Below are positions 1-60,188 of a stretch of DNA of 60,188 bases, piece after piece. The position numbers and the translations under genes were made by a program. The notes below the pieces were generated by a model. It did not search any database, had not been told where the DNA came from, and worked only from the letters and a program-made list of their open reading frames with translations. The stretch comes from Bacteroidales bacterium (lineage in GTDB: Bacteria > Bacteroidota > Bacteroidia > Bacteroidales > F082). The stretch covers positions 1 through 60,188 of the forward strand of contig JAFSJF010000147.1 of assembly GCA_017439405.1 (NCBI GenBank). Reading direction: 5' to 3'. The stretch's first letter is position 1, and every line of letters starts with the position of its first letter.

Positions 1-1575
1 GCTGATTTCCTCAAGCCATTCCTGACCGAAGCCGGGCAAGCCGCGACGGTTGGGGGCGACGATGATGTAGTCGTTGGCGGCCATCATCTGGAAGTTCCAA
101 CGGTAGCTCCAGAACTGGCTCACCGTGCTTTGCGGTCCGCCTTCGCAGTAGAGCAGGGCAGGGTATTGCTTGTTGGCGTCGAAATGGGGCGGATAGATGA
201 CCCACACGAGCATGTCCTTGCCGTCGGTGGTCTTCACCCAGCGTTCCTTGACCTCACCCATGGTGAGTTGTGCAAAGATGTTGTCGTTGATGTGCGTGAT
301 TTGCGCGGCCTCGCCCGTGGTGGGGTCGACGCTGAAAAGCTCCGTCGGGTGGCTCATCGACTGGCGACCTGCAATCAGCTTATCGCCGTTGAAGTGTACG
401 GAGACGTAGTTGTGCTTGCCTTCCGTCAGCTTCTTGATTTCGCCGTTTTCGAGGCTGAGGGCGTAGAGTTGGTCGGTGGCATATTTGTCGCTGATGAAGT
501 AGAGCGTCTTGCTGTCGTCGGCCCAGCTGAAGCCCGTGCAGCATTGGTCGAAGCGGGCGGAGTAGTCGGTCTTTTCGCCCGTTTCGAGGTTCATCACGAA
601 GAGGCGTTGCTTGTCGCTCTCGTAGCCGTCGCGTTCCATGCTCTCCCAGGCCATATATTTGCCGTCGGGCGAGATGACGGGGTTGAGGTCGTAGCCCATC
701 ATGCCTTCGGTGAGATTCTTGCACTCGCCGCTTTGGATGATGTATTGGTAAATATCGGTGTTGGTGGAGAGGGCGTAGTCCTTGCCGACCTTCTTGCGGC
801 AGCAATAGACAAAGCTCTGTCCGTCGGGCAGCCACTGAACTTGCTCCATGCCGCCGAAGGGACGCACGGGGGCTTCCCATTGCTCGCCTTGCATGGCGTC
901 AAACGAAGCCTCAAGCTTGCCGCTGCTGATGTTGCCCACGAAGATGTGCCCATAAGTGTCGACCCAGTGGTCCCAATGGCGGTACATCAGGTCGTTCATG
1001 ATGCGGCCCGACGATTTGTCGAGGTCGGGATAGATGTCGGCCACGGTCTCTTTCAGTTTCACTTCCTTGGTGAAGAGCACCTGGGCGCAGTCGGGCGAGT
1101 AGAGGAACCCGTTGATGTCGTCCTTCTCGCTGGAGACGCATTGCAGGCCTGTGCCGTCGGGGTTCACTTCCCACATTTGCATGACGTCGTCTTTCGGCGC
1201 GAGGAAGCCGATTTTCTTGCCGTCGGGACGCCATTGCGGGCTGTATTGGCTGTCGTTGCTCACCACTAATACCTTGTTGTCGCTGCCGTCTGCGTTCATT
1301 ATATATAAGGTGGAGCCGCTGCGGTTTTCAGGCACGCTGTAGTAGGTGACGGCGTAGACGATTTTCGAGTGGTCGGGCGAGATGCTGTAGTCGCCGATGC
1401 GGCCCATGCTCCAGAGCACTTCGGGCGTCATGATGTCCGACTTCAGGGTGAGTTCTTTCGGCCCGATTTTGTCTTTGCCTTTCGGTTCAGTTGTCGGTTT
1501 TTCAGGCTGTTGTGTGTTGCACGATACGATTGAACAGGTGATCATGGCTAACAGGAAAAGTTTGTTTTTCTTCAT
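1..1575 (-). CDS. S9 family peptidase (DPP-IV/acylaminoacyl type), lipoprotein, partial
   Basis: The reading frame is open from an ATG at 1575 to the left edge of the window (525 codons seen), so the C-terminus is missing. It begins with a lipoprotein signal ending in SIVSC (C19). The middle is a WD40-like/DPP-IV beta-propeller with repeated 'SPD' and 'W.pDG' turns (for example YSISPDHSKIVY, QWRPDGKKIGFL, NPVISPDGKYMAW, FSWADDSKTLYF). The last part seen enters the alpha/beta-hydrolase domain: YCEGGPQSTVSQFW followed by APNRRGLPGFGQEW, which is typical of the S9 family just upstream of the catalytic serine. The Ser-Asp-His triad itself would lie beyond the edge, so activity cannot be judged. 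Expected role: periplasmic or surface-anchored aminopeptidase removing short peptides. Confidence is high for the family, low for the exact substrate. Confidence 0.9.
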   Translation of the reverse strand, partial: MKKNKLFLLAMITCSIVSCNTQQPEKPTTEPKGKDKIGPKELTLKSDIMTPEVLWSMGRIGDYSISPDHSKIVYAVTYYSVPENRSGSTLYIMNADGSDNKVLVVSNDSQYSPQWRPDGKKIGFLAPKDDVMQMWEVNPDGTGLQCVSSEKDDINGFLYSPDCAQVLFTKEVKLKETVADIYPDLDKSSGRIMNDLMYRHWDHWVDTYGHIFVGNISSGKLEASFDAMQGEQWEAPVRPFGGMEQVQWLPDGQSFVYCCRKKVGKDYALSTNTDIYQYIIQSGECKNLTEGMMGYDLNPVISPDGKYMAWESMERDGYESDKQRLFVMNLETGEKTDYSARFDQCCTGFSWADDSKTLYFISDKYATDQLYALSLENGEIKKLTEGKHNYVSVHFNGDKLIAGRQSMSHPTELFSVDPTTGEAAQITHINDNIFAQLTMGEVKERWVKTTDGKDMLVWVIYPPHFDANKQYPALLYCEGGPQSTVSQFWSYRWNFQMMAANDYIIVAPNRRGLPGFGQEWLEEIS

Positions 1576-1630
1576 ATTTTTAAGGATTTGGAAATTTGCG
1601 GAATAATAGGGAATAGTAATAACTCGCTTG

Positions 1631-1897
1631 TTATGCTTCGTGGGCATAATTTGCGAAGTTTCCAAGAATCTGTTCAATGTGGATGACTTCGTCGGAATCC
1701 TCAAAGGAAAACCCATTGCCGAGGATATACCATTTCTTCCTTTGTTCCTTGCTTAAACGTTTCACGCTAGGAAACTTCGAAATGGAAACAACGATAATAC
1801 GCCCATCCTGCAAAGCAATCTGCATCTTGCCCCGCATAGGGAAAGAGACATTTTTAATTCGTGGGACTACATCCCAATAACCTTCGATTGTATACAT
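1631..1897 (-). CDS. DUF2442 domain-containing protein
   Basis: An 88-residue protein with the layout of DUF2442: an N-terminal beta-strand, then G-[KM]-x-I-A-L-Q-D-G-R-I-I-x-V, a fixed block 'FPSVKRLSKEQRKKW' and a C-terminal I.IE..L segment. The start codon is only 2 nt downstream of the stop of the DUF4160 gene, so the two are almost certainly co-transcribed from the promoter at 2215-2222. DUF2442 and DUF4160 are frequently found as adjacent small genes in many bacteria and are suspected, but as far as I know not proven, to form a toxin-antitoxin-like pair. No catalytic motif is visible. The family call is from pattern recognition of the short conserved block. Confidence 0.75.
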   Translation of the reverse strand: MYTIEGYWDVVPRIKNVSFPMRGKMQIALQDGRIIVVSISKFPSVKRLSKEQRKKWYILGNGFSFEDSDEVIHIEQILGNFANYAHEA

Positions 1898-1899
1898 TG

Positions 1900-2190
1900 T
1901 TACTCCTTTACTTTTATGCTTTTTACTTTTTCCCCTGCCTTAAACTTTACCCATTGCTTCATCAAATCTTTCCGAAACCTTTTGGCAATCTCAAGAACTT
2001 CAGCCAATTGTCTGTCGGTCAATTCACCCTTTTTAGCAATCTCGACTTGAGGCTCCAACCAAATCTTTCCCAAATCAACTACACCTGCTTTACCAACATG
2101 GACATGCGCACGGTTCTCATTGTTGTCAGAACCATAAAACAAGAAGGTCCAAATCACTTTTGCTGTAGCATAGATAAAAGCCTTAGGCAT
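1900..2190 (-). CDS. DUF4160 domain-containing protein
   Basis: A 96-residue protein. The conserved DUF4160 signature is the strand 'FLFYGSDNNENRAHVHVGK', in which the H-x-H of 'AHVHV' is the family hallmark, followed by a helix with the conserved 'RFRKDLMKQWVKFKAGE' near the end. It is the first gene of a two-gene unit with DUF2442 (gap 2 nt) and starts just after the minus-strand promoter box at 2215-2222. The function of the family is unknown; the tight pairing suggests the two products interact. It could be an antitoxin/toxin component or a house-keeping small binding protein; the sequence does not decide. Confidence 0.78.
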   Translation of the reverse strand: MPKAFIYATAKVIWTFLFYGSDNNENRAHVHVGKAGVVDLGKIWLEPQVEIAKKGELTDRQLAEVLEIAKRFRKDLMKQWVKFKAGEKVKSIKVKE

Positions 2191-2214
2191 AATTGGATGT
2201 TCATTTTAATTTTG

Positions 2215-2222
2215 CAAAAATA
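2215..2222 (-). promoter_or_regulatory. -7 promoter box (TATTTTTG) for DUF4160-DUF2442
   Basis: On the minus strand this reads TATTTTTG, matching the Bacteroidetes -7 consensus TAnnTTTG, about 25 nt before the DUF4160 start. It diverges from the plus-strand promoter at 2274-2281. Confidence 0.6.
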
Positions 2223-2273
2223 AGCAATTTCTTCAAATGTGGACATTTTGCTTACAAGTTTGGAAAAATGTCC

Positions 2274-2281
2274 TATTTTTG
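2274..2281 (+). promoter_or_regulatory. -7 promoter box (TATTTTTG) for the FISUMP lipoprotein
   Basis: TATTTTTG matches the Bacteroidetes -7 consensus TAnnTTTG and is followed by a ~40-nt leader to the ATG at 2323. A TTTG at 2247-2250 is a possible but over-spaced -33 element. Confidence 0.6.
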
Positions 2282-2322
2282 CGCCATAATAAAACAAACA
2301 TTATCAACCAAATCTAATCAAA

Positions 2323-3036
2323 ATGAAAAAAGTAATGAAGGCAGTAGCGACCTTAATGCTAATGGGAACGGCAATGCTTTTCGTCAGTGGATGCACCCCT
2401 GAAGAACCGGCCAATACTTTCACTGTCAGTGGAAGTAATGGAGGACATGATTATGTTGACCTTGGCTTGCCAAGTGGTACGTTGTGGGCTACTTGTAATA
2501 TAGGAGCCGAAACACCCGAAGGCTACGGTGACTATTTTGCATGGGGAGACAACTCCCCGAAGCCTACCTACAATTGGAGTACATACCAGTATTGCATGGG
2601 CGATGGGAGTGCCCTTACCAAATACTGCACCGACCCGATATATGGCTACGACGGTTTCACTGACAACTTAACCGTTTTGATGCCAATTGATGATGCAGCT
2701 TTAGTGAATTGGGGAACGGGTTGGCATGTGCCTACCATGGAACAATGGAAGGAATTGCGCGACAACACGACTCGCGCATGGACGGTTCAAGACGGTGTGA
2801 ACGGATACCTTTTGACTGCTGATAACGGAGGGCAGCTTTTCTTGCCTGCCGCTGGGTATCGTAAGGACGACACGCTTCACAGCGTCGGAGCAGATGGCAT
2901 TTATTGGTCAAGTTCGCTTTATGTCAGCATTCCCGACGGGGCGTATGATTTCGGTTTTACAGCAAGCAATGACTTCGTGGATCTTTACTACCGTTATCAA
3001 GGCCAATCCATTCGTCCTGTCTGCTCCGTAGAATAA
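2323..3036 (+). CDS. FISUMP (Fibrobacter succinogenes major paralogous domain) lipoprotein
   Basis: A 237-residue protein with a lipoprotein signal (MKKVMKAVAT... ending FVSGC, C24). The mature part opens with the family signature GGHDYVDLGLPSGTLWATCN, continues with YGDYFAWGD and TGWHVPTMEQWKEL, and closes with FLPAAGYR...GIYWSSS and SIRPVC. These are the landmarks of the Fibrobacter succinogenes major paralogous domain, which is common in Bacteroidales surface proteins and shares a C-type-lectin/sulfatase-modifying-factor-like fold. Function is unknown, probably surface binding. The gene is monocistronic: it has its own promoter box (2274-2281) and a strong terminator (3071-3122). Confidence 0.85.
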   Translation: MKKVMKAVATLMLMGTAMLFVSGCTPEEPANTFTVSGSNGGHDYVDLGLPSGTLWATCNIGAETPEGYGDYFAWGDNSPKPTYNWSTYQYCMGDGSALTKYCTDPIYGYDGFTDNLTVLMPIDDAALVNWGTGWHVPTMEQWKELRDNTTRAWTVQDGVNGYLLTADNGGQLFLPAAGYRKDDTLHSVGADGIYWSSSLYVSIPDGAYDFGFTASNDFVDLYYRYQGQSIRPVCSVE

Positions 3037-3070
3037 TCCTCATAGAGGCCATAACGACGGGGCATCCCTC

Positions 3071-3122
3071 AAAGCCACCCTCAATAACTCTGAAGAAAAC
3101 GGAGCGGGAGGGTGGCTTTTTT
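3071..3122 (+). terminator. Rho-independent terminator after the FISUMP gene
   Basis: A perfect 12-bp stem (AAAGCCACCCTC at 3071-3082 with its complement at 3108-3119) followed by a run of T to 3122. The loop is 25 nt. Confidence 0.85.
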
Positions 3123-3212
3123 CAATTAATTTGCATGATATGAAAAACTTCCGTATTTTTGCGTGAAAATTTGGGGTTGGATTCCAAATTTTCATAAAAT
3201 AATAGTAAAATT

Positions 3213-3387
3213 ATGATAAACAGAGATTTAAGTTCGGAGTTTTTGCGTCTTTCGGAGTTGTTTCCAGTCGTAACACTGGTAGGATTCCATGAAATCCACA
3301 CAAATCTTGTATGATGGTGTCTTTGAATTGGACTCACCAAACAATGGCTATCTCAATTTTGGAAACGAAAAGGTATATTACCCGTAA
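3213..3387 (+). pseudogene. Remnant of an AAA+ ATPase (DUF4143-type) gene: N-terminus fused to C-terminus
   Basis: The ATG at 3213 opens MINRDLSSEF and, after a one-base shift at the T6 run 3240-3245, continues LRLSELFPVVTL. This is the usual N-terminus of Bacteroidales AAA+/DUF4143 ATPases immediately before their Walker A loop. Instead of Walker A the frame runs directly into 'LYDGVFELDSPNNGYLNF' and stops at 3385-3387, which resembles the C-terminal tail of the same family. I infer an internal deletion of roughly 300 or more codons plus a frameshift. A -7 box TATTTTTG (3154-3161) is retained upstream. The identification rests on remembered family termini, so it is moderate in confidence; the disrupted frame itself is read directly from the sequence. 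Confidence 0.55.
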
Positions 3388-3418
3388 AAATGCCTGTTTT
3401 ATTGCAAAATTTCCAAAA

Positions 3419-3533
3419 ACTTCCTTGAAAAAGTGTTTGATTGCGCAAAAAACTCCCTTGAAAAAATGTCACGTTTTCAAAAAGTCCCTTGAAAAAGTGT
3501 ATCTTTGCAGCCGAAACTCCCTTGAAAAAGTGT
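3419..3533 (+). repeat. Four spaced copies of an ACTCCCTTGAAAAAGTGT repeat around a promoter box
   Basis: Copies at 3419-3436, 3452-3469, 3483-3500 and 3516-3533, spaced 33, 31 and 33 bp (about three helical turns). Between copies three and four lies TATCTTTG (3501-3508 region), a -7 promoter box. The array ends one base before the truncated ORF at 3535. The core AAACTCCCT...GAAAAA is shared with the 23-bp tandem repeat upstream of the intact DUF4143 ATPase gene (22143-22250, read on the minus strand), in the same orientation relative to the gene. Confidence 0.85.
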
Positions 3534-3534
3534 C

Positions 3535-3573
3535 ATGCTGAAACGAAAAATAGAAAATATCCTCTCATGTTGA
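3535..3573 (+). pseudogene. 12-codon N-terminal stub of a second AAA+/DUF4143 ATPase
   Basis: ATG at 3535 directly after the repeat array encodes MLKRKIENILSC and then TGA. 'MLKRKIE..L' is the usual N-terminus of a second, common subclass of Bacteroidales AAA+/DUF4143 ATPases. Nothing of the rest of such a gene is visible before the efp promoter at 3651. I read it as a truncated relic that left its promoter and repeats behind; a functional 12-residue peptide cannot be excluded. Confidence 0.45.
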
Positions 3574-3650
3574 TTTCCTATTTCTATATGGCATTTTTGC
3601 TTACTGATAACTAATCCGCAACGCTTTGAATCACTTTTTTTCATTAATCC

Positions 3651-3681
3651 TTTGGGATTTCCCTGAAATCCACTACCTTTG
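3651..3681 (+). promoter_or_regulatory. efp promoter: TTTG (-33) and TACCTTTG (-7), 19-bp spacer
   Basis: TTTG at 3651-3654 and TACCTTTG at 3674-3681 fit the Bacteroidetes sigma-ABfr consensus with ideal spacing; the ATG of efp is about 50 nt downstream. Confidence 0.75.
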
Positions 3682-3732
3682 CCGCTTCAAATTTTGAATT
3701 TTAAATATTAAATCATTAAATTACAGAATACT

Positions 3733-4296
3733 ATGTTAAGTCAAGATGTTAAGATTGGAAGCGCTGTCCGTTTGGATGGAAAGATTTATTTCTGCATTGA
3801 CTTCCAACATGTTAAGCCTGGCAAAGGCAACACTATCATGCGTATCAAACTGAAGGACGTGTTGAGCGGCAATGTGCTTGAAAAGCGTTTCGACATTGGC
3901 GTGAAGCTCGAGGATGTCCGCGTTGAGCACCGTCCCTATCAGTACCTCTACAAGGAAGGTGAGGACTATATCTTCATGCACACCGAGACCTACGAACAGA
4001 TTCCGATTGCCGGCGACAACATCACCGGCGTGAAGTTCATGAAGGAAAACGACGTGGTTGATGTCGTTGTTGATGCCTCTACCGAGACTATCCTCTTCGC
4101 CGAAATGCCAGTGAAGACCGTCCTTCAAGTGACTTACACTGAGCCTGGTGAAAAGGGCAACACCGCCACCAACGCGCTGAAGGAAGCCACCGTTGAGACG
4201 GGTGCCAAGGTCCGTGTGCCACTGTTCATCAATACCGACGATTTGATTCGCGTCGACACCCGTACGGGCGAATATTGCGAGCGCGTGAAGGCCTGA
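3733..4296 (+). CDS. efp: Elongation factor P
   Basis: 187 residues, the usual EF-P length, with the three beta-barrel domains in order: KOW-like domain I (1-65), central OB domain (66-127) and C-terminal OB domain (128-187). The tip loop of domain I is VKPGKGN with the lysine at position 31, which in other bacteria is the residue that reaches the peptidyl-transferase centre and may be modified. The C-terminal signature 'G.KV.VPLFI...D.I.VDTRTGEY..R' is intact. EF-P rescues ribosomes stalled at consecutive prolines. No EpmA/EpmB or deoxyhypusine-type modification gene is adjacent. The gene has its own promoter (3651-3681) and terminator (4319-4356), so it is expressed alone. Confidence 0.97.
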   Translation: MLSQDVKIGSAVRLDGKIYFCIDFQHVKPGKGNTIMRIKLKDVLSGNVLEKRFDIGVKLEDVRVEHRPYQYLYKEGEDYIFMHTETYEQIPIAGDNITGVKFMKENDVVDVVVDASTETILFAEMPVKTVLQVTYTEPGEKGNTATNALKEATVETGAKVRVPLFINTDDLIRVDTRTGEYCERVKA

Positions 4297-4318
4297 TTGG
4301 ATTTCCTATTAATCTCTT

Positions 4319-4356
4319 AAAGGCAGTTGTAATTCAAATGATTACAACTGCTTTTG
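4319..4356 (+). terminator. Rho-independent terminator after efp
   Basis: Perfect 11-bp stem GCAGTTGTAAT (4323-4333) with its complement (4341-4351), 7-nt loop, then TTTT. Confidence 0.85.
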
Positions 4357-4376
4357 TCGTAAATGTGCGAAAAACT

Positions 4377-4406
4377 GTTGTAGAATGTAATTTTTGTTTA
4401 TCTTTG
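4377..4406 (+). promoter_or_regulatory. Promoter of mntA-hepT: GTTG and TATCTTTG
   Basis: TATCTTTG at 4399-4406 is a clean -7 box; GTTG at 4377-4380 is an imperfect -33 element with 18-bp spacing. The start codon of mntA is about 20 nt downstream. Confidence 0.65.
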
Positions 4407-4425
4407 CACTGAAATCCAATGAGAG

Positions 4426-4725
4426 ATGAGTGACCAAGCTTTGATATTTCTTCTATCCGATTACTTTAAGTCGCAGCCTGTTTTGAAAGCGTGGTTGTTT
4501 GGCTCATTCGCTCGAGGCGAGGCCACCACGGAAAGCGATGTAGATATTTTGGTTGAGTTTGACCACAGTAGCCCCATTGGATTGTTCACATACGCTAAGA
4601 TGTGGAGAGAATTGCAAGAGCGCTTGGGCCGGGAGGTTGACCTCGTAGAGGAAGGAACGTTGCTCCCTTTCGCCGTTGAATCCGCCAATCGAGATAAGAA
4701 GCTGGTCTATGAGAGAACGAGTTAG
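4426..4725 (+). CDS. mntA: MntA-type antitoxin, minimal nucleotidyltransferase
   Basis: A 99-residue minimal nucleotidyltransferase. The catalytic signature is GSFARGEATTESDVDILVEF (residues ~26-45): the GS motif, then the D-x-D metal ligands in SDVDILV, with the third acidic residue in 'REVDLVEEG' (~70). In characterised MntA/HepT pairs the antitoxin transfers AMP groups to a tyrosine of the HepT RNase toxin and so inactivates it. The next gene, hepT, starts inside this one (17-nt overlap), so translation is coupled. The start was chosen because it lies just downstream of the -7 box and gives the full family length. Confidence 0.88.
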   Translation: MSDQALIFLLSDYFKSQPVLKAWLFGSFARGEATTESDVDILVEFDHSSPIGLFTYAKMWRELQERLGREVDLVEEGTLLPFAVESANRDKKLVYERTS

Positions 4726-5059
4726 GGATATTGAGCGCCTGTATCACATTGAAGCAAGCATAGTCCATGTGATGGATTTCCTTGAAGGGAAAACCTTTGA
4801 GGAAATGAAAGGCGATGTTATGTGTTTTCATGCAGTGGTTTACAACATCATGATTATTGGTGAGGCTGCCAATATGCTGACCAAGGAATTCCGTGAGGAG
4901 CATCCGGAAACGCCTTGGCGCAACATCATTGATATGCGCAATGTCCTTGTTCATGGCTACTATATGGCAAGTCCATTGTTCATTTGGGAGACTTGCACAA
5001 ATGATCTTGGGCCACTGCTCGAGCAGGTGAAAGGATATGTTTCGGAATTGAAGAAATGA
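4709..5059 (+). CDS. hepT: HepT-like ribonuclease toxin (DUF86)
   Basis: 116 residues from the ATG at 4709 (MRERVRDIERLYHIE); an upstream ATG at 4676 would add 11 residues but the internal one matches family starts and gives the usual overlap with mntA. The C-terminal half carries the HEPN catalytic motif R-x4-H-x-Y as RNVLVHGYY (residues ~83-91), where the tyrosine is the residue AMPylated by MntA in studied systems. The preceding 'EAANMLTKEFREEHPETPW' is also typical of DUF86. All key residues are present, so the pair looks intact and functional as a type VII toxin-antitoxin module. Confidence 0.88.
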   Translation: MRERVRDIERLYHIEASIVHVMDFLEGKTFEEMKGDVMCFHAVVYNIMIIGEAANMLTKEFREEHPETPWRNIIDMRNVLVHGYYMASPLFIWETCTNDLGPLLEQVKGYVSELKK

Positions 5060-5077
5060 ACAAAACTCCTATTTTTG
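5048..5077 (+). promoter_or_regulatory. lpxD promoter: TTG (-33) and TATTTTTG (-7)
   Basis: TTG at 5048-5050, 19-bp spacer, TATTTTTG at 5070-5077. The promoter overlaps the 3' end of hepT and lies downstream of an alternative ATG at 5056, which argues that lpxD starts at 5104. Confidence 0.65.
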
Positions 5078-5103
5078 CAAGGTCAATACAATATTTAGAT
5101 CCG

Positions 5104-6045
5104 ATGAAAATCCAGAAATCTACCCTAAAATCCATTGCTGAATTGATTGGCGCACAATACGTTGGCGACCCCAAATTCCCTATTACGGGTCTCAATGAAA
5201 TCCACAAGGTGGAGGCGGGCGACATCACCTTTGTCGACCACCCGAAATATTATGCCAAGGCCCTCAACTCGGCGGCTACGGTAGTGCTTATTAATAAAGA
5301 GGTGGATTGTCCCGAAGGCAAAGCCTTGCTCTTGCACCCCGATCCGTTTGACGCCTTCGTGCGCCTGATGCGGCATTTCCGCCCGTTTGAGCCGCAGACC
5401 ACGCCCATCAGCGAGAGCGCGACGATAGGCGAGGGGACGCTCATCATGCCAGGCAGTTTTGTCGGGCATCACACCATCATCGGGAAGAACTGCCTCATTC
5501 ATCCCAACGTGACCATCTACGACCACTGTGTGATCGGCGACAACGTCATCATCCATTCGGGCAGCGTCATCGGGGCCGACGGCTACTATTTCCAACGTCG
5601 CAACGAGGGTTACAAGAAATTCGAGTCGTTTGGTCGCGTGGTCATAGCTGATGATGTTGAAATTGGAGCCTTGTGCAGCATCGACCGAGGCGTCACTTCT
5701 GACACCATCATCGAGAGCGGCACCAAACTCGACAACCACTGCCAGATTGGGCACGACAGCTACATCGGCCACAACTGCCTCATCGGTGCCCATGCCGCCA
5801 TCGCCGGCGTGACGCGCATCGAGGACGACGTCATCCTTTGGGGGCGCGTGTGCGTCAACAAGGATTTGGTCATCGGGACGGGCGCAGTCGTGCTGGCCAC
5901 ATCCGCCGTCGATAAGAGCATCGAGCCAGGCAAGGCTGTGTTTGGCGTTCCCGCGCAAGAGGTCAAGAAACAATGGCGCGAACAGGCCGCGTTGCGCCAA
6001 CTGCCTGAATTTCTGAAGGAATACTACAAAACCCACCAACAATGA
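5104..6045 (+). CDS. lpxD: UDP-3-O-(3-hydroxyacyl)glucosamine N-acyltransferase
   Basis: 313 residues from ATG 5104 (MKIQKSTLKSIAELIG); the longer frame from 5056 would start upstream of the -7 box and is unlikely. Residues 1-95 form the LpxD uridine-binding N-domain (AELIGAQYVGDP, GDITFVDHPKY). Residues ~100-290 are a left-handed parallel beta-helix of hexapeptide repeats (IGEGTLIMPGSFVG, IGKNCLIHPNVTI), with IGADGYYF and the catalytic-histidine segment LDNHCQIGHDS. It transfers the N-linked 3-hydroxyacyl chain in lipid A synthesis. It is shorter than E. coli LpxD (341 aa) at the C-terminus. The next gene overlaps by 4 bp (ATGA). Confidence 0.88.
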   Translation: MKIQKSTLKSIAELIGAQYVGDPKFPITGLNEIHKVEAGDITFVDHPKYYAKALNSAATVVLINKEVDCPEGKALLLHPDPFDAFVRLMRHFRPFEPQTTPISESATIGEGTLIMPGSFVGHHTIIGKNCLIHPNVTIYDHCVIGDNVIIHSGSVIGADGYYFQRRNEGYKKFESFGRVVIADDVEIGALCSIDRGVTSDTIIESGTKLDNHCQIGHDSYIGHNCLIGAHAAIAGVTRIEDDVILWGRVCVNKDLVIGTGAVVLATSAVDKSIEPGKAVFGVPAQEVKKQWREQAALRQLPEFLKEYYKTHQQ

Positions 6046-6959
6046 AAAAGTTCTTTCTCCTTTTAATGCTTTGTGTCATCACTTTGGGCGGCTTTGCGCA
6101 GGACATGAAGACGTACCAATATGCCCAGCGCGACACGCTGAATCTTTACCTCGACTTCTACACGCCTGAGGCCGTGCATGATAGCACGATTTGCTTGGTC
6201 TATGTATTCGGCGGCGGTTTTATTGGCGGCCACCGCGACGGCGAATGGGAGAAGGCCTATTTCAAGCAATTGGTGGACGCAGGCTTCATGGTAGCATCCA
6301 TTGACTACCGTTTGGGCCTGAAAGGTGCGAAAAACCTTGGAATTTTCAACACAGATCCGTTGGAGAAGGCGGTTTACATGGCCACCGAGGATGCGATTTT
6401 GGCTTTGGACTACCTGCTCAAACATGCCGATGAGTTGAAAATCAACAAGAATTATATCGTGATGACGGGCTCCAGCGCGGGCGCCATCACCTCGTTGCAG
6501 ACGGACTATGCCATGTGCAACGGTTACCTCAATTCAGACATCCTGCCCGAGGATTTCCGCTTGGCGGGCGTGGTGGCCTATGCGGGTGCCATCTTCTCTC
6601 ACGAAGGCTTGGTGAAGTATCGCAATCGCGCTCCAGCCCCGACCATGATGTTTCATGGCATGAAGGATAACTTGGTGTCATACAAGGGTTTGAGTCTTTT
6701 TAGCGTTGGCTTTTTTGGCCTTGATGCATTGGTGAAGCGTTTCGTGAGATTCGACTATCCATACTTTGTGCGTCGTTTTGAGGACTACGGCCACAGCATC
6801 GCACTCGCTGGTCCGCTCACGATAGACGACTTGCTCTGGTTTTGCCGACATTATATCCATAACAAGGAGAAAATCCAAGTGGATGGCACCTATACCAATC
6901 TTGATCCCGCCACGATGCCACCGTATGACTACTATACGCCAAAGGATTTGTATAAATAA
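6042..6959 (+). CDS. Secreted alpha/beta hydrolase (BD-FAE/esterase-like)
   Basis: 305 residues with a Sec signal peptide (MKKFFLLLMLCVITLGGFAQ, cleavage after ~20). The oxyanion-hole region is VFGGGFIGGHRDG, a variant of the HGGG motif of carboxylesterases, and the nucleophile elbow is TGSSAGAITS (Ser ~144 as G-S-S-A-G). A likely acid/base pair is GMKDNLV (Asp) and the late DYGHSIAL (His), so a full triad can be proposed. The family includes feruloyl/acetyl esterases and dipeptidyl hydrolases of Bacteroidales. It overlaps lpxD by 4 bp and so is co-transcribed with it, though no metabolic link to lipid A is obvious. A terminator follows at 6976-7003. Confidence 0.75.
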   Translation: MKKFFLLLMLCVITLGGFAQDMKTYQYAQRDTLNLYLDFYTPEAVHDSTICLVYVFGGGFIGGHRDGEWEKAYFKQLVDAGFMVASIDYRLGLKGAKNLGIFNTDPLEKAVYMATEDAILALDYLLKHADELKINKNYIVMTGSSAGAITSLQTDYAMCNGYLNSDILPEDFRLAGVVAYAGAIFSHEGLVKYRNRAPAPTMMFHGMKDNLVSYKGLSLFSVGFFGLDALVKRFVRFDYPYFVRRFEDYGHSIALAGPLTIDDLLWFCRHYIHNKEKIQVDGTYTNLDPATMPPYDYYTPKDLYK

Positions 6960-6975
6960 GTCGCTGATATAAAGC

Positions 6976-7003
6976 AAAATGCCGTCCATATGGGCGGCAT
7001 TTT
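6976..7003. terminator. Bidirectional terminator between the convergent hydrolase and lepB genes
   Basis: AAAATGCCG (6976-6984) pairs with CGGCATTTT (6995-7003); A and T tracts on both sides make it usable from either strand. Confidence 0.75.
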
Positions 7004-7023
7004 GTGTATTGGTTGAGCAGGCT

Positions 7024-8538
7024 TTATTTCGGAATCCTGAACATCCGTTTCCAGCGTATGCCGCCGTTTTCTTTGTCTAAGGATAACCAAACGAGTACGG
7101 GCTTGCCAACGATATGGTTTTCAGGAACAAAGCCCCAATAGCGCGAGTCGGCGGAGTTGTGGCGGTTGTCGCCCATCATCCAGAAGTAGTCCATCTCGAA
7201 GGTATAGCTGTCGGCAGGCTTTCCATCGATAAGGATTTGGTCGCCTTGCACCTTCAGGTCGTGTAGTTCGTACGCATGGATGATGCGCTCATAAAGCGGT
7301 AAAGTGTTGGAATTCAGTGCAACCGTAACACCTTTCTTCGGGATGTAAAGCGGCCCGAAGTTATCGATATTCCAAGGATAGAGGTCGGGACGGTTGGGGA
7401 AGAGGCTTGTGCTGGTGCCTTGCCCAGGTGCTTGGATGTTGCGCATTACGGAGGTGATGAACGGCAGCTTGATGAGCTCGTCGGCCACCTTCGCGCTAGT
7501 GTTGAGGATGAAAGTGTTGGGGTCGGCAGTGCGGTAGCCTTCGGTGATGTTGAATTTGTCCAAAGTCTGTTTGTTGATGCCGCCGTTGGTGGTTGCAACG
7601 GTGTAGTTGTGCTGCATGTTTTCAGGCTCGTACGCTTTCTCGCCGTTGACAAACACCACACCATCGATGATTTGCAAACTATCACCAGGCATTCCTATGA
7701 GGCGTTTCACATAGTTTTCGCGCTTGTCCACAGGGTGCGCAATGACGTTGCCGAAGTTGGCGTGGTCATTCCAAACGCGCTCGCGGCCGTATTCACGCAC
7801 AAGGTCATAGTAGTTGATGCTGCTTTGGAAGATGTCACAGACTGTATCACCGGCAGGATAGTTGAACACAATGGGGTCGTAACGCTTCATCGTTGAGACG
7901 CCCGGATAGCGGTGATAGGGCAACTTGATCCATTCCAAATATGATTTTTTGGTCTTGCTCAACGGTAAGGTGTTGTGTACGAAAGGGAACGAAATTGGTG
8001 TGTTGGGACGTTTTGGGCCATAATGTATCTTGCTGACAATCAAATAATCGCCAACGCAGAGCGACTTCTCCATACTCGAAGTGGGGATGGTGAAGGCCTC
8101 GAAGACGTATGTCCTTATGATTAATGCAGCGACTACGGCAAAGATGATGGCATCGAACCATTCGCGTGCGGTCGATTTCTTGGGCCTTGTTGTCGTGAAG
8201 GGGTCTTGGTATGTGTCGTTCTTGGCGACGACGGGGAAGAAAACGAAGGGCAGAATGGCAGCCATGCCTTCCTCCCAAACCTTGAACCTACCGAAGCACT
8301 TGCCCAACTCGACGAGCATCAGCAGCAGCATGAAAAAGTTGATGTAGGGGAAGACGATGAAGAACCACCACCAGAATTTCTTTTGTTTCCCAATGATTTT
8401 CAACAAGATATAAATGTTGTAGTAGGGAATGAGGCTGTAGTGGCCTTTTTGTCCGGCGGCCTCGAATTGCCTCCAACAGAACGCAATCGGGATGGTGAAT
8501 AGGGCCGGAACGATGAGGATGAAGAGTAATAATGACAT
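7024..8538 (-). CDS. lepB: Signal peptidase I
   Basis: 504 residues, much longer than E. coli LepB because of an N-terminal membrane domain (residues 1-105 with three hydrophobic segments) typical of Bacteroidetes. A further transmembrane segment (~127-147, FDAIIFAVVAALIIRTYVF) precedes the catalytic region. Catalytic serine: IPTSSMEKSL (S155). General-base lysine: YVKRLIGMPGDS (K278). The C-terminal box is MMGDNRHNSADSRYWGFVP (~458-476). A large insertion lies between the lysine region and the GDNR box (residues ~290-440), as usual in this phylum. It removes signal peptides from the many Sec/T9SS exported proteins in this window. Confidence 0.93.
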   Translation of the reverse strand: MSLLLFILIVPALFTIPIAFCWRQFEAAGQKGHYSLIPYYNIYILLKIIGKQKKFWWWFFIVFPYINFFMLLLMLVELGKCFGRFKVWEEGMAAILPFVFFPVVAKNDTYQDPFTTTRPKKSTAREWFDAIIFAVVAALIIRTYVFEAFTIPTSSMEKSLCVGDYLIVSKIHYGPKRPNTPISFPFVHNTLPLSKTKKSYLEWIKLPYHRYPGVSTMKRYDPIVFNYPAGDTVCDIFQSSINYYDLVREYGRERVWNDHANFGNVIAHPVDKRENYVKRLIGMPGDSLQIIDGVVFVNGEKAYEPENMQHNYTVATTNGGINKQTLDKFNITEGYRTADPNTFILNTSAKVADELIKLPFITSVMRNIQAPGQGTSTSLFPNRPDLYPWNIDNFGPLYIPKKGVTVALNSNTLPLYERIIHAYELHDLKVQGDQILIDGKPADSYTFEMDYFWMMGDNRHNSADSRYWGFVPENHIVGKPVLVWLSLDKENGGIRWKRMFRIPK

Positions 8539-8632
8539 TTTTTGTTTTGGATTTACCTGCTAACGCGAAATGAGGATGAATTAGTATCTTCGGCTATAAA
8601 ATTTATGAATAAAGTGTATGTATGTCTTGAGT

Positions 8633-11600
8633 TCAGCGTTTCATGAATTTGAATGTCCGACTGCCGAGGCGAATGAGATAGAGGCCTGAAGCCAAGTCGT
8701 CGATGGCAATCTCAGCATCGCTGCTGAGTGTCAGCGTCTTGACCAGAATGCCTTGAGCGTTGAAAACCTCTGTTTGGGTTTCGCCTTCAAGTCCGTCGAT
8801 GTGGATGCGGTCGTTGGCGGGATTGGGGTAAAGGACGGTGGCGGTGTTTAGGAATTCGTCCACGTCGGTGGTCCTGAAGAAGGCGGCCAAGACGAGGTCT
8901 TGGGTGACAATGATTTCCCTCGGGTTGTCGGTGTTGTCGTCGCTCCACTTGATGAACCTGTAGTCGTCGGAAGGGATGGCGGCGAGGGTGGCTGTGCTGC
9001 CTTCTTCGTAAGTCCCTGCACCAATCACAAAGCCTTGGGTCTCTTCATAGTAAACGGTGATGGTGTAGGTCTGTACGGGCTTTGTCTCGAAGGAAGCCGT
9101 ATAGGTGGCGTTTTCGGTGACGGTGACGGAGCGTGGATTGTCGGTGTTGCCGTCTTGCCAGCAGACGAAGCGGAATCCTGGATGTGGGGAGGCACCGATG
9201 TCGATGACTGTGTTGGCTGAGAAATTGCCACTGCCATAAGTCGAGCCCATCAATGGGTTGTCTGATTTCACCTCGATGGTGTAGTAGGTTTCCATTTCGG
9301 CGAAGAAAGCCGTGAATGTGGTGTCTTGTGTCACGGTTATCAGGCGAGGATTGTGCATGTCGCCGTCGTCCCATTGCTTGAAATAGGCGTTTTCGTTGGG
9401 CGTGGCGCTGATTTGCATAGTGGCTCCTTCGGGATAGGTGCCGCTGCCTTCGACAGAACCCAATTCAGGGTTGTTGCAGAGGACGGTCACAGTATATTCC
9501 GGTGTCCCGTTTTGGTAGAACAGGGCGATGAATTCCGCATCCCTTCTAACAATGACGGTGCGCGGATTGCTGGCGATGCCGTCGCTCCAGCAAAGGAACA
9601 TGTAATTGTCGTTGGGCGTTGCGGTCAGCGTGATGGTGTCGCCGTAGTGGTAAGTACCGCCACCGCTGACCGTGCCGCCTTCCTCGGGATTGCTCTGTGT
9701 GGTGATTTCGTATTCCAATCGGTTGAATTCGGCAAGATAGATGGCGTTGCCTTCCACGAATACGCTTCTTGGGTTTTGCAAAGCTCCGTCGCCCCATTGG
9801 ACAAACACATAGCCTGGGTTGTTGCGGGCCATAAGCTGTATGATTTCGCCGTATCCGTAAGTGCCTTGTCCGTCAACCGTTCCGGCCCCTTCGGGTGTCA
9901 CTTCGGCCTTGATGGTGCATTGTTGCACGCCGATGTGTGCCGTGTAGAGGGCGTTTCCTGTGACGATGACGGTGCGTGGGTTGTCGGTGTTGCCGTCAGT
10001 CCATTCGACGAACTCGAAGCCCAAGTTGCCGAAGGCCTCGAGTTGTACGGTGTCGCCATAATGATACATGCCAGCACCGGTGACATAGCCCAAGCCGACA
10101 GGGGTCACTGCCGTCTCGATGAGGTATTCTCCAATGCTGAAATTCGCAACGAAAGTGCTGTCGCTCACGACGGTGATTTCTCGCGGATTGTCCGGGATGC
10201 CGTCGTTCCAGCCATCGAAGACGTAACCTGGGTTGGGCAAGGCCTCAAGGGTAATCGTCTCGCCGTAATGGTAGATGCCGCCCGGTGTCACAGTGCCACC
10301 GTCGGCAGGCGAAGACGAGGTCACAATCAGGTAGTCGATTTGCCTGAAGTGGGCGATGAACGTGCTGTCGCTCACAACGACGACTTCAAGCGGGTTGTCG
10401 GTGAGGCTGTCGTTCCAAAACAAGAACTCACAGCCGACGTTGGGAAAAGCCTCAATTGTGGCCGTGTCTCCAAAGGAATACGTTCCGCCTCCGCTGACGG
10501 TACCCCATCCCGTGCTGTCGGCTTCCACGGTGATATTGAAAGTGGGGAGGGGTGCAGCTGGTAGCACACATAGCGCGTTGATGGACTCACAATCCTCTGG
10601 CTGATAGAGGATTTCGCCGTCTTTCCATACGCCTAAGTTGTCGGTTTGGCCAGCATAATAGATGCCAGTCCCGTTGACAACCAATTCTCTGATTTCCGAG
10701 AATCCCGTTCTCGGATGGGCAAACAGCACTTCTTCATCGCGCCAAACATACATTGAGTCGTCGGCATAGCCAGCCAGAAAGATGCTGCTATCATATAAGG
10801 CGAGGGCATCGAAACCCGACTCGATGCTGGTGTCGATGATTTGGAAGACGATGGAGTCGTTTTGCCATAGTGTGGCTAAGGGCAGGCCGTTGGCGATACG
10901 GTATCCCGCCGCATAGAGGTTTGTGCCATCGAAGGCGATGCTGTAAATGGCTGAAACAGAGTCTTCTCGCCAAAGAATCGTATCGTTTTTCCAGACAGTG
11001 GCCTTCGCTTCCAGCTCGGCGGAGATGCCGCCAGAATAAATGTCGCCTGTGAGCGTGTCGATGGCCATGGCGTTGATTTGGTTGCCATGAATGCTGTCGC
11101 TGTAGGCATACAGGACCTCGCCGTTTTGCCAAATGAGACCCATAGTGTTCTCCCATTCGTTCTCTCCGACTCCCGCAGCAATCCAGTTGTCCCCATTGAG
11201 AATCAAAGCGTTGATGGCAGTGTTGGAGTCGGCTGCAAAGACAAGGCTGTCGTTCAGCCAGACGCGGCCTTGCACGAAGTCGTAGGTCGAGTCGTGGCTG
11301 TAGCCGGCGGTGAAGATGTTGCCTTCAGGCGCAACTTGCATGGCCGTCAGGTTGACAAGGGTCGTGTCTGATATGCTGTGAATCAGCGTGTTGTTTTTCC
11401 AAACTTTGCCAATGCCGCTGCCGCTGCCTGCGAAATAGATGTCTTGGGGTTGGGGCTGTGGCCCGTCCCAGTTGAAATAGGTCTTCACCGTCCAGTCGCC
11501 ATTGGACAGGTAATCCATATGCTCCCACTCAGTTCCGTTCCAGGCCCAGTTTCCGTTGCCGCTCGGGTCTGATCCGCTGCAAACACCTATAGGAAAAGGG

Positions 11601-12028
11601 GTCAGCGGTTGTTCGGTTTCCCAGACTATCCAGATGGTTTCGTCTCCCGTAACCCAAATAGGAGTGGAAAGGTCAAACTCAGCCCAGTCGCCAAGTCCTT
11701 GCGGCACATCGACGGTCATGGTATAAGCTATCGAGCCTTCGGCAGGTGTTTCACCGCCCAAATAGATGGAACAGGAATACAGGCCACCCACAGAATTGTA
11801 AAGGTCGTCGCTGAACATGCCCACTTTGGTGATTTGTGTACCAGCGTATTGGATAGCCATGTCTGGAGGATAGCATGTCGCGATAGTGGTGCGTGTCCCA
11901 TAGCTGATGGCATCATAGAATTCACTTGCGCAATAGGTGTGCCAACCATGCATTGGGCTGTTGCTTTGCGCAAAGGCCATTCCGCTGAAGGCCATCAGGG
12001 AAGAAAGGATTAGGAGATGCTTTTTCAT
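8633..12028 (-). CDS. T9SS-tailed surface protein with eight InlB-type B-repeats
   Basis: 1131 residues. Signal peptide ending AFAQS (~20). Residues ~25-190 form a beta-sandwich-like domain with conserved WVTGDETIWIVWE; the same opening is seen in many Bacteroidetes T9SS proteins. Residues ~195-495 hold repeated 'V W(K/Q)N D(T)...IYAAG/FLAGY' units, resembling a beta-propeller. Residues ~500-1045 contain eight ~70-residue divergent InlB B-repeats (pattern: ...GTV.G.GTY.YG......A.P..GY.F..W.DG...NPR...V..D....A.F). The T9SS tail (1055-1131) has VLYPNPANDRIHI, VFNAQGILVKTL and LASGLYLIRL. Probably an adhesin or repeat-based binding protein; no enzyme motif. It has its own promoter divergent from the B12 operon. 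Confidence 0.88.
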   Translation of the reverse strand: MKKHLLILSSLMAFSGMAFAQSNSPMHGWHTYCASEFYDAISYGTRTTIATCYPPDMAIQYAGTQITKVGMFSDDLYNSVGGLYSCSIYLGGETPAEGSIAYTMTVDVPQGLGDWAEFDLSTPIWVTGDETIWIVWETEQPLTPFPIGVCSGSDPSGNGNWAWNGTEWEHMDYLSNGDWTVKTYFNWDGPQPQPQDIYFAGSGSGIGKVWKNNTLIHSISDTTLVNLTAMQVAPEGNIFTAGYSHDSTYDFVQGRVWLNDSLVFAADSNTAINALILNGDNWIAAGVGENEWENTMGLIWQNGEVLYAYSDSIHGNQINAMAIDTLTGDIYSGGISAELEAKATVWKNDTILWREDSVSAIYSIAFDGTNLYAAGYRIANGLPLATLWQNDSIVFQIIDTSIESGFDALALYDSSIFLAGYADDSMYVWRDEEVLFAHPRTGFSEIRELVVNGTGIYYAGQTDNLGVWKDGEILYQPEDCESINALCVLPAAPLPTFNITVEADSTGWGTVSGGGTYSFGDTATIEAFPNVGCEFLFWNDSLTDNPLEVVVVSDSTFIAHFRQIDYLIVTSSSPADGGTVTPGGIYHYGETITLEALPNPGYVFDGWNDGIPDNPREITVVSDSTFVANFSIGEYLIETAVTPVGLGYVTGAGMYHYGDTVQLEAFGNLGFEFVEWTDGNTDNPRTVIVTGNALYTAHIGVQQCTIKAEVTPEGAGTVDGQGTYGYGEIIQLMARNNPGYVFVQWGDGALQNPRSVFVEGNAIYLAEFNRLEYEITTQSNPEEGGTVSGGGTYHYGDTITLTATPNDNYMFLCWSDGIASNPRTVIVRRDAEFIALFYQNGTPEYTVTVLCNNPELGSVEGSGTYPEGATMQISATPNENAYFKQWDDGDMHNPRLITVTQDTTFTAFFAEMETYYTIEVKSDNPLMGSTYGSGNFSANTVIDIGASPHPGFRFVCWQDGNTDNPRSVTVTENATYTASFETKPVQTYTITVYYEETQGFVIGAGTYEEGSTATLAAIPSDDYRFIKWSDDNTDNPREIIVTQDLVLAAFFRTTDVDEFLNTATVLYPNPANDRIHIDGLEGETQTEVFNAQGILVKTLTLSSDAEIAIDDLASGLYLIRLGSRTFKFMKR

Positions 12029-12052
12029 TGCTTAACTGGATTTGAAGTGCCG

Positions 12053-12060
12053 CAAAATTA
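12053..12060 (-). promoter_or_regulatory. -7 promoter box (TAATTTTG) for the 1131-aa surface protein
   Basis: Minus-strand TAATTTTG about 25 nt upstream of the start at 12028; divergent from the riboswitch promoter at 12145. Confidence 0.6.
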
Positions 12061-12144
12061 GGAAATAATTCTTAGTTTGAAGCCAATTGGGGAGCGTTTT
12101 ATCTATTTTTTCGCATATTTGCTTCGTGGTAACAGAAAATGCGC

Positions 12145-12152
12145 TATCTTTG
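12145..12152 (+). promoter_or_regulatory. -7 promoter box (TATCTTTG) of the cobalamin operon
   Basis: TATCTTTG just upstream of the cobalamin riboswitch; transcription should start around 12158-12162, immediately before the aptamer. The best TTTG upstream (12118-12121) is 23 bp away, longer than usual. Confidence 0.65.
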
Positions 12153-12161
12153 CCGCCGATA

Positions 12162-12320
12162 AGCGGTGCCGCAAGGCTCAATAGGGAATCGGGTGAGAAT
12201 CCCGTACAGTTCCCGCTGCTGTATGCTCTTCAAACTGGCCATTACGCCACTGAAAACCAATACTTTTCGGGAAGGCGGCCAGCCTCAAGGAGTAAGTCAG
12301 AAGACCTGCCGCCTGTCGCT
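12162..12320 (+). ncRNA. Cobalamin (B12) riboswitch
   Basis: The order of conserved elements matches the cobalamin aptamer: a GGTGCCGCAAGG-type 5' arm, then 'AATAGGGAATCGGGTGAGAA' with 'TCCCGTACAGTTCCCGCTGC' (the P3-P6 core: G-G-G-A-A-x-C-G-G-T-G-x-x-A-A-x-C-C-x-G), CCACTG near 12248, and the B12 box AGTCAGAAGACCTGCC ending at 12310. The 5' end sits directly at the expected transcription start. Downstream, CCTTAT/ATAAGG (12354-12372) could form part of the expression platform, but no canonical terminator is visible, so control may be at translation. The next gene starts at 12450. Bacteroidetes B12 riboswitches lower expression of uptake genes when adenosyl- or other cobalamins are plentiful. 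Confidence 0.92.
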
Positions 12321-12449
12321 GAAACGAAGCTTTCGGGACAAGAGCTGGCGTTCCCTTATCTATACAATAAGGTGTACCGACCTTATCCTTGAAGTTTTTA
12401 AGTAGGAAGTTAATCCATTAATTATCAAACTTTTAAAACTTAAAGTATT

Positions 12450-13703
12450 ATGCAGTTCAAAAGATTTACTCGTGGGTTCCTTCTGGGAATCTTCGGTCTT
12501 TTCACGACCAACCTGTTCGCGCAACAGGATGCAACAATCGATCCTGCCGAAATCCTCTATTGGGTAGGCGAAGGTGAAAACGAAGTCGTAGTGGCCATCA
12601 GTTGGTGCAGCTACACTGAAACCGCTCTGGCTTGGGGCTATCGTTTCAACGGCGAGGCCACTGTCTTCCAAGCCCTTACTGACATTGCCGCTGCCGACGA
12701 CCGCCTGACTGTTGTCGGTTCGGCTCCCACCAATGTCACTTACGTTGATGAGGTGTACGACCTGACCATGTGCCCCAACCCAAATTCACAATGGGGCGAC
12801 GATGACTATGATGTTCCCATGCACAGCGTGAATGGCTTGATGGGCCAGAACATGATGTCTGCCGAACCAATCCACAACAGCGACTTCGTAAAGGTTGGTG
12901 GCTATGCTTGCAGCGTCATTTCCGACGACTGGACCACCATTTCCTGGCCTACGGAAATCATCCCCGCCACCAACCCGAATGAAATCGTTGATGCCACCAT
13001 TTCCGCCGACGAAATCAAGTATTGGATCGGCGAAGGCGAAAACGAAGTCGTGGTGGCCATCAGTTGGTGCAGCTTCACTGAAACCGCTCTGGCTTGGGGC
13101 TATCGTTTCAACGGCGAGGCCACTGTCTTCCAAGCCCTTACTGACATTGCTGCCGCCGATGGTCGTCTGACGGTTGTTGGGAACGCCCCTTCCAATGTCA
13201 CATATGTGGATGAAGTGTACAACTTGACCATGTGCCCCAATCCGGATGCACAGTGGGGCGATGACGATTACGACATCCCCATGCACAGCGTGAATGGTTT
13301 GATGGGTCAGAATGCGATGGTTGCCGAACCGATCCAAAACGGCGACTTTGTGAAGATTGGAGGTTATGCTTGCAGCATCATTTCCGACGACTGGACTACC
13401 ATTGCGTGGACACAACCTATTGAGGCGGTCAGCGTCTATACCGCAGTGAATGAAAACGCTATCGCCACGCTTGCGGTGTGTCCCAATCCCGCTGAGAGTG
13501 AGACCTTCGTGACCCTCGAAAACGACGGTTTGAATGAAGTCTCTGTCTATGACATGCAAGGCCGCTTGGTCAGCAAGCAAAGCTTTGTGACCACTGCCGG
13601 CGAGCAAGTGCGCCTCAACGTCGAGGCGCTCAACAGCGGTGTGTATTTCGTCCGCGTGAGCAACGAAAGCGCTGTCCAAACCGCCAAGTTGGTCGTGAAA
13701 TGA
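12450..13703 (+). CDS. Secreted protein with two copies of a B12-operon-associated domain and a T9SS tail
   Basis: 417 residues, first gene behind the B12 riboswitch. Signal peptide to FAQQ (~25). Two ~154-residue domains (about 26-168 and 180-322) share the motif I.YW(V/I)GEGENEVVVAISW, then ALAWGYRFNGEATVFQALTDI, a 'D.RLTVVG' block, and 'WGDDDYD.PMHSVNGLMGQN'. The two domains are near-identical in DNA over 12598-12690 versus 13060-13152, a recent duplication. The C-terminal T9SS tail has AVCPNPAESETFV, VYDMQGRLVSKQ and LNSGVYFVRV. I do not recognise a named Pfam domain; the 'WGYRF.G' type of domain recurs in B12-regulated loci of other bacteria, from memory. By context it is a candidate surface cobalamin-binding or capture protein. 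Confidence 0.8.
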   Translation: MQFKRFTRGFLLGIFGLFTTNLFAQQDATIDPAEILYWVGEGENEVVVAISWCSYTETALAWGYRFNGEATVFQALTDIAAADDRLTVVGSAPTNVTYVDEVYDLTMCPNPNSQWGDDDYDVPMHSVNGLMGQNMMSAEPIHNSDFVKVGGYACSVISDDWTTISWPTEIIPATNPNEIVDATISADEIKYWIGEGENEVVVAISWCSFTETALAWGYRFNGEATVFQALTDIAAADGRLTVVGNAPSNVTYVDEVYNLTMCPNPDAQWGDDDYDIPMHSVNGLMGQNAMVAEPIQNGDFVKIGGYACSIISDDWTTIAWTQPIEAVSVYTAVNENAIATLAVCPNPAESETFVTLENDGLNEVSVYDMQGRLVSKQSFVTTAGEQVRLNVEALNSGVYFVRVSNESAVQTAKLVVK

Positions 13704-14683
13704 TGAAAAGGTTTTTCATACTGATGATGGCTATGGTGCCAGTGGCGTTGTGGGCGCAGTTTGCTCCCGCACAAGACAAGCCTGGCACCACAGCCATGCA
13801 TGCCGATTCGTCGGCGTTTGTCGGATGGGCCACAGGAATAGAAGTCGTACATGGCCCGATGAACATCGCCGACCCCAGCTTGGGTGTGACGGGGGCCAAT
13901 TACCCTGATGAGAACGCCTTGGGTTATCCCGAGGGCACGTTTGGCGTGGTTTGTCTCGGCGATGGCGGCATGGCCACCTTGACCTTCGCTTCACCCATTT
14001 GCAATCGTCCTGGCCCGGATTTCGCCGTGTTTGAGAATGGGTTTGCCAATGCCTTAAACCCTGATACATGGGCACTTGAGCTTGCTTTTGTGGAAGTGAG
14101 TTCTGACGGTGAGCATTTCTTCCGTTTCCCTGTTTACAGCAATACGCAAACGACGACACAGCTCGCCAATGGTGGCACGATTGACCCTTCGCAGATCCAT
14201 AATTTAGCGAGCAAGTATGGCGCAATGTATGGCACTCCTTTCGACCTTGACGAGGTTGAGGACAACCCGCTTTTCGACAAAAACCGTGTCACGCATGTCC
14301 GTGTTGTCGATGTCGTCGGTTGTATCGACTCGCTGTATGCCTCCTATGATTGCCAAGGACATGTTATCAACGACCCGTGGCCTACGCCCTTCGCAAGCAG
14401 CGGCTTCGACCTCGATGCCGTCGGCGTGATTCACGACTTGGCGCATTTTGATGTGTCTGAAAACGAGGAAGAGCTTGTTTCCTTGTATCCCAACCCTGTC
14501 ATGGGGGTGTTGAATGTAATGGCGAAGGAATTGCAGTCAGTTGATGTCTATAACCTTGTCGGACAGCAAGTTATGGCTTCAAAAGAATCCGTCCTCGACG
14601 TAAGTTCATTAATGGATGGCATTTACTTTGTCCGAATCGTTTGCGAAGGCGGGATGGTTACAGAACGCATTGTGAAACAATAA
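13700..14683 (+). CDS. Secreted B12-operon surface protein with T9SS tail
   Basis: 327 residues, overlapping the previous gene by 4 bp (ATGA). Signal peptide to VALWAQF (~20). The body (22-245) has the pattern seen in 'cell surface proteins' next to TonB/B12 loci: GWATGIEVVHGPMNIADPS, YPDENALGYPEGTFGVVCLG, 'FAVFENGFAN', 'WALELAFVEVSSDGEHFFRF', 'LASKYGAMYGTPFDLDEVED' and a final GFDLDAVGVIH. This resembles a galactose-binding/discoidin-like beta-sandwich with a bound ion, but that is inference. The T9SS tail (255-327) reads SLYPNPVMGVLNV, VDVYNLVGQQVMA, DGIYFVRIV. Together with its neighbours it is likely part of an outer-surface system that captures corrinoids. Confidence 0.78.
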   Translation: MMKRFFILMMAMVPVALWAQFAPAQDKPGTTAMHADSSAFVGWATGIEVVHGPMNIADPSLGVTGANYPDENALGYPEGTFGVVCLGDGGMATLTFASPICNRPGPDFAVFENGFANALNPDTWALELAFVEVSSDGEHFFRFPVYSNTQTTTQLANGGTIDPSQIHNLASKYGAMYGTPFDLDEVEDNPLFDKNRVTHVRVVDVVGCIDSLYASYDCQGHVINDPWPTPFASSGFDLDAVGVIHDLAHFDVSENEEELVSLYPNPVMGVLNVMAKELQSVDVYNLVGQQVMASKESVLDVSSLMDGIYFVRIVCEGGMVTERIVKQ

Positions 14684-14695
14684 ATTGAAAGAAAA

Positions 14696-15763
14696 ATGAA
14701 AAGAAATCATCTGTTTTTGCTGTTGGCCTTGGCTGCGATGCTGTTCTCCTGCAAGCCGGATCAGCCGGTCACTCCAAGTGGATACAGCATTGGGTCGGGT
14801 GTCTTAGTGCTCAATGAGGGGAATTTCCAGTTCTCCAACGCCTCGCTGAGTTTCTACGACCCTCAAGCCGACACGGTGGCCAACAATTTGTTTTACAAGG
14901 TGAACGGCGCCCCGCTTGGTGATGTGGCGCAAAGTATGGCTTTGGCCGATGGCAAGCTTTACATTGTGGTCAACAACAGCAACTTGATTTATAAGGTGGA
15001 TGCCAACTCGTTAGTGTGCGACACCACCAAACCTTTCAAACTCACCGATTTCTATTCTCCGCGTGAAATGCACGTCGTGGCCCCTAACAAGGCCTATGTC
15101 ACCGACATCATGGGCACAGTCCTTTGGATTGTCAATCCGCAGGACATGAGCCATTCGGGTGCCATCGAGATGGGCAAATCGACCGAGAAGATGGTGCAGG
15201 TCGGCAACGAGCTGTATGTCAGCAACTGGTCGAACTACTATGTTCCTGGCATGGAGAAGAACACCGTTCAGGTTGTGGACATCAGCAACGACGTGAAGGT
15301 GGCAGAAATCACGGTCGGCAAGGAGCCGAACTGCATGGCGGTTGACAACAGCGGCCATGTTTGGGTGCTTTGCGAAGGCGCCACTTGGGAGGCCGACGGC
15401 GAGAATCCCACCTTGTGGGAAATCGACCCGATGCTGAAGACCGCCACCAAACGCTATGAGTTTGAAGGTACAGCTATAATCCTGAAAGCCAATGCTTCGG
15501 GTTCGGCACTTTATGTCTTCTACAATAGCGAGGTGCGCCGCTTCGACATCACCGCTTCGGCCTTGTCGGAGAGCTTCAGCATCGCTGCTCCTGAAGGCGG
15601 CACATTCTATAATATGGCCGTCAATCCCAAAAACGGCGACCTTTATGTGACCGACGCGAAGAACTACATGACCAATGGCACTGTCTATCGCTATTCCGAA
15701 GACGGCGTGCTGCTTTCCTCATTCGAGGCAGGCATCATTCCCAGTGCAATGTTGTTTAAATAA
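14696..15763 (+). CDS. BtuG-like surface beta-propeller lipoprotein (YncE/DUF5074 family)
   Basis: 355 residues with a lipoprotein signal (LAAMLFSCKPD, Cys ~19). The mature protein is a YncE/DUF5074-like seven-bladed beta-propeller: 'GVLVLNEGNFQFSNASLSFYD', 'DVAQSMALADGKLYIVVNNS', 'SPREMHVVAPNKAYVTDIMG', 'VQVGNELYVSNWSNYYVP', 'GKEPNCMAVDNSGHVWVLCEG' and 'GIIPSAMLFK' at the end. Bacteroides BtuG, which binds cobalamin at the cell surface with extreme affinity and caps BtuB, belongs to this family and is likewise riboswitch-controlled. Here no TonB-dependent BtuB lies in the operon, so the partner transporter must be encoded elsewhere. Family assignment is strong, the exact BtuG role is inferred from context. 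Confidence 0.82.
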   Translation: MKRNHLFLLLALAAMLFSCKPDQPVTPSGYSIGSGVLVLNEGNFQFSNASLSFYDPQADTVANNLFYKVNGAPLGDVAQSMALADGKLYIVVNNSNLIYKVDANSLVCDTTKPFKLTDFYSPREMHVVAPNKAYVTDIMGTVLWIVNPQDMSHSGAIEMGKSTEKMVQVGNELYVSNWSNYYVPGMEKNTVQVVDISNDVKVAEITVGKEPNCMAVDNSGHVWVLCEGATWEADGENPTLWEIDPMLKTATKRYEFEGTAIILKANASGSALYVFYNSEVRRFDITASALSESFSIAAPEGGTFYNMAVNPKNGDLYVTDAKNYMTNGTVYRYSEDGVLLSSFEAGIIPSAMLFK

Positions 15764-15800
15764 TTGATATTCTCTTGAGGGATCGCAAATCCCCAACCCG

Positions 15801-15829
15801 GTTCGGGCGGATGGCAAATCCGCCCGAAC
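15801..15829. repeat. Short palindromic repeat (GTTCGGGCGGAT / ATCCGCCCGAAC)
   Basis: Perfect 12-bp inverted repeat with a 5-nt loop, just after the BtuG-like gene. The same CGGATT...CAAAT..CGCCCGAAC core recurs at 16114-16139. It could act as an attenuator or mRNA stabiliser inside the operon. Confidence 0.75.
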
Positions 15830-15871
15830 TTTCTAAAATAGTTCAACAATTCAACAGTTCAACAATCAACA

Positions 15872-16036
15872 ATGACCAAAACCTGCCCCCGTTGCGGAAA
15901 AACATTCGAGTGCGTCCATTCCGTGGACTGCTGGTGCGTGAAGGTGAAGCTCACCGACGCCACGAAAGCCTATTTGAAGAAGCATTACAGCGACTGCCTG
16001 TGCAAAGACTGTTTGGAGGAAATCAATGGAAAGTAA
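15872..16036 (+). CDS. Cysteine-rich CWC family small protein
   Basis: 54 residues, too short for most gene callers. It opens MTKTCPRCGKTFEC and contains the diagnostic C-W-C triplet (DCWCVKVKL), ending with DCLCKDCLEEINGK. Eight cysteines in CxxC-like pairs suggest a metal-binding zinc-ribbon-type fold, as in the Cys_rich_CWC family. It ends 10 nt inside the next ORF, so it is part of the B12-regulated operon or its distal unit. Its function is unknown; in other bacteria CWC proteins also turn up beside cobalamin and metal-transport genes, from memory. An A-rich direct repeat (TTCAACAA) lies just before its start. Confidence 0.8.
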   Translation: MTKTCPRCGKTFECVHSVDCWCVKVKLTDATKAYLKKHYSDCLCKDCLEEINGK

Positions 16037-17264
16037 AGGCATACGTAGTGGTTCATTCGGATTTGTAATCCGAATGTTGCGAGATGGGGATTTGAAATCC
16101 CCGCTTACATTGCGGTCGGATTGCAAATTCGCCCGAACCTATAGTTCGCTTTGTGCTTTGTTCCTTGTTTTATTAGTCGCCTGTACTCCAAAGACAAAGG
16201 AAAGCGTCAAGCCAACTCATGGCGACAACCTGATGCGCTATGCGAAAAACATCTCCATCTACGAGAAAGACTACGGCTATCGCGCCGAGGTGCTCTGCCC
16301 TTGGGACACCACGCTTTCGTTAGGCTCGTTCGCTTTCGTCAAGGACACGACAAAGGCCGTTGATACTGACGTGAAAGGCGTTTTGAATGTCCCCGTCAAT
16401 TCGGTGATTTCGTTTTCAGCCACGCAATGGGCTGTTTTTCTGCGTCTTGGCGAAATCGACCGCGTGAAAGGCATCCTCGAAGGCCGTTTTGTGCACGATT
16501 CTACGATGCTTGGCCTGTTGGCACAGGAAAAGGTTTACGACATTGGCACTGAGGCCGCTGCCGACGTGGAGCGGATGATCCAGCTGAAGCCCGATGCCTT
16601 GCTCTATTCGCCCTATTTCGACGGCAACCAAGGCGGCCTCAACGTCACGGGCGCGGTGCTTTTCCCCTTCGCGGACTACATGGAGAACACGCCTTTAGGT
16701 CGCGCCGAGTGGATTCGCGTGATTGGAATGCTGGCGGGCTGCGAGGACAAGGCCGACGCTTGGTTCGACGACATCGAGCGGCGCTACAACGCGCTTTCGG
16801 GGCTTTGCGCCAACGTGGAGCACCGCCCGACAGTCTTCTCCGACTTGGCCTTCAACGGGCAGTGGTATGTGGCTGGAGGCCGAAGCTATATCGCGAAACT
16901 CTTTGCCGATGCCGGCGCCGACTACATTTGGAAAGACAACCCTTCGACGGCAAGCGTCCCGATGGATGCCGAAAGCATTCTGGATAAGGCGCAAAAGGCT
17001 GATTATTGGCGCGTTATCAACTCCTTGCCCACGCCCATGACCTATGCGACCTTGGCCAAGGAAAATCCTGTCTATCCGCTTTTCGATGCCTTCAAGAAGC
17101 ACCAAATCATCGTTTGCGACATCCTCTCGACCGGCTATTTCGAGCAGTCGCAATGCGAGCCTGACCTTCTTTTGGCTGACTTCATCCATTTCTTCCATCC
17201 TGAACTCCTCACCGGCGAATGGGCTGGTTATCAGCCGAGATACTATCATTTGATGGGGGAGTGA
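16026..17264 (+). CDS. BtuF-like ABC transporter substrate-binding lipoprotein
   Basis: 412 residues from ATG 16026. The mature protein (from C53 of LVLLVACTP) is a TroA/FecB/BtuF-type periplasmic binding protein: 'PVNSVISFSATQWAVFLRLGEIDRVKGI' (class III N-lobe start), 'VERMIQLKPDALLYSPYF', 'GRAEWIRVIGMLAGCEDKAD', 'VFSDLAFNGQWYVAGGRSYIAKLFADAGADYIW', and C-lobe 'DFIHFFHPELL'. Residues 1-38 are encoded by dispersed palindromes and are not part of a normal signal sequence; the start may really be ATG 16074 or an alternative codon nearer the hydrophobic stretch. Given its place after a B12 riboswitch and a BtuG-like gene it most likely binds a corrinoid for an ABC importer (BtuCD) encoded elsewhere; iron-siderophore is the alternative. 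Confidence 0.82.
   Translation: MESKGIRSGSFGFVIRMLRDGDLKSPLTLRSDCKFARTYSSLCALFLVLLVACTPKTKESVKPTHGDNLMRYAKNISIYEKDYGYRAEVLCPWDTTLSLGSFAFVKDTTKAVDTDVKGVLNVPVNSVISFSATQWAVFLRLGEIDRVKGILEGRFVHDSTMLGLLAQEKVYDIGTEAAADVERMIQLKPDALLYSPYFDGNQGGLNVTGAVLFPFADYMENTPLGRAEWIRVIGMLAGCEDKADAWFDDIERRYNALSGLCANVEHRPTVFSDLAFNGQWYVAGGRSYIAKLFADAGADYIWKDNPSTASVPMDAESILDKAQKADYWRVINSLPTPMTYATLAKENPVYPLFDAFKKHQIIVCDILSTGYFEQSQCEPDLLLADFIHFFHPELLTGEWAGYQPRYYHLMGE
16054..16139. repeat. Cluster of three dispersed palindromes overlapping a gene start
   Basis: Inverted repeats CATTCGGATT/AATCCGAATG (16054-16063/16067-16076), GGGGATTT/AAATCCCC (16086-16093/16095-16102) and an imperfect one at 16114-16139 related to the 15801 palindrome. 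They lie inside the 5' end of the BtuF-like reading frame. Confidence 0.8.
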
Positions 17265-17330
17265 GACACGGGTCTCTTGTTTCTTTTTGCAATTTTGCGG
17301 CCTAAAACGCCCGATGTGGATTTTTATTTG

Positions 17331-17338
17331 TAAGTTTG
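17331..17338 (+). promoter_or_regulatory. -7 promoter box (TAAGTTTG) of the DUF3791-DUF3990 module
   Basis: TAAGTTTG 20 nt upstream of the first ATG of the three-gene unit. No convincing -33 element. Confidence 0.5.
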
Positions 17339-17357
17339 CAATCGGAAAATCCTTGGT

Positions 17358-17573
17358 ATGAGCAAAAAGGAGCAAGACATATTGTACTTTGTATCATTTT
17401 GCATTGAGCAATACAAGCACGAGATGGGCATGAACGGCTCGGACGTGATGGATTTGTTCGACCGAACAGGCCTGTTGGAGTACCTTTCAGAGAATTATGA
17501 GGTGCTTCATACCCAAGGCCATCGTTGGCTTATCGAGGAAATGAAGGACTATCTGGAAAGGAGGGCATCATGA
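17358..17573 (+). CDS. DUF3791 domain-containing protein (putative antitoxin)
   Basis: 71 residues. The sequence 'ILYFVSFCIEQYKHEMGMNGSDVMDLFDRTGLLEYLSENYEVLHTQG' has the DUF3791 layout: a first helix 'F..F.IE.YK...', the G-x-x-V-x-x-x-F short turn, then L-x-x-Y-L-x-x-x-Y-x-x-L-H-x-x-G. DUF3791 genes commonly precede DUF3990 genes in gut Firmicutes and Bacteroidetes. The stop overlaps the next start by 4 bp (ATGA), so the two proteins are made together. All-helical, acidic small partner upstream of a possible enzyme: antitoxin-like. Function not proven. Confidence 0.75.
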   Translation: MSKKEQDILYFVSFCIEQYKHEMGMNGSDVMDLFDRTGLLEYLSENYEVLHTQGHRWLIEEMKDYLERRAS

Positions 17574-18052
17574 GGCTCTATCACGGAAGTTTGGTGGCCA
17601 TTGAGAAACCCAAGATTCTGAAGCCATCAAGACCTTTGGACTACGGAAGCGGTTTCTATACGACCACATCTTTCGAGCAGGCAGAGCAGTGGGTACACAG
17701 AAAACTATCTGACAAACAGCCGCTTGGATTTGTCAATGTATATGAGTTTCAGGAATCGGCCTTGGATTTGGTCGATAGTCTGACATTCAAGCAAGCTGAC
17801 GAGGAATGGGTGGACTTCGTGATGCAAAACAGGTTGAATCCTGACTTTAGACACAATTACGACATTGTTTATGGTCCTGTGGCCAACGACACGGTGTATG
17901 CGCAATTCTCCTTGTTCGAAGGCGGACTGATAAGCAAAAGCACACTCATAGAGGAACTTAAGGCCTATAAGCTTATTGACCAAATGCTTTTCCACACCGA
18001 AAAAGCATTGGCATTTTTGACCTTTGTAAAAGCTGAGGAGATAAAGCGATGA
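17570..18052 (+). CDS. DUF3990 protein, putative ADP-ribosyltransferase-like toxin
   Basis: 160 residues from ATG 17570; an upstream in-frame ATG (17525) lies within the DUF3791 gene and the internal start has a good GGAAAGGAGG site and an ATGA overlap. The N-terminus MRLYHGSLVAIEKPKI then LDYGSGFYTTTSFEQAEQW is the DUF3990 hallmark: an 'LYHGS' strand followed by 'G.GFY.T....A..W', which resembles the H and (S/Y)TS/Y positions of the diphtheria/PARP-like ADP-ribosyltransferase fold. The third motif is 'YDIVYGPVANDTVY' near residue 100. DUF3990 is placed in the ADP-ribosyl superfamily in my memory. In this operon setting it may be the toxin. Confidence 0.75.
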   Translation: MRLYHGSLVAIEKPKILKPSRPLDYGSGFYTTTSFEQAEQWVHRKLSDKQPLGFVNVYEFQESALDLVDSLTFKQADEEWVDFVMQNRLNPDFRHNYDIVYGPVANDTVYAQFSLFEGGLISKSTLIEELKAYKLIDQMLFHTEKALAFLTFVKAEEIKR

Positions 18053-18261
18053 ACATCCAGATTACCAATGAAAACTTATATCTGTTGCTTCCAAGCAAAG
18101 CCATGCAAGTGGCTCGCATCTATCAGGAAAAGCACGGTGGGAGCGGATTGGATGCCTTGAAACGGTTCTATCGCTCGGCCCTCTACAGACAATTGGAGCA
18201 AGAGGACACCAAACTTTGGCATTGGGGGCCTGTGGCTTTGTTCGGGAAGATGGAGGAATAG
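18049..18261 (+). CDS. Small protein, third gene of the DUF3791-DUF3990 module
   Basis: 70 residues, beginning MNIQITNENLYLLLPSKAMQVARIYQEKHG and ending 'WHWGPVALFGKMEE'. It overlaps the DUF3990 gene by 4 bp (ATGA). I recognise no named domain; the pattern '..S.. FYRS.LYR.LE.EDTKLWHWGP..L' recurs as a C-terminal companion of DUF3990 loci by my recollection. It is predicted alpha-helical. It could be a second antitoxin, an adaptor or part of the toxin complex; the translational coupling suggests a fixed stoichiometry with its neighbours. Confidence 0.7.
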   Translation: MNIQITNENLYLLLPSKAMQVARIYQEKHGGSGLDALKRFYRSALYRQLEQEDTKLWHWGPVALFGKMEE

Positions 18262-18276
18262 TTTCTCCTCATTTGA

Positions 18277-18375
18277 AATAAAGCACGAATTGCCATGAAC
18301 GAGTATTTCTGGCAAATTCGTGATACATTCATGGCAATTCATGTTGAAATAAAGCACGAATTTCCATGAATATCC
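18277..18375. repeat. Palindromic element with direct and inverted copies of GAATTGCCATGAA
   Basis: GAATTGCCATGAA at 18287-18299 has its reverse complement at 18328-18340. A direct copy GAAATAAAGCACGAATt.CCATGAA recurs at 18346-18370. CACGAATT.GCCA also pairs with TGGCAAATTCGTG (18311-18322). It could form alternative hairpins and serve as terminator-like end of the DUF3990 module. Confidence 0.75.
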
Positions 18376-18405
18376 CACAAATTTTCTCATAAATCCGATT
18401 TTTCC

Positions 18406-18435
18406 CTTGCAAAAACCAAATTCTTTGTATTTTTG
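18406..18435 (+). promoter_or_regulatory. Promoter of the structured leader: CTTG and TATTTTTG
   Basis: CTTG at 18406-18409, 18-bp spacer, TATTTTTG at 18428-18435. Nothing codes for the next ~310 nt, so this promoter drives the leader RNA described next. Confidence 0.65.
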
Positions 18436-18441
18436 CCACCG

Positions 18442-18749
18442 CTAAGGCAAATAGTCTTGGCCAGAGAAAGCGCATTCTTCGCTTTGTTCCTCGTAGTGAA
18501 CCTAGACACTTCACTAAAAAGTAAGAAGAGGAGTGATAGAAGATGGTGCTTTCACTGTTTAGTTTGTGTATTCCTGCACTTACATAAACAGTGGAGCAAG
18601 CCATTACTTGATGTTTCTTTTCTTACGGGAAGTCTAGGCCCAACTACGGGAAACATGTTGAGTTTGGGAGGCTCCGCTCTGTTACCGTTTAAATCCAAAG
18701 TCTAACATGCCGCCTTGGGCTGATGGGGGCAAAAAAAAAGGAGGTTTTT
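18442..18749 (+). ncRNA. Long structured leader RNA upstream of the BspA-like gene
   Basis: About 308 nt between the promoter and the ATG at 18750, with no good ORF. Readable helices: AAAGCG/CGCTTT (18467-18486 area); CCTAGAC (18501-18507) with GTCTAGG (18632-18638); inside it GTAAGAA (18521-18527) with TTCTTAC (18620-18626) and a perfect 9-bp stem CACTGTTTA (18553-18561) with TAAACAGTG (18585-18593); then a separate hairpin CATGTT (18654-18659)/AACATG (18704-18709) extended by GTTTGG/CCAAAG. The leader ends with G-rich and A9 tracts and a very strong AAAAGGAGG ribosome site, which is unusual in this phylum. It may be a riboswitch-like or thermosensor leader, or a separate ncRNA (for example a 6S-like RNA) whose 3' part runs into the gene. 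Confidence 0.55.
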
Positions 18750-20654
18750 ATGAAGAAAACAACTCTACTTCTGAAAGGACGATGGCGTACCGCCCTGCTC
18801 GTCCTGCTGCTGAGTGCGGCGGGGATGGCAAATGTGTTCGCCGATGGTTACGACTATGCCGAGGTTTGCCCCTCGGGACAGACGTTGTATTACAAAATCG
18901 ATCCGGATGACCCCAATAGTGTCATTGTGGTTCCACCGTATTATTATCATTTTGATGGACAAAGTGCTCCGATATATGAATTCTGGGGACAAGGTTATGA
19001 GAAACCTGTAGGCGATGTGATTATTCCTGAAACATTAAGCAACGGTGTGGTTGTGAAAGAAATTGGTTATTGTATTCTGAGCGGGCCTATGTTTTTGGGT
19101 GCTTTTCAGGATTGTACGGAAATCACTTCTGTTACCATAGGTAATTCTGTTATTGAAATCGGTGGCTCTGATATGTATGGTGGTGCCTTTAGTGGATGCA
19201 CCAATCTCACTTCTGTTGTTTTTGGCAATGCTGTTACAATCTTTGGAGCAAGAGCTTTTTCTGGTTGTACGAGCCTTACATCTGTAACGCTTCCCAATTC
19301 GGTGACTATGATTAATCAACGTACATTTGAGGGTTGCACAGGTCTCACATCAATTACCATCCCCAATTCCGTGACTTCCATTGGGAACCGAGCGTTTTCT
19401 GGTTGCAGAAAACTCTCTTCCATTACTATTCCAAACTCTTTAAAAACCATTGGTTATGAGGTGTTTGAAGGTACGGAGTGGTATAATAGTCAGTCTGATG
19501 GAATCTTGTATTTGGACAACTGGTGCATCGGTTGGAAAGGCGAAATGCCCTCAATTGGAGAGCTTGTCATTCGAGAGGGAACAAGAGGCATTGCCGATGA
19601 TGCTTTTGGACCGGGACCGAAAAAAAATAGAAGCTTTACTTCTGTCGCATTTCCCCAATCTTTGGCTTTCATCGGGAAAGGCGCATTTTATGGTTGCTCA
19701 GGTCTGACTTCCATCAATCTTCCCAATTCTTTGGTTGCTATTGGAGAGAGCGCTTTTGAATACTGTTCTGGCCTTACTTCAGTCACAATTCCAAAAGCAG
19801 TGACGGAAATAGAGCGTGATGCTTTCTATAATTGTTCTCGGCTCTTTCAGGTTTACTATGATGCCGAAAACGCCACGGCGTCTAACGGTGTTTTTAAGCG
19901 TTGTGAAAATCTTGCCACATTGAGTATTGGCCCAAACGTGAGAAGCATTGATGAAAATGTATTTAAAGACTGCAACACGGTGCATCTCGTGGTTGCCTTG
20001 GGTTCAAATCCCGCTTCATTAGGTACAAGTGCGTTCTCCGACATTGCGGAAAACTCCATGCTCATGGTGCCGTGTGGCAAACGCATGACCTATTTCGCCG
20101 CATGGAACATGTTTCCCTACGACAACATCCTTGAGAATTGCGACCAATTCCCGATTTCGATGGGCAACATTGGAGCAGGCGGTAGCATCACATCTTCCAC
20201 ATCGAATGCGCAAATGGGCGAGGAAGTACAACTCACCATTGCACCCAATGCAGGCATGGCCTTGGAGTCCATCACCATCAGTAATGCCAACGACCCCGCG
20301 CAAACCATCCCTTATTATTTTATTGGTAAAGCGAATGACAAAGTTGGCTTTGTCATGCCTCAGTTTGCAGTTTCGGTTTCAGCCACCTTTAAGACCAGCA
20401 GTGCATCGGTTGGGGAGAACGATGGCGTTTGTGTTTCCATCTATCCCAACCCCACCAACGGCCAAGTCAAAATAGAAGCAGAAGACCTCAAGCAAATTAC
20501 CATTAGCAACATGCTTGGGCAACGCATTTATGAAGGCGAGGCTATCGGCAATGTGTTTGCATACGATTTAGGCAAGCATGGCGCGGGGCTTTACCTTATC
20601 AGGATAGAGACCGCAAGCGGCGTGGCGGTAAAGAAGGTTTCCGTTACGCAGTAA
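18750..20654 (+). CDS. BspA-like leucine-rich repeat protein with T9SS tail
   Basis: 634 residues from ATG 18750 (strong AAGGAGG site 8 nt upstream; the ATG at 18723 precedes that site and is not used). Signal sequence MKKTTLLLKGRWRTALLVLLLSAAGMANVFADG. Residues ~95-440 contain about ten LRR_5 (BspA/TpLRR) repeats of 23 residues, consensus 'F.GCT.LTS.T(I/L)P.SVT.IG..AF'; they are broken by an insertion with 'NSQSDGILYLDNWCIGWKGE'. Residues ~475-560 form a beta-sandwich module. The T9SS tail (565-634) includes SIYPNPTNGQVKI, ITISNMLGQRIYEG and AGLYLIRIETASG. Likely a surface adhesin; BspA proteins bind fibronectin or other bacteria in Tannerella and Treponema. Confidence 0.9.
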   Translation: MKKTTLLLKGRWRTALLVLLLSAAGMANVFADGYDYAEVCPSGQTLYYKIDPDDPNSVIVVPPYYYHFDGQSAPIYEFWGQGYEKPVGDVIIPETLSNGVVVKEIGYCILSGPMFLGAFQDCTEITSVTIGNSVIEIGGSDMYGGAFSGCTNLTSVVFGNAVTIFGARAFSGCTSLTSVTLPNSVTMINQRTFEGCTGLTSITIPNSVTSIGNRAFSGCRKLSSITIPNSLKTIGYEVFEGTEWYNSQSDGILYLDNWCIGWKGEMPSIGELVIREGTRGIADDAFGPGPKKNRSFTSVAFPQSLAFIGKGAFYGCSGLTSINLPNSLVAIGESAFEYCSGLTSVTIPKAVTEIERDAFYNCSRLFQVYYDAENATASNGVFKRCENLATLSIGPNVRSIDENVFKDCNTVHLVVALGSNPASLGTSAFSDIAENSMLMVPCGKRMTYFAAWNMFPYDNILENCDQFPISMGNIGAGGSITSSTSNAQMGEEVQLTIAPNAGMALESITISNANDPAQTIPYYFIGKANDKVGFVMPQFAVSVSATFKTSSASVGENDGVCVSIYPNPTNGQVKIEAEDLKQITISNMLGQRIYEGEAIGNVFAYDLGKHGAGLYLIRIETASGVAVKKVSVTQ

Positions 20655-20723
20655 GGCGGTTTTGGAAGGTTTTCGAAACGGATTTTGATGGCTTTCTGCC
20701 CCTTAGGGCAATCCGACATAAAG

Positions 20724-20753
20724 GAAAAAGCCGGCAGCGATGTCGGCTTTTTC
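20724..20753. terminator. Rho-independent terminator shared by BspA-like gene and DUF4143 ATPase gene
   Basis: GAAAAAGCCGGCA (20724-20736) pairs with TGTCGGCTTTTTC (20741-20753) over 13 positions with one G-T; the A and T tracts allow termination from both directions between the convergent genes. Confidence 0.8.
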
Positions 20754-20786
20754 GTTGGCCTGCGTGTTGTTTCCCCTGTTGGGGCT

Positions 20787-22070
20787 TCAAGGTTTCAGGC
20801 TGCCAATGGGGGCGACGATTACGCCGTCCTTGCGTTGGTAGGCATAGTGTCCCGTCCCGACGACCACCATCAGGAAGGAAGGCGCGTGCATTCTCTCCGT
20901 GTCGATTTTCTTGCTCAGCGAAAGCAGGTTGGCTGCGCCCTCGTTGATGAGCGTTTCGCCGCCGAGCTTGATTTCAATCAATCCGTAATGGCCGTTGCGC
21001 AGGTGCAGAACGCTGTCGCACTCCAATCCGTTGCTGTCGCGGTAGTGGAACACGGTGCCGTCGATGGCATCGGCATAGACGCGCAGGTCGCGCACGGCCA
21101 GGGTTTCGAAGAACAGCCCCAACGTGTTCAGGTCTTTCATCAAGTCGCTGGGGCCTAAGCCCAAGGCGGCGGTGGCGATGCTTGGGTCGACAAAATAGCG
21201 CGTGGCGGTGGTACGAATGGCAGCTTTGGAGCGCAGGTTGGGATTCCACGCTTCCATGTCCTCGACGACGAAAATCTTGCGCAAGGCATTCAGATAGGAA
21301 GCTATAGTGTTGTCGTTCAAAGTGTTGCCGTCATTGGTCTTTAGGTCGGCAACGATCGTTCCAACACTGGCTTGCGTGGCTTGATGGCGTGCGTAGCTGC
21401 GTAGCAGTCGCCGCGTGTTGGTCTCGCTGCGGTGTACCTCATCGACTTCTACAATCTCGCGTTTGGCCACGGCATCCACATAGTTGAAGGCTTGCCTAAG
21501 TGCGGCGCGTTCCGTTTTTCCGATGGCTTTGGGCCAACCGCCACGGCAGATGAGATAAGCCAAGTCGCTTAGGTTCAGCTCGTTTCCCTCTGCGGCCTTG
21601 AAACCGTCATTAAACAAGGCACCCAGCGAAACGCCTCCGTTGGATTCTCCCGACTCGAACAGCGACATGGGGCGCATTTTCACCCACCCGACACGGCCCG
21701 TACCTGTATGTTCCAACTTGCTTTGGTCGGCAGGCTCGGCGCTCCCCGTCAGGATGAATTGGCCTTCCTCGTCGTGGCGGTCAACGGTGTAGCGGCAGGC
21801 GTCCCAAATCTGGGGTGCTTTATGCCATTCGTCGATGAGACGAGGCGTTTTGCCGGCTAACAGTACATCAATGTCGTTTTCAGCCAGGCGGAGATATTCA
21901 TCCTTCCGCTTTGGCTCGTCCATGAAGATGATGCTGCCCGCCCGCTGAAGGGCGGTGGTGGTCTTGCCGCACCATTTGGCACCTTCAATCAACACGATTC
22001 CAGCGGCTTCCAATTGTAGTTCCAAAAGATCGTCGGCAACTCGTTTTAAGTATGATTTTTCTTCTTCCAT
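20787..22070 (-). CDS. AAA+ ATPase with DUF4143 C-terminal domain
   Basis: 427 residues. Walker A is GAKWCGKTT (residues 30-38), Walker B LIDEWHKAPQIWD (78-90, acidic DE), sensor-1-like 'FILTGSAEP' (~104-112). The C-terminal DUF4143 part has GLFFETLAVRDLRVYADA and the nuclease-like strand pair 'NGLECDSVLHL...YGLIEIKLGG', where D, E and K fit a PD-(D/E)xK core. The family is widespread and highly multiplied in Bacteroidales; its role is unknown, with suggested links to defence or genome plasticity. It has its own promoter and an array of 23-bp tandem repeats upstream, and relics of two related genes lie near 3.2-3.6 kb. Confidence 0.9.
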   Translation of the reverse strand: MEEEKSYLKRVADDLLELQLEAAGIVLIEGAKWCGKTTTALQRAGSIIFMDEPKRKDEYLRLAENDIDVLLAGKTPRLIDEWHKAPQIWDACRYTVDRHDEEGQFILTGSAEPADQSKLEHTGTGRVGWVKMRPMSLFESGESNGGVSLGALFNDGFKAAEGNELNLSDLAYLICRGGWPKAIGKTERAALRQAFNYVDAVAKREIVEVDEVHRSETNTRRLLRSYARHQATQASVGTIVADLKTNDGNTLNDNTIASYLNALRKIFVVEDMEAWNPNLRSKAAIRTTATRYFVDPSIATAALGLGPSDLMKDLNTLGLFFETLAVRDLRVYADAIDGTVFHYRDSNGLECDSVLHLRNGHYGLIEIKLGGETLINEGAANLLSLSKKIDTERMHAPSFLMVVVGTGHYAYQRKDGVIVAPIGSLKP

Positions 22071-22095
22071 TTTTTTACTATTTTTGTTTGCGCTG

Positions 22096-22103
22096 CAAAA
22101 ATA
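22096..22103 (-). promoter_or_regulatory. -7 promoter box (TATTTTTG) of the DUF4143 ATPase gene
   Basis: Minus-strand TATTTTTG, followed by GCAGC, 25 nt upstream of the start at 22070. The tandem repeat array begins about 40 bp further upstream. Confidence 0.65.
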
Positions 22104-22142
22104 GTAAAAATGTTTGAATTACAATAAAATAAATTATTTTTA

Positions 22143-22250
22143 TTAGGGAGTTTGAGGATTTTTCGTTAGGGAGTTTGAGGATTTTTTGTTAGGGAGTTTG
22201 AGGATTTTTCGTTAGGGAGTTTGAGGATTTTTCATTAGGCAATTTGTAGG
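22143..22250. repeat. 23-bp tandem repeat, four full copies plus a degenerate fifth
   Basis: Copies start at 22143, 22166, 22189, 22212 and (diverged) 22235; the unit begins TTAGGGAGTTTGAGG and ends ATTTTTCG. One copy has TTG instead of TCG. It sits directly upstream of the DUF4143 ATPase promoter. In the gene's orientation the unit reads AAACTCCCTAACGAAAAAT, sharing the core AAACTCCCT and GAAAAA with the array at 3419-3533. Confidence 0.9.
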
Positions 22251-22308
22251 GCTGTCACACCGTGGCAGCCGCCATTATTCACGGTAGCCGTGGTACGACA
22301 GCCCTACA
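22245..22308. repeat. Palindromic repeat element (TGTAGGGCTGTC ... GACAGCCCTACA)
   Basis: Perfect 12-bp terminal inverted repeat (22245-22256 and 22297-22308) enclosing GTGGCAGCCG and its near-complement. Half of the same element recurs at 41010-41064, so it is a dispersed MITE/REP-like sequence. It lies between the divergent repeat array and the end of the FeoB-associated gene. Confidence 0.85.
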
Positions 22309-22311
22309 TGG

Positions 22312-22482
22312 CTATCTCCTCAGTGGGCAGTTCGCCGAACAACCAGCGCAGCCGCTGCAATTTGCTGGTTTCTGGCCATTTCCGCTACAAGAACAACCGC
22401 CTCTGCCCGTCCGCAAGATGCGGATGGCAACGATGACAAGGGCCAGCACGACCAACAACACTATGGCAGTGGCGAGATTCAT
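22312..22482 (-). CDS. FeoB-associated Cys-rich membrane protein
   Basis: 56 residues from ATG at 22482, overlapping the end of feoAB by 4 bp (ATGA). One transmembrane segment (MNLATAIVLLVVLALVIVAI) is followed by a cytoplasmic tail rich in cysteine: GGCSCSGNGQ, NCSGCAGCSANC. This fits the FeoB_associated family, a small partner that may play the part of FeoC (stabiliser or redox sensor of the ferrous iron channel). The longer open frame upstream is a shadow of feoB. Confidence 0.88.
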   Translation of the reverse strand: MNLATAIVLLVVLALVIVAIRILRTGRGGCSCSGNGQKPANCSGCAGCSANCPLRR

Positions 22483-24845
22483 GCGATGACGGCATTGGCG
22501 ATGAGATAGGCAAACCAAGCGCAAATCCAAGCGACGACGCACTGGAACAGAATCACGAACAGCATCCACTTGGTGCCAAGCTCGCGGCGCACAGCGGCCA
22601 TCGCTGCCACGCAAGGCGTGTAGAGCAGGCAGAAAACCAACATGGAAATGCTTGTCATTGTGGTGAATAGTGGCATGGCGTTCAAGACCTCAAGGGTGGC
22701 CACCACGCTTTCCTTGGCCATGAAACCGCTCACCAAGGCCGTCACGATTTGCCATTCGCCCAAGCCGATGGGACGGAAAATCGGGGCAATCCAGCCGGCC
22801 ACGCTCGCCAACATGCTGCCTTCGCCGTTTTCAACCATATTGAATTGGAAATCAAATGTTTGTAGTAGCCAGATGACCAATGAGGCTAAGAAAATCACCG
22901 TGAAGGCGCGTTGCAGGAAGTCTTTGGTCTTGTCCCAAAGCAGGTGGGCGACGTTTTTCATGCCCGGCAGACGGTAGTTAGGCAGCTCCATAACGAAGGG
23001 CGCCACATCGCCTTTGTTGCCGAACCATTTGGTAAACAGTGCCGTAACGATTCCGACGAGGATGCCCAACAAGTAGAGGCAAATCAGCACCAAGCCGCCG
23101 TGATGGGGGAAGAAATAGCTCGTGAAGAAGGCGTAGATCGGGATTTTGGCCGAGCAGCTCATGAACGGCGTAAGGAGCACGGTGCGCCAACGGTCGTGGG
23201 TGGAGTGGAGGGTGCGCGTAGCCATCACTGCGGGCACGGTGCAGCCGAAGCCGATGAGCATGGGCACGATGCTGTGTCCGGTGAGGCCGAGTTTCCTCAA
23301 AAAACTGTCGCTGACGAAGGCCACGCGGGCCATGTAGCCACTGTCTTCGAGCAAACTGAGGAAGAAAAACAGCAAAATGATGATAGGCACGAAGCTGAGC
23401 ACGCTGCCCACGCCGCCAAAGATGCCATCGACCACAAGCGACTGCACGGCGGGCGTGACGTTCCAGCGGGCAAGGGCGTCGCCCACCACGCCGGCGAGCC
23501 ACGAGATGCCTTGGTCGAGCCAGTCTTGCAAGGGCGCGCCCAGCACGTCGATGGAGAGCCAGATGATGCCCACCATGACGAGGACGAAGATCGGGATGGC
23601 GGTCCACTTGCCCGTCAGCACCTTGTCGATGCGGCGGCTGCGTTGGTATTCCTTGGTTTCCTTGGGCTTCACCACGGTCTTGTCGCACAGCCGCTTGATG
23701 AAGGCGAAACGCATCTCGGCCATGGCGGCTGATCGGTCGAGGCCGCGTTCCTCTTCCATTTGCACGATGAGGTGTTCGAGCGTTTCCTTCTCGTTTTGTG
23801 AGAGTTGCAAGGCCTCAAGCACGATGGGGTCGCCCTCGACGAGCTTGGAGGCGGCAAAACGGAGCGGGATGTCGGCACGCTGGGCATGGTCCTCGATGAG
23901 GTGCATGATGCTGTGGAGGCAGCGGTGTACCGCCCCGCCGTGGTCGTCCTTGCTGCAAAAGTCTTGACGCACAGGGGCTTCCTGATACCTTGCGATGTGG
24001 ATGGCGTGATCGACGAGTTCGTTGATGCCTTCGTTTTTCGCGGCAGAGATGGGCACTACGGGCAAGCCCAAAATCTGTTCCATCTCGTTTATGAGGATGC
24101 TGCCGCCGTTGTTGCGCACCTCGTCCATCATGTTGAGGGCCAGCACCATGGGCTTGCCTAATTCCATCAGTTGCATGGTGAGGTAGAGGTTGCGCTCGAT
24201 GTTGTTAGCGTCCACGATGTTGATGATGGCCTTGGGCTTTTGCTTCATGATGAACTCACGTGAGACCAATTCCTCGGAAGTATAAGGCGACAGCGAGTAA
24301 ATGCCCGGCAAGTCAGTGACTTGCGTGTCGGGATGGCCCTTAATGACACCGTCTTTCCTGTCAACCGTGACGCCAGGGAAGTTGCCCACATGCTGGTTGG
24401 CGCCCGTCAGTTGGTTGAAGAGCGTTGTCTTGCCGCAGTTCTGTTGGCCGGCAAGGGCGAAAGTCAAGACGGTGCCTTTGGGCAGCGCGTGTTCGTGCGT
24501 CTTGTCGTGGTAGATGCCTCCTTCGCCCAGGCCGGGGTGGGCGTTGTGGTCGGGCAAGGAGGTGATATACAGTTGGTCATCGCCTTGATGGTCAAGGGTT
24601 TCGGCTTCATCGGATGGTGTGCAAGGCTTCACTTCAATCAGGGCCGCGTCGGCCTTGCGGAGCGTGAGCGCGTAGCCGTGAAGCATCAGTTCCATCGGGT
24701 CGCCGAGCGGGGCGAATTTCACGAGTTTGACGACAGCGTCGGGGATGAGGCCCATGTCGAGGAAATGCTGTCGGCGCTGGCCTTCGCCTCCGACAGAATG
24801 GATGCGGGCGTATTGACCGGTTTCAAGTTGGGCAAGTGTAATCAT
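22479..24845 (-). CDS. feoB: FeoAB fusion ferrous iron transporter
   Basis: 788 residues from ATG 24845 (MITLAQLETGQYARI). The in-frame ATG at 24869 lies on the -7 box and is not used. Residues 1-73 are a FeoA SH3-like domain (FLDMGLIPDAVVKLVKFAPLGDPMEL). A linker to ~128 is followed by the FeoB G domain: G1 GQQNCGKTTLF (~133), G2 'GNFPGVTVDR', G3 'DLPGIYSL', G4 'LNMMDE', G5 'SAAKNEG'. After the insertion domain come about eight transmembrane segments with the two Gate motifs (GLTGHSIVPMLIGFGCTVPA and FMSCSAKIPIYAFFTSYFFP), each with the conserved cysteine, and a C-terminal CLLYTPCVAAMAAVRRELG. It imports Fe(II) across the inner membrane. G1 has Q-Q-N in place of the more common P-N. Confidence 0.95.
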   Translation of the reverse strand: MITLAQLETGQYARIHSVGGEGQRRQHFLDMGLIPDAVVKLVKFAPLGDPMELMLHGYALTLRKADAALIEVKPCTPSDEAETLDHQGDDQLYITSLPDHNAHPGLGEGGIYHDKTHEHALPKGTVLTFALAGQQNCGKTTLFNQLTGANQHVGNFPGVTVDRKDGVIKGHPDTQVTDLPGIYSLSPYTSEELVSREFIMKQKPKAIINIVDANNIERNLYLTMQLMELGKPMVLALNMMDEVRNNGGSILINEMEQILGLPVVPISAAKNEGINELVDHAIHIARYQEAPVRQDFCSKDDHGGAVHRCLHSIMHLIEDHAQRADIPLRFAASKLVEGDPIVLEALQLSQNEKETLEHLIVQMEEERGLDRSAAMAEMRFAFIKRLCDKTVVKPKETKEYQRSRRIDKVLTGKWTAIPIFVLVMVGIIWLSIDVLGAPLQDWLDQGISWLAGVVGDALARWNVTPAVQSLVVDGIFGGVGSVLSFVPIIILLFFFLSLLEDSGYMARVAFVSDSFLRKLGLTGHSIVPMLIGFGCTVPAVMATRTLHSTHDRWRTVLLTPFMSCSAKIPIYAFFTSYFFPHHGGLVLICLYLLGILVGIVTALFTKWFGNKGDVAPFVMELPNYRLPGMKNVAHLLWDKTKDFLQRAFTVIFLASLVIWLLQTFDFQFNMVENGEGSMLASVAGWIAPIFRPIGLGEWQIVTALVSGFMAKESVVATLEVLNAMPLFTTMTSISMLVFCLLYTPCVAAMAAVRRELGTKWMLFVILFQCVVAWICAWFAYLIANAVIA

Positions 24846-24866
24846 TTCCAATCTTTTTTGATGCCG

Positions 24867-24874
24867 CAAATTTA
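24867..24874 (-). promoter_or_regulatory. -7 promoter box (TAAATTTG) of feoAB
   Basis: Minus-strand TAAATTTG 21 nt upstream of the feoAB start; no obvious Fur box seen nearby. Confidence 0.6.
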
Positions 24875-24963
24875 GGCTTTATTAAGGTTGTTTTCGCTCC
24901 TTATTAATAATACTTTTTTGGGGGTGTAATCATCATTTGTTAGGATAGGAACGGTTTTTGTTG

Positions 24964-24971
24964 TATCTTTG
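24964..24971 (+). promoter_or_regulatory. -7 promoter box (TATCTTTG) of the 11-residue-repeat protein
   Basis: TATCTTTG 24 nt upstream of the start at 24996; it overlaps the alternative ATG at 24969, which is therefore excluded. Confidence 0.65.
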
Positions 24972-24995
24972 GGCGTTAATTCAAACCTAAGAGAC

Positions 24996-25349
24996 ATGAA
25001 AAAGCTCATTATTATCGCATTGTTTGCGCTCGCGGCTTTGCCCGCCATGGCTCAGTCCAACGACAAGAAGCCGCGCATCGACAAGGAAAATTGCACTTTC
25101 GTCAACAAGGACGGCAAGACCTTCAACCTCTACGGCAAGTGGCAGGTCGTCGAAAGTTTCCCCGACATCAAGGTTCAGGTGGTTGACTCGTTTGAGGACG
25201 TGGCCGTCGAGGTCGTGGAGAGCTTCCCCGACCAATGCGGCAAGGTGAAGTTCGTGGAGAGCTTCCCCGACGTGAAGGTGCAGTTCGTGACCTCGTTCCC
25301 CGACGTGAAGATCAAGTATGTCAAGTCGTTCCCAGGGGTGAAGAAATAG
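24996..25349 (+). CDS. Small secreted protein with 11-residue beta-type repeats
   Basis: 117 residues from ATG 24996. Signal peptide MKKLIIIALFALAALPAMAQ (20). After NKDGKTFNLYGKW the sequence becomes a run of ~11-residue units of the form K-V-(Q/K)-x-V-x-S-F-P-D-(V/I): VVESFPDI, VVDSFEDV, VVESFPDQ, FVESFPDV, FVTSFPDV, YVKSFPGV. The alternating hydrophobic/charged strand with a fixed SFPD turn suggests a small beta-solenoid or beta-roll. I do not recognise a named family, though analogous short periodic proteins exist in Bacteroidetes. The gene diverges from feoAB, which may or may not be meaningful. Confidence 0.8.
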   Translation: MKKLIIIALFALAALPAMAQSNDKKPRIDKENCTFVNKDGKTFNLYGKWQVVESFPDIKVQVVDSFEDVAVEVVESFPDQCGKVKFVESFPDVKVQFVTSFPDVKIKYVKSFPGVKK

Positions 25350-25351
25350 GT

Positions 25352-25978
25352 TTAGATGATGCCATGCTCAAGGGCAAAACGCACCATTTCTACGGAGGAA
25401 GACAAACCTAACTTGTTGAAGATATTGGTTTTGTGTGAGTTGACAGCGCGTAGGCTGATGTGGAACTTTTCGGCGATTTCCTTGCCCAACATGCCGCTGC
25501 AACAGGCCTCGATGATTTCAAGCTCGCGCTTGGTGAGCAAGGCGGAGGATTTCTTGTCCAAGCGGGCATCCACGATGTCGCGCACAAGCACGGCAAGGTC
25601 GCGGCCATAGTATGGAACACCCTCCTCGACCGAGGCAATGGCGGCCTTCACCTCTTCCAAAGGCCCGTTTTTGCTGACGAAGCCGTCGATGCCGATTTGC
25701 ATCAGGCGGGTCACGATGTATTCCTTCGTGTCAACCGAGACGATGATAATCTTGATGTCGGGATATTCGGCGCGAAGGCGTTGCGCCACCTCGATACCTG
25801 TGGTGCCTGGCATGAGGATGTCGAGCAACACGAGGTCGCACGGCACGCCTTCGAGGAGCTTGTTGAAGAAGTCGTCGGCGTTGCCTGTGTTGATGGTCAC
25901 GGTGTGAGGCAAGCCTTGCAGGGTGGCGCAGAGGCCCACGCGGATGAGTTCGTGGTCGTCGAGGATGGCGATGTTCAT
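25352..25978 (-). CDS. NarL/FixJ-type response regulator
   Basis: 208 residues. Receiver domain (1-118): acidic pocket DD at 7-8, phospho-acceptor D53 in VLLDILMPG, conserved S/T 'IIIVSVD' and K ~103 in FVSKNGP. The C-terminal LuxR-type HTH (148-206) has TKRELEIIEACCSGMLGKEIAEKFHISLRAVNSH followed by NIFNKLGL. It is the distal gene of the block downstream of the TPR histidine kinase (161 bp gap with repeats), its obvious partner. Target genes are unknown. It converges on the 11-residue-repeat gene with only 2 bp between the stops. Confidence 0.92.
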   Translation of the reverse strand: MNIAILDDHELIRVGLCATLQGLPHTVTINTGNADDFFNKLLEGVPCDLVLLDILMPGTTGIEVAQRLRAEYPDIKIIIVSVDTKEYIVTRLMQIGIDGFVSKNGPLEEVKAAIASVEEGVPYYGRDLAVLVRDIVDARLDKKSSALLTKRELEIIEACCSGMLGKEIAEKFHISLRAVNSHKTNIFNKLGLSSSVEMVRFALEHGII

Positions 25979-25998
25979 TATTATTTGGTAGTTATCAG

Positions 25999-26109
25999 TT
26001 GTTCAGTTGTTCAGTTGTTCAGTCGTGTTGACTCCCCCGCCCTTCGGGCACCCCCTCAAAAGGGGGATGCCTATCGGGTGTTGCCGTAGGTCGCGATCCA
26101 CGGTTAAGG
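25999..26109. repeat. TTGTTCAG triplet repeat and a dispersed repeat copy
   Basis: TTGTTCAG occurs three times in tandem (25999-26022). Further on, CCCTTCGGGCACCCCC...AAGGGGG and the 26076-26109 segment (GGGTGTTGCCGTAGGTCGCG and on to CGGTTAAGG) form part of a dispersed element. The latter is repeated, with few changes, at 27952-27986 inside the histidine kinase gene. Confidence 0.8.
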
Positions 26110-26139
26110 TAGTATCGTCCTTCGGACGAGGTTTTCGTT

Positions 26140-28032
26140 TCAAGTATCGGCTCTCAGTGTTACGGTAAACGTAGAGCCTTCATTAGGTTGGCTTTCGATG
26201 GTTAGCGTTCCGTTGTTGAGGCGGATGAGTTCGCGGCAGATGAGGATGCCCATGCCGGTGCCGCCTTCTCCGGAGGTGCCGGGCGTGGAAGCGACGAGCG
26301 AGGTGGCGGTGAGCAATTCCTGTCGGCGGGCTTCATTCATGCCGATACCGAAGTCGCGGATGTAGAAACCGCTTGGTTCGACGGTGCCTACTTCGATGGT
26401 TGCGCCTTCGCGCGAGAACTTTACGGCATTGCTGAGCAGGTTGCGCATGACGGTGCGGATGGTCTCGCGGTCGGCTTCGACGAGGGTTCTTTTGGCTTTG
26501 GTTTCGATGGTAATGTGCTTCAATTCAGCGATATAGCGGATGCTGTTCACTGCGTCGGCGATGATGCCACTCAGGTCGAGGCGCGTGGGTTGCAACTTGC
26601 GTTTGCCGTTGTCGATGAGGGTCGCTTCCTGAAGGTTGGTGAGCAGTTCGAGTTGGATGTCGTTGCAGACAAGCATCTTGGCCATATTGGAGCGCAGCGC
26701 GTCGGGGTCTTGATTCCCGAAGTCGTTGTAGAGCATCCGCAGCACCTGCTGTTCGGCCATCATCGGGCTTCTGAGGTCATGGCTGAGGATAGAATAGAAG
26801 CGGGCTTTTTCTTGCGCGGCCTGCTCCGTTTCGCGCTTGCGGCGCAGCTGAAGACGGGCGTAGAGGCCGACGAACACCAAGGCCGCCAAGGCCAAGGCTG
26901 TCAGCGCGACGAGCCAACGGTTGCGGAGTTTTTGTGTGCGGATGGTTTGTGCCTGCAATTGCAGTTGCTGTTCTTTCTGTTGGGTGTCGTAGCGCACTTG
27001 CCAAAGCGTGAGCTGCCGATCGGCTTCCTCAGTTTCGATGGCTTCGTGGAGCGCAGCGGCGCGTTCAAGCAGTTGCACGGCTTCGGCGAAATGTCCGGCT
27101 TGTTTTTCCTCGGCGGCGAGTTTTTGGCATGCTTCGAGTTCTTGTTTCTTCAACCCGATGGCTTGGGCGAGGTCGACGGCTTCGTGGTAATGTCCGAGTT
27201 GCAGCAGGGTGATGACCTCGGTGGCGCGGTTGCCGGTTTCGCGGGCGATTTGCAGGGCTTTTTCGTTGCAATTGCGTGCTTCAGCGGTGTCGCCAAGTTG
27301 CACGTAGATGTTGCCGAGTTGCGAGAGCCGCATCCCGACTTGGGGTTGGCGACCTAACTCCGTGTCGATGCGAAAGGCATCTTTGGTGAGTTGCAAGGCT
27401 TGGGCCAACAAGGGCTTGCGTTCTTCTTCGGACAAACCTAATGACTTCGCCACCAACACTTCACCCAGCATCGCTTTGCGGATGGCCAATGACTTGGCTG
27501 TGTGTTCGGGGTCGGTCTCCAACAGTTCCTCTTCGATGCGAATGGCGCGGTTGAGGTAATCGATGGCCACGTCGTGCTTGCCGGCGGAAGAGTAGATGCC
27601 TGCCAGGTTGCCTAATGAGGCGGAGAGGTCGCTTTTGTTGCTGTGGGCCTCGTCGTAGGTTAGGCACAGCTCGCCGTAGTGCAGAGCGCGTTCGTAGTCG
27701 CCAAGGCGGTGGTAGCAGAAGAGCAGGCACGAGTAGAACTCGCACTGCAAACCCATTGAGTCGGGCGGCGTGAGGGTGAGTCCTTCCTCGTTGATGCGGA
27801 TGGCTTCAGGCAGACGGCCTGCCATGGCTTCGGCGTAGGCACTGTCGACGAGTTGCAGCAACTCATCGTTGGTTTGGGCTTTTGCGGTGGACAGGCATAG
27901 CGACAACGCTACGAACAGGGCGGCGTGTAACGCCTTAGTGGTGAGCCTGCCGGGGTGCTGCCGTAGGTCGCGATCTACGGTTAAGGAGGTTTCGCCCCTT
28001 TGGGGCGGGGCGCAAAGCGGTCGTCGTGTCAT
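26140..28032 (-). CDS. TPR-containing sensor histidine kinase
   Basis: 630 residues from ATG 28032, which overlaps the preceding stop by 4 bp (ATGA). Signal/anchor around residues 32-52 (LHAALFVALSLCLSTAKAQ). Periplasmic tetratricopeptide repeats fill about 55-330. A transmembrane helix (~371-393, WLVALTALALAALVFVGLY) leads into the HisKA domain with the phospho-acceptor H418 in ILSHDLRSP. The HATPase domain has N-box NLLSNAVKFS, G1 DFGIGMNE and G2 GEGGTGMGILICRELI, so all catalytic boxes are present. The first ~28 residues (PPQRGETSLTVDRDLRQHPG) are encoded by a dispersed repeat. Partner regulator: the NarL-type gene next to it. The signal sensed is unknown. Confidence 0.9.
   Translation of the reverse strand: MTRRPLCAPPQRGETSLTVDRDLRQHPGRLTTKALHAALFVALSLCLSTAKAQTNDELLQLVDSAYAEAMAGRLPEAIRINEEGLTLTPPDSMGLQCEFYSCLLFCYHRLGDYERALHYGELCLTYDEAHSNKSDLSASLGNLAGIYSSAGKHDVAIDYLNRAIRIEEELLETDPEHTAKSLAIRKAMLGEVLVAKSLGLSEEERKPLLAQALQLTKDAFRIDTELGRQPQVGMRLSQLGNIYVQLGDTAEARNCNEKALQIARETGNRATEVITLLQLGHYHEAVDLAQAIGLKKQELEACQKLAAEEKQAGHFAEAVQLLERAAALHEAIETEEADRQLTLWQVRYDTQQKEQQLQLQAQTIRTQKLRNRWLVALTALALAALVFVGLYARLQLRRKRETEQAAQEKARFYSILSHDLRSPMMAEQQVLRMLYNDFGNQDPDALRSNMAKMLVCNDIQLELLTNLQEATLIDNGKRKLQPTRLDLSGIIADAVNSIRYIAELKHITIETKAKRTLVEADRETIRTVMRNLLSNAVKFSREGATIEVGTVEPSGFYIRDFGIGMNEARRQELLTATSLVASTPGTSGEGGTGMGILICRELIRLNNGTLTIESQPNEGSTFTVTLRADT
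27952..28013. repeat. Dispersed repeat copy inside the histidine kinase 5' end
   Basis: Shares GTAGGTCGCGATC and CGGTTAAGG with 26076-26109 and includes a GGTTTCGCCCC/TTTGGGGCGGGG palindrome at about 27988-28010. It encodes residues ~8-28 of the kinase. Confidence 0.75.
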
Positions 28033-28802
28033 AATGCTTGTCCGGTAAGGCTGTATCTCTTGCCGTCCTTGATGATGACGATTTGGCCGTTCTCGCACAC
28101 CTTCTGCACACGCTGTGTCGGCGGCGTTTCGTTTTCCTCAATGCCCGTTCCGCTGGCGATGAGGCGCACTTGCTTGGCCGCGATGCCGTCGCCGAAGCAG
28201 ATGCCTCCTTCGACTGGATTGACGATGCCGCCACGAGGCTTCTGCATGTAGCACTCGCTGAGCGTCAGGCGTTGCACGGCCACGGCCAAACGCGCCGTAG
28301 TAACTTCAGCATGAAGGGTTCCAAAGTCGATGGAAAGCTCGCCTGCGCAGTCGAGGGCGTGCTTGTCGTCGGCTGAGTTGCGCGAGAGCAGGTCGAGGGT
28401 GACGTTGCGCCCGATGTGCAGGTTGGGGCATTTCAGCGCGGAGCCTGAGATGTTGGCCGTGATTTTCAGCGCGTTAGGTTCTTCTGTTTCCACGATGACA
28501 TTATCGCTGCAATCGACCGAGGCGGCCATTTCGGCGTTGCCTTCAAGCCTGACAGTGAAGTCATTGCCCGTGGCGATGGTCACAAAACCCGTGCTCAGGT
28601 GGTAGTCGAAGCCGTCTTGCAGCACGAGGGTGTTGGAGTTCAGGTCGTAGGCCGCCTTGCCGTCGCCGAAGATGTCGGCGGCGTTGTCGGCAGTCACTTC
28701 GAGGCTGCCGAAGCTGATGCCAAAGGATTGGGCAAAAGCGGCAGTCACCGACCAGGCGATGACTGCCATTGCCAAGCTGAGCTTTTTCATGCTGCGAGTC
28801 AT
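28029..28802 (-). CDS. Secreted beta-rich protein of unknown function
   Basis: 257 residues. Signal peptide (MKKLSLAMAVIAWSVTAAFAQS from the inner ATG at 28790; ATG 28802 overlaps the upstream stop and adds MTRS). The mature part has a periodic beta-strand pattern with 'FTVRLEGNAEMAASVDCSDNVIVETEEPNALKITANISGSALKCPNLHIGRNVTLDLLSR', reminiscent of a parallel beta-helix. The last 25 residues, 'VQKVCENGQIVIIKDGKRYSLTGQ', look like a short T9SS-type tail variant. It lies in a coupled gene block with the histidine kinase (4-bp overlap) and could be a ligand or sensor partner. No family recognised. Confidence 0.7.
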   Translation of the reverse strand: MTRSMKKLSLAMAVIAWSVTAAFAQSFGISFGSLEVTADNAADIFGDGKAAYDLNSNTLVLQDGFDYHLSTGFVTIATGNDFTVRLEGNAEMAASVDCSDNVIVETEEPNALKITANISGSALKCPNLHIGRNVTLDLLSRNSADDKHALDCAGELSIDFGTLHAEVTTARLAVAVQRLTLSECYMQKPRGGIVNPVEGGICFGDGIAAKQVRLIASGTGIEENETPPTQRVQKVCENGQIVIIKDGKRYSLTGQAL

Positions 28803-29158
28803 TTCATGCGTTGTTCCAGAGCCTCAACGATGTTGTTGCGTTGTTTGCGGAACACGTTGGTGAAACGCACTTCCTTGCCGTCTTTCAGCGTGAACAGGTA
28901 GCCGCCGAGACCATACTTGCGGTGCGAGGCGATTTCGCTGATGTCGATGCACCACGACTTGGGCGCGCCGCCGAAGTCGAAGGGATGGCGCTCGTTGGGG
29001 TCGGGCGGGGCGACGAGGAAATACACCTTGTCGCGGGTGAAGATGAGGTCGCCGTCGTAGGACGAGACGCGGGTCTTGTTGTACTGGACACCTTTGATGG
29101 TGTCTTTCGCTTCGTTGGCCAAGTCGTGCAGGCCGAAATTGTCGTCTAATTCGATCAT
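28799..29158 (-). CDS. PH/GRAM-like domain small protein
   Basis: 119 residues without a signal peptide. The core 'SSYDGDLIFTRDKVYFLVAPP' followed by 'WCIDISEIASHRKYGLGGYLFTLKDGKEVRFTNV' matches the alternating-strand pattern of bacterial PH/GRAM domains (G.L.lT..r..f, then I....I......l.v.l.dG..y.F), ending in a helix 'KQRNNIVEALEQRMK'. I infer a lipid- or protein-binding cytoplasmic adaptor. It overlaps the next gene (stop/ATG, 4 bp) and follows the TPM gene by 42 bp, a gap containing TTGTT-type short repeats. Confidence 0.65.
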   Translation of the reverse strand: MIELDDNFGLHDLANEAKDTIKGVQYNKTRVSSYDGDLIFTRDKVYFLVAPPDPNERHPFDFGGAPKSWCIDISEIASHRKYGLGGYLFTLKDGKEVRFTNVFRKQRNNIVEALEQRMK

Positions 29159-29200
29159 TTTTTTGATGTTTAATGGTTGATTGTTTAATTGTTGGATTGT

Positions 29201-30778
29201 TTACCATCTTCCGGAATAGCCTCCGCCGCCGCTGCTGCCTCCGCCGAATGAGCCGCTGGAGCTGGAACTTGAACTACTGGACGACCTGCTGCTGGAATAG
29301 CTGTCGTCGTCGCGTGTGCGGTGGACGTATTTCGGGATGACTTTGGTCTTCACGTTCTCTACGTTGCAGCATTGGCAGGTGTAGGTGATCTCCTTCAGGC
29401 CAGTATGCTCATAGTCAGCTTCTTCCACGGTTTTTTCGCTTGTTTTCTTGGCCGCGTGTGCGCCGCAAACCGAGCAGTTGACGAACTTCTTGTAGCTTGG
29501 GCCTTCCTCGCGTTCCACAAACCTGTGTCCCGACGCACAATGGTAAGGATGGAACCGGTAAGCTCCAATCGTGTTTTCAAAAACTTGATTCTTAGGTAGT
29601 TGGCAATGACCGTCGTTTTCCAAGGGTTGGTTGCAGGTCGGGCAGTAATACGGTGTGCTTCGGTTGATGCGCTTTTTGAGCAAGTGACTGAAAACCACGC
29701 CCAACCAAGGTGCCATGATGCGTATCAAGAGGGAATGGAAGTCGTTCTTAGCGCTCTTGTAAATCGCTTTCGGTGCCTTGGATTGCTTGGCTTTGGCGTC
29801 GGCTTTCCTGAGCAGCAAGAGGTTTTGCACCAAGCAGGCCAAGGAAAGGTAGGCGAACAGGGTGAGCAGCACGATGCGGTTGTCTTGCCTGGCGAGATCC
29901 GCATCGGGGAAGGCGTTAGGCACATATTTGACGGCCAAGGCGTAAAATCCCAACAACGTGCCGCCATACAGCAGCAGCCGCAAGAAGCCCTTGTTGTCCC
30001 ATACTTCGGGATGCCAGTCTGACTTGACGCTATCAAAGAAGGCGATGCCGTTCTTCTCACGGACATCGAGGGCTTCGGCCTCAGGTTCTTCCTTCTTTTT
30101 GCTCTTGCCAAGCTTTCCTACGGCCCCGACAACCCACCTGACACCCGAAACGAATGGTATCGGCAGGAGAAACAGCAGCATGAACCAAGCCCCTAAGGCG
30201 GTCATGGCATCCTCCGAGTCGTCGCTTGCCGTGCCGGTTTCGTCAGCCGTGGTTTTGAAGTTCGTCATCAGTCCCTGTGGCACCTCGCCGCCGAACACCG
30301 TCACGATTTCGCTCACGCCCGCGCAGAGGCCGCCCTCGTAGTCGCCGGCGCGGAAATAGGGCACGATGGCGTTTCGGAAAATGCGCTCGCATTGGGCGTC
30401 GGTGAGGGTTTCCTCCGCGCCGTAGCCCGTCTCAAACTCAAGGGCGCGCTGGTCCTCGACGAAGAGCAGCAGCACGCCGTTGTCGGTGTCGGCGTCGCCA
30501 ATGCCCCAATGGTTGAACAAGCTCGTGGCGAAACGCTTCGGCTCGACTTCGCCGATACTGTGTAACGTCACGACAAAGACATCGGCTTGCTCGCGGATGG
30601 CGCACAAGGCCGTGTTGATGACGCTCTCGGTGCTGTCCGAAAGGTAGCCGTCGGGGTCGCTGACGTGGATTTCGTCGCCCTGCAAGCGCGTGTTGGGCAC
30701 GGTTTTCACCGTCCATTGGGCCGATGCCGTGCTTGCCCAAAGCAACGCAAGGCTTAATATGAACAGCAGTTTCTTCAT
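29201..30778 (-). CDS. TPM (YgcG) domain membrane protein with Cys-rich and Ser/Gly-rich C-terminus
   Basis: 525 residues. Signal peptide to ASAQW (~21). TPM domain ~40-165: 'DPDGYLSDSTESVINTALCAIREQADVFVVTLHSIGEVEPKRFATSLFNHWGIGDADTDNGVLLLFVEDQRALEFETGYGAEETL'. Membrane segments at about 195-220 (WFMLLFLLPIPF) and 265-320. The C-terminal region has CPTCNQPLENDGHC, CSVCGAHAAKK and CQCCNVEN, i.e. three cysteine pairs resembling zinc-ribbons, then SSSSSSSSSSGSFGGGSSGGGGYSGRW, the usual Gly/Ser end of YgcG-type proteins. The family is linked to photosystem repair in plants and to envelope stress in bacteria; role here unknown. It starts inside the 3' end of the preceding gene (4 bp). Confidence 0.85.
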   Translation of the reverse strand: MKKLLFILSLALLWASTASAQWTVKTVPNTRLQGDEIHVSDPDGYLSDSTESVINTALCAIREQADVFVVTLHSIGEVEPKRFATSLFNHWGIGDADTDNGVLLLFVEDQRALEFETGYGAEETLTDAQCERIFRNAIVPYFRAGDYEGGLCAGVSEIVTVFGGEVPQGLMTNFKTTADETGTASDDSEDAMTALGAWFMLLFLLPIPFVSGVRWVVGAVGKLGKSKKKEEPEAEALDVREKNGIAFFDSVKSDWHPEVWDNKGFLRLLLYGGTLLGFYALAVKYVPNAFPDADLARQDNRIVLLTLFAYLSLACLVQNLLLLRKADAKAKQSKAPKAIYKSAKNDFHSLLIRIMAPWLGVVFSHLLKKRINRSTPYYCPTCNQPLENDGHCQLPKNQVFENTIGAYRFHPYHCASGHRFVEREEGPSYKKFVNCSVCGAHAAKKTSEKTVEEADYEHTGLKEITYTCQCCNVENVKTKVIPKYVHRTRDDDSYSSSRSSSSSSSSSSGSFGGGSSGGGGYSGRW

Positions 30779-31578
30779 GGTCTGATTAAGCTGGAATGTG
30801 GAACCTCGTCGAAAACAGCTTTCCCAATCTCCCCGAAGTTGTAGTTTCTCTTACCGGCGCGGACGGCGTAAGCGAGAATCTTGCATAGCATCTCGTTGTC
30901 GTAACATCTTTCACCAAGCGGGAACTCCTCGTTTTTGCCCATTTCCTCGATATGGTCGTTAATGACGTCGGGCATCTGATGGATGTGGACATGGTCTTTC
31001 TTCTTTCCTCGGTGGCGTTTCAGCAGATGCAGCTTCTGCGCCTCTTGCGCGAGGGCGTACTCGGCACCGTCAACCACGATGTAAAGCTCTTGGTCGGAAG
31101 GCAAGATGGCGTCATCGTCTGCCAAACCTGCATATTCCGGGTCGTCGTCAGGGATGTCGCCGTAGCGACCGAACTCCACGCCAGCGGCGGCATAGAATAT
31201 GGTTCTGTTGCCGAATGAAATCCTGTCCTCAAACTCATCTTCAAGTTCGCTGATGGAGCAATTGGCAAATTCCTCAATGGCAACGATGAGGAGTAGGCAG
31301 AAATGCTCGGCGTTATAGACGTTTCCGGTGATGGTCTTGCCCGTAAGGCCATTCTTTATCAGTTGTTTACATTCCCAATCGACATCGAATCCGTTGTGGA
31401 TGACGCAAAGCTGGTTGTCCGAATCGCAAATCGATTCCGGAGCTTTCGAAATGACGGTCGTTGGCTCGAAAGGCTGCAATCCGAAATGATAGGTCGATCC
31501 TTTGTAATCCAAAAAGGCGTTCTTGCCTTCCAGATACAATTTGGCGCCAAAGCCTTCATAAACGACGCGATTATCCAT
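30775..31578 (-). CDS. Hypothetical protein, first gene of the TPM/histidine kinase block
   Basis: 267 residues, no signal peptide or membrane segment. Notable parts are 'MDNRVVYEGFGAKLYLEGKNAFLDYKGSTYHFGLQPFEPTTVI', an acidic centre (DIPDDDPEYAGLADDDAILPSD) and a C-terminal 'KKKDHVHIHQMPDV'. I do not recognise a family. Its end overlaps the TPM gene by 4 bp, so the two are translationally coupled. It may be a cytoplasmic partner of the TPM protein; nothing more can be said. Confidence 0.65.
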   Translation of the reverse strand: MDNRVVYEGFGAKLYLEGKNAFLDYKGSTYHFGLQPFEPTTVISKAPESICDSDNQLCVIHNGFDVDWECKQLIKNGLTGKTITGNVYNAEHFCLLLIVAIEEFANCSISELEDEFEDRISFGNRTIFYAAAGVEFGRYGDIPDDDPEYAGLADDDAILPSDQELYIVVDGAEYALAQEAQKLHLLKRHRGKKKDHVHIHQMPDVINDHIEEMGKNEEFPLGERCYDNEMLCKILAYAVRAGKRNYNFGEIGKAVFDEVPHSSLIRP

Positions 31579-31669
31579 AACAGGCAGGTTTTCAGTTTAT
31601 TTACATGAATATATTGCGGCAGCGACGCCTATTAATTAGTAGTGGTCTTTTCATGTCGTTCGGTTTTTA

Positions 31670-32224
31670 TTAGTAATACTTGATTTCGCGCGTGATGATG
31701 TTCCTGATGTCCACGTCGTACTCGCCAAGCCAGAACTCGGCCTTGCCGACCCAGTTGCCAAGCGAGTCGTAGAAAACGTGGATTTCCCCAGCGATGTCGT
31801 CGGGGTAGCGTTTCGACTGGAACTCCACAATGTCGCCGCGGCTGTTGCGGCTCACGACGTAATAGGTTGTGTCGCCATATTCCTCGTAGGGTTCCGGGAA
31901 GGCCGCGATGTCTTCCTTGTCGCCTTGGAGTTGGCCGTTTTCGTCGTACCAATAGTCGCGCGACTCCGTCGTTTCCCAAAAGGGCATGTCTTCGTCCATG
32001 CCAATGGCGGGGTTGGCGAGCGAATGGTAGTGCGTCAGGCGACCGAGCCTATCGAACTGATACACATCGACGTATGGCCCGTCGAAATGGGTTTCCCTCA
32101 CTTCGGCCACACGACCTTTGAGGCCGAACACGTTGGAATACTCTCCGGCTGGCTCTTGTCGCGACGTGCAGCCCGCAATCACCGCCAGAAGCGGAATCAT
32201 CATTGGAAATCTGTTTTTCATCAC
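31670..32224 (-). CDS. Lipoprotein with RHS/YD-like segments
   Basis: 184 residues with a lipoprotein signal (MMIPLLAVIAGC, C19 of the frame). The body has 'VFGLKGRVAEVRETHFDGPYVDVYQFDRLGRLTHYHSL' and 'RDYWYDENGQLQGDKEDIA', two 'Y.FD..GRL/ Y.YDENG.L' YD-type units, and a later 'VFYDSLGNW'. Such single or few YD-repeat lipoproteins are common in Bacteroidetes and are usually of unknown function. The gene stands alone behind a minus-strand -7 box (32246-32253). Confidence 0.75.
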   Translation of the reverse strand: MMKNRFPMMIPLLAVIAGCTSRQEPAGEYSNVFGLKGRVAEVRETHFDGPYVDVYQFDRLGRLTHYHSLANPAIGMDEDMPFWETTESRDYWYDENGQLQGDKEDIAAFPEPYEEYGDTTYYVVSRNSRGDIVEFQSKRYPDDIAGEIHVFYDSLGNWVGKAEFWLGEYDVDIRNIITREIKYY

Positions 32225-32245
32225 TCATTAATGTTTATGACGCCG

Positions 32246-32253
32246 CAAAATTA
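32246..32253 (-). promoter_or_regulatory. -7 promoter box (TAATTTTG) of the YD lipoprotein gene
   Basis: Minus-strand TAATTTTG about 22 nt upstream of the start at 32224. Confidence 0.6.
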
Positions 32254-32322
32254 TGGTTTTCCCGAAAGCAAAACAACTTCCCAAAACTCGCATTTTTATA
32301 ACACAGGACTTCGGAACTTTTT

Positions 32323-32408
32323 GACCATGACCATTGACCATGACTATGACAGCTTGATGATAGGCGTAAAACTCTGCCTTTTCGTAAAAACGGTCATGGT
32401 CATAGTCA
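32323..32408. repeat. Imperfect inverted repeat built from GACCATGAC units
   Basis: Left arm TGACCATGACTATGAC (32335-32350), itself preceded by another GACCATGACCAT, faces GTCATGGTCATAGTCA (32393-32408); 14 of 16 positions pair. It fills most of the 350-bp gap between divergent genes and is the only structure I see there besides promoters. Confidence 0.7.
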
Positions 32409-32491
32409 CAAGTCATTGTGCTGCCGTCTCGTGTCCCGCGTCCACAAAAAAATGCGAGTTTTAGGTACTACCGCAGCGTTTTTCCATGTCC

Positions 32492-32499
32492 TATTTTTG
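32492..32499 (+). promoter_or_regulatory. -7 promoter box (TATTTTTG) of the 1994-aa BspA-like gene
   Basis: TATTTTTG 76 nt upstream of the start at 32575; the leader contains no strong hairpin. Confidence 0.55.
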
Positions 32500-32574
32500 C
32501 CCTGCATTTTTAATGTACCATGCCGAAAAAGGAAAACTAATCAACAAATCAATGTATAATTAAACGTTAAAACG

Positions 32575-35500
32575 ATGAAAGACTTTAACTTACGAAGGGC
32601 GATGCGAGCCGCCCTGCTGCTCCTGCTGATGTCGGCAGGAGTGACGAAGGTGTTCGCCTTGGAAAACGAGTTTTGGGTTGACAACATCCATTATTACCCT
32701 TACAACTCAACCACAGCTTGGGTTACTGGCTGCAACGCTGGAATGACCACGCTGAACGTCCCATCCACCGTGACGTATAACAACAATACCTATTCGGTGG
32801 TCAAGATTTATGAAAATGCGTTTTTGGGCAACTCCACGCTGACTGAGGTTATCCTGCCCAACTCGGTGACGACCATCAGCGGAAGTGCTTTTCAGAATTG
32901 CACGGGTCTTACCAATGTGGTGCTTCCTGAAGGGCTTACCACATTGAGTTCGAGTGCCTTCCAAGGCTGCTCTAATCTTCAGTATTTCAACAAGCGGGTG
33001 GGGAACGCATACATCAGCACCAATGAACTACCGAGCACCTTGACGACGATTTATGCCAATACCTTTTATGGTTGTTCGTCGCTCAGAAGCATCCGCATCC
33101 CTTCGAGCATTACCGAAATCCAAGGTGGCGCGTTCGGAAGCTGCACTAACCTTGAGTATGTGTATGTCTTTGGCACCACCGTCCCAACCTTGGGAAACAT
33201 TGTGTTTGACGGCACTTCCAACGACCTCATGATTTATGTTCCTGCAGCCAGCGTGGCCAATTACCAAGCTGCCACCAATTGGAGCACCTACGCTACCCAC
33301 ATCGAGGCTATGCCCGCCCACGAGTTCCTGACCTATACCTTCGACACCGACAACCACAGCGCTACCGTTACAGGTTATCTCCCTGGTATTTCGGGTGTCT
33401 TGGAAATCCCTGTCGCATACGAAGGCTTTTTCGTCACCGCGATTGCAGACAATGCTTTTTATGATACAAACGCTAACACTGGTTGCGAAGCCATCACTTC
33501 CGTCATTTTCCCATCGGGAATCACGACCATCGGAGAACAAGCTTTTCGTTCTTGCAACCATATTGCTTCAATTGACATTTCGCAATGCACCAACTTGACG
33601 GAAATCGGAAGGTCTACTTTCCAATCATGTGGGAATTTGACCGATGTCAAATGGAACAAAGCCATCACAACCATCGGATACTGCGCTTTTTACGGTTGCG
33701 GATTCACGACGCTGGAAATCCCCAATACGGTAACATCAATTGATTGGTATGCATTCTATCAATGTAATCTTGTTAGTCTCATGCTGCCAAAATCGGTAAC
33801 GCAGATTAATTGTTGTGCATTTGCGCAAAATGCAAATCTCCAAGATGTCTATTGCTATCGCAGCTTCCCTCCGACCATTGATGCCGCCGCTTTCACGAAT
33901 GGAGATACGTTCAACTGCACTTTGCACGTGCCTCATGGCTGCAAAACCCCGTATGAGACCCATACCGGCTGGGAAAAATTCACCAATATCGTGACGATGG
34001 AGCCTAATACCTTATTATATAGCTACGAGGCCAGCAACCACACGGCCAGAGTCACGGGCTATGCGGGCTACCTCAGCGGCGAAGTCACCGTGCCCGAAAC
34101 CGTGACCTGCAACAACGAGACCTACACCGTCAGCCACATTGGCGATGGCGCGTTCCGCTATGCCGGAAACGTCACCAAAATCACCCTGCCGAGCACGATC
34201 CTCTCCATCGGCCACTACGTCTTTGCGGAATGTTACGGCATCACTACCTTGACTTTGCCAGCCTTGACTTCAAACATCGGCGAATACGTTTTCCAAGGCT
34301 GCACTAATCTTGAGGAAATCATTGCCTTGGAACCAGTAGCTCCAGTTGTGTATGAACACAGTTTCGACGGCTTGGCCAGCATCCCGTGTTATGTGAGTGC
34401 CGAGGCATTTAATTCTTTTGTCAACAATTCTTATTGGCACAGCCATTTCACAATCGTGTATGGTGCCTTGAGTTACGTTACTGACGACACAAACCATACT
34501 GCTACATTAACGGGATGCAGTCTCAACTATATTGGTGCGGTGACGATCCCTGAAACCTTTACCAGTGGCGGTCAGAGCTACAGCGTCGTTAGAATCAACG
34601 ACCATGTCTTTATGAACCAGCCTAACATCACCACTATAAGTATTCCTGCAAGTGTGGTAAACATTGGGAATGATGCGTTCAAAAATTGCCAAAGTCTCAC
34701 CGCCATAACAGTGGATGCCGCCAATGCCAACTACAAGTCGGATAATGGTGTGCTGTTCAACAAGGCGGGCACCGAGCTTGTCGCCTATCCTTGCGGAAAG
34801 GCTGGAACTTCCTACAGCGTACCCGATGGCGTGGCCAAGATTGCCGACCAAGCCTTCTATGGCAGCAACCTGACTTCCATTGCCTTGCCCGCCTCAGTGA
34901 CGACTTTCGGCATCTACAACGTGGCCCAAAACGCCTTTGAAGGCGCCACCGCACTGACCACCATTACCATCGACGGAAACAACGCCAACTACAAAGCCAT
35001 TGACGGCGTGTTGTTCAACAAGTCTGGCACCGAGCTCATAGTCTGTCCCGAAGGGAAGAGCGGCACCTATACCATTCCCGCTGGCGTGACCGCCATCGAC
35101 CATTTTGCCTTCTACCATTGCGAAAAGCTGACAAGCATCCTGTTGAACGGTGATTTGCAGGCCCTTCGCGAAGCTGCTTTCAACTCATGCACTGGCTTGA
35201 CTTCGATGGTCATTCCAGAAAGCGTCACCTCAATCCATACGGGTGCTTTCAGCAACTGCACCAACCTGCAAGTGCTAACCTGCTACTGTACCAGTTTCCC
35301 AACTTCGAGCGGCAATCCGTTCCTCATCGGTGTCAATCCCGACCTGACCATTTATGTGCGTGGCGATTTGCTGGACACCTACCAGAATTCAGCATATTGG
35401 AATGTGTTTGATTTGCAAGCCATTGCTGAACCAAACGCTAACATCCAATACAGCTATGACGACACCAACCTTACAGCCACCGTCACAGGGCTTTACGACA

Positions 35501-38500
35501 CCTCGGTTACTGGTGCAATGAACATTCCAGCCACAGTTACTTACAATAGCAAAGTATACACCGTGACCGCCATTGCCTCGTCTGCCTTTGAAAACTGCAC
35601 TGGCTTGACTTCCGTGGTCATTCCGCATACCGTGGAGACTATCGGAACAGGAGCTTTTCATGGCTGCACAGGCATCACGGAACTCACCATCGGAAGAAAT
35701 GTCACGGCAATTTACAATTACGCCTTCGAAGCCTGCACAGGCTTGGAGACCATCCATTACTATCCCGTCAACTGCCAGACCGTTGGGCCTTATCCTATTT
35801 GGAAGGATTGCGGCAATCGAGCCAAAACACTCGACATCAAGAACTGCGTGCAAAGCATCCCCAACAACGCCTTTTATGGTTTGGACGGCTTGGGTAGCGT
35901 CACCATTCCCACCAGCGTGACCACCATCGGCGAGTTGGCTTTTGCCCAATGCGGCATGACTTCGGTCAGCATCGGCAGCAACGTGAGTTCCATCGGCTAC
36001 GGAGCTTTCTCCGAATCGACCCTGACATCCGTTGACCTGAACAACGTGGCAACCCTTGGCACGGGAGTTTTCGCCGACTGCGCCAACCTTGCCACGGTCA
36101 CTTTGCGCAATAGCCAACAGGTTATTCCTGAAAGCTGCTTCCAGAACTGCACGAGCCTCACTACCATCGACATCCCATCGGGTACGAGAACCATCGGCGA
36201 GCAAGCCTTCAAGGGCTGCACCGCCTTGACCACCTTGTCCACTGCCGGCTATGCCAGCAACCTCACCACCATCGGCGAGAAAGCCTTCAGCGGCTGCACG
36301 GCCTTGACCGCCGTCGACATCCCGAACTCGGTGACCACCATCGGGCAATACGCTTTCCGCGACTGCTCGTCCATAGCGAATCTTACCATCGGTACGGGCG
36401 TAGAAAGCATCGGCTATGCTGCGTTCTACTACTGCTCCGGCCTGCAAACCATCAACTACAGGGCCACGAACTGCAACACCGTTAGCTCGTCGGTCTGGAC
36501 AGGCGTGGGCAGCAATGCCAAGACGCTCAACATCGGCACGAATGTGGAAGTCATCCCCGCAAGAGCCTTCGAGAACCTTTCGGGCTTCACCACAGTCACT
36601 CTTCCCAATGCGTTGACCCTCATCGGATACAACGCCTTCAAGGGTTGCAGCCTGACCGAAATCACCATCCCCAACAGCGTGACGGAAATCGAATCCGACG
36701 CCTTTATGAGCTGCAACCTGCAAACCATCGTCCTCGGCAGCGGCCTTGACAACATTGGTTCATACGCCTTTGCCGGAAATGGTAACATTGCGACAATCAC
36801 TTCCTACAACACCACGCCGCCTGCGGTCACTGCAAACGCTTTCAGCAACTATAACGCGACGCTGAAGGTTTTGGCTCCCGCGATGACAGCTTACAGCGAA
36901 CATGAGGTTTGGAGTCTGTTCACCAATAAGGAAAGTTTGGACGGCTACTATTTCACTGGTGCCACCGACAGCAACTGGGGCACGGCTGCGAACTGGTCGA
37001 ATGGCGAGGTGCCAACAACCGAAACGATGGAACCTAACGTCGTCATCTTGGCCGATGCCACGGTCGACATCACCAACGCTTTCGCCAACCAGCTCACTAT
37101 CATGGATGGTGCTGTCGTCACGGTTGACGAGGGTAAGAAACTCCAAATTGGCGACGGCGGAAACGGCTCGTTCACTGCAACTGACGCCTCGGCATTGGTG
37201 GTTGAAGACGGCGGCTCACTCATCAACAACCTGAACGAGAACATCGCTGCCACGATTGAAAAGGACATCACAGGTCACGGCGGCAACGCAGGCAAATGGT
37301 ATTTCGTTGCTTCGCCAATTGTCGGCGCAAACAGCTACGTGGAAAACTACGAAACCTATCATTACACCTCGCCCAACAATGTCGAAAACCTGTTTGCCAC
37401 TCCCGCAGCCAACTACGACCTGTACGCTTTCGAGCAATCCGCCGAAGGTGAGGAATGGCAGAACTTCAAGCAAAACACTGCCGATTTCAAGTTGGTTGAC
37501 GGCAACGGCTATCTCTATGCCAACCACGACGATGTGACCTTGCAATTTGCCGGTGATGTGCGCCCGAGCACGGATCCTTTTGCAATAAAGCCTGCCTTTG
37601 AGCAAAATACGCAAACGGTTTATAACGACCCTGAAAACCCTGAAGCAGGATATTATGAACAGACAGAGAACTATCCGTTCACGGGATGGAATCTTGTGGG
37701 CAATCCTTTTGCTTGTGAAGCTTACATCGAAGACAACTATTCCGTTTTGAGCACTGGTTTTTACAAGATGAACGCGGAAGGCACAGCCATTACCGCTGTC
37801 GAAAGCTTCTCCACAGCCATTCCGATGGGCACGGGCGTGTTCGTGAAAACAAGCGACTCTTATGACCCAAGTGGCGGCAACTCATTCTCTTTCACGACCA
37901 ACAACCCGAATCCAGAGTATGCTGTGAATCACGGCAGCCTGCAAATCGCCTTGGAGCAAGCCACCATGCGTGGCGTTTCGACAAGCTCAGCAACCTTGGA
38001 CAACGCCATCGTAAGTTTCAACGAAGGCAGCCAATTGGAGAAGTTCGTGCTGTTCCGCGACAACGCCCGCATCTACATTCCGCAAAGCGGCAAGGACTAC
38101 GCCATCGTGAGCAGCGAAACCGCTGGCGAAATGCCCATCAACTTCGAGGCTGTGAGCAACGGAAGCTACACGCTGAGCGTCAGCCCTAACGGAACCAGCA
38201 TGGCATACCTCCACCTTATCGACAACAAGACCGGTGCCGACATCGACCTCTTGAAGACCCCGAGCTACACCTTCGATGCCAAGACGACGGATTATGCCTC
38301 GCGCTTCCGCTTGGTGTTTGGTGCCAACGCTGCAAGCGGGGACGCTTGCGAACCTTTCGCCTACTTCAATGGCAGTAATTGGACGGTGAGCAATCCTTCG
38401 ACAGCCACGCTGCAAGTCGTCGATGTGATGGGTCGCATCGTGAGCAGTCAGACCATCAACGGCAACGCTTCAATCAACGTCAGCGAGACTGCAGGCGTGT

Positions 38501-38559
38501 ATGTGTTGCGCTTGGTGAACGGCGAGAAGGTGATGACGCAGAAAATTGTAGTCAGATAA
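32575..38559 (+). CDS. Giant BspA-like leucine-rich repeat protein with T9SS tail
   Basis: 1994 residues. Signal sequence with an unusually long n-region (MKDFNLRRAMRAALLLLLMSAGVTKVFA). Residues ~45-1450 hold several blocks of LRR_5/BspA repeats (consensus AF..C..LT...IP.SV..IG), interrupted by 'TNWSTYATHIEAMP'-type and 'NANYKSDNGVLFNKAGTELVAYP' units, the latter twice. Residues ~1455-1590 contain GYYFTGATDSNWGTAANWSNG, then a beta-solenoid-like stretch (VVTVDEGKKLQIGDGGNGSF) seen in other T9SS cargo. Residues ~1590-1910 are beta-sandwich. The T9SS tail (1925-1994) has FAYFNGSNWTVSN, LQVVDVMGRIVSSQ and AGVYVLRLVNGEKVMTQKIVV. No enzyme motif; a surface adhesin or scaffold is the best guess. 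Confidence 0.9.
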   Translation: MKDFNLRRAMRAALLLLLMSAGVTKVFALENEFWVDNIHYYPYNSTTAWVTGCNAGMTTLNVPSTVTYNNNTYSVVKIYENAFLGNSTLTEVILPNSVTTISGSAFQNCTGLTNVVLPEGLTTLSSSAFQGCSNLQYFNKRVGNAYISTNELPSTLTTIYANTFYGCSSLRSIRIPSSITEIQGGAFGSCTNLEYVYVFGTTVPTLGNIVFDGTSNDLMIYVPAASVANYQAATNWSTYATHIEAMPAHEFLTYTFDTDNHSATVTGYLPGISGVLEIPVAYEGFFVTAIADNAFYDTNANTGCEAITSVIFPSGITTIGEQAFRSCNHIASIDISQCTNLTEIGRSTFQSCGNLTDVKWNKAITTIGYCAFYGCGFTTLEIPNTVTSIDWYAFYQCNLVSLMLPKSVTQINCCAFAQNANLQDVYCYRSFPPTIDAAAFTNGDTFNCTLHVPHGCKTPYETHTGWEKFTNIVTMEPNTLLYSYEASNHTARVTGYAGYLSGEVTVPETVTCNNETYTVSHIGDGAFRYAGNVTKITLPSTILSIGHYVFAECYGITTLTLPALTSNIGEYVFQGCTNLEEIIALEPVAPVVYEHSFDGLASIPCYVSAEAFNSFVNNSYWHSHFTIVYGALSYVTDDTNHTATLTGCSLNYIGAVTIPETFTSGGQSYSVVRINDHVFMNQPNITTISIPASVVNIGNDAFKNCQSLTAITVDAANANYKSDNGVLFNKAGTELVAYPCGKAGTSYSVPDGVAKIADQAFYGSNLTSIALPASVTTFGIYNVAQNAFEGATALTTITIDGNNANYKAIDGVLFNKSGTELIVCPEGKSGTYTIPAGVTAIDHFAFYHCEKLTSILLNGDLQALREAAFNSCTGLTSMVIPESVTSIHTGAFSNCTNLQVLTCYCTSFPTSSGNPFLIGVNPDLTIYVRGDLLDTYQNSAYWNVFDLQAIAEPNANIQYSYDDTNLTATVTGLYDTSVTGAMNIPATVTYNSKVYTVTAIASSAFENCTGLTSVVIPHTVETIGTGAFHGCTGITELTIGRNVTAIYNYAFEACTGLETIHYYPVNCQTVGPYPIWKDCGNRAKTLDIKNCVQSIPNNAFYGLDGLGSVTIPTSVTTIGELAFAQCGMTSVSIGSNVSSIGYGAFSESTLTSVDLNNVATLGTGVFADCANLATVTLRNSQQVIPESCFQNCTSLTTIDIPSGTRTIGEQAFKGCTALTTLSTAGYASNLTTIGEKAFSGCTALTAVDIPNSVTTIGQYAFRDCSSIANLTIGTGVESIGYAAFYYCSGLQTINYRATNCNTVSSSVWTGVGSNAKTLNIGTNVEVIPARAFENLSGFTTVTLPNALTLIGYNAFKGCSLTEITIPNSVTEIESDAFMSCNLQTIVLGSGLDNIGSYAFAGNGNIATITSYNTTPPAVTANAFSNYNATLKVLAPAMTAYSEHEVWSLFTNKESLDGYYFTGATDSNWGTAANWSNGEVPTTETMEPNVVILADATVDITNAFANQLTIMDGAVVTVDEGKKLQIGDGGNGSFTATDASALVVEDGGSLINNLNENIAATIEKDITGHGGNAGKWYFVASPIVGANSYVENYETYHYTSPNNVENLFATPAANYDLYAFEQSAEGEEWQNFKQNTADFKLVDGNGYLYANHDDVTLQFAGDVRPSTDPFAIKPAFEQNTQTVYNDPENPEAGYYEQTENYPFTGWNLVGNPFACEAYIEDNYSVLSTGFYKMNAEGTAITAVESFSTAIPMGTGVFVKTSDSYDPSGGNSFSFTTNNPNPEYAVNHGSLQIALEQATMRGVSTSSATLDNAIVSFNEGSQLEKFVLFRDNARIYIPQSGKDYAIVSSETAGEMPINFEAVSNGSYTLSVSPNGTSMAYLHLIDNKTGADIDLLKTPSYTFDAKTTDYASRFRLVFGANAASGDACEPFAYFNGSNWTVSNPSTATLQVVDVMGRIVSSQTINGNASINVSETAGVYVLRLVNGEKVMTQKIVVR

Positions 38560-38575
38560 TCCTCGGACACGCTTC

Positions 38576-38677
38576 GCGTCATTGCGAGGCACGAAGCATT
38601 CCAGCACACAAGCTGATTGTCTGGATTGCTTCGTCGTTCCTCCTCGCAAATCGAAGATTCGACGTAGTCAATGACGC
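38576..38677. repeat. REP/MITE-like nested palindrome (GCGTCATTGCGAGG type)
   Basis: Three nested inverted arms: GCGTCATTG/CAATGACGC (38576-38584 / 38669-38677), GCGAGG/CCTCGC (38584-38589 / 38642-38647) and CGAAGCATTCCAG/CTGGATTGCTTCG (38592-38604 / 38621-38633, 12 of 13). This arrangement is well known as a dispersed repeat in many bacterial genomes. It lies in the 233-bp gap after the BspA-like gene, where no gene was seen. Confidence 0.85.
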
Positions 38678-38792
38678 AAAGCGACGACAGGAGTCCCGTC
38701 CCGATGGGACGATACATTATTAACCCTACACAAGCACAGCGCAGTGTAGGGCAGCAACAAACAAGAATAACAAACAAAGAACACATACAACG

Positions 38793-39062
38793 ATGAAAAA
38801 ACTAACACTGACAATAGCAATCCTCCTCGGCCTTGCCACAGCCGCAATCGCCGAACCGAATGGCGGCGGCCTGTTCCAACGCGGCACCACTGCCCCCGAC
38901 TTTGCCAACCGCGATGCCAACCCCGTCATGCCAAATGCGCATGGATGGAACTACAACGCCAACGGCGAGAACGGCGAACAAGCGCCCTTGGGCACCGGCA
39001 TCGCGGTACTGCTCGGCTTGGGTGGTGCCTATATAGTCGCCAAGAAACGCAAAGAGGAATAA
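38793..39062 (+). CDS. Small secreted protein with C-terminal anchor (KKRKEE tail)
   Basis: 89 residues. Signal peptide MKKLTLTIAILLGLATAAIAEP; central part with GGGLFQRGTTAPDFANRD and 'NGENGEQAPLG'; C-terminal hydrophobic stretch TGIAVLLGLGGAYIVA followed by KKRKEE. Tails of the form PLG.G...LL.LG.AY...KKRKEE recur in small Bacteroidales proteins and look like a membrane-retention or sorting signal. The gene has no domain with known function. It stands between a repeat element and a converging helicase gene. Confidence 0.75.
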   Translation: MKKLTLTIAILLGLATAAIAEPNGGGLFQRGTTAPDFANRDANPVMPNAHGWNYNANGENGEQAPLGTGIAVLLGLGGAYIVAKKRKEE

Positions 39063-40964
39063 CTACGATTCGGGATTTTCAGCAGGCTCGACGGTGACGA
39101 AGTCGCCGCGCTGTTGGAAATACTCGACCAGCTTTTCGTAAAACTTCGTCTTACTCATCGTCTCGGCGTTGCCGAAGACGATGAGTTTCATTTTGGCGCG
39201 GGTGATGGCCACGTTCATGCGGCGCAAGTCGTTGAGGAAGCCGATGTTGCCGCTCGCGTTGTCGCGCACGAGGCTGATGAGGACGACGTCGCGCTCCTGC
39301 CCTTGGAAGCCATCCACCGTGTTGATGCTGATTTGATGGCGCAAAGGCTTTAGCATCTTGTTGTTGCGCATGTATTTGCGCAACAGCCTGACCTGTGCCT
39401 TGTAGGGCGAGATGATGCCGAAGTCCACTTGCTCGCGCAAGAGGTGTTCCATGCCGATGAGTTTCACGTAGTTCATCAGGGTTTTCATCAGGAGCTTGGC
39501 TTCTTCGTGGTTGCTCCGGCTGAGGCTGCGGCTCTGCTGCTCGCCGAAGTCGCACCGCGACGTGTCGACCCACATCAAGGGCTTGTCGATGGGGGAGACG
39601 AGGCGGTCGGCCACGCTTGGGTCGGCTTTCAGCCTGCCGTGGTAGAACTGTCGCGACGAAAACTCCATGATGTCGCGGTTCATGCGGTATTGCACGTCGA
39701 GTAGCGTGACGCACGAGGGCTTGCTTTTCACCACTTTTTGCATCAAGGTGCGCTCCAAACCCTCGTGTCCGGCTTCCTTGCATTTCACGGTGGGCGGCAA
39801 CTGCTGGTGGTCGCCGGCGAAGACGACGCGGTCGGCCTTGAGGATGGCCGTCCAGCAGGCGGCTTCGAGGGCTTGTGCGGCCTCGTCGATGAAGACGGTG
39901 CCGAAATGGCGGCGTTCCATCAAACGGTGGGCGCTGCCGATGAGGGTGCAAGCGATGACGCCCGAGGTGGCGAAAAGTTCTTCGCGGATTTTCACTTCGA
40001 GTTCCATCTCGCGGTGCTGCAACTTGCGGATTTGGTTGTGCTCCTTGTCGCCGAGTTTGGGACGGCTTTTGATTTCGGGCAGCGACGAGCGCACACTGAA
40101 GAGTTCCAAATAGTCAGGGTGGTTGCCGTAGCGGTATTCGTAGGAACATTCCATCATAACATCGTTGATTCTTAACGGGTTGCCGATGCGCAAAACGGAA
40201 ATCCCACGACGATAAAGCTGTTCGCTGATCCAGTCGATGGCAGCATTGCTCGGGGCGCAGACCAATACTTGCGTCTCGCGGCGCAGGGTCTCGCTGATGG
40301 CCTCCACGAGGGTAGTGGTCTTGCCTGTGCCGGGCGGACCGTGCACGATGGCCGTCTCGCGGGCGTTGAGCACCTTGCTGACGGCGGCGTTTTGGCTCGC
40401 GTTGAGCCAAGGGATATGGTTCGTGTGCAGGTCGCGGAAAGTGGGTTGTTTGTCGCCGATGAGTACGTTACGCAGGTTGACAAAATCCTCGTCGTTGCGT
40501 TCCCTCACCTGTCTGAGGCTGCTTTGCATCACCTGATAGGAGTAGTCGTCGATGCCCAACAGCACGCCGATCTTGCCCCGCGAGGCCAAGTTTTCCAAGG
40601 CCATCAAGACGTTACGGTTGTTCACCGCAATCTCCATGTGGAAGTCTTGGACACGGCTCACGGTGCAGTTGAAGTTGAGCACGCGCATCTGTCCGTTCTC
40701 GATGCTGAAGAAGTTGACGATTTTGCCCGGCTCGAAGTCGCTGCTCGTGTCTTCGGGTTGTGGACCGTCGTAGTACACATCCACGACCAATTGGTTAGCT
40801 ATATTATAAGAGGTGTTGCCCAAACGGATGGGATACCAGCAGTCGCCTTCGGCCACTTCGCCGTTCATCGGGGCGCGTTTGACAGCTTCGAGGTATTCGG
40901 CCTTCTCGTATTCGTATTCCTTGCGGAGGAGGTCGGACTGGAGGTAGAGGGATTCGAGGGGCAT
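39063..40964 (-). CDS. UPF1/DNA2-like superfamily I helicase (IGHMBP2 type)
   Basis: 633 residues. Motif I GPPGTGKTTTLVEAI; motif Ia 'LVCAPSNAAIDWI'; motif II VFIDEAAQALEAACW (DEAA); motif III 'VVFAGDHQQLPPTV'; motif IV/V 'LDVQYRMNRDIMEFSS', 'STNTVDGFQGQERDVVLISLVRDN' and motif VI 'NVAITRAKMKLIVFG'. All SF1B motifs are present and in order. The N-terminal ~170 residues form a beta-barrel-like substrate-binding domain (VVDVYYDGPQ...). Predicted 5'-3' RNA/DNA helicase acting in nucleic acid maintenance. No obvious operon partner; it converges on the small KKRKEE gene. Confidence 0.92.
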   Translation of the reverse strand: MPLESLYLQSDLLRKEYEYEKAEYLEAVKRAPMNGEVAEGDCWYPIRLGNTSYNIANQLVVDVYYDGPQPEDTSSDFEPGKIVNFFSIENGQMRVLNFNCTVSRVQDFHMEIAVNNRNVLMALENLASRGKIGVLLGIDDYSYQVMQSSLRQVRERNDEDFVNLRNVLIGDKQPTFRDLHTNHIPWLNASQNAAVSKVLNARETAIVHGPPGTGKTTTLVEAISETLRRETQVLVCAPSNAAIDWISEQLYRRGISVLRIGNPLRINDVMMECSYEYRYGNHPDYLELFSVRSSLPEIKSRPKLGDKEHNQIRKLQHREMELEVKIREELFATSGVIACTLIGSAHRLMERRHFGTVFIDEAAQALEAACWTAILKADRVVFAGDHQQLPPTVKCKEAGHEGLERTLMQKVVKSKPSCVTLLDVQYRMNRDIMEFSSRQFYHGRLKADPSVADRLVSPIDKPLMWVDTSRCDFGEQQSRSLSRSNHEEAKLLMKTLMNYVKLIGMEHLLREQVDFGIISPYKAQVRLLRKYMRNNKMLKPLRHQISINTVDGFQGQERDVVLISLVRDNASGNIGFLNDLRRMNVAITRAKMKLIVFGNAETMSKTKFYEKLVEYFQQRGDFVTVEPAENPES

Positions 40965-41009
40965 TTTTTTAGTTGAGAGTTTAGAGTTTTTAGTTGTTCA
41001 GTTTGCAGT

Positions 41010-41064
41010 TGTAGGGCTGTCACATTGTGGCAGCCGTACATCCGTTGTGGCAGCCGTACATCCG
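41010..41064. repeat. Partial copy of the TGTAGGGCTGTCACA palindrome with a 20-bp tandem duplication
   Basis: TGTAGGGCTGTCACA starts at 41010; the unit TTGTGGCAGCCGTACATCCG occurs twice in tandem (41025-41044 and 41045-41064). Related to the element at 22245-22308. The 125-bp gap upstream of the helicase start contains nothing else. Confidence 0.8.
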
Positions 41065-41089
41065 TTTGTTGAGTGTTTAGAGTTGGGGA

Positions 41090-42619
41090 CTATGGGGTGC
41101 GAGACGGAGGACAGTGAATAACCTCAGGCTCGCTTCGGGTGAGGTAGCGGACGGTGACTTCGGGCTGTTTCTTGCCTTCGTCATTCACTTCGCAGCGGAA
41201 CGACACTTCCGATGTGCCTTCGTCCAAAAACGATGTGCCTTGCGCGACAATTTCTTCTATCTTGTTGTAGTTCTGGTCGGTAATATAAGCCGAGCCATCG
41301 AAGTCGAAGATGAGGTTTTGCCCGGCTTTGAGGGTGCAAGGCAGGTAAAGGATGCCGTTGGGTGTACGAAACTCCAGCTCTCTGATGTTACCTTTGCCTC
41401 CCACGCAAATCTGTAGGGCAAAATGGCCTTTGTGGGGGCTGTTCCATGACCAAGTGTCATCCTCGAAATTGCAGAAATATCGCCTCGATATGTGCTCAGT
41501 ATAAAGCAGATAGGTCGAGTCGGCCTTTTCGATGTGCCAGTTCCCATACGGGTCCTTGAATTGCTCTTTTTGAGCTTCACTAAACGAATCTTCCAATCGC
41601 AAGGTTTCCCAAATGTCGATGGCATCTAAAAAAGTGTCGGTCAGGCCGTGCTTTCGCATGGTTTCCGCACTGAAAATGAGGCCGAAACCACCCTCAAAAG
41701 CGGCGGCTTTGCTCAGGAACCATTCCAATTCTTCAAGCGTGGTGGCCTTGCGGTTTTTGTCGGCCAATAGGATTTGGAAGTTGCCTATCATCCAAGGCAT
41801 ATGATTCTCAATGTAATAGGCTTGCCTTTCGTTCAAGGTTTCCACGATTTTCGTCCTCATCGACTCGTTCCAGAGTTGGTTTTCGTTGACGCGATTCAAC
41901 TTCCGGTTCGCCATGGGTGCGAGCAGGTCGGCTTGTAAAAGCTTGTTGGGGTTGTATTTGCGCATTGTGTCAAGAAATCCGCAGATGGCCGAATCGCCTT
42001 GCTCGTTGTAGCCGTAGCTTTTCAAGTCATTGAAAATCAATAGGGGATAGTCGGTGTTGGCTAATTTCTTGGCTTCGGTTTGCGCCATTTGGTCTTGCAG
42101 TTCAAGGTCGGGCAGAAGAGTGCGGTCGGGTGTGTCCCAAAGCTTGTAAAGTGGGGCGTTCTTGGGGTGCGGTGTGGTTTTTGTGCCGAATGCGCCACGG
42201 GTGCAGTGGTACAGGATGTGGAAGCTGACATTAGCTTCGGAGGTGCGGTAAACTATCAGTTCGTCTTCGATTTGCAGAACGTTGATGCTTGAGGGTTTTT
42301 CCAACAATTCTGACCGATAGACCGCAAAAACGGTTTGCCGTTCGTCCAAGCTGCTTTGCAGTTCCATGACACCCTGTTTCAGAAGGTGTTGCGAAGGTTT
42401 TGGCGCGACGAGTCTGCTGTCGGTCGGGATGCGGTTGGCTACGACCGAAAGACCCAAGTCCAAGCCAGCTTGACGGCATTTTTCCTTCAGGAAAGCGACT
42501 TCTTTTTCGTTGCCGTCGGCCAAAAGGTAGGACTTGGTGCTTCGCAAAGAAAGGGTGTCTTGGGCGAAGCAAGCCATTGCGAAAAGCATCAGCAAGCCGA
42601 TGGCTAAAGTGTTCTTCAT
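41090..42619 (-). CDS. Secreted protein of unknown function, coupled to dgt
   Basis: 509 residues with a signal peptide (MKNTLAIGLLMLFAMACFAQ). The start ATG overlaps the dgt stop by one base (TGATG). The pattern in 'YPLLIFNDLKSYGYNEQGDSAICGFLDTMRKYNPNKLLQADLLAPMANRKLNRVNENQLWNESMRTKIV' looks like the loop-rich centre of a (beta/alpha)8 glycosidase, but no catalytic pair can be assigned. The C-terminal ~150 residues (HFALQICVGGKGNIRELEFRTPNG...FDFDGSAYITDQ) look like a beta-sandwich. I do not recognise the family. A periplasmic hydrolase is possible. Confidence 0.6.
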   Translation of the reverse strand: MKNTLAIGLLMLFAMACFAQDTLSLRSTKSYLLADGNEKEVAFLKEKCRQAGLDLGLSVVANRIPTDSRLVAPKPSQHLLKQGVMELQSSLDERQTVFAVYRSELLEKPSSINVLQIEDELIVYRTSEANVSFHILYHCTRGAFGTKTTPHPKNAPLYKLWDTPDRTLLPDLELQDQMAQTEAKKLANTDYPLLIFNDLKSYGYNEQGDSAICGFLDTMRKYNPNKLLQADLLAPMANRKLNRVNENQLWNESMRTKIVETLNERQAYYIENHMPWMIGNFQILLADKNRKATTLEELEWFLSKAAAFEGGFGLIFSAETMRKHGLTDTFLDAIDIWETLRLEDSFSEAQKEQFKDPYGNWHIEKADSTYLLYTEHISRRYFCNFEDDTWSWNSPHKGHFALQICVGGKGNIRELEFRTPNGILYLPCTLKAGQNLIFDFDGSAYITDQNYNKIEEIVAQGTSFLDEGTSEVSFRCEVNDEGKKQPEVTVRYLTRSEPEVIHCPPSRTP

Positions 42620-43938
42620 CAGTCGATTCCGCTTAAGTCTTTGTAGAGTTTCACGGCATACAGGTCGGTCATGTTGGAGATGAAGTCGATGACGGACTGG
42701 ACCCGGGTGTAAGTGTCGTCGGTCGCCACCTTGAACTGTTCGGGAATGAGCGAGAGCAGTTTTTTATTATAAGGTGTGTCGGGGTAGAGTATGGCACCGA
42801 TGAAAACTTCCATAAGCGACCCAATGACGTTGAAGCCCGTCAGCTCGATTTTGACGACCGACGGGTGCCGATAGATGTGCTCAATCGATGCTTTGCGGCA
42901 TTGGTCGAGGGCGTTTTTTTCGTATTCAGGCAGATGCGAAATCAGGCTTTTCTCGAATCGGCCTTCCATGATGGGCTCGTAGTTCTTGACGAAGATGTCG
43001 CTCACGCAATTGACGAGTTTGTTGATTAGGGTGGCGCGGAGGAAGGCTATGCGCTCGTTGATGTCGGTCACATCGAGGTAAGCCTCTTCCTTGTGCTTGT
43101 AAAAACTCATGTCTTTTGTGTTTTTCGGGTTGAAGAACGACAGGAAACATTTCTCTATTGCCTCGGTGCTTACGATGCCGCGCCTGTGGGCGTCTTCCAT
43201 GTCGAGGACGAGGTAGCAGATGTCGTCGGCGGCCTCCATCATGAAGGAAAGTGGATGGCGGGCGTAAACCAAGTGCTCGTCGTCGATGCGCGGGATGCCG
43301 CACTCCTCGACGACTTCCTTAAACGCCTCGATTTCAGAGTAGAACACGTTGTATTTCTTGCGGTCGCCTTTGTCGAAGGAAGGGTAGGGGTATTTCAGCA
43401 AGGTGGCCAAAGTAGCGGCGGTGAGCGAGAATCCGCCCGCCCGTCGGCCTGTGAACTGGTGCGTCAGTTGGCGGAAGGCGTTGGCGTTGCCCTCAAAGGC
43501 GATGAGGTCGCTCCATTGTTCGGGCAACACTTTGTCTTTCAATTCCATGCCTTTCCAATCGTTGAAAAAGCTGCTGATGGTGTCTTCGCCCGAATGGCCG
43601 AAGGGCGGGTTGCCGAGGTCGTGGGCGAGGCAGGCCGAGGCCACGATGGTCTCGATGTCGCTTTGGCGTTCTTTCAGATAGTCGTCTTTCTTGGACAGTT
43701 TCTCCACCGTGCGGCAGGCGATAGAGCGTCCCACGCTGGCCACTTCGAGGCTGTGTGTCAGGCGGTTGTGAACCGTCTGTGCGCCTGGAAGCGGAAACAC
43801 TTGGGTCTTGTTTTGCAGTCGGCGGAACGGGCTGCTGAAGATGATGCGGTCGTAGTCGCGTTGGAACGAGCTGCGGATGTCGGCACTCTTGTGCGGCTGC
43901 GCATAGCGTTTGTTGGAGAGGAGGTCGGTCCAGTTCAT
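42619..43938 (-). CDS. dgt: dGTP triphosphohydrolase
   Basis: 439 residues from ATG 43938. Upstream in-frame ATG 44016 lies beyond the -7 box and is rejected. HD-domain residues: 'HNRLTHSLEVASVGR' (first His), 'ACLAHDLGNPPFGHSGE' (H-D pair), 'EGNANAFRQLTH' and 'MMEAADDICYLVLDMEDA' (last Asp). These match the dGTPase family, which hydrolyses dGTP to deoxyguanosine and tripolyphosphate and controls dNTP pools. It is 1-base overlapped by the unknown secreted protein downstream, so the two form an operon. Confidence 0.93.
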   Translation of the reverse strand: MNWTDLLSNKRYAQPHKSADIRSSFQRDYDRIIFSSPFRRLQNKTQVFPLPGAQTVHNRLTHSLEVASVGRSIACRTVEKLSKKDDYLKERQSDIETIVASACLAHDLGNPPFGHSGEDTISSFFNDWKGMELKDKVLPEQWSDLIAFEGNANAFRQLTHQFTGRRAGGFSLTAATLATLLKYPYPSFDKGDRKKYNVFYSEIEAFKEVVEECGIPRIDDEHLVYARHPLSFMMEAADDICYLVLDMEDAHRRGIVSTEAIEKCFLSFFNPKNTKDMSFYKHKEEAYLDVTDINERIAFLRATLINKLVNCVSDIFVKNYEPIMEGRFEKSLISHLPEYEKNALDQCRKASIEHIYRHPSVVKIELTGFNVIGSLMEVFIGAILYPDTPYNKKLLSLIPEQFKVATDDTYTRVQSVIDFISNMTDLYAVKLYKDLSGID

Positions 43939-43958
43939 TGGAGCTTTGTTTGTTGCTG

Positions 43959-43966
43959 CAAAATTA
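43959..43966 (-). promoter_or_regulatory. -7 promoter box (TAATTTTG) of dgt
   Basis: Minus-strand TAATTTTG about 21 nt upstream of ATG 43938, which fixes that start. Confidence 0.65.
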
Positions 43967-44265
43967 GGAAAAAACTCCTTACGCAAGCGTAATTCGATGT
44001 TTTGGGTTGCCCCCAATCGCTGACGGTCTTGGTCTCTTGCGAGAAGGCGATGCCAATCCTGACGACGGTTTGGCGGCTTGTGGTCTTACGGACGGTCAAC
44101 GTGTTCATGGCGCTATTTCACGACCCAACCCCGACCCCATTCCCAAACGGGAAGCCAGAATGCCGAAAGACAGCGTTTGGGAGGTCGGGAGTGGCTTGAA
44201 GGGCCGAAAATGCCCAAAAAGTGCCAAAAAAGTGAAAGATTGGAAAATAATGGTCAATCATGGCC
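43967..44265. other. Intergenic stretch without a recognisable gene
   Basis: About 300 bp between divergent promoters. Short open frames exist in several registers but none shows family signatures; AAAAAGTGCCAAAAAAGTG direct repeats occur at 44216-44235. Confidence 0.5.
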
Positions 44266-44296
44266 ATTGCCAATCGAAAAAATGTTTATATTTTTG
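44266..44296 (+). promoter_or_regulatory. Promoter: ATTG and TATTTTTG before the decayed surface-protein gene
   Basis: ATTG at 44266-44269, 19-bp spacer, TATTTTTG at 44289-44296. It likely now drives the operon at 44836. Confidence 0.6.
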
Positions 44297-44390
44297 CGGC
44301 GTCGGATTTGGGGTGCGGCAGCTGGTCTCGATTCCCGCTTCCCGAAGACATTAAACAGACAAATTCATTAATCATAAAAAAGCTATCACA

Positions 44391-44797
44391 ATGAAGAGAT
44401 TTTACTCAACAAGAAAACGAGGGGCGTCTCCGCCGTTTGGGAGAGGCCTTCTGCTTGCTCGCTGCTTTGCGCGATGGGATTGGCAAGGGCAAACGCCCAG
44501 TACACGCCGTACTGGAGTCGTGTCCCAGGTTTTACGAACCACATGAATGTGATAGGGCAGATTGAATTGGACGGCACCTATCTCGCATCACCTGCCATTG
44601 AGGTGGGCGCGTTTTGCGGTGCCGAATGTCGTGGCTCGGCCTCCCTTGAGGACATGGCCGGAACCTACATGGTTCTGCAAACCATCTCAGCGGATGTGGA
44701 GGGCAATGTCATTACCTTCAGGCTCTACGACCATGAGGCGGGCCATGAGAATGGGGCGGTATGCCACATTTCCGTCTTTTTTTTTACAAATTATTGA
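44391..44797 (+). pseudogene. Decayed N-terminus of a T9SS surface protein
   Basis: ATG 44391 encodes MKRFYSTRKRGASPPFGRG and then runs out of frame to a stop at about 44546. A second frame, from about 44438, contains the expected end of a signal sequence (SLLCAMGLARANAQY) and then 'FTNHMNVIGQIELDGTYLASPAIEVGAFCGAECRGSASL', 'TISADVEGNVITFRLYDHE'. That module is a standard N-terminal block of long Bacteroidales T9SS proteins, which normally continue for hundreds of residues. Here it ends at 44797 right after a T9 homopolymer. I infer a frameshift in the signal region and loss of the rest of the gene. Sequencing error in the homopolymers could explain part of this. Confidence 0.7.
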
Positions 44798-44835
44798 TAA
44801 TCATGTAAATAATTAATAATCAAAATCAAATTACT

Positions 44836-47800
44836 ATGTTAAGGAAATCACTACTTTTCATCACGCTGATGGCTTTCTTAGCGCCATCGGTTTCCATCGG
44901 CCAGACGGCCGTGAACGTGGATGCCAACCATCCCTTCAACGATGGTTTTGAAGGCGACACTTGCACATGGACCTTCTTGAACGGAGGTTCAGTCAATGCC
45001 TGGTATTGGGGTGAAGCCACCAACAATGGCGGCTCACATTCCGTTTACATCTCCAATAACGGCGGTGTCAACAATTCTTACAACACGAGTGGCGCAGCCA
45101 CTTGGGTGTACTTCACCAAGGACTTTTCCTTCGAATCGGGGGCTTACCGCTTTTCCTACAATTGGAAATGTGCTGGTGAAGGTGGTTATGACTACATCCG
45201 GGTGGGCCTGCTGCCAAGCACCACTGCCCCCACGCCTGGCAACGGACTGCCTAGCGACTGGATCTCACTTGACAACAACGCCAACCTGAACGGCTCATCC
45301 AACTGGACGAGTAGGTCTGTCGATTTAGACATTACAGAAGCCGGCGACTACAAGCTGGCCTTCGCTTGGCGCAACGATGGCAGTGGAGGAAGCAACCCTC
45401 CGGGTGCCATCGATAACGTCAGGATAACAAAAATGGTTGTGGAGCCTTATACTTACTTCACCCAGACAAGCGACAACGACTTCGTGAAAGGCTCTGGCCT
45501 GAATGTCGTCGTCGCTGAAGGTTCCGTCCATCTTGAGCAACAGATGACTTCCGTGGCCGACTGGAATGCGACCGCCAACCTACCTCAAAGCCTGAAAGGA
45601 CACCAGATGGTGACTTGGCGCAACTATGTTTACCTCGTGGGTGGCCACAACGGCTCCGGCAACGTGAGCAAAGTGTATCGCGCCACGCAGCAAGACGATG
45701 GCATCTCGGGCTGGACAGAACTGAATGCTTTGCCCGTTAGCTTGAGCGACATGGCGGTGGTGGCCACCCAAACCCACCTCATCGTGATGGGCGGCCATAA
45801 CGCCAGCGGCATCGTAGACAAAATCCATGTCGCCAAGTTCAACGACGACGGCTCGATAGGCACCTGGCAAGAGTCGGAGCAGATGTTGCCCGAACCCCGT
45901 TGGGGACTGCGTGCCGCAATCGCCCTCGACGACATATATATAATAGGTGGCGCCACAGACGACACGCTCAACATTGCCACCAACACCGTCTATCGTGCCA
46001 GCCTTAACACCTTGGGACTCATTGACACCATCGTTGCCGTTGGCAGCCTGCCTGCCGCGCGCAACGGACATGCCTTAGCCGTATATGACTCGAAACTCAT
46101 CGTGACGGGTGGCTACGATGCCTCGCAAACGGCACAAGCCACTGTCTATAGTGCTGAAGTGAACCTCGACGGCACCCTCGGCAGCTGGCAGTCAAAGCAG
46201 GCACTGACCGAAGCCACCTACAACCACTCCATGCTTTGCGCCAACGGCGTGCTCGCCATCCTTGGCGGACACGACGGCAACATACCGAGCAACAAGTTCT
46301 ACTACACTACCTTGGACGATACCGACTTCTCGTGGACGCTCTCCGATGTCATGCTGTCTGAGCGCTACGCACAAGGCGCAGCCTTCGCTTTCGGCAACAA
46401 GTTCTTCTTCGCTGGCGGCGCAGCCACATCGGGCGTGGTCAACAGTTTGGTGAGCTACATGGCCGTCACCACTTCCGACGAACCCGTCATGAAGTCGGCC
46501 TTCATCGGTATACCTTATTATATAGGTACGCCCAAGACATTGCAGGACTTGAGCTACACCCTTACCAATCCCTCCGCGCAGGCTTACGAAATCCTTTACC
46601 GCACGGCGGACGAAGGCATGAATTACGGCAACTGGACCTCGGCGGGCAGCAACCTTCCCGCTGTTGTCAACCAAAGCAAGAGCTATATCCAATATATGTT
46701 TCGCATCTCGGCCACGGGCACGAATGACTTCGCTATTGACGACGTCACCCTCACCGTGGCTGGCTATACCCAATTGGAAGGCAACCTCAACTGGATTGGC
46801 GACCTCACAGCAGCCAACAGCCCCTACCTTGTGACAAGCGATATCAGCTTCACCTCTGGCACCCACAACATCGAGCCGGGCGTGACCATCATGTTCATGC
46901 CCAACACGGGTCTGAACATTGGGCAGGCCAGCGTGAACTTCAACGGCACGCAGGCCAATACCATCCTGCTGACGGCCTACGAAAGCGGCAACGGAAGCTG
47001 GAATGGCGTGTATTTCCAAGATGCCAGCGACAACGGCGTCAGTTCGTTGATGGAATACACCACCATCGAGAAGGCGGGCAGCGGCGACAACGACGCCAAC
47101 CTCTACCTCTACTACACCAATCAGCCCACCATCAACCACTGCACCTTCCAGATGGCTGTGGGCCAAGGCGCCAAGTTCCAGAACTCAAGCCCCACCATCT
47201 CGAATAGCAACTTCACGCAAAACACGGGCAGAGGCCTCTACCTGCTTAGTTCCTCGCCCACTTGCACGGCCTGTACCTTGAGCGACAACTATGGCGGCGT
47301 GTGGCTCGACAACTCGGCTCCGACATTCAATAACACCGCCATTACGGGCAACACATACGATGGCATCCGCTACCAGACTGCCAATTTCGATGCCACCTTC
47401 TACGGCGTGACTAGCTCGGGCAACAAATACGGCATGTATTCCTGCACTCCCAACAGATCGTTCACCTTCGACAGCAATGAGGTGGCTTTCGCCGACAATA
47501 CAGCCGACATTGCCGTGGCAGGCGGGCAGATCAGTTCTGACCAAACTTGGAACAACTATGCCAACGGCTACGCCCTGTTGGGCAACGTGGAAATCTATGG
47601 CGGCACACCTAAGCTTACCCTGCGGCCCGGTGTCACCCTCAAGGTGCAGACAGGCTACAGCCTTTATGTGGGCCGCAACAGCAACCAAGGTGGTATGCTC
47701 TATGCCGTGGGCACCACAAGCGCCCCCATTACCTTCACTTCGCTGAACGACGAGGTGGGCGGCTGGACGGGTCTCCGCTTCCGCGACGGCAGCGACTACA

Positions 47801-50697
47801 GCTCCACCTCCTCGTTGCGCCACTGCGTGGTGGAAAAGGCCACAGCCAATCTCGTTTGCGAAAGCACCAACCAGCCCAGTGTGATGTGGTGCACCTTCCA
47901 AGACGCGCAAAACGAGGACGTGTATCTCAACAACGCGAGCATCAGCATTGAGGGCAGCACCATTAAGAACGCCACCAAAGGACTTTGGGTGAACTCCTCG
48001 GCACCCACCTTGGTTTCCGTGGTGTTTGAAAACATGAGTGAGTGCTGTGTTTACCACAACAACGAATGTACCGTGACCTATTCCGACTGCACGATGAAGG
48101 ATTCCAATTTTGGCATACGCTACTGGACGTGCAACAAGGACATGGTGAACGACGACAATATCAGTTTCCAGAATAATTTCTGCAATATTGCGGTGCCGGG
48201 GGGACATATTAATGAAACACGTACATGGGATGGAAACACTTATGCCATTCTTAACGACCTTCGGGTGGGGCGTTATCGGTATGATACGCCGAACCACAAT
48301 CGTCTGACAATAATGCCAGGAGCCATCTTGAAGTTTGCGGAAGGCAAGCGGATGGATGTTGGTGGATACTGGAGCGGTACATATTGGGGTGAGCTTTATG
48401 CCGAAGGCATAGCAGAGCAGCCCATTACTTTCACATCGTTAAATGGTGAGGTTGGTGGTTGGAATGGTTTGGTGTTCAACGGCGAGAGCGACGACTTTGC
48501 TGGAGCTTCGTCATCCTTGAAGCATTGCGTCATTGAGAAAGGCAACGAGCGCAACTTGCATTTGGGCAGCACAAACCAGCCTGGATTGATAGAAGATTGC
48601 ATTTTCCGTCAGTCTGTCAGTCAATGTGTTTACATGGAAAACAGCCGTGACACTATACGCAACTGCCATTTTGAGGATAATCAAAGCCATTCTTTGTATT
48701 ACAACAATGGCCATTATGTGGGCGTGTTGGAGAACTTGACATTCTCGGGCAATTTGTATGATGGCGTTACAGTAAATGGTGGTCATGTTTCGGAAGATAG
48801 GGTCTGGAATGCCCAAGCTTATTTCATTCTTAACGACCTTCGGGTGGGGCGTTATCGGTATGATACGCCGAACCACAATCGTCTGACAATAATGCCGGGA
48901 GCCATCTTGAAGTTTGCGGAAGGCAAGCGGATGGATGTTGGTGGATACTGGAGCGGTACATATTGGGGTGAGTTGTATGCCGAGGGCACGGCGGAGCAGC
49001 CTGTTACATTCACGTCGATGAACGGCGAGGTTGGTGGTTGGAACGGTTTGGTGTTCAACGGGGAGAGCGACGACTTTGCTGGAGCTTACTCATTATTAAA
49101 ACATACGGTTTTCGAAAAAGGCAATGAGTACAATCTATATATTCAAGGAACCACATTGCCAGAAATTGAGAATAGCATTTTCCAAAAATCCAATGGTTAT
49201 GGTGTTAGGATAGGAAATGAGTATAATAGAACCATTAAAAACTCTGTATTCAAAAACAATGCTTCACACGGCATTTACATTGTCCAGACCACGCCTTTCA
49301 CCTTGGGTGGTTCTCCCGAGAATGCCAACAGCATTTACAACAACGGTGGCTACGCCGTGTATCAGGATGGCGGTTCGGACATTGACATGACCTACAACTT
49401 CTGGGGCGAAATCGGTAGCAAGGCCATCGACGACAACCTGATTTACGACAAGAAGGACAATTCCAGCAAGGGTCGCATCACCTTTGAGCCGGTGAGCTGG
49501 TTCCCCGTGGAGAACCTTGACCACCTGCAAGGCACCTTTGCCTACAACGACACCAAGCCGATGGGCAACCGCGAGATGAACATCGTCAGCGAGAACGACA
49601 GCATCATGGCCACCGCCACCACTGATGGCAACGGCTCGTTCGATTTCAGCAACTACGCCGTTAGCGTCTATAACATCTTGGACGACGACTTTGGCGTGGA
49701 CGTCCTTGCTGGTGTGAATGCCACAGACGCGCTCTTGGCCATGCGCCATTTCGTGCATCTTGACACGCTGACAGATGCCCGCCTGGCCGTTGCCGACGTC
49801 AACCAAAGCGGATCCGTCAACGGCACTGATGCCATGCTCATCATGCGCCGTGCTGTTGACGGCACCTTCCCCGCTGGCGACTTCTACTACTACACCCCCG
49901 CTGGCATCAGCTTCAGCGGCGACACCTGCCTCTACGACCTGAGTTTCCTCTGCTTCGGCGATGTGAACGGCTCCTACACCCCGCAAAGTCGCGAGCAGAC
50001 CATGACCTTGGTGCAAGAAGGCTCGATGGTGGCCGAGTCGTATCAGGAGCTTGAAATACCGATAATTCTCAAGACGGCAGTGGAGATGGGTGCGCTCACG
50101 CTGCGCATTGACTATCCCGCTGAGTATCTTGAAATTGAGAATGTCGTGTTGACCTCCTCTGGCGAAAGTTTGCTCTTCACGGCCATCGATGGCGAGTTGA
50201 GGACGGCATGGTACGACCTTAATCCATTGAACCTCAACGAGAATGATGGTCTCGTCACCATCAAGGTACGCGCCAATGACTTGAGCCTGCTGGACGAACC
50301 GGTTTTCTTCACCCTTTCTCCCTATTCGGAATTGGCCGATGGAAGTGCGCAGGTGATTGAGGACGTGGTGATTGCCATGCCCGAAATCGTCACCGAGACC
50401 TTGGGCTTTGGCAATCTTGCCACCAACGATGGCGTGAGCCTGAGCGTCTATCCCAACCCTGCCAACGACGTTTGCCGCCTGAGCTACGAACTGTCCGAGG
50501 CGGGTCGCGTGACGGTGTCGGTTTACAACATGATGGGCGTGAAGGTGATGGATGTCGCCAATATCCGTCAGGAGGAAGGTCGTCACGAGTTACAGATGGC
50601 CACGTCGCGCATGGCTGCTGGCATGTATCGCTGCCGTGTCACCTTCGAGGGTGAGAGCAGCTGGGTGAAGTCAACAGTTATCATCATTGAAAAATAA
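44836..50697 (+). CDS. Kelch/beta-helix/dockerin-like T9SS surface protein
   Basis: 1953 residues. Signal peptide to SIGQT (~22). Residues ~25-195 form an MAM-like jelly roll (WTFLNGGSVNAWYWGEATNNGG, 'YRFSYNWKCAGEGGYDYIRVGL'). Residues ~245-545 hold six Kelch repeats ('YVYLVGGHNGSG...', 'HLIVMGGHNASG', 'DIYIIGGATDD', 'KLIVTGGYDAS', 'VLAILGGHDG', 'KFFFAGGAATSG'). A beta-sandwich (548-642) precedes a long right-handed parallel beta-helix (~645-1548). Residues 1615-1675 look like a dockerin pair (NATDALLAMRHFV... and DVNQSGSVNGTDAMLIMRRAVD). Residues ~1728-1835 resemble a cohesin-type beta-sandwich (TLRIDYPAEYLEIENV). The T9SS tail (1865-1953) has SVYPNPANDVCRL, VYNMMGVKVMDV and AGMYRCRV. It begins a two-gene operon. 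Confidence 0.85.
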   Translation: MLRKSLLFITLMAFLAPSVSIGQTAVNVDANHPFNDGFEGDTCTWTFLNGGSVNAWYWGEATNNGGSHSVYISNNGGVNNSYNTSGAATWVYFTKDFSFESGAYRFSYNWKCAGEGGYDYIRVGLLPSTTAPTPGNGLPSDWISLDNNANLNGSSNWTSRSVDLDITEAGDYKLAFAWRNDGSGGSNPPGAIDNVRITKMVVEPYTYFTQTSDNDFVKGSGLNVVVAEGSVHLEQQMTSVADWNATANLPQSLKGHQMVTWRNYVYLVGGHNGSGNVSKVYRATQQDDGISGWTELNALPVSLSDMAVVATQTHLIVMGGHNASGIVDKIHVAKFNDDGSIGTWQESEQMLPEPRWGLRAAIALDDIYIIGGATDDTLNIATNTVYRASLNTLGLIDTIVAVGSLPAARNGHALAVYDSKLIVTGGYDASQTAQATVYSAEVNLDGTLGSWQSKQALTEATYNHSMLCANGVLAILGGHDGNIPSNKFYYTTLDDTDFSWTLSDVMLSERYAQGAAFAFGNKFFFAGGAATSGVVNSLVSYMAVTTSDEPVMKSAFIGIPYYIGTPKTLQDLSYTLTNPSAQAYEILYRTADEGMNYGNWTSAGSNLPAVVNQSKSYIQYMFRISATGTNDFAIDDVTLTVAGYTQLEGNLNWIGDLTAANSPYLVTSDISFTSGTHNIEPGVTIMFMPNTGLNIGQASVNFNGTQANTILLTAYESGNGSWNGVYFQDASDNGVSSLMEYTTIEKAGSGDNDANLYLYYTNQPTINHCTFQMAVGQGAKFQNSSPTISNSNFTQNTGRGLYLLSSSPTCTACTLSDNYGGVWLDNSAPTFNNTAITGNTYDGIRYQTANFDATFYGVTSSGNKYGMYSCTPNRSFTFDSNEVAFADNTADIAVAGGQISSDQTWNNYANGYALLGNVEIYGGTPKLTLRPGVTLKVQTGYSLYVGRNSNQGGMLYAVGTTSAPITFTSLNDEVGGWTGLRFRDGSDYSSTSSLRHCVVEKATANLVCESTNQPSVMWCTFQDAQNEDVYLNNASISIEGSTIKNATKGLWVNSSAPTLVSVVFENMSECCVYHNNECTVTYSDCTMKDSNFGIRYWTCNKDMVNDDNISFQNNFCNIAVPGGHINETRTWDGNTYAILNDLRVGRYRYDTPNHNRLTIMPGAILKFAEGKRMDVGGYWSGTYWGELYAEGIAEQPITFTSLNGEVGGWNGLVFNGESDDFAGASSSLKHCVIEKGNERNLHLGSTNQPGLIEDCIFRQSVSQCVYMENSRDTIRNCHFEDNQSHSLYYNNGHYVGVLENLTFSGNLYDGVTVNGGHVSEDRVWNAQAYFILNDLRVGRYRYDTPNHNRLTIMPGAILKFAEGKRMDVGGYWSGTYWGELYAEGTAEQPVTFTSMNGEVGGWNGLVFNGESDDFAGAYSLLKHTVFEKGNEYNLYIQGTTLPEIENSIFQKSNGYGVRIGNEYNRTIKNSVFKNNASHGIYIVQTTPFTLGGSPENANSIYNNGGYAVYQDGGSDIDMTYNFWGEIGSKAIDDNLIYDKKDNSSKGRITFEPVSWFPVENLDHLQGTFAYNDTKPMGNREMNIVSENDSIMATATTDGNGSFDFSNYAVSVYNILDDDFGVDVLAGVNATDALLAMRHFVHLDTLTDARLAVADVNQSGSVNGTDAMLIMRRAVDGTFPAGDFYYYTPAGISFSGDTCLYDLSFLCFGDVNGSYTPQSREQTMTLVQEGSMVAESYQELEIPIILKTAVEMGALTLRIDYPAEYLEIENVVLTSSGESLLFTAIDGELRTAWYDLNPLNLNENDGLVTIKVRANDLSLLDEPVFFTLSPYSELADGSAQVIEDVVIAMPEIVTETLGFGNLATNDGVSLSVYPNPANDVCRLSYELSEAGRVTVSVYNMMGVKVMDVANIRQEEGRHELQMATSRMAAGMYRCRVTFEGESSWVKSTVIIIEK
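48246..48972 (+). repeat. 148-bp intragenic duplication in the beta-helix region
   Basis: 48246-48393 and 48825-48972 are offset by 579 bp (193 codons) and differ at one base over 148 bp; flanking sequence is also similar (for example 48450-48507 versus 49029-49086). It encodes LNDLRVGRYRYDTPNHNRLT and the following turn of the beta-helix in both copies. Confidence 0.9.
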
Positions 50698-50703
50698 GAA
50701 ACC

Positions 50704-53700
50704 ATGACTAGAAAGATAAGAATCCTCATCTTGCTATGCTGCCTTGTCCCCTGGATGCGGGCGGCTGCTGACCCCATCATCACGGCAGCCGGCAGCGGCT
50801 CAATCTGCCCTGGCGACGTGGTGGTGGTGCCCGTTACGGTGAGCAACTGCAACGGCGTGGCCGCCATCAGCTTGGCCTTGAACTTCGACGCTACGAAAGT
50901 CAGCTATCAAGGCTACCAGAACCTGGATGCAACCGTTTCGTCCATGTTGGTTAACCAGGCCAACGGGACGGTCTTCTTCAGTTGGGCTGGCATGACGGCG
51001 GTCGACTTGGGTAACGCCACCCTGCTTGAACTTCGCTTTACGGGTCTTGAAGGCTCCACCGGACTGAACTGGAACACAAGTCTTTGCGAGTACAGCGACG
51101 CCACGGGTAGCGTCGTACAGTCTAACTACAGCAACGGATCAGTGACTGTTTATACAGTGCCTAACATCACTTCGCATCCTTCTGACCGTTGGATGACGGA
51201 AGGCGAAAACACCACTTTCGACGTGGGCGCTTCGGGCACGGGAATCAGCTACCAGTGGCAGGTGAAGCCACAGTCGTCGCCGGAATGGGAGAACCTCACC
51301 AACGGTGGCCACTACAGCAACGTGAACGGCTGGAGGCTGTATGTCAACAATGTGGAGTTGGAGATGGAAGGCCACCAGTACCGCTGTGTGGTGAGCGGCA
51401 CCTGCCCCTCGCCCGTGGCTTCCGAAGCCGCCACGCTGCACGTGGAGGTGTTCATCCCGACCATTGTGACCTCAACGGGAGGAGCCTCGTCGTGTCCCGA
51501 CATGGCTTTCTCCATTCCCGTTAACGTGACCAACTGCAACAACGTAGGCTCGATCTCCCTTGTGTTGAATTACAACTCGGATTTGGTCACCTACATCGGC
51601 TACGAAAGCGCGAATGCTGCGCTGTCGAACGGCGTCATGCGCGTGAATGGCCTTGGCGGCAGGGTGTATTTCACTTGGGCCTCGTCCAACCAATCCTTGA
51701 ATTTGGGTGATGACTCGCTGATTTCGTTCGTGTTTAGGTCGGCATCGGGCAATTCGTCCCTGACCTGGGATGTGTCGCATTGCGAATACAGCACCTTGTC
51801 GGGTACCCCCTTGCCGATGGTGTTTGCGGGTAGCAACCTGACCATCTATTATCCGCCTACTATTACCTCGCAGCCTTCGAACCAAACGGTGACGGAAGGC
51901 TATAATACCAATTTTTCCATCAACGCTTCGGGTCAGGGTTTGAGCTATTATTGGCAGATGAGCCAGGACGAAGGCATTTCGTGGGAAAACCTCACCAACG
52001 GTGGGCACTATGGCAACGTCACGTCAAGGGTGCTGAACCTTTACAATGTGGAAATGGCGATGGATGGCCTACGCTATCGTTGTGTAGTAAACGGCACTTG
52101 CGAGCCTTCCGTGACTTCCAACTATGCCACTTTGCATGTCGAGAGCTTTGTCCCAACCATCGTTACCACGGTAGGCAGTCTCAACACTTGCTCCCAGACC
52201 GAATTCGGCATTCCGATTTCGGTGACCAACTGCAACAATGTGGGTGCCATCAGTCTTGCTTTTACCTACAACACCAATGTGCTGACTTATGCTGGATACA
52301 CGGGTGTCAATCCAGCATTGGGTGGTGGGCAGCTTCAGGTGAATGCTGTCAACGGCATGGTGTTTATCACTTGGGCTTCCATCGCTGGTGCCGACCTTGG
52401 CAATGGCAACCTGATTACCATCAACTTTACTGCCTTGTCAGGTGTTAGTCCGATGAACTGGAACACCAGTTATTGCGAGTATGCCAACCCTCAAGGTGTG
52501 GTACTTTCCGCCAGCTATAACAACGGAACGGTCTCGGTGGGCGACTTGAGCTTCACGATTACCTCGCAGCCGTCAAACCAAACTGTGGTCATGGAGGAAA
52601 GCACGACTTTCTCCATCGCAACGACAGGGCCTACCAGCGGCTTCCAGTGGCAAGTGAGTCAGGACGGCGGCGCTTCGTGGAGCAATGTAGCTGCAGGAGA
52701 GCATTATGCCAATCCGAACACCAATACGTTGAGTGTCAATAATGTGACTATCGGCATGAACGGCTATCGCTACCGTTGCGTAGTGAGCGGTTCCTGCGGT
52801 GTGCAATATTCTTCCGTGGCCATTATGACGGTGCAGTTGCCTGTGAACTACTATGAAGTCGCTGCATGGGGAGAACCGGCCGAAGGCGGTACGGTGACTG
52901 GCTATGGAGCCTATCCATCAGGAGAGACTTGTACCTTGATTGCCACTCCAGCCACGGGTTATGACTTCGTGAATTGGACGGAAGACGGGACAGTGGTTTC
53001 AGAAGAGGCCAATTATACTTTCGTGGTAGAGGATGATGTTGAGCTTGTGGCTCATTTCACGCTTCAAGAGATTTCCATCGCTGTCGTCATCGACCCCGAG
53101 GAGAGCGGTAGCGTCAATGGGGCGGGAACCTACCTTTATGGCGACAATATCCTGCTGACCGCCATTCCGGCCACGGGCTTTGTGTTCGACAATTGGACGG
53201 AAGATGGTGCCGTGATTTCGACGAACCAGAGCATCAGCTTCATGGCTCAAACCGACAGGAACTTGGTGGCCAACTTCTCCGTCAGGCAATTGTCGATTGT
53301 GGCGGTTGCCGAGCCAGTGGGCAACGGCAGCGTGGAAGGCGCCGGCACTTATCCTTACGGGAGTTCCGTCGTGCTGACGGCCAATCCCTTGGAAGGCTTC
53401 CAGTTCGACAACTGGACCGAAAACGACACGGTGGTTTCCTTTGAGTCATCGTATGCCTTTACTGCCTACGACGACCGCAACTTAGTGGCCCATTTCTCCA
53501 TCATGGAGATTGACATCATCGTCACCGTCGAACCTGCCCAAGGCGGCACTGTCATGGGAACGGGTACGTTCAACTATGGCGACCCTGTCATTTTGACGGC
53601 GACCCCTACCGCGTTCTATGAGTTCCTCAACTGGACGGAAGACGGCGTAGAGGTTTCCACTGAGGCCACGTTCAGCTTCACGGTCCAAGAAAGCCGCAAC

Positions 53701-56700
53701 CTTGTGGCCCATTTCTTCAGGACGGTGAACATCGCGGCTCTCGTCTATCCCGAAGGCAGCGGCACCGTTAATGGAACGGGTGCATACGACTATGGCAACA
53801 TGGTGGAGCTTACTGCCACGCCAGCCGATGGCTACGCCTTTGTGAATTGGACCGATAACGACACCGTCGTCTCTACGGAAGCGACATTGAGCTTCATGGC
53901 GGAGGATGACCGTACCTTGGTGGCGAATTTTGAAGTCATCATGTACCATGTCAGCGTGGAGGCCAATATCGATGCGGCTGGAACGGTGATGGGTGGCGGC
54001 GATTACCAGCAGGGCGCGCAAGTTACGGTGTCGGCCATTCCCAACCTCGGCTTCGACTTTGTCCGCTGGACTGAGAACGGAGCGAGTGTCTCCACCAATG
54101 CCAACTACACCTTTAACGTGTGGGCACCGAGGAACTTGGTGGCGGAATTCGACATGGAGTTTACCGACACTACGGCATACGCTTGCGAGTCGTTCACATG
54201 GCACGGACACACCTATTACTCAAGCAACTACTATTTCGACACGTTGACCAGCAGCGTCGGTTTGGACAGCATTGTGGCTTTGCACTTGATTATCTATCCG
54301 AGTTTCCATATCGAGGTGAGTGAGACCACGTGCGAGAGTTACTTCTGGGAAGGCGAGCTCTATACGGAGAGCGGCGACTATATCCTGGAATACCAAACTG
54401 TTCATGGCTGCGACAGCATCCTGACGCTCCACTTGAACATTCTCCCCGACGGCCCGCTCAACGATTTCACCTACATGAGTCCGGCCAACAACTACATCGA
54501 CCGATACACCGACATGGACTTCTATTGGGACGCCATCCCCAACGCCACAAGATACGACTTCTATTTCTGGCAAGGCAACGTGGGTAGGCCTAATACGCCC
54601 GTGGCGGCTGACCTCACTAACCACACCTATTATGTCAACAACCTCGTTCACGGAACCACCTACCATTGGTGCGTGGTGGCCAAGAACGACTGCCAAGAGA
54701 GCGAAAGCGAAATCAGGACTTTCACCTGCGAGCTGACTCCCTCGATGACCGTGGTGCCTAGAGGCTTGTTTGACTTCGGCGAAGTGGAGGTGGGGCAGAC
54801 CAACACCAAGACTATTGCCGTTTCGGGAACTGCGCTCTCTGAAAACATCAGCTATGCCTTCCTTGAAGGTCCTTGGGGTCAGGATGCCGAGTTCTTCCAA
54901 ATCACTCCGAACAACTGGAATTACACCTCTGGCGGATTGTTGCACGTCACCTTTGTGCCGGTACCTACACAACTATACTACAATGCGGCTCTCAGAATCG
55001 CTTCGGGAACCTTTGCTGACACGGTGTATTTCACGGGTGCCATGGCCAACCGCTATATTTTCACTACGGAGGTGGAAGGCGAGGTGTATTCGGCTAACGA
55101 TGTCATCACCATTAATGGCCATGTCGAGGATGTGTTGGGTAACCCCGTCCCGAACATGAATGTCAATGTCTACCTCATGGTGATGGGCACCCGGTTCAAC
55201 ATGCCGGCGGTTTCGGACGACAACGGAAACTACAGCGTGACCTACGAACCTCGCTATTCCGAGTCGGGCTATTATCAAGTGGGTTCGTGTGCCAGCAATG
55301 AATATTCAAGCGCGACACACGACGCTTTCGATATTCCTGGCATGAGCCGCGTTTCGAGCGATTTCGTCATTTGGGAACCCTACCAGAACGAAAGCTTGAG
55401 CGGGTCGATAGAAATCAGGAACCGCAGCCGCATACCTATTAGTAATATCGGTGTCAACACGGTGTCGCTGCCCAACGGTTGCACGGTGAGCTTCTCTGGA
55501 GTCACGTATCTTGGACCGCTTGAGACGGGAACCCTGAATTATGTGGTTACAGGCACTCAAGTTTCCACAGGCTCCAATTATGAGGAAGCGAATTTCGTCA
55601 TTTCCGCTGACAATGGCATCAGCATGAACTTGACTTGCTATTACTATTGCCGCCAAACCCGTGGTGCCTTGGATGTGTATCCGCCTTCCATCGCCACTTC
55701 GATGAAGCGCTATGGCCAAAAGATGCTGACCTTCCAGCTTAGCAACCGTGGCAACGGCGAGACAGGCCCTATCACCATCGGCCTGCCCAACGTGGAATGG
55801 ATGTCGGTCATGGGCGGCAACGTCATGGAATCGCTTCCCGTGGGCGACTCGTGCGCCTTCACCATCCAATTGGCTCCCGATGAGAATGTGAGTTTGGTGC
55901 AATACACCGGTTCCATCGCCGTGAACTGCGCCAACGGCAACGGCATCTCCATCCCGTATGTCATTGAGGCCACTTCCGACTCGACGGGAATGTTGGTTGT
56001 CGATGTGACCGACGACTACACCTACAACACCAATGACGGCAACGGGCCGCATTTGGCCGGTGCCGACGTCTATCTGAAAGGCTACTATTCGTTGGAGACC
56101 ATTGCCCAAGGCGTGACCGACGAAAACGGCAAGTTCATCGTGGAGAATGTGCCGGAGGGCTATTACTACCTGACCATCCACGCCACGCAGCACAAGGGCT
56201 ATGAGGCGGGCATTATCTACATCGAGGGCGGCAAGACCAACCATCAGAACATCTACTTGCAGTATCAGGCCATCTCCTATTCTTGGGTGGTGGTGCCTAC
56301 TGAGGTGGTAGACGAGTATGAGTTTGAGCTGGTGGCCGACATCAAGACGAATGTGCCGGTGCCGGTGGTAGTCATTGAAGCCCCAAGTAGGATGGATTCC
56401 ATTGCTTATGGAGACACGCTACATTACAGCATTACAATCACCAATCATGGTTTGGTTGATGCTTTGGATGTGCAGTTGACAATGCCTGTAGGAATCTATG
56501 AATACGACTTCTATTCCTTGTTCGATCATATTGATACACTTCATGCAAAAACATCGGTTGTCATTCCTTGTTTGCTCACGAGGACGAGAAGAGAACGAGG
56601 CCTTATTTCAGACTTTTTTGACGAGCATTGTACAGGAGAGTATACAGAACACCATTATTGGATGTGCAACAGTGAGAGAAAATGGGATGAGTACGTCAGA

Positions 56701-59700
56701 TATGTCAGGATTCCTACGACCTTGGAGTGTAACTTTTTTGGACCCGTATCGTCCGACAATGGCGGTGGCGTTAACGTTAATGCCCTTGGCGGTTTCCCGG
56801 CATGGTTTATTAATAATCCTTTCTCGGGTCAAGGGAATTTACCCATGCCCACTTGGATTACGAATGTCAATAACACTGTCGTAGGTATTATTAACACAAT
56901 CGATCCGCCGGTGGAGATTTCCCCGGATGACTGCGAACCGTGCTGGAAGACAATCCCATCAGCCATTGGTCACTTGGGTGACATAGTAGGGCTTGGCACC
57001 TTGGTCGACGATGTCCTTTATGCAGGAGAGAACATAGAGACGGTGTCCGAATTCGGCCAAACTTATGCCTCGAACCCGAATTCCTTACTCACAACCAACA
57101 AAGACAAGACGGCTCGGTATGGCAGACTTTTGGGAGGTCATGCTTCTGCATTTGCCGGTCCTGTCGGAATGGTGGCTGGTATTGCACTTGGTGCAATGGA
57201 TTTTGTGGATCATCTTGAGGCGTGCATAACCTATACAAATCCTTATCGGGATACCCCCTTGTTGGGTATGGCTATGGAGCAGATGGTGTATTTTGCAAAC
57301 TATTACCAATCCCTCTCTAACGAAATGACCAACCTGTTCCAGGAGGTGGAGTGGCTCGAGGAGCCCAATGTTGAGGATTTCCTTGACCAATTCATCACCC
57401 TTGTTGATACCGTGAACTATATGGTACCGAATCAGGCGATTCAACAAATTGTAGAATCTTGTGGGTTGACCGCTGTGAATGACTCCATCGTTCAACGCTT
57501 TACAGACCGTTGGAACCGTAGCATTCAATACTGGAACGCCAACATTTTTACCATGGCTGATTTGCCAGAAGGATATGATGATAACTTCATCCAATTGGAT
57601 GAAGCGATTGTTCAGCCTATGCTGGAAGCTATGGAAGTAGCGGAAAGCTATGGTTTTAACCATGTTGGAGAAATGTTTGGTTACGCGTATGATGTTCTGC
57701 AAGATGCCCTCACTGAGCACACCAACGACGTCTGCGCCAAGATTAGCGTCAGCTTCAAGCAGACGATGACCATGACCCGCGAGGCCTTCGAGGGTACGCT
57801 GAAGATTTTCAACGGCCACTCTACAGACCCGATGCAGGACATCAACGTGAACATCGTCATCAAGGACAGCGATGGTGTGGACCGCACCGACTTGTTCCAA
57901 ATAAACGTCAATTCGCTGAGCGACATCACTGGCGTTGACGGTACGGGCGTTTTAGAAGCCCAAACGGAAGGCGTCGCCCAGTTTATGATGATTCCTACCA
58001 TTGAGGCCGCTCCCGATACGACCAAGATTTATTCTTTCGGAGGCTCGTTCTCCTTCCTCGACCCGTTCTCGGGCGTGGAGATGACTTACGATCTGTTCCC
58101 CGTGCAACTCAAGGTGAACCCTGGCCCGAACCTCCATGTGGACTATTTCATCTCGCGTCACATCATCAGCGACGACCCGCTGACGGATACCGTTGAAGCC
58201 ACCGAACCCGCTGAGCTGGCCATGATGATTAGCAATGTGGGTGCGGGCAACGCCAACAATGTGTATCTTGAAAGTTCTCAGCCCCAAATCGTCGACAACC
58301 AGAACGGACTTCTGATCCAGTTCGAGTTGGTGGGTGCGGCGATGAACGGAGTGCAGCGTCCCTTGGGCTTGACTGACATCCCGTTTGGCACCATTGAGAG
58401 CCACAGTGCCGGCATTGCCGAATGGTATTTCACAAGCACGCTGATGGCACGTGTCATCCATTCCACACCGCGTGTGATTCACAACAACAGTTATGGCAAC
58501 CCGAACCTGAGTTTGGTCACCGAGCTTAACTCCCACGACCTGATTAGGGCCATCACGGCTTACGGTTCGTTGAACGACGGTATCAACGACTTCCTCGTCA
58601 ACGACACTCCCGACTTCGACCATAGGCCCGACAAGGTTTATTTCTCGCACGGCGGAACGGCAGAGGTCAAGAGGGCCGTCTCAGCTACAACGCAAGGGGA
58701 GTTGTCGAGTAGCAACTGCAACGTGCTTTTGACCCTCAACCCGAACGGCACAGGATGGAACTACGCTTGTCTCGACGATCCTGGCCAAGGGAGGTATGAA
58801 CTCATCACCTGCACAAGGGAAGACGGGCAGGAGATTCCACTCAGCAATGTGTGGCTTACTTACGTGACCATGTTTGACGACGATGCTCCCGTTTACGAGA
58901 ACAAGCTCCACATTGTCGACACATTGTCGGTTTCCCAAGCGACCACTTACACCTTGGTCTATGCCAACGAGCTGTATGGCAACATAATGGTTGCTGTCAA
59001 TCCGCTCAATAGCGGTACCATCACCGGTGCCGGTATCTATGAGGTGGGTGAGGAGGCGACTCTTGAAGCCACGCCGAATATAGGCTACACTTTCCTCAAC
59101 TGGACTGAGGCCGACACTGTGTATTCAGTGGAATCGGGCATCAGTTTTATAGTGGAGAGCGACAGGCAATTTACGGCCAATTTTGAACCCATAAGCTATG
59201 AAATCGTCGTTTTGTCCGACCCAGGCGAAGGTGGAACGGTCAGTGGATATGGCGGTTATAACCATGGTGCAACCTGTACCTTGACGGCGTCAGCCAACGA
59301 AGGCTACCACTTCGTCAATTGGACCAAGGACGGCATTGAGGTAGGTAATGACACAGTGTATGAGTTCGTCGTGACTGAAGATGCCGAATTTGTCGCGCAT
59401 TTCTCGGAAGAATCTTCCATCTTCACCGTTACCGCCTTGGCTTTGCCGACTGCAGGAGGTTTGGTGACGGGCGGCGGGACATTCGTCATGGGAGCGACTT
59501 GCAGCCTATCCGTCGTCCCTAATGAAGGGTTTACCTTCATGAATTGGACGAAGGATGGAGAAATCGTTTCAACAGACCTCGCTTTCAGCTTCGAGGTAAC
59601 GGAGGATGCTATCTATGTTGCCAATTTGCGGCAAGATGTTGTTTCCTACGCTATAGTGGTGACGGCCAATCCTGAAGTTGGAGGAACGGTAATGGGAGCA

Positions 59701-60188
59701 GGAACATACGATGAAGGCACTTTGGTCACCCTGAGAGCGATACCCAATGCCGGATACTCTTTCGTCAACTGGACGGTGGGCAACGAAGTCATCTCGAACT
59801 CGCCCACCTACAAGTTCATGGTAACAGAGGTAGTAAACTACGTCGCGAACTTCGAGTTGAACAGCTATGAAATCACCGCCACGGCCAACCCCGAATCGGG
59901 CGGCACGGTCACCGGCGCAGGCACTTACGACCACTTCTCGACCTGCACGCTGACGGCCACGGCCAACACGAGCTACCACTTCGTGAACTGGACGAAAGAC
60001 GGCGAAATTGTCACTACCGATCCCACCTACAGCTTCGAGGTCAGCGGCTCCGCAGACTACGTGGCGAACTTCGAGTTGAACAGCTACGACGTCACGGCCG
60101 CGGCCAACCCCGAAGCGGGCGGCACGGTCACCGGCGCAGGCACTTACGACCACTTCTCGACCTGCACGCTGGCGGCCACGGCCAACAC
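50704..60188 (+). CDS. Giant surface protein with three cohesin-like domains, Ig domains and InlB repeats, partial
   Basis: The frame is open from ATG 50704, 6 nt after the previous stop, to the right edge (3161 codons), with no stop, so the C-terminus is missing. Signal peptide to RAAAD (~22). Residues ~24-150, 249-385 and 483-615 are cohesin-like domains (VPVTVSNCNGVAAISLALNFDATKV; IPVNVTNCNNVGSISLVLNYNS; ISVTNCNNVGAISLAFTYNTNV) alternating with three Ig-like domains with paired cysteines (YQWQV...YRCVVSG.C). Residues ~715-1155 have six InlB B-repeats. The centre (~1160-2720) contains fibronectin-III/CARDB-like beta modules and carboxypeptidase-regulatory-like segments (GADVYLKGYYSLETIAQGVTDENGKFIVENVPEG). 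From ~2760 InlB repeats resume to the edge. A T9SS tail is likely beyond the window. A scaffold or adhesin. Confidence 0.85.
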   Translation, partial: MTRKIRILILLCCLVPWMRAAADPIITAAGSGSICPGDVVVVPVTVSNCNGVAAISLALNFDATKVSYQGYQNLDATVSSMLVNQANGTVFFSWAGMTAVDLGNATLLELRFTGLEGSTGLNWNTSLCEYSDATGSVVQSNYSNGSVTVYTVPNITSHPSDRWMTEGENTTFDVGASGTGISYQWQVKPQSSPEWENLTNGGHYSNVNGWRLYVNNVELEMEGHQYRCVVSGTCPSPVASEAATLHVEVFIPTIVTSTGGASSCPDMAFSIPVNVTNCNNVGSISLVLNYNSDLVTYIGYESANAALSNGVMRVNGLGGRVYFTWASSNQSLNLGDDSLISFVFRSASGNSSLTWDVSHCEYSTLSGTPLPMVFAGSNLTIYYPPTITSQPSNQTVTEGYNTNFSINASGQGLSYYWQMSQDEGISWENLTNGGHYGNVTSRVLNLYNVEMAMDGLRYRCVVNGTCEPSVTSNYATLHVESFVPTIVTTVGSLNTCSQTEFGIPISVTNCNNVGAISLAFTYNTNVLTYAGYTGVNPALGGGQLQVNAVNGMVFITWASIAGADLGNGNLITINFTALSGVSPMNWNTSYCEYANPQGVVLSASYNNGTVSVGDLSFTITSQPSNQTVVMEESTTFSIATTGPTSGFQWQVSQDGGASWSNVAAGEHYANPNTNTLSVNNVTIGMNGYRYRCVVSGSCGVQYSSVAIMTVQLPVNYYEVAAWGEPAEGGTVTGYGAYPSGETCTLIATPATGYDFVNWTEDGTVVSEEANYTFVVEDDVELVAHFTLQEISIAVVIDPEESGSVNGAGTYLYGDNILLTAIPATGFVFDNWTEDGAVISTNQSISFMAQTDRNLVANFSVRQLSIVAVAEPVGNGSVEGAGTYPYGSSVVLTANPLEGFQFDNWTENDTVVSFESSYAFTAYDDRNLVAHFSIMEIDIIVTVEPAQGGTVMGTGTFNYGDPVILTATPTAFYEFLNWTEDGVEVSTEATFSFTVQESRNLVAHFFRTVNIAALVYPEGSGTVNGTGAYDYGNMVELTATPADGYAFVNWTDNDTVVSTEATLSFMAEDDRTLVANFEVIMYHVSVEANIDAAGTVMGGGDYQQGAQVTVSAIPNLGFDFVRWTENGASVSTNANYTFNVWAPRNLVAEFDMEFTDTTAYACESFTWHGHTYYSSNYYFDTLTSSVGLDSIVALHLIIYPSFHIEVSETTCESYFWEGELYTESGDYILEYQTVHGCDSILTLHLNILPDGPLNDFTYMSPANNYIDRYTDMDFYWDAIPNATRYDFYFWQGNVGRPNTPVAADLTNHTYYVNNLVHGTTYHWCVVAKNDCQESESEIRTFTCELTPSMTVVPRGLFDFGEVEVGQTNTKTIAVSGTALSENISYAFLEGPWGQDAEFFQITPNNWNYTSGGLLHVTFVPVPTQLYYNAALRIASGTFADTVYFTGAMANRYIFTTEVEGEVYSANDVITINGHVEDVLGNPVPNMNVNVYLMVMGTRFNMPAVSDDNGNYSVTYEPRYSESGYYQVGSCASNEYSSATHDAFDIPGMSRVSSDFVIWEPYQNESLSGSIEIRNRSRIPISNIGVNTVSLPNGCTVSFSGVTYLGPLETGTLNYVVTGTQVSTGSNYEEANFVISADNGISMNLTCYYYCRQTRGALDVYPPSIATSMKRYGQKMLTFQLSNRGNGETGPITIGLPNVEWMSVMGGNVMESLPVGDSCAFTIQLAPDENVSLVQYTGSIAVNCANGNGISIPYVIEATSDSTGMLVVDVTDDYTYNTNDGNGPHLAGADVYLKGYYSLETIAQGVTDENGKFIVENVPEGYYYLTIHATQHKGYEAGIIYIEGGKTNHQNIYLQYQAISYSWVVVPTEVVDEYEFELVADIKTNVPVPVVVIEAPSRMDSIAYGDTLHYSITITNHGLVDALDVQLTMPVGIYEYDFYSLFDHIDTLHAKTSVVIPCLLTRTRRERGLISDFFDEHCTGEYTEHHYWMCNSERKWDEYVRYVRIPTTLECNFFGPVSSDNGGGVNVNALGGFPAWFINNPFSGQGNLPMPTWITNVNNTVVGIINTIDPPVEISPDDCEPCWKTIPSAIGHLGDIVGLGTLVDDVLYAGENIETVSEFGQTYASNPNSLLTTNKDKTARYGRLLGGHASAFAGPVGMVAGIALGAMDFVDHLEACITYTNPYRDTPLLGMAMEQMVYFANYYQSLSNEMTNLFQEVEWLEEPNVEDFLDQFITLVDTVNYMVPNQAIQQIVESCGLTAVNDSIVQRFTDRWNRSIQYWNANIFTMADLPEGYDDNFIQLDEAIVQPMLEAMEVAESYGFNHVGEMFGYAYDVLQDALTEHTNDVCAKISVSFKQTMTMTREAFEGTLKIFNGHSTDPMQDINVNIVIKDSDGVDRTDLFQINVNSLSDITGVDGTGVLEAQTEGVAQFMMIPTIEAAPDTTKIYSFGGSFSFLDPFSGVEMTYDLFPVQLKVNPGPNLHVDYFISRHIISDDPLTDTVEATEPAELAMMISNVGAGNANNVYLESSQPQIVDNQNGLLIQFELVGAAMNGVQRPLGLTDIPFGTIESHSAGIAEWYFTSTLMARVIHSTPRVIHNNSYGNPNLSLVTELNSHDLIRAITAYGSLNDGINDFLVNDTPDFDHRPDKVYFSHGGTAEVKRAVSATTQGELSSSNCNVLLTLNPNGTGWNYACLDDPGQGRYELITCTREDGQEIPLSNVWLTYVTMFDDDAPVYENKLHIVDTLSVSQATTYTLVYANELYGNIMVAVNPLNSGTITGAGIYEVGEEATLEATPNIGYTFLNWTEADTVYSVESGISFIVESDRQFTANFEPISYEIVVLSDPGEGGTVSGYGGYNHGATCTLTASANEGYHFVNWTKDGIEVGNDTVYEFVVTEDAEFVAHFSEESSIFTVTALALPTAGGLVTGGGTFVMGATCSLSVVPNEGFTFMNWTKDGEIVSTDLAFSFEVTEDAIYVANLRQDVVSYAIVVTANPEVGGTVMGAGTYDEGTLVTLRAIPNAGYSFVNWTVGNEVISNSPTYKFMVTEVVNYVANFELNSYEITATANPESGGTVTGAGTYDHFSTCTLTATANTSYHFVNWTKDGEIVTTDPTYSFEVSGSADYVANFELNSYDVTAAANPEAGGTVTGAGTYDHFSTCTLAATAN

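Follow-up and report, generated by a model that had tools for sequence, protein, structure and literature searches.

The operon in the first part of the window (the whole 60,188-nucleotide stretch of the Bacteroidales contig analysed here) is very probably a vitamin-B12-controlled corrinoid-capture system, in which binders exported by the type IX secretion system (T9SS) would feed import by BtuG, BtuB and BtuF. The results below on the riboswitch, the order of the genes, the T9SS tails, the predicted folds, co-occurrence and the single genome matches are all computational. The features of the operon are collected in Table 1.

Table 1. Features of the B12-regulated operon, in window positions
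Feature	Position	Strand	Basis
Candidate Bacteroidota -7 promoter element TATCTTTG	12145..12152	+	Read from sequence
Cobalamin riboswitch aptamer	12147..12327	+	RF00174, full length, 102.3 bits against a gathering score of 31.5, E 1.7e-24
Hairpin AGCT-TTCGGGACAAG-AGCT, candidate expression platform	12328..12346	+	5-locus alignment
Gene 1: two transcobalamin-beta-like domains between a signal peptide (by eye) and a T9SS type A tail	12450..13703	+	
Transcobalamin-beta-like domain, copy 1	12522..12965	+	Profile match, AlphaFold model of 12522-12971, VIA-align
Transcobalamin-beta-like domain, copy 2	12984..13427	+	Profile match; shares 81% identity with copy 1
T9SS type A sorting domain of gene 1	13482..13697	+	PF18962 53.4 bits, residues 345-416
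Gene 2: BtuH-like jelly-roll domain (modelled over 13757-14461) followed by a T9SS type A tail at 14483-14674; signal peptide by eye	13700..14683	+	
Gene 3: BtuG, lipoprotein; LFSC lipobox by eye, MKRNHLFLLLALAAMLFSC	14696..15763	+	PF16819 78 bits
Gene 4: 54-aa cysteine-rich CWC protein	15872..16036	+	PF14375 48.5 bits
Gene 5: BtuF-like binding protein	16026..17264	+	PF01497 80.7 bits

The operon and its riboswitch

The preliminary description, made by reading the sequence, had placed a cobalamin riboswitch at the head of an operon encoding two T9SS-tailed proteins, a BtuG-like propeller, a CWC protein and a BtuF-like protein, and had noted the absence of BtuB, BtuC and BtuD from it. All of these assignments held. 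The riboswitch scores far above the gathering score of its Rfam family, and a search of the assembly (3.53 Mb in 159 contigs, 98.2% complete, 5.2% contamination) found no other cobalamin riboswitch. The products of genes 1 and 2 have the marks of type A cargo, with TIGR04183 scores of 55.9 and 44.2 bits (cut-off 23), and SprA is encoded in the genome (E 2.9e-161). Gene 3 combines a DUF5074 propeller and a lipobox with likeness to solved BtuG proteins (E 4.2e-23 to the BtuG1 chain 8blw_B and ∼1e-58 to other chains). Gene 4, in which we looked for a signal peptide and saw none, resembles 21 small ORFs, and 20 of these belong to loci of the window's clade. Gene 5 is the sole PF01497 match in the genome; judged by eye, a TTG at 16110 may suit better as its start and would yield a lipoprotein signal. 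BtuB-, BtuC- and BtuD-like genes are encoded elsewhere (the ATPase named by eye), and the BtuB-like gene, FecCD and SprA likewise have single matches. In the genome-wide search the BtuB-like gene had no cobalamin riboswitch, which weakens the case for its joint regulation with the operon. The closest relatives of the source bacterium are from the ruminant gut, and the bacterium itself is of gut type.

The riboswitch is flanked by conserved sequence. The candidate promoter element fits TAnnTTTG, which we take to be the Bacteroidota -7 consensus, and its T-A-T and T-T-T-G columns are invariant in an alignment of five loci. In the hairpin that follows the aptamer, 16 of 19 columns are invariant across the five loci. 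Base pairing between its CGGGA and the TCCCG of the aptamer is conceivable, and the hairpin may serve as an expression platform through a competing or kissing interaction. A kissing loop is made less attractive by the Rfam model, which places the CCCG, and so most of the partner sequence, in a stem. We found no simple intrinsic terminator 3' of the aptamer, and the folds predicted for the platform RNA showed no clear advantage over those of shuffled sequences (z of -1.22 and -0.58).

Predicted folds of the proteins of genes 1 and 2

Gene 1 was described as carrying two copies of a domain of ∼154 residues with no known name; we find two copies of ∼150 residues, and named relatives do exist, in DUF4430 and the transcobalamin beta domain. 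Structure prediction and search, which had been proposed as a check, point to the fold of the animal B12 carriers. The AlphaFold model of copy 1 (pLDDT 89.6, least sure at residues 81-100 with pLDDT 68-71) has a predicted beta-grasp fold like that of solved DUF4430/SLBB members, and VIA-align, which re-ranks the top chains of Foldseek and is not an independent search, places animal B12 carriers at ranks 1-14, all of one protein family, and DUF4430 structure 3u7z at rank 15. Strands 62-65 and 71-75, which follow helix 48-58 in the model, may form a beta-hairpin insert, a reading made without superposition.

The link to DUF4430 (PF14478) comes from relatives of the window's domain. An alignment of these (A3) matched DUF4430 in hhalign with E 9e-7, while a broader alignment (A1) matched it poorly (probability 8, E 0.0043). 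With E of 0.1 or less, PF14478 matched 24 of the 50 family members; of 10 members scanned singly it matched 5, four of them over the cut-off. The window's own copies reached no Pfam or NCBIfam cut-off and, scanned by themselves, had no match with E of 0.1 or less. L090, the nearest relative, gave no match in a PF14478 scan. DUF4430 was not found in the window's genome, and was found in only 11 of 295 genomes of the order.

In the animal carriers, the beta domain works together with an alpha/alpha toroid. The domain of gene 1 shares the predicted fold of the beta domain of haptocorrin, intrinsic factor and transcobalamin, but is only 6-10% identical to it, is bacterial, tandem and T9SS-tailed, and has no toroid beside it; gene 1 leaves no stretch for one. 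For bacterial transcobalamin-like SLBB proteins, B12 scavenging was predicted earlier in a paper that lists low-GC Gram-positives, planctomycetes and euryarchaea as hosts, with CbiO/CbiQ-type neighbours (Burroughs et al. 2007, PMC1796856); here, in contrast, the setting is Bacteroidota, with a cobalamin riboswitch, BtuG/BtuF and T9SS tails.

Gene 2, which overlaps gene 1 by 4 nt, encodes 327 aa consisting of one domain and the T9SS tail. The predicted fold of the domain is that of the C-terminal B12-binding domain of BtuH, as in BtuH2 and the BtuH domain of BtuG1 of B. theta. It differs from these in having no significant sequence match to them and no N-terminal Ig-like domains, and in a T9SS tail that replaces the lipid anchor; we class it, on its model, as BtuH-like only. 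When Pfam, NCBIfam and PDB were searched with genes 1 and 2 or with their profiles, no significant match lay outside the T9SS tail; in a control, a DUF4465 query of PDB recovered 9fct and 9hmu. Neither gene matched DUF4465 (PF14717) at E up to 1, and for gene 2 the occurrence of DUF4465 beside it was a further reason to reject an identity with DUF4465/BtuJ. Matches of DUF3179 to gene 1 (16.5 bits, cut-off 27) and of LIC_13355 to gene 2 (27.4 bits, cut-off 120) were too weak to accept.

The domain family in other genomes

If the domain serves B12 capture, it should not occur mainly outside B12-regulated loci, and indeed it lies mostly behind cobalamin riboswitches: only 3 of 35 homologues had none nearby (a match in G152, unconfirmed by the family profile, was left out of the 35). 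Distances to the riboswitch were taken from stop-to-stop ORFs, and the 25 include the ORF of L047, which overlaps its own riboswitch. A search of the phylum found the domain in only 9 of 395 genomes, and so it is not general there. Among seven further phylum genomes, five have a riboswitch upstream of the domain on the same strand and contig, at 0.1-4.9 kb, and two (G537 and G534) have none in that position.

We also compared named loci, the best 80 of at least 562, which are mutually related and overlap the other genome set (at least L080, L081, L113 and L118 are contigs of G101, G286, G160 and G110). A custom nucleotide model, which recovered 17 of 17 bare riboswitch sequences in a leave-half-out test, gave 69 riboswitch matches, all on the strand of gene 2; 12 of the 80 loci show no riboswitch, several of them on short contigs. 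The beta domain fills the slot before gene 2 that in other loci is occupied by DUF4465, a B12 binder, and in these best 80 loci the two never occur together. The computed chance of zero overlap, 1.3e-4, is not a true probability because the loci are related and the sets overlap. In L110, DUF4465 is present but not directly before gene 2, and both slot-holders also occur fused to the gene 2 domain (L101, L121; L114). The two differ in fold, BtuJ/DUF4465 being an augmented jelly roll (PMC12751083, PMC13398666), whereas the domain of gene 1 is a predicted beta-grasp; in the named loci they have in common, besides the slot, a T9SS-type tail.

T9SS-type tails are conserved across the related loci. 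The tail model was built in part from tails of the loci it scanned; a Pfam check found PF18962 in 6 of 6 proteins so called and in 0 of 3 BtuB proteins. The proposed contrast between a T9SS route and lipoprotein-only systems stands for genes 1 and 2, which have the tails, but not for BtuG, which keeps its lipobox. We take IPR026444 to be the T9SS sorting domain. PMC12751083 reports this entry on 229 of 824 DUF4465 proteins, so that targeting B12 binders to the outside of the cell by a C-terminal domain is not new; the words T9SS and type IX are absent from its text.

Proposed mechanism and alternatives

We propose that scarce cobalamin would permit expression of the operon through the riboswitch, and that the type IX system would secrete the products of genes 1 and 2 after their export; these would display or release two cobalamin-binding modules, the tandem transcobalamin/intrinsic-factor-type beta domains and the BtuH-type domain. 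Corrinoids caught outside the cell would be handed to lipoprotein BtuG on the BtuB-like outer-membrane transporter, with BtuF (gene 5) and a BtuCD-like pair finishing import. In this scheme we infer that cobalamin is bound, that the proteins are anchored at the surface and pass it on to BtuG, and in which direction the operon is regulated. The surface-delivered capture by T9SS put forward in the preliminary description gains support from the predicted folds, the riboswitch context, the DUF4465 slot, the conserved tails and SprA; against it count the missing toroid partner, the weak profile matches and the homologues without a riboswitch.

A shared fold alone shows no function, and corrinoid might be bound only by BtuH-like gene 2 and BtuG, with the repeats of gene 1 acting as spacers or binding other proteins or the cell surface. 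The absence of a toroid would fit this, as would the divergence of the window's lineage, in which copy 1 is 30-46% identical (alignment A3) to the copies of L076-L094 except L090. We consider it improbable, given that the domain takes the slot of a B12 binder, that all of 50 copies keep W14, G16, G18 and G39, and that the separate human beta domain binds cobalamin (PMC5599065). It is less probable still that the domain, under B12 control, binds a metal, heme or degraded corrinoid: the title of 3u7z calls it a putative metal binding protein, and for the SLBB superfamily a range of ligands is presumed (PMC1796856), but the best fold matches are B12 carriers and the domain co-occurs with cobalamin riboswitches, BtuG, BtuB and BtuF.

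The products of genes 1 and 2 might instead be released, or carried on vesicles, as diffusible corrinoid traps, which we regard as less likely than retention on the producing cell. BtuJ acts on extracellular vesicles in B. theta (PMC12751083). T9SS cargo can be surface-bound or soluble; a type A tail, however, commonly gives way to an anchor on the cell surface. More speculatively, and we think it rather unlikely, genes 1 and 2 could be a split bacterial counterpart of intrinsic factor, in which the tandem beta domains clamp one corrinoid face while the BtuH-like protein, or else the second beta domain, covers the opposite one, giving a composite extracellular trap of very high affinity. T9SS-tailed binders whose folds are unrelated (transcobalamin-beta, DUF4465, a propeller-like family) would on this view replace one another as modules in a single exchange slot of Bacteroidota B12 operons, competing with host carriers for B12.

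B12 capture of this kind was not found in the open-licence PMC literature, and the capture system that we propose suggests an undescribed way for gut bacteria to catch vitamin B12. Two unannotated protein families thereby acquire a specific, testable role in B12 capture, and the fold known from human intrinsic factor and transcobalamin is, by prediction, placed in secreted proteins of gut Bacteroidota that are under B12 regulation. These operons hold a replaceable slot filled by different folds, with T9SS-type tails rather than lipid anchors in the examined loci, which bears on competition for B12 among gut bacteria and with the host, and on the origin of the animal carriers.

The riboswitch and the five-gene operon

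The operon consists of five genes on the strand of the riboswitch, 3' of the aptamer and of a putative hairpin, and both the cobalamin riboswitch at its head and the BtuG-like propeller within it, as claimed in the preliminary description, were borne out by the profile matches. The riboswitch is the only one of the cobalamin class found across the 3.53 Mb assembly (159 contigs, 98.2% complete, 5.2% contaminated). In a comparison of five related loci, 16 of the 19 columns of the hairpin were invariant. The hairpin's CGGGA may base-pair with the aptamer's TCCCG, which is mostly stem in the Rfam model, so that a competing or kissing interaction is possible; a simple terminator was looked for behind the aptamer and none was found.

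Positions of the operon and of its neighbours in the window
Feature	Position	Strand	Remarks
T9SS-tailed protein, 1131 residues	8633-12028	-	8 InlB-type repeat stretches; divergent, adjoins riboswitch
Cobalamin riboswitch aptamer	12147-12327	+	102.3 bits
Putative hairpin	12328-12346	+	directly 3' of aptamer; can form
Gene 1	12450-13703	+	
Gene 2	13700-14683	+	4-nt overlap with gene 1
Gene 3 (BtuG)	14696-15763	+	
CWC gene	15872-16036	+	54 residues
Gene 5	16026-17264	+	
DUF3791-DUF3990 gene pair	17358-18052	+	immediately 3' of operon; 63.8 and 159.5 bits
BspA-type leucine-rich repeat protein	18723-20654	+	T9SS tail

Gene 3 encodes BtuG: it matches PF16819, resembles the BtuG1 chain at E 4.2e-23 and further chains at E ~1e-58, and carries a lipobox. 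Relatives of the CWC gene are 21 small ORFs; 20 lie in loci of the window's clade, and a few of these 20 represent the same contig twice. Imperfect CGGATTTGNAATCCG-type palindromes flank the CWC gene on both sides (15808-15822 and 16058-16131) and reach the apparent start of gene 5, with 5 matches, one site being scored on each strand, versus 0.62 expected; they may lead to a wrong choice of start codon for gene 5. The DUF3791-DUF3990 pair looks like a small two-gene module.

A duplicated domain that mostly follows cobalamin riboswitches

Gene 1 encodes a signal peptide (assigned by eye) followed by two domain copies and a T9SS type A tail, and the duplication and tail that had been described for it hold, with 81% identity between the copies and a tail score of 55.9 bits against a cut-off of 23. 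The window copies reached no Pfam or NCBIfam cut-off and, scanned singly, gave no match at E up to 0.1. A relationship to DUF4430 (PF14478) is suggested by relatives: 9/35 members of the broader alignment (best 1.5e-9) and 24/50 members of the alignment that starts with a window copy (best 3.8e-7) match at E up to 0.1, as do 5 of 10 relatives scanned singly, 4 of them above the cut-off; L090, the locus most closely related to the window, gave no such match when scanned singly. Compared with ordinary DUF4430 proteins, the alignment starting with the window copy gave a probability of 91.4 (E 9e-7); the broader one compared poorly (probability 8, E 0.0043).

The copies are 81% identical in the window (12522-13427) and 86% in L090 (5728-6642), and all four form their own clade, which points to recent duplication or homogenisation; in other members of the window's clade, first and second copies fall mostly into separate groups.

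The domain was matched in 33 of 295 genomes of the order, its own included, and a profile from those matches found 35 domain genes in 31 other genomes; a weak match in genome G152, which the family profile did not confirm, was left out of this set. Twenty-five of the 35 genes share the strand of a cobalamin riboswitch and lie no more than 237 nt 3' of it (ORFs were delimited from stop to stop, so that one of the 25 overlaps its riboswitch), seven more lie 1.2-5.5 kb behind one, and one is 22 kb away. The other two belong to two genomes from a single family, neither of which has any cobalamin riboswitch. At the phylum level, 9/395 genomes had domain matches; among the seven not seen before, a same-strand riboswitch lies 0.1-4.9 kb upstream in five and is absent there in two. 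Given these distances and the phylum set, the domain does not occur mainly outside B12-regulated loci, the distribution that the preliminary description had named as speaking against its reading.

In another genome of the order, locus L165 has a riboswitch match (979-1194; nucleotide model, 91.6 bits) and then a small ordinary DUF4430 protein (1300-1749). In locus L171 (1213-2751), whose assembly may contain foreign contigs, a DUF4430 domain precedes a repeat-rich helical stretch that resembles, by eye, the toroid of full transcobalamin.

Occupants of the slot before gene 2

A scan of named genomes with a gene 2 profile gave at least 562 loci, of which the best 80, all titled as Bacteroidota, were kept; the closest include MAGs titled RUG (which we take to mean rumen), yak and deer. 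Among these best 80, the domain is found in 24 loci and DUF4465 in 21, and the two are never found together. The riboswitch nucleotide model (17/17 in a leave-half-out test) detects a riboswitch in 68 of the 80, including all 24 with the domain. Eight distant DUF4465 members bind B12, according to PMC13398666.

The typical order is riboswitch, domain or DUF4465, gene 2, BtuB and BtuG; in the window's clade it is riboswitch, domain, gene 2, BtuG and BtuF. BtuB comes first in seven DUF4465 loci, and in one locus (L110) DUF4465 is apart from gene 2. A third T9SS-tailed family, propeller-like by eye only and neither DUF4465 nor transcobalamin-like, occupies the slot in nine loci (L106, L107, L123, L126, L128, L132, L137, L149 and L100); in Pfam, the L106 member matched nothing beyond its tail. 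In L115, the slot is occupied by a T9SS-tailed DUF5074 propeller. Fusions to the gene 2 domain occur for both the domain (L114, L046-L048) and DUF4465 (L101, L121). The L114 fusion (2196-9362, + strand) is a 2389-residue chain of five domain copies and a BtuH-like domain, 3' of a cobalamin riboswitch. The slot evidence from the 80 loci is strong; it is not independent, because the loci are related and partly overlap with the order genome set.

Proposed T9SS delivery and import path

T9SS-type tails are present on 24/24 domain proteins, 22/22 DUF4465 proteins and 80/82 gene 2 homologues (fusions entered in each group), and on 0/49 BtuB and 4/61 BtuG, based on a tail model built in this analysis, partly from tails of the same loci. 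Another 44 of the 61 BtuG have a lipobox. The binder folds are already known: the beta domain from animals, DUF4430 from predictions in other bacteria and BtuH from B. theta. We found no report in the open-licence PMC literature of these folds as T9SS cargo in a Bacteroidota cobalamin-riboswitch operon.

Of the import path, only the capture genes, BtuG and BtuF follow the riboswitch in the window, and the remaining import genes are elsewhere in the genome, which also encodes SprA. A complete import path can thus be outlined from gene content: the genome contains a single FecCD permease match with an adjoining ATPase gene (named by eye), one relative of a B12 operon's TonB receptor (34% identical across about 620 residues) and gene 5 as its sole PF01497 match. 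At low cobalamin the riboswitch would open, and the products of genes 1 and 2, secreted via T9SS, would bind corrinoids outside the cell; we infer this binding, the anchoring, the hand-over and the direction of regulation. The cargo would then pass to BtuG on the BtuB-like transporter, and from there to BtuF and the BtuCD-like pair. As a whole, this route from T9SS capture through BtuG and BtuF to a BtuCD-like pair is the most likely mechanism.
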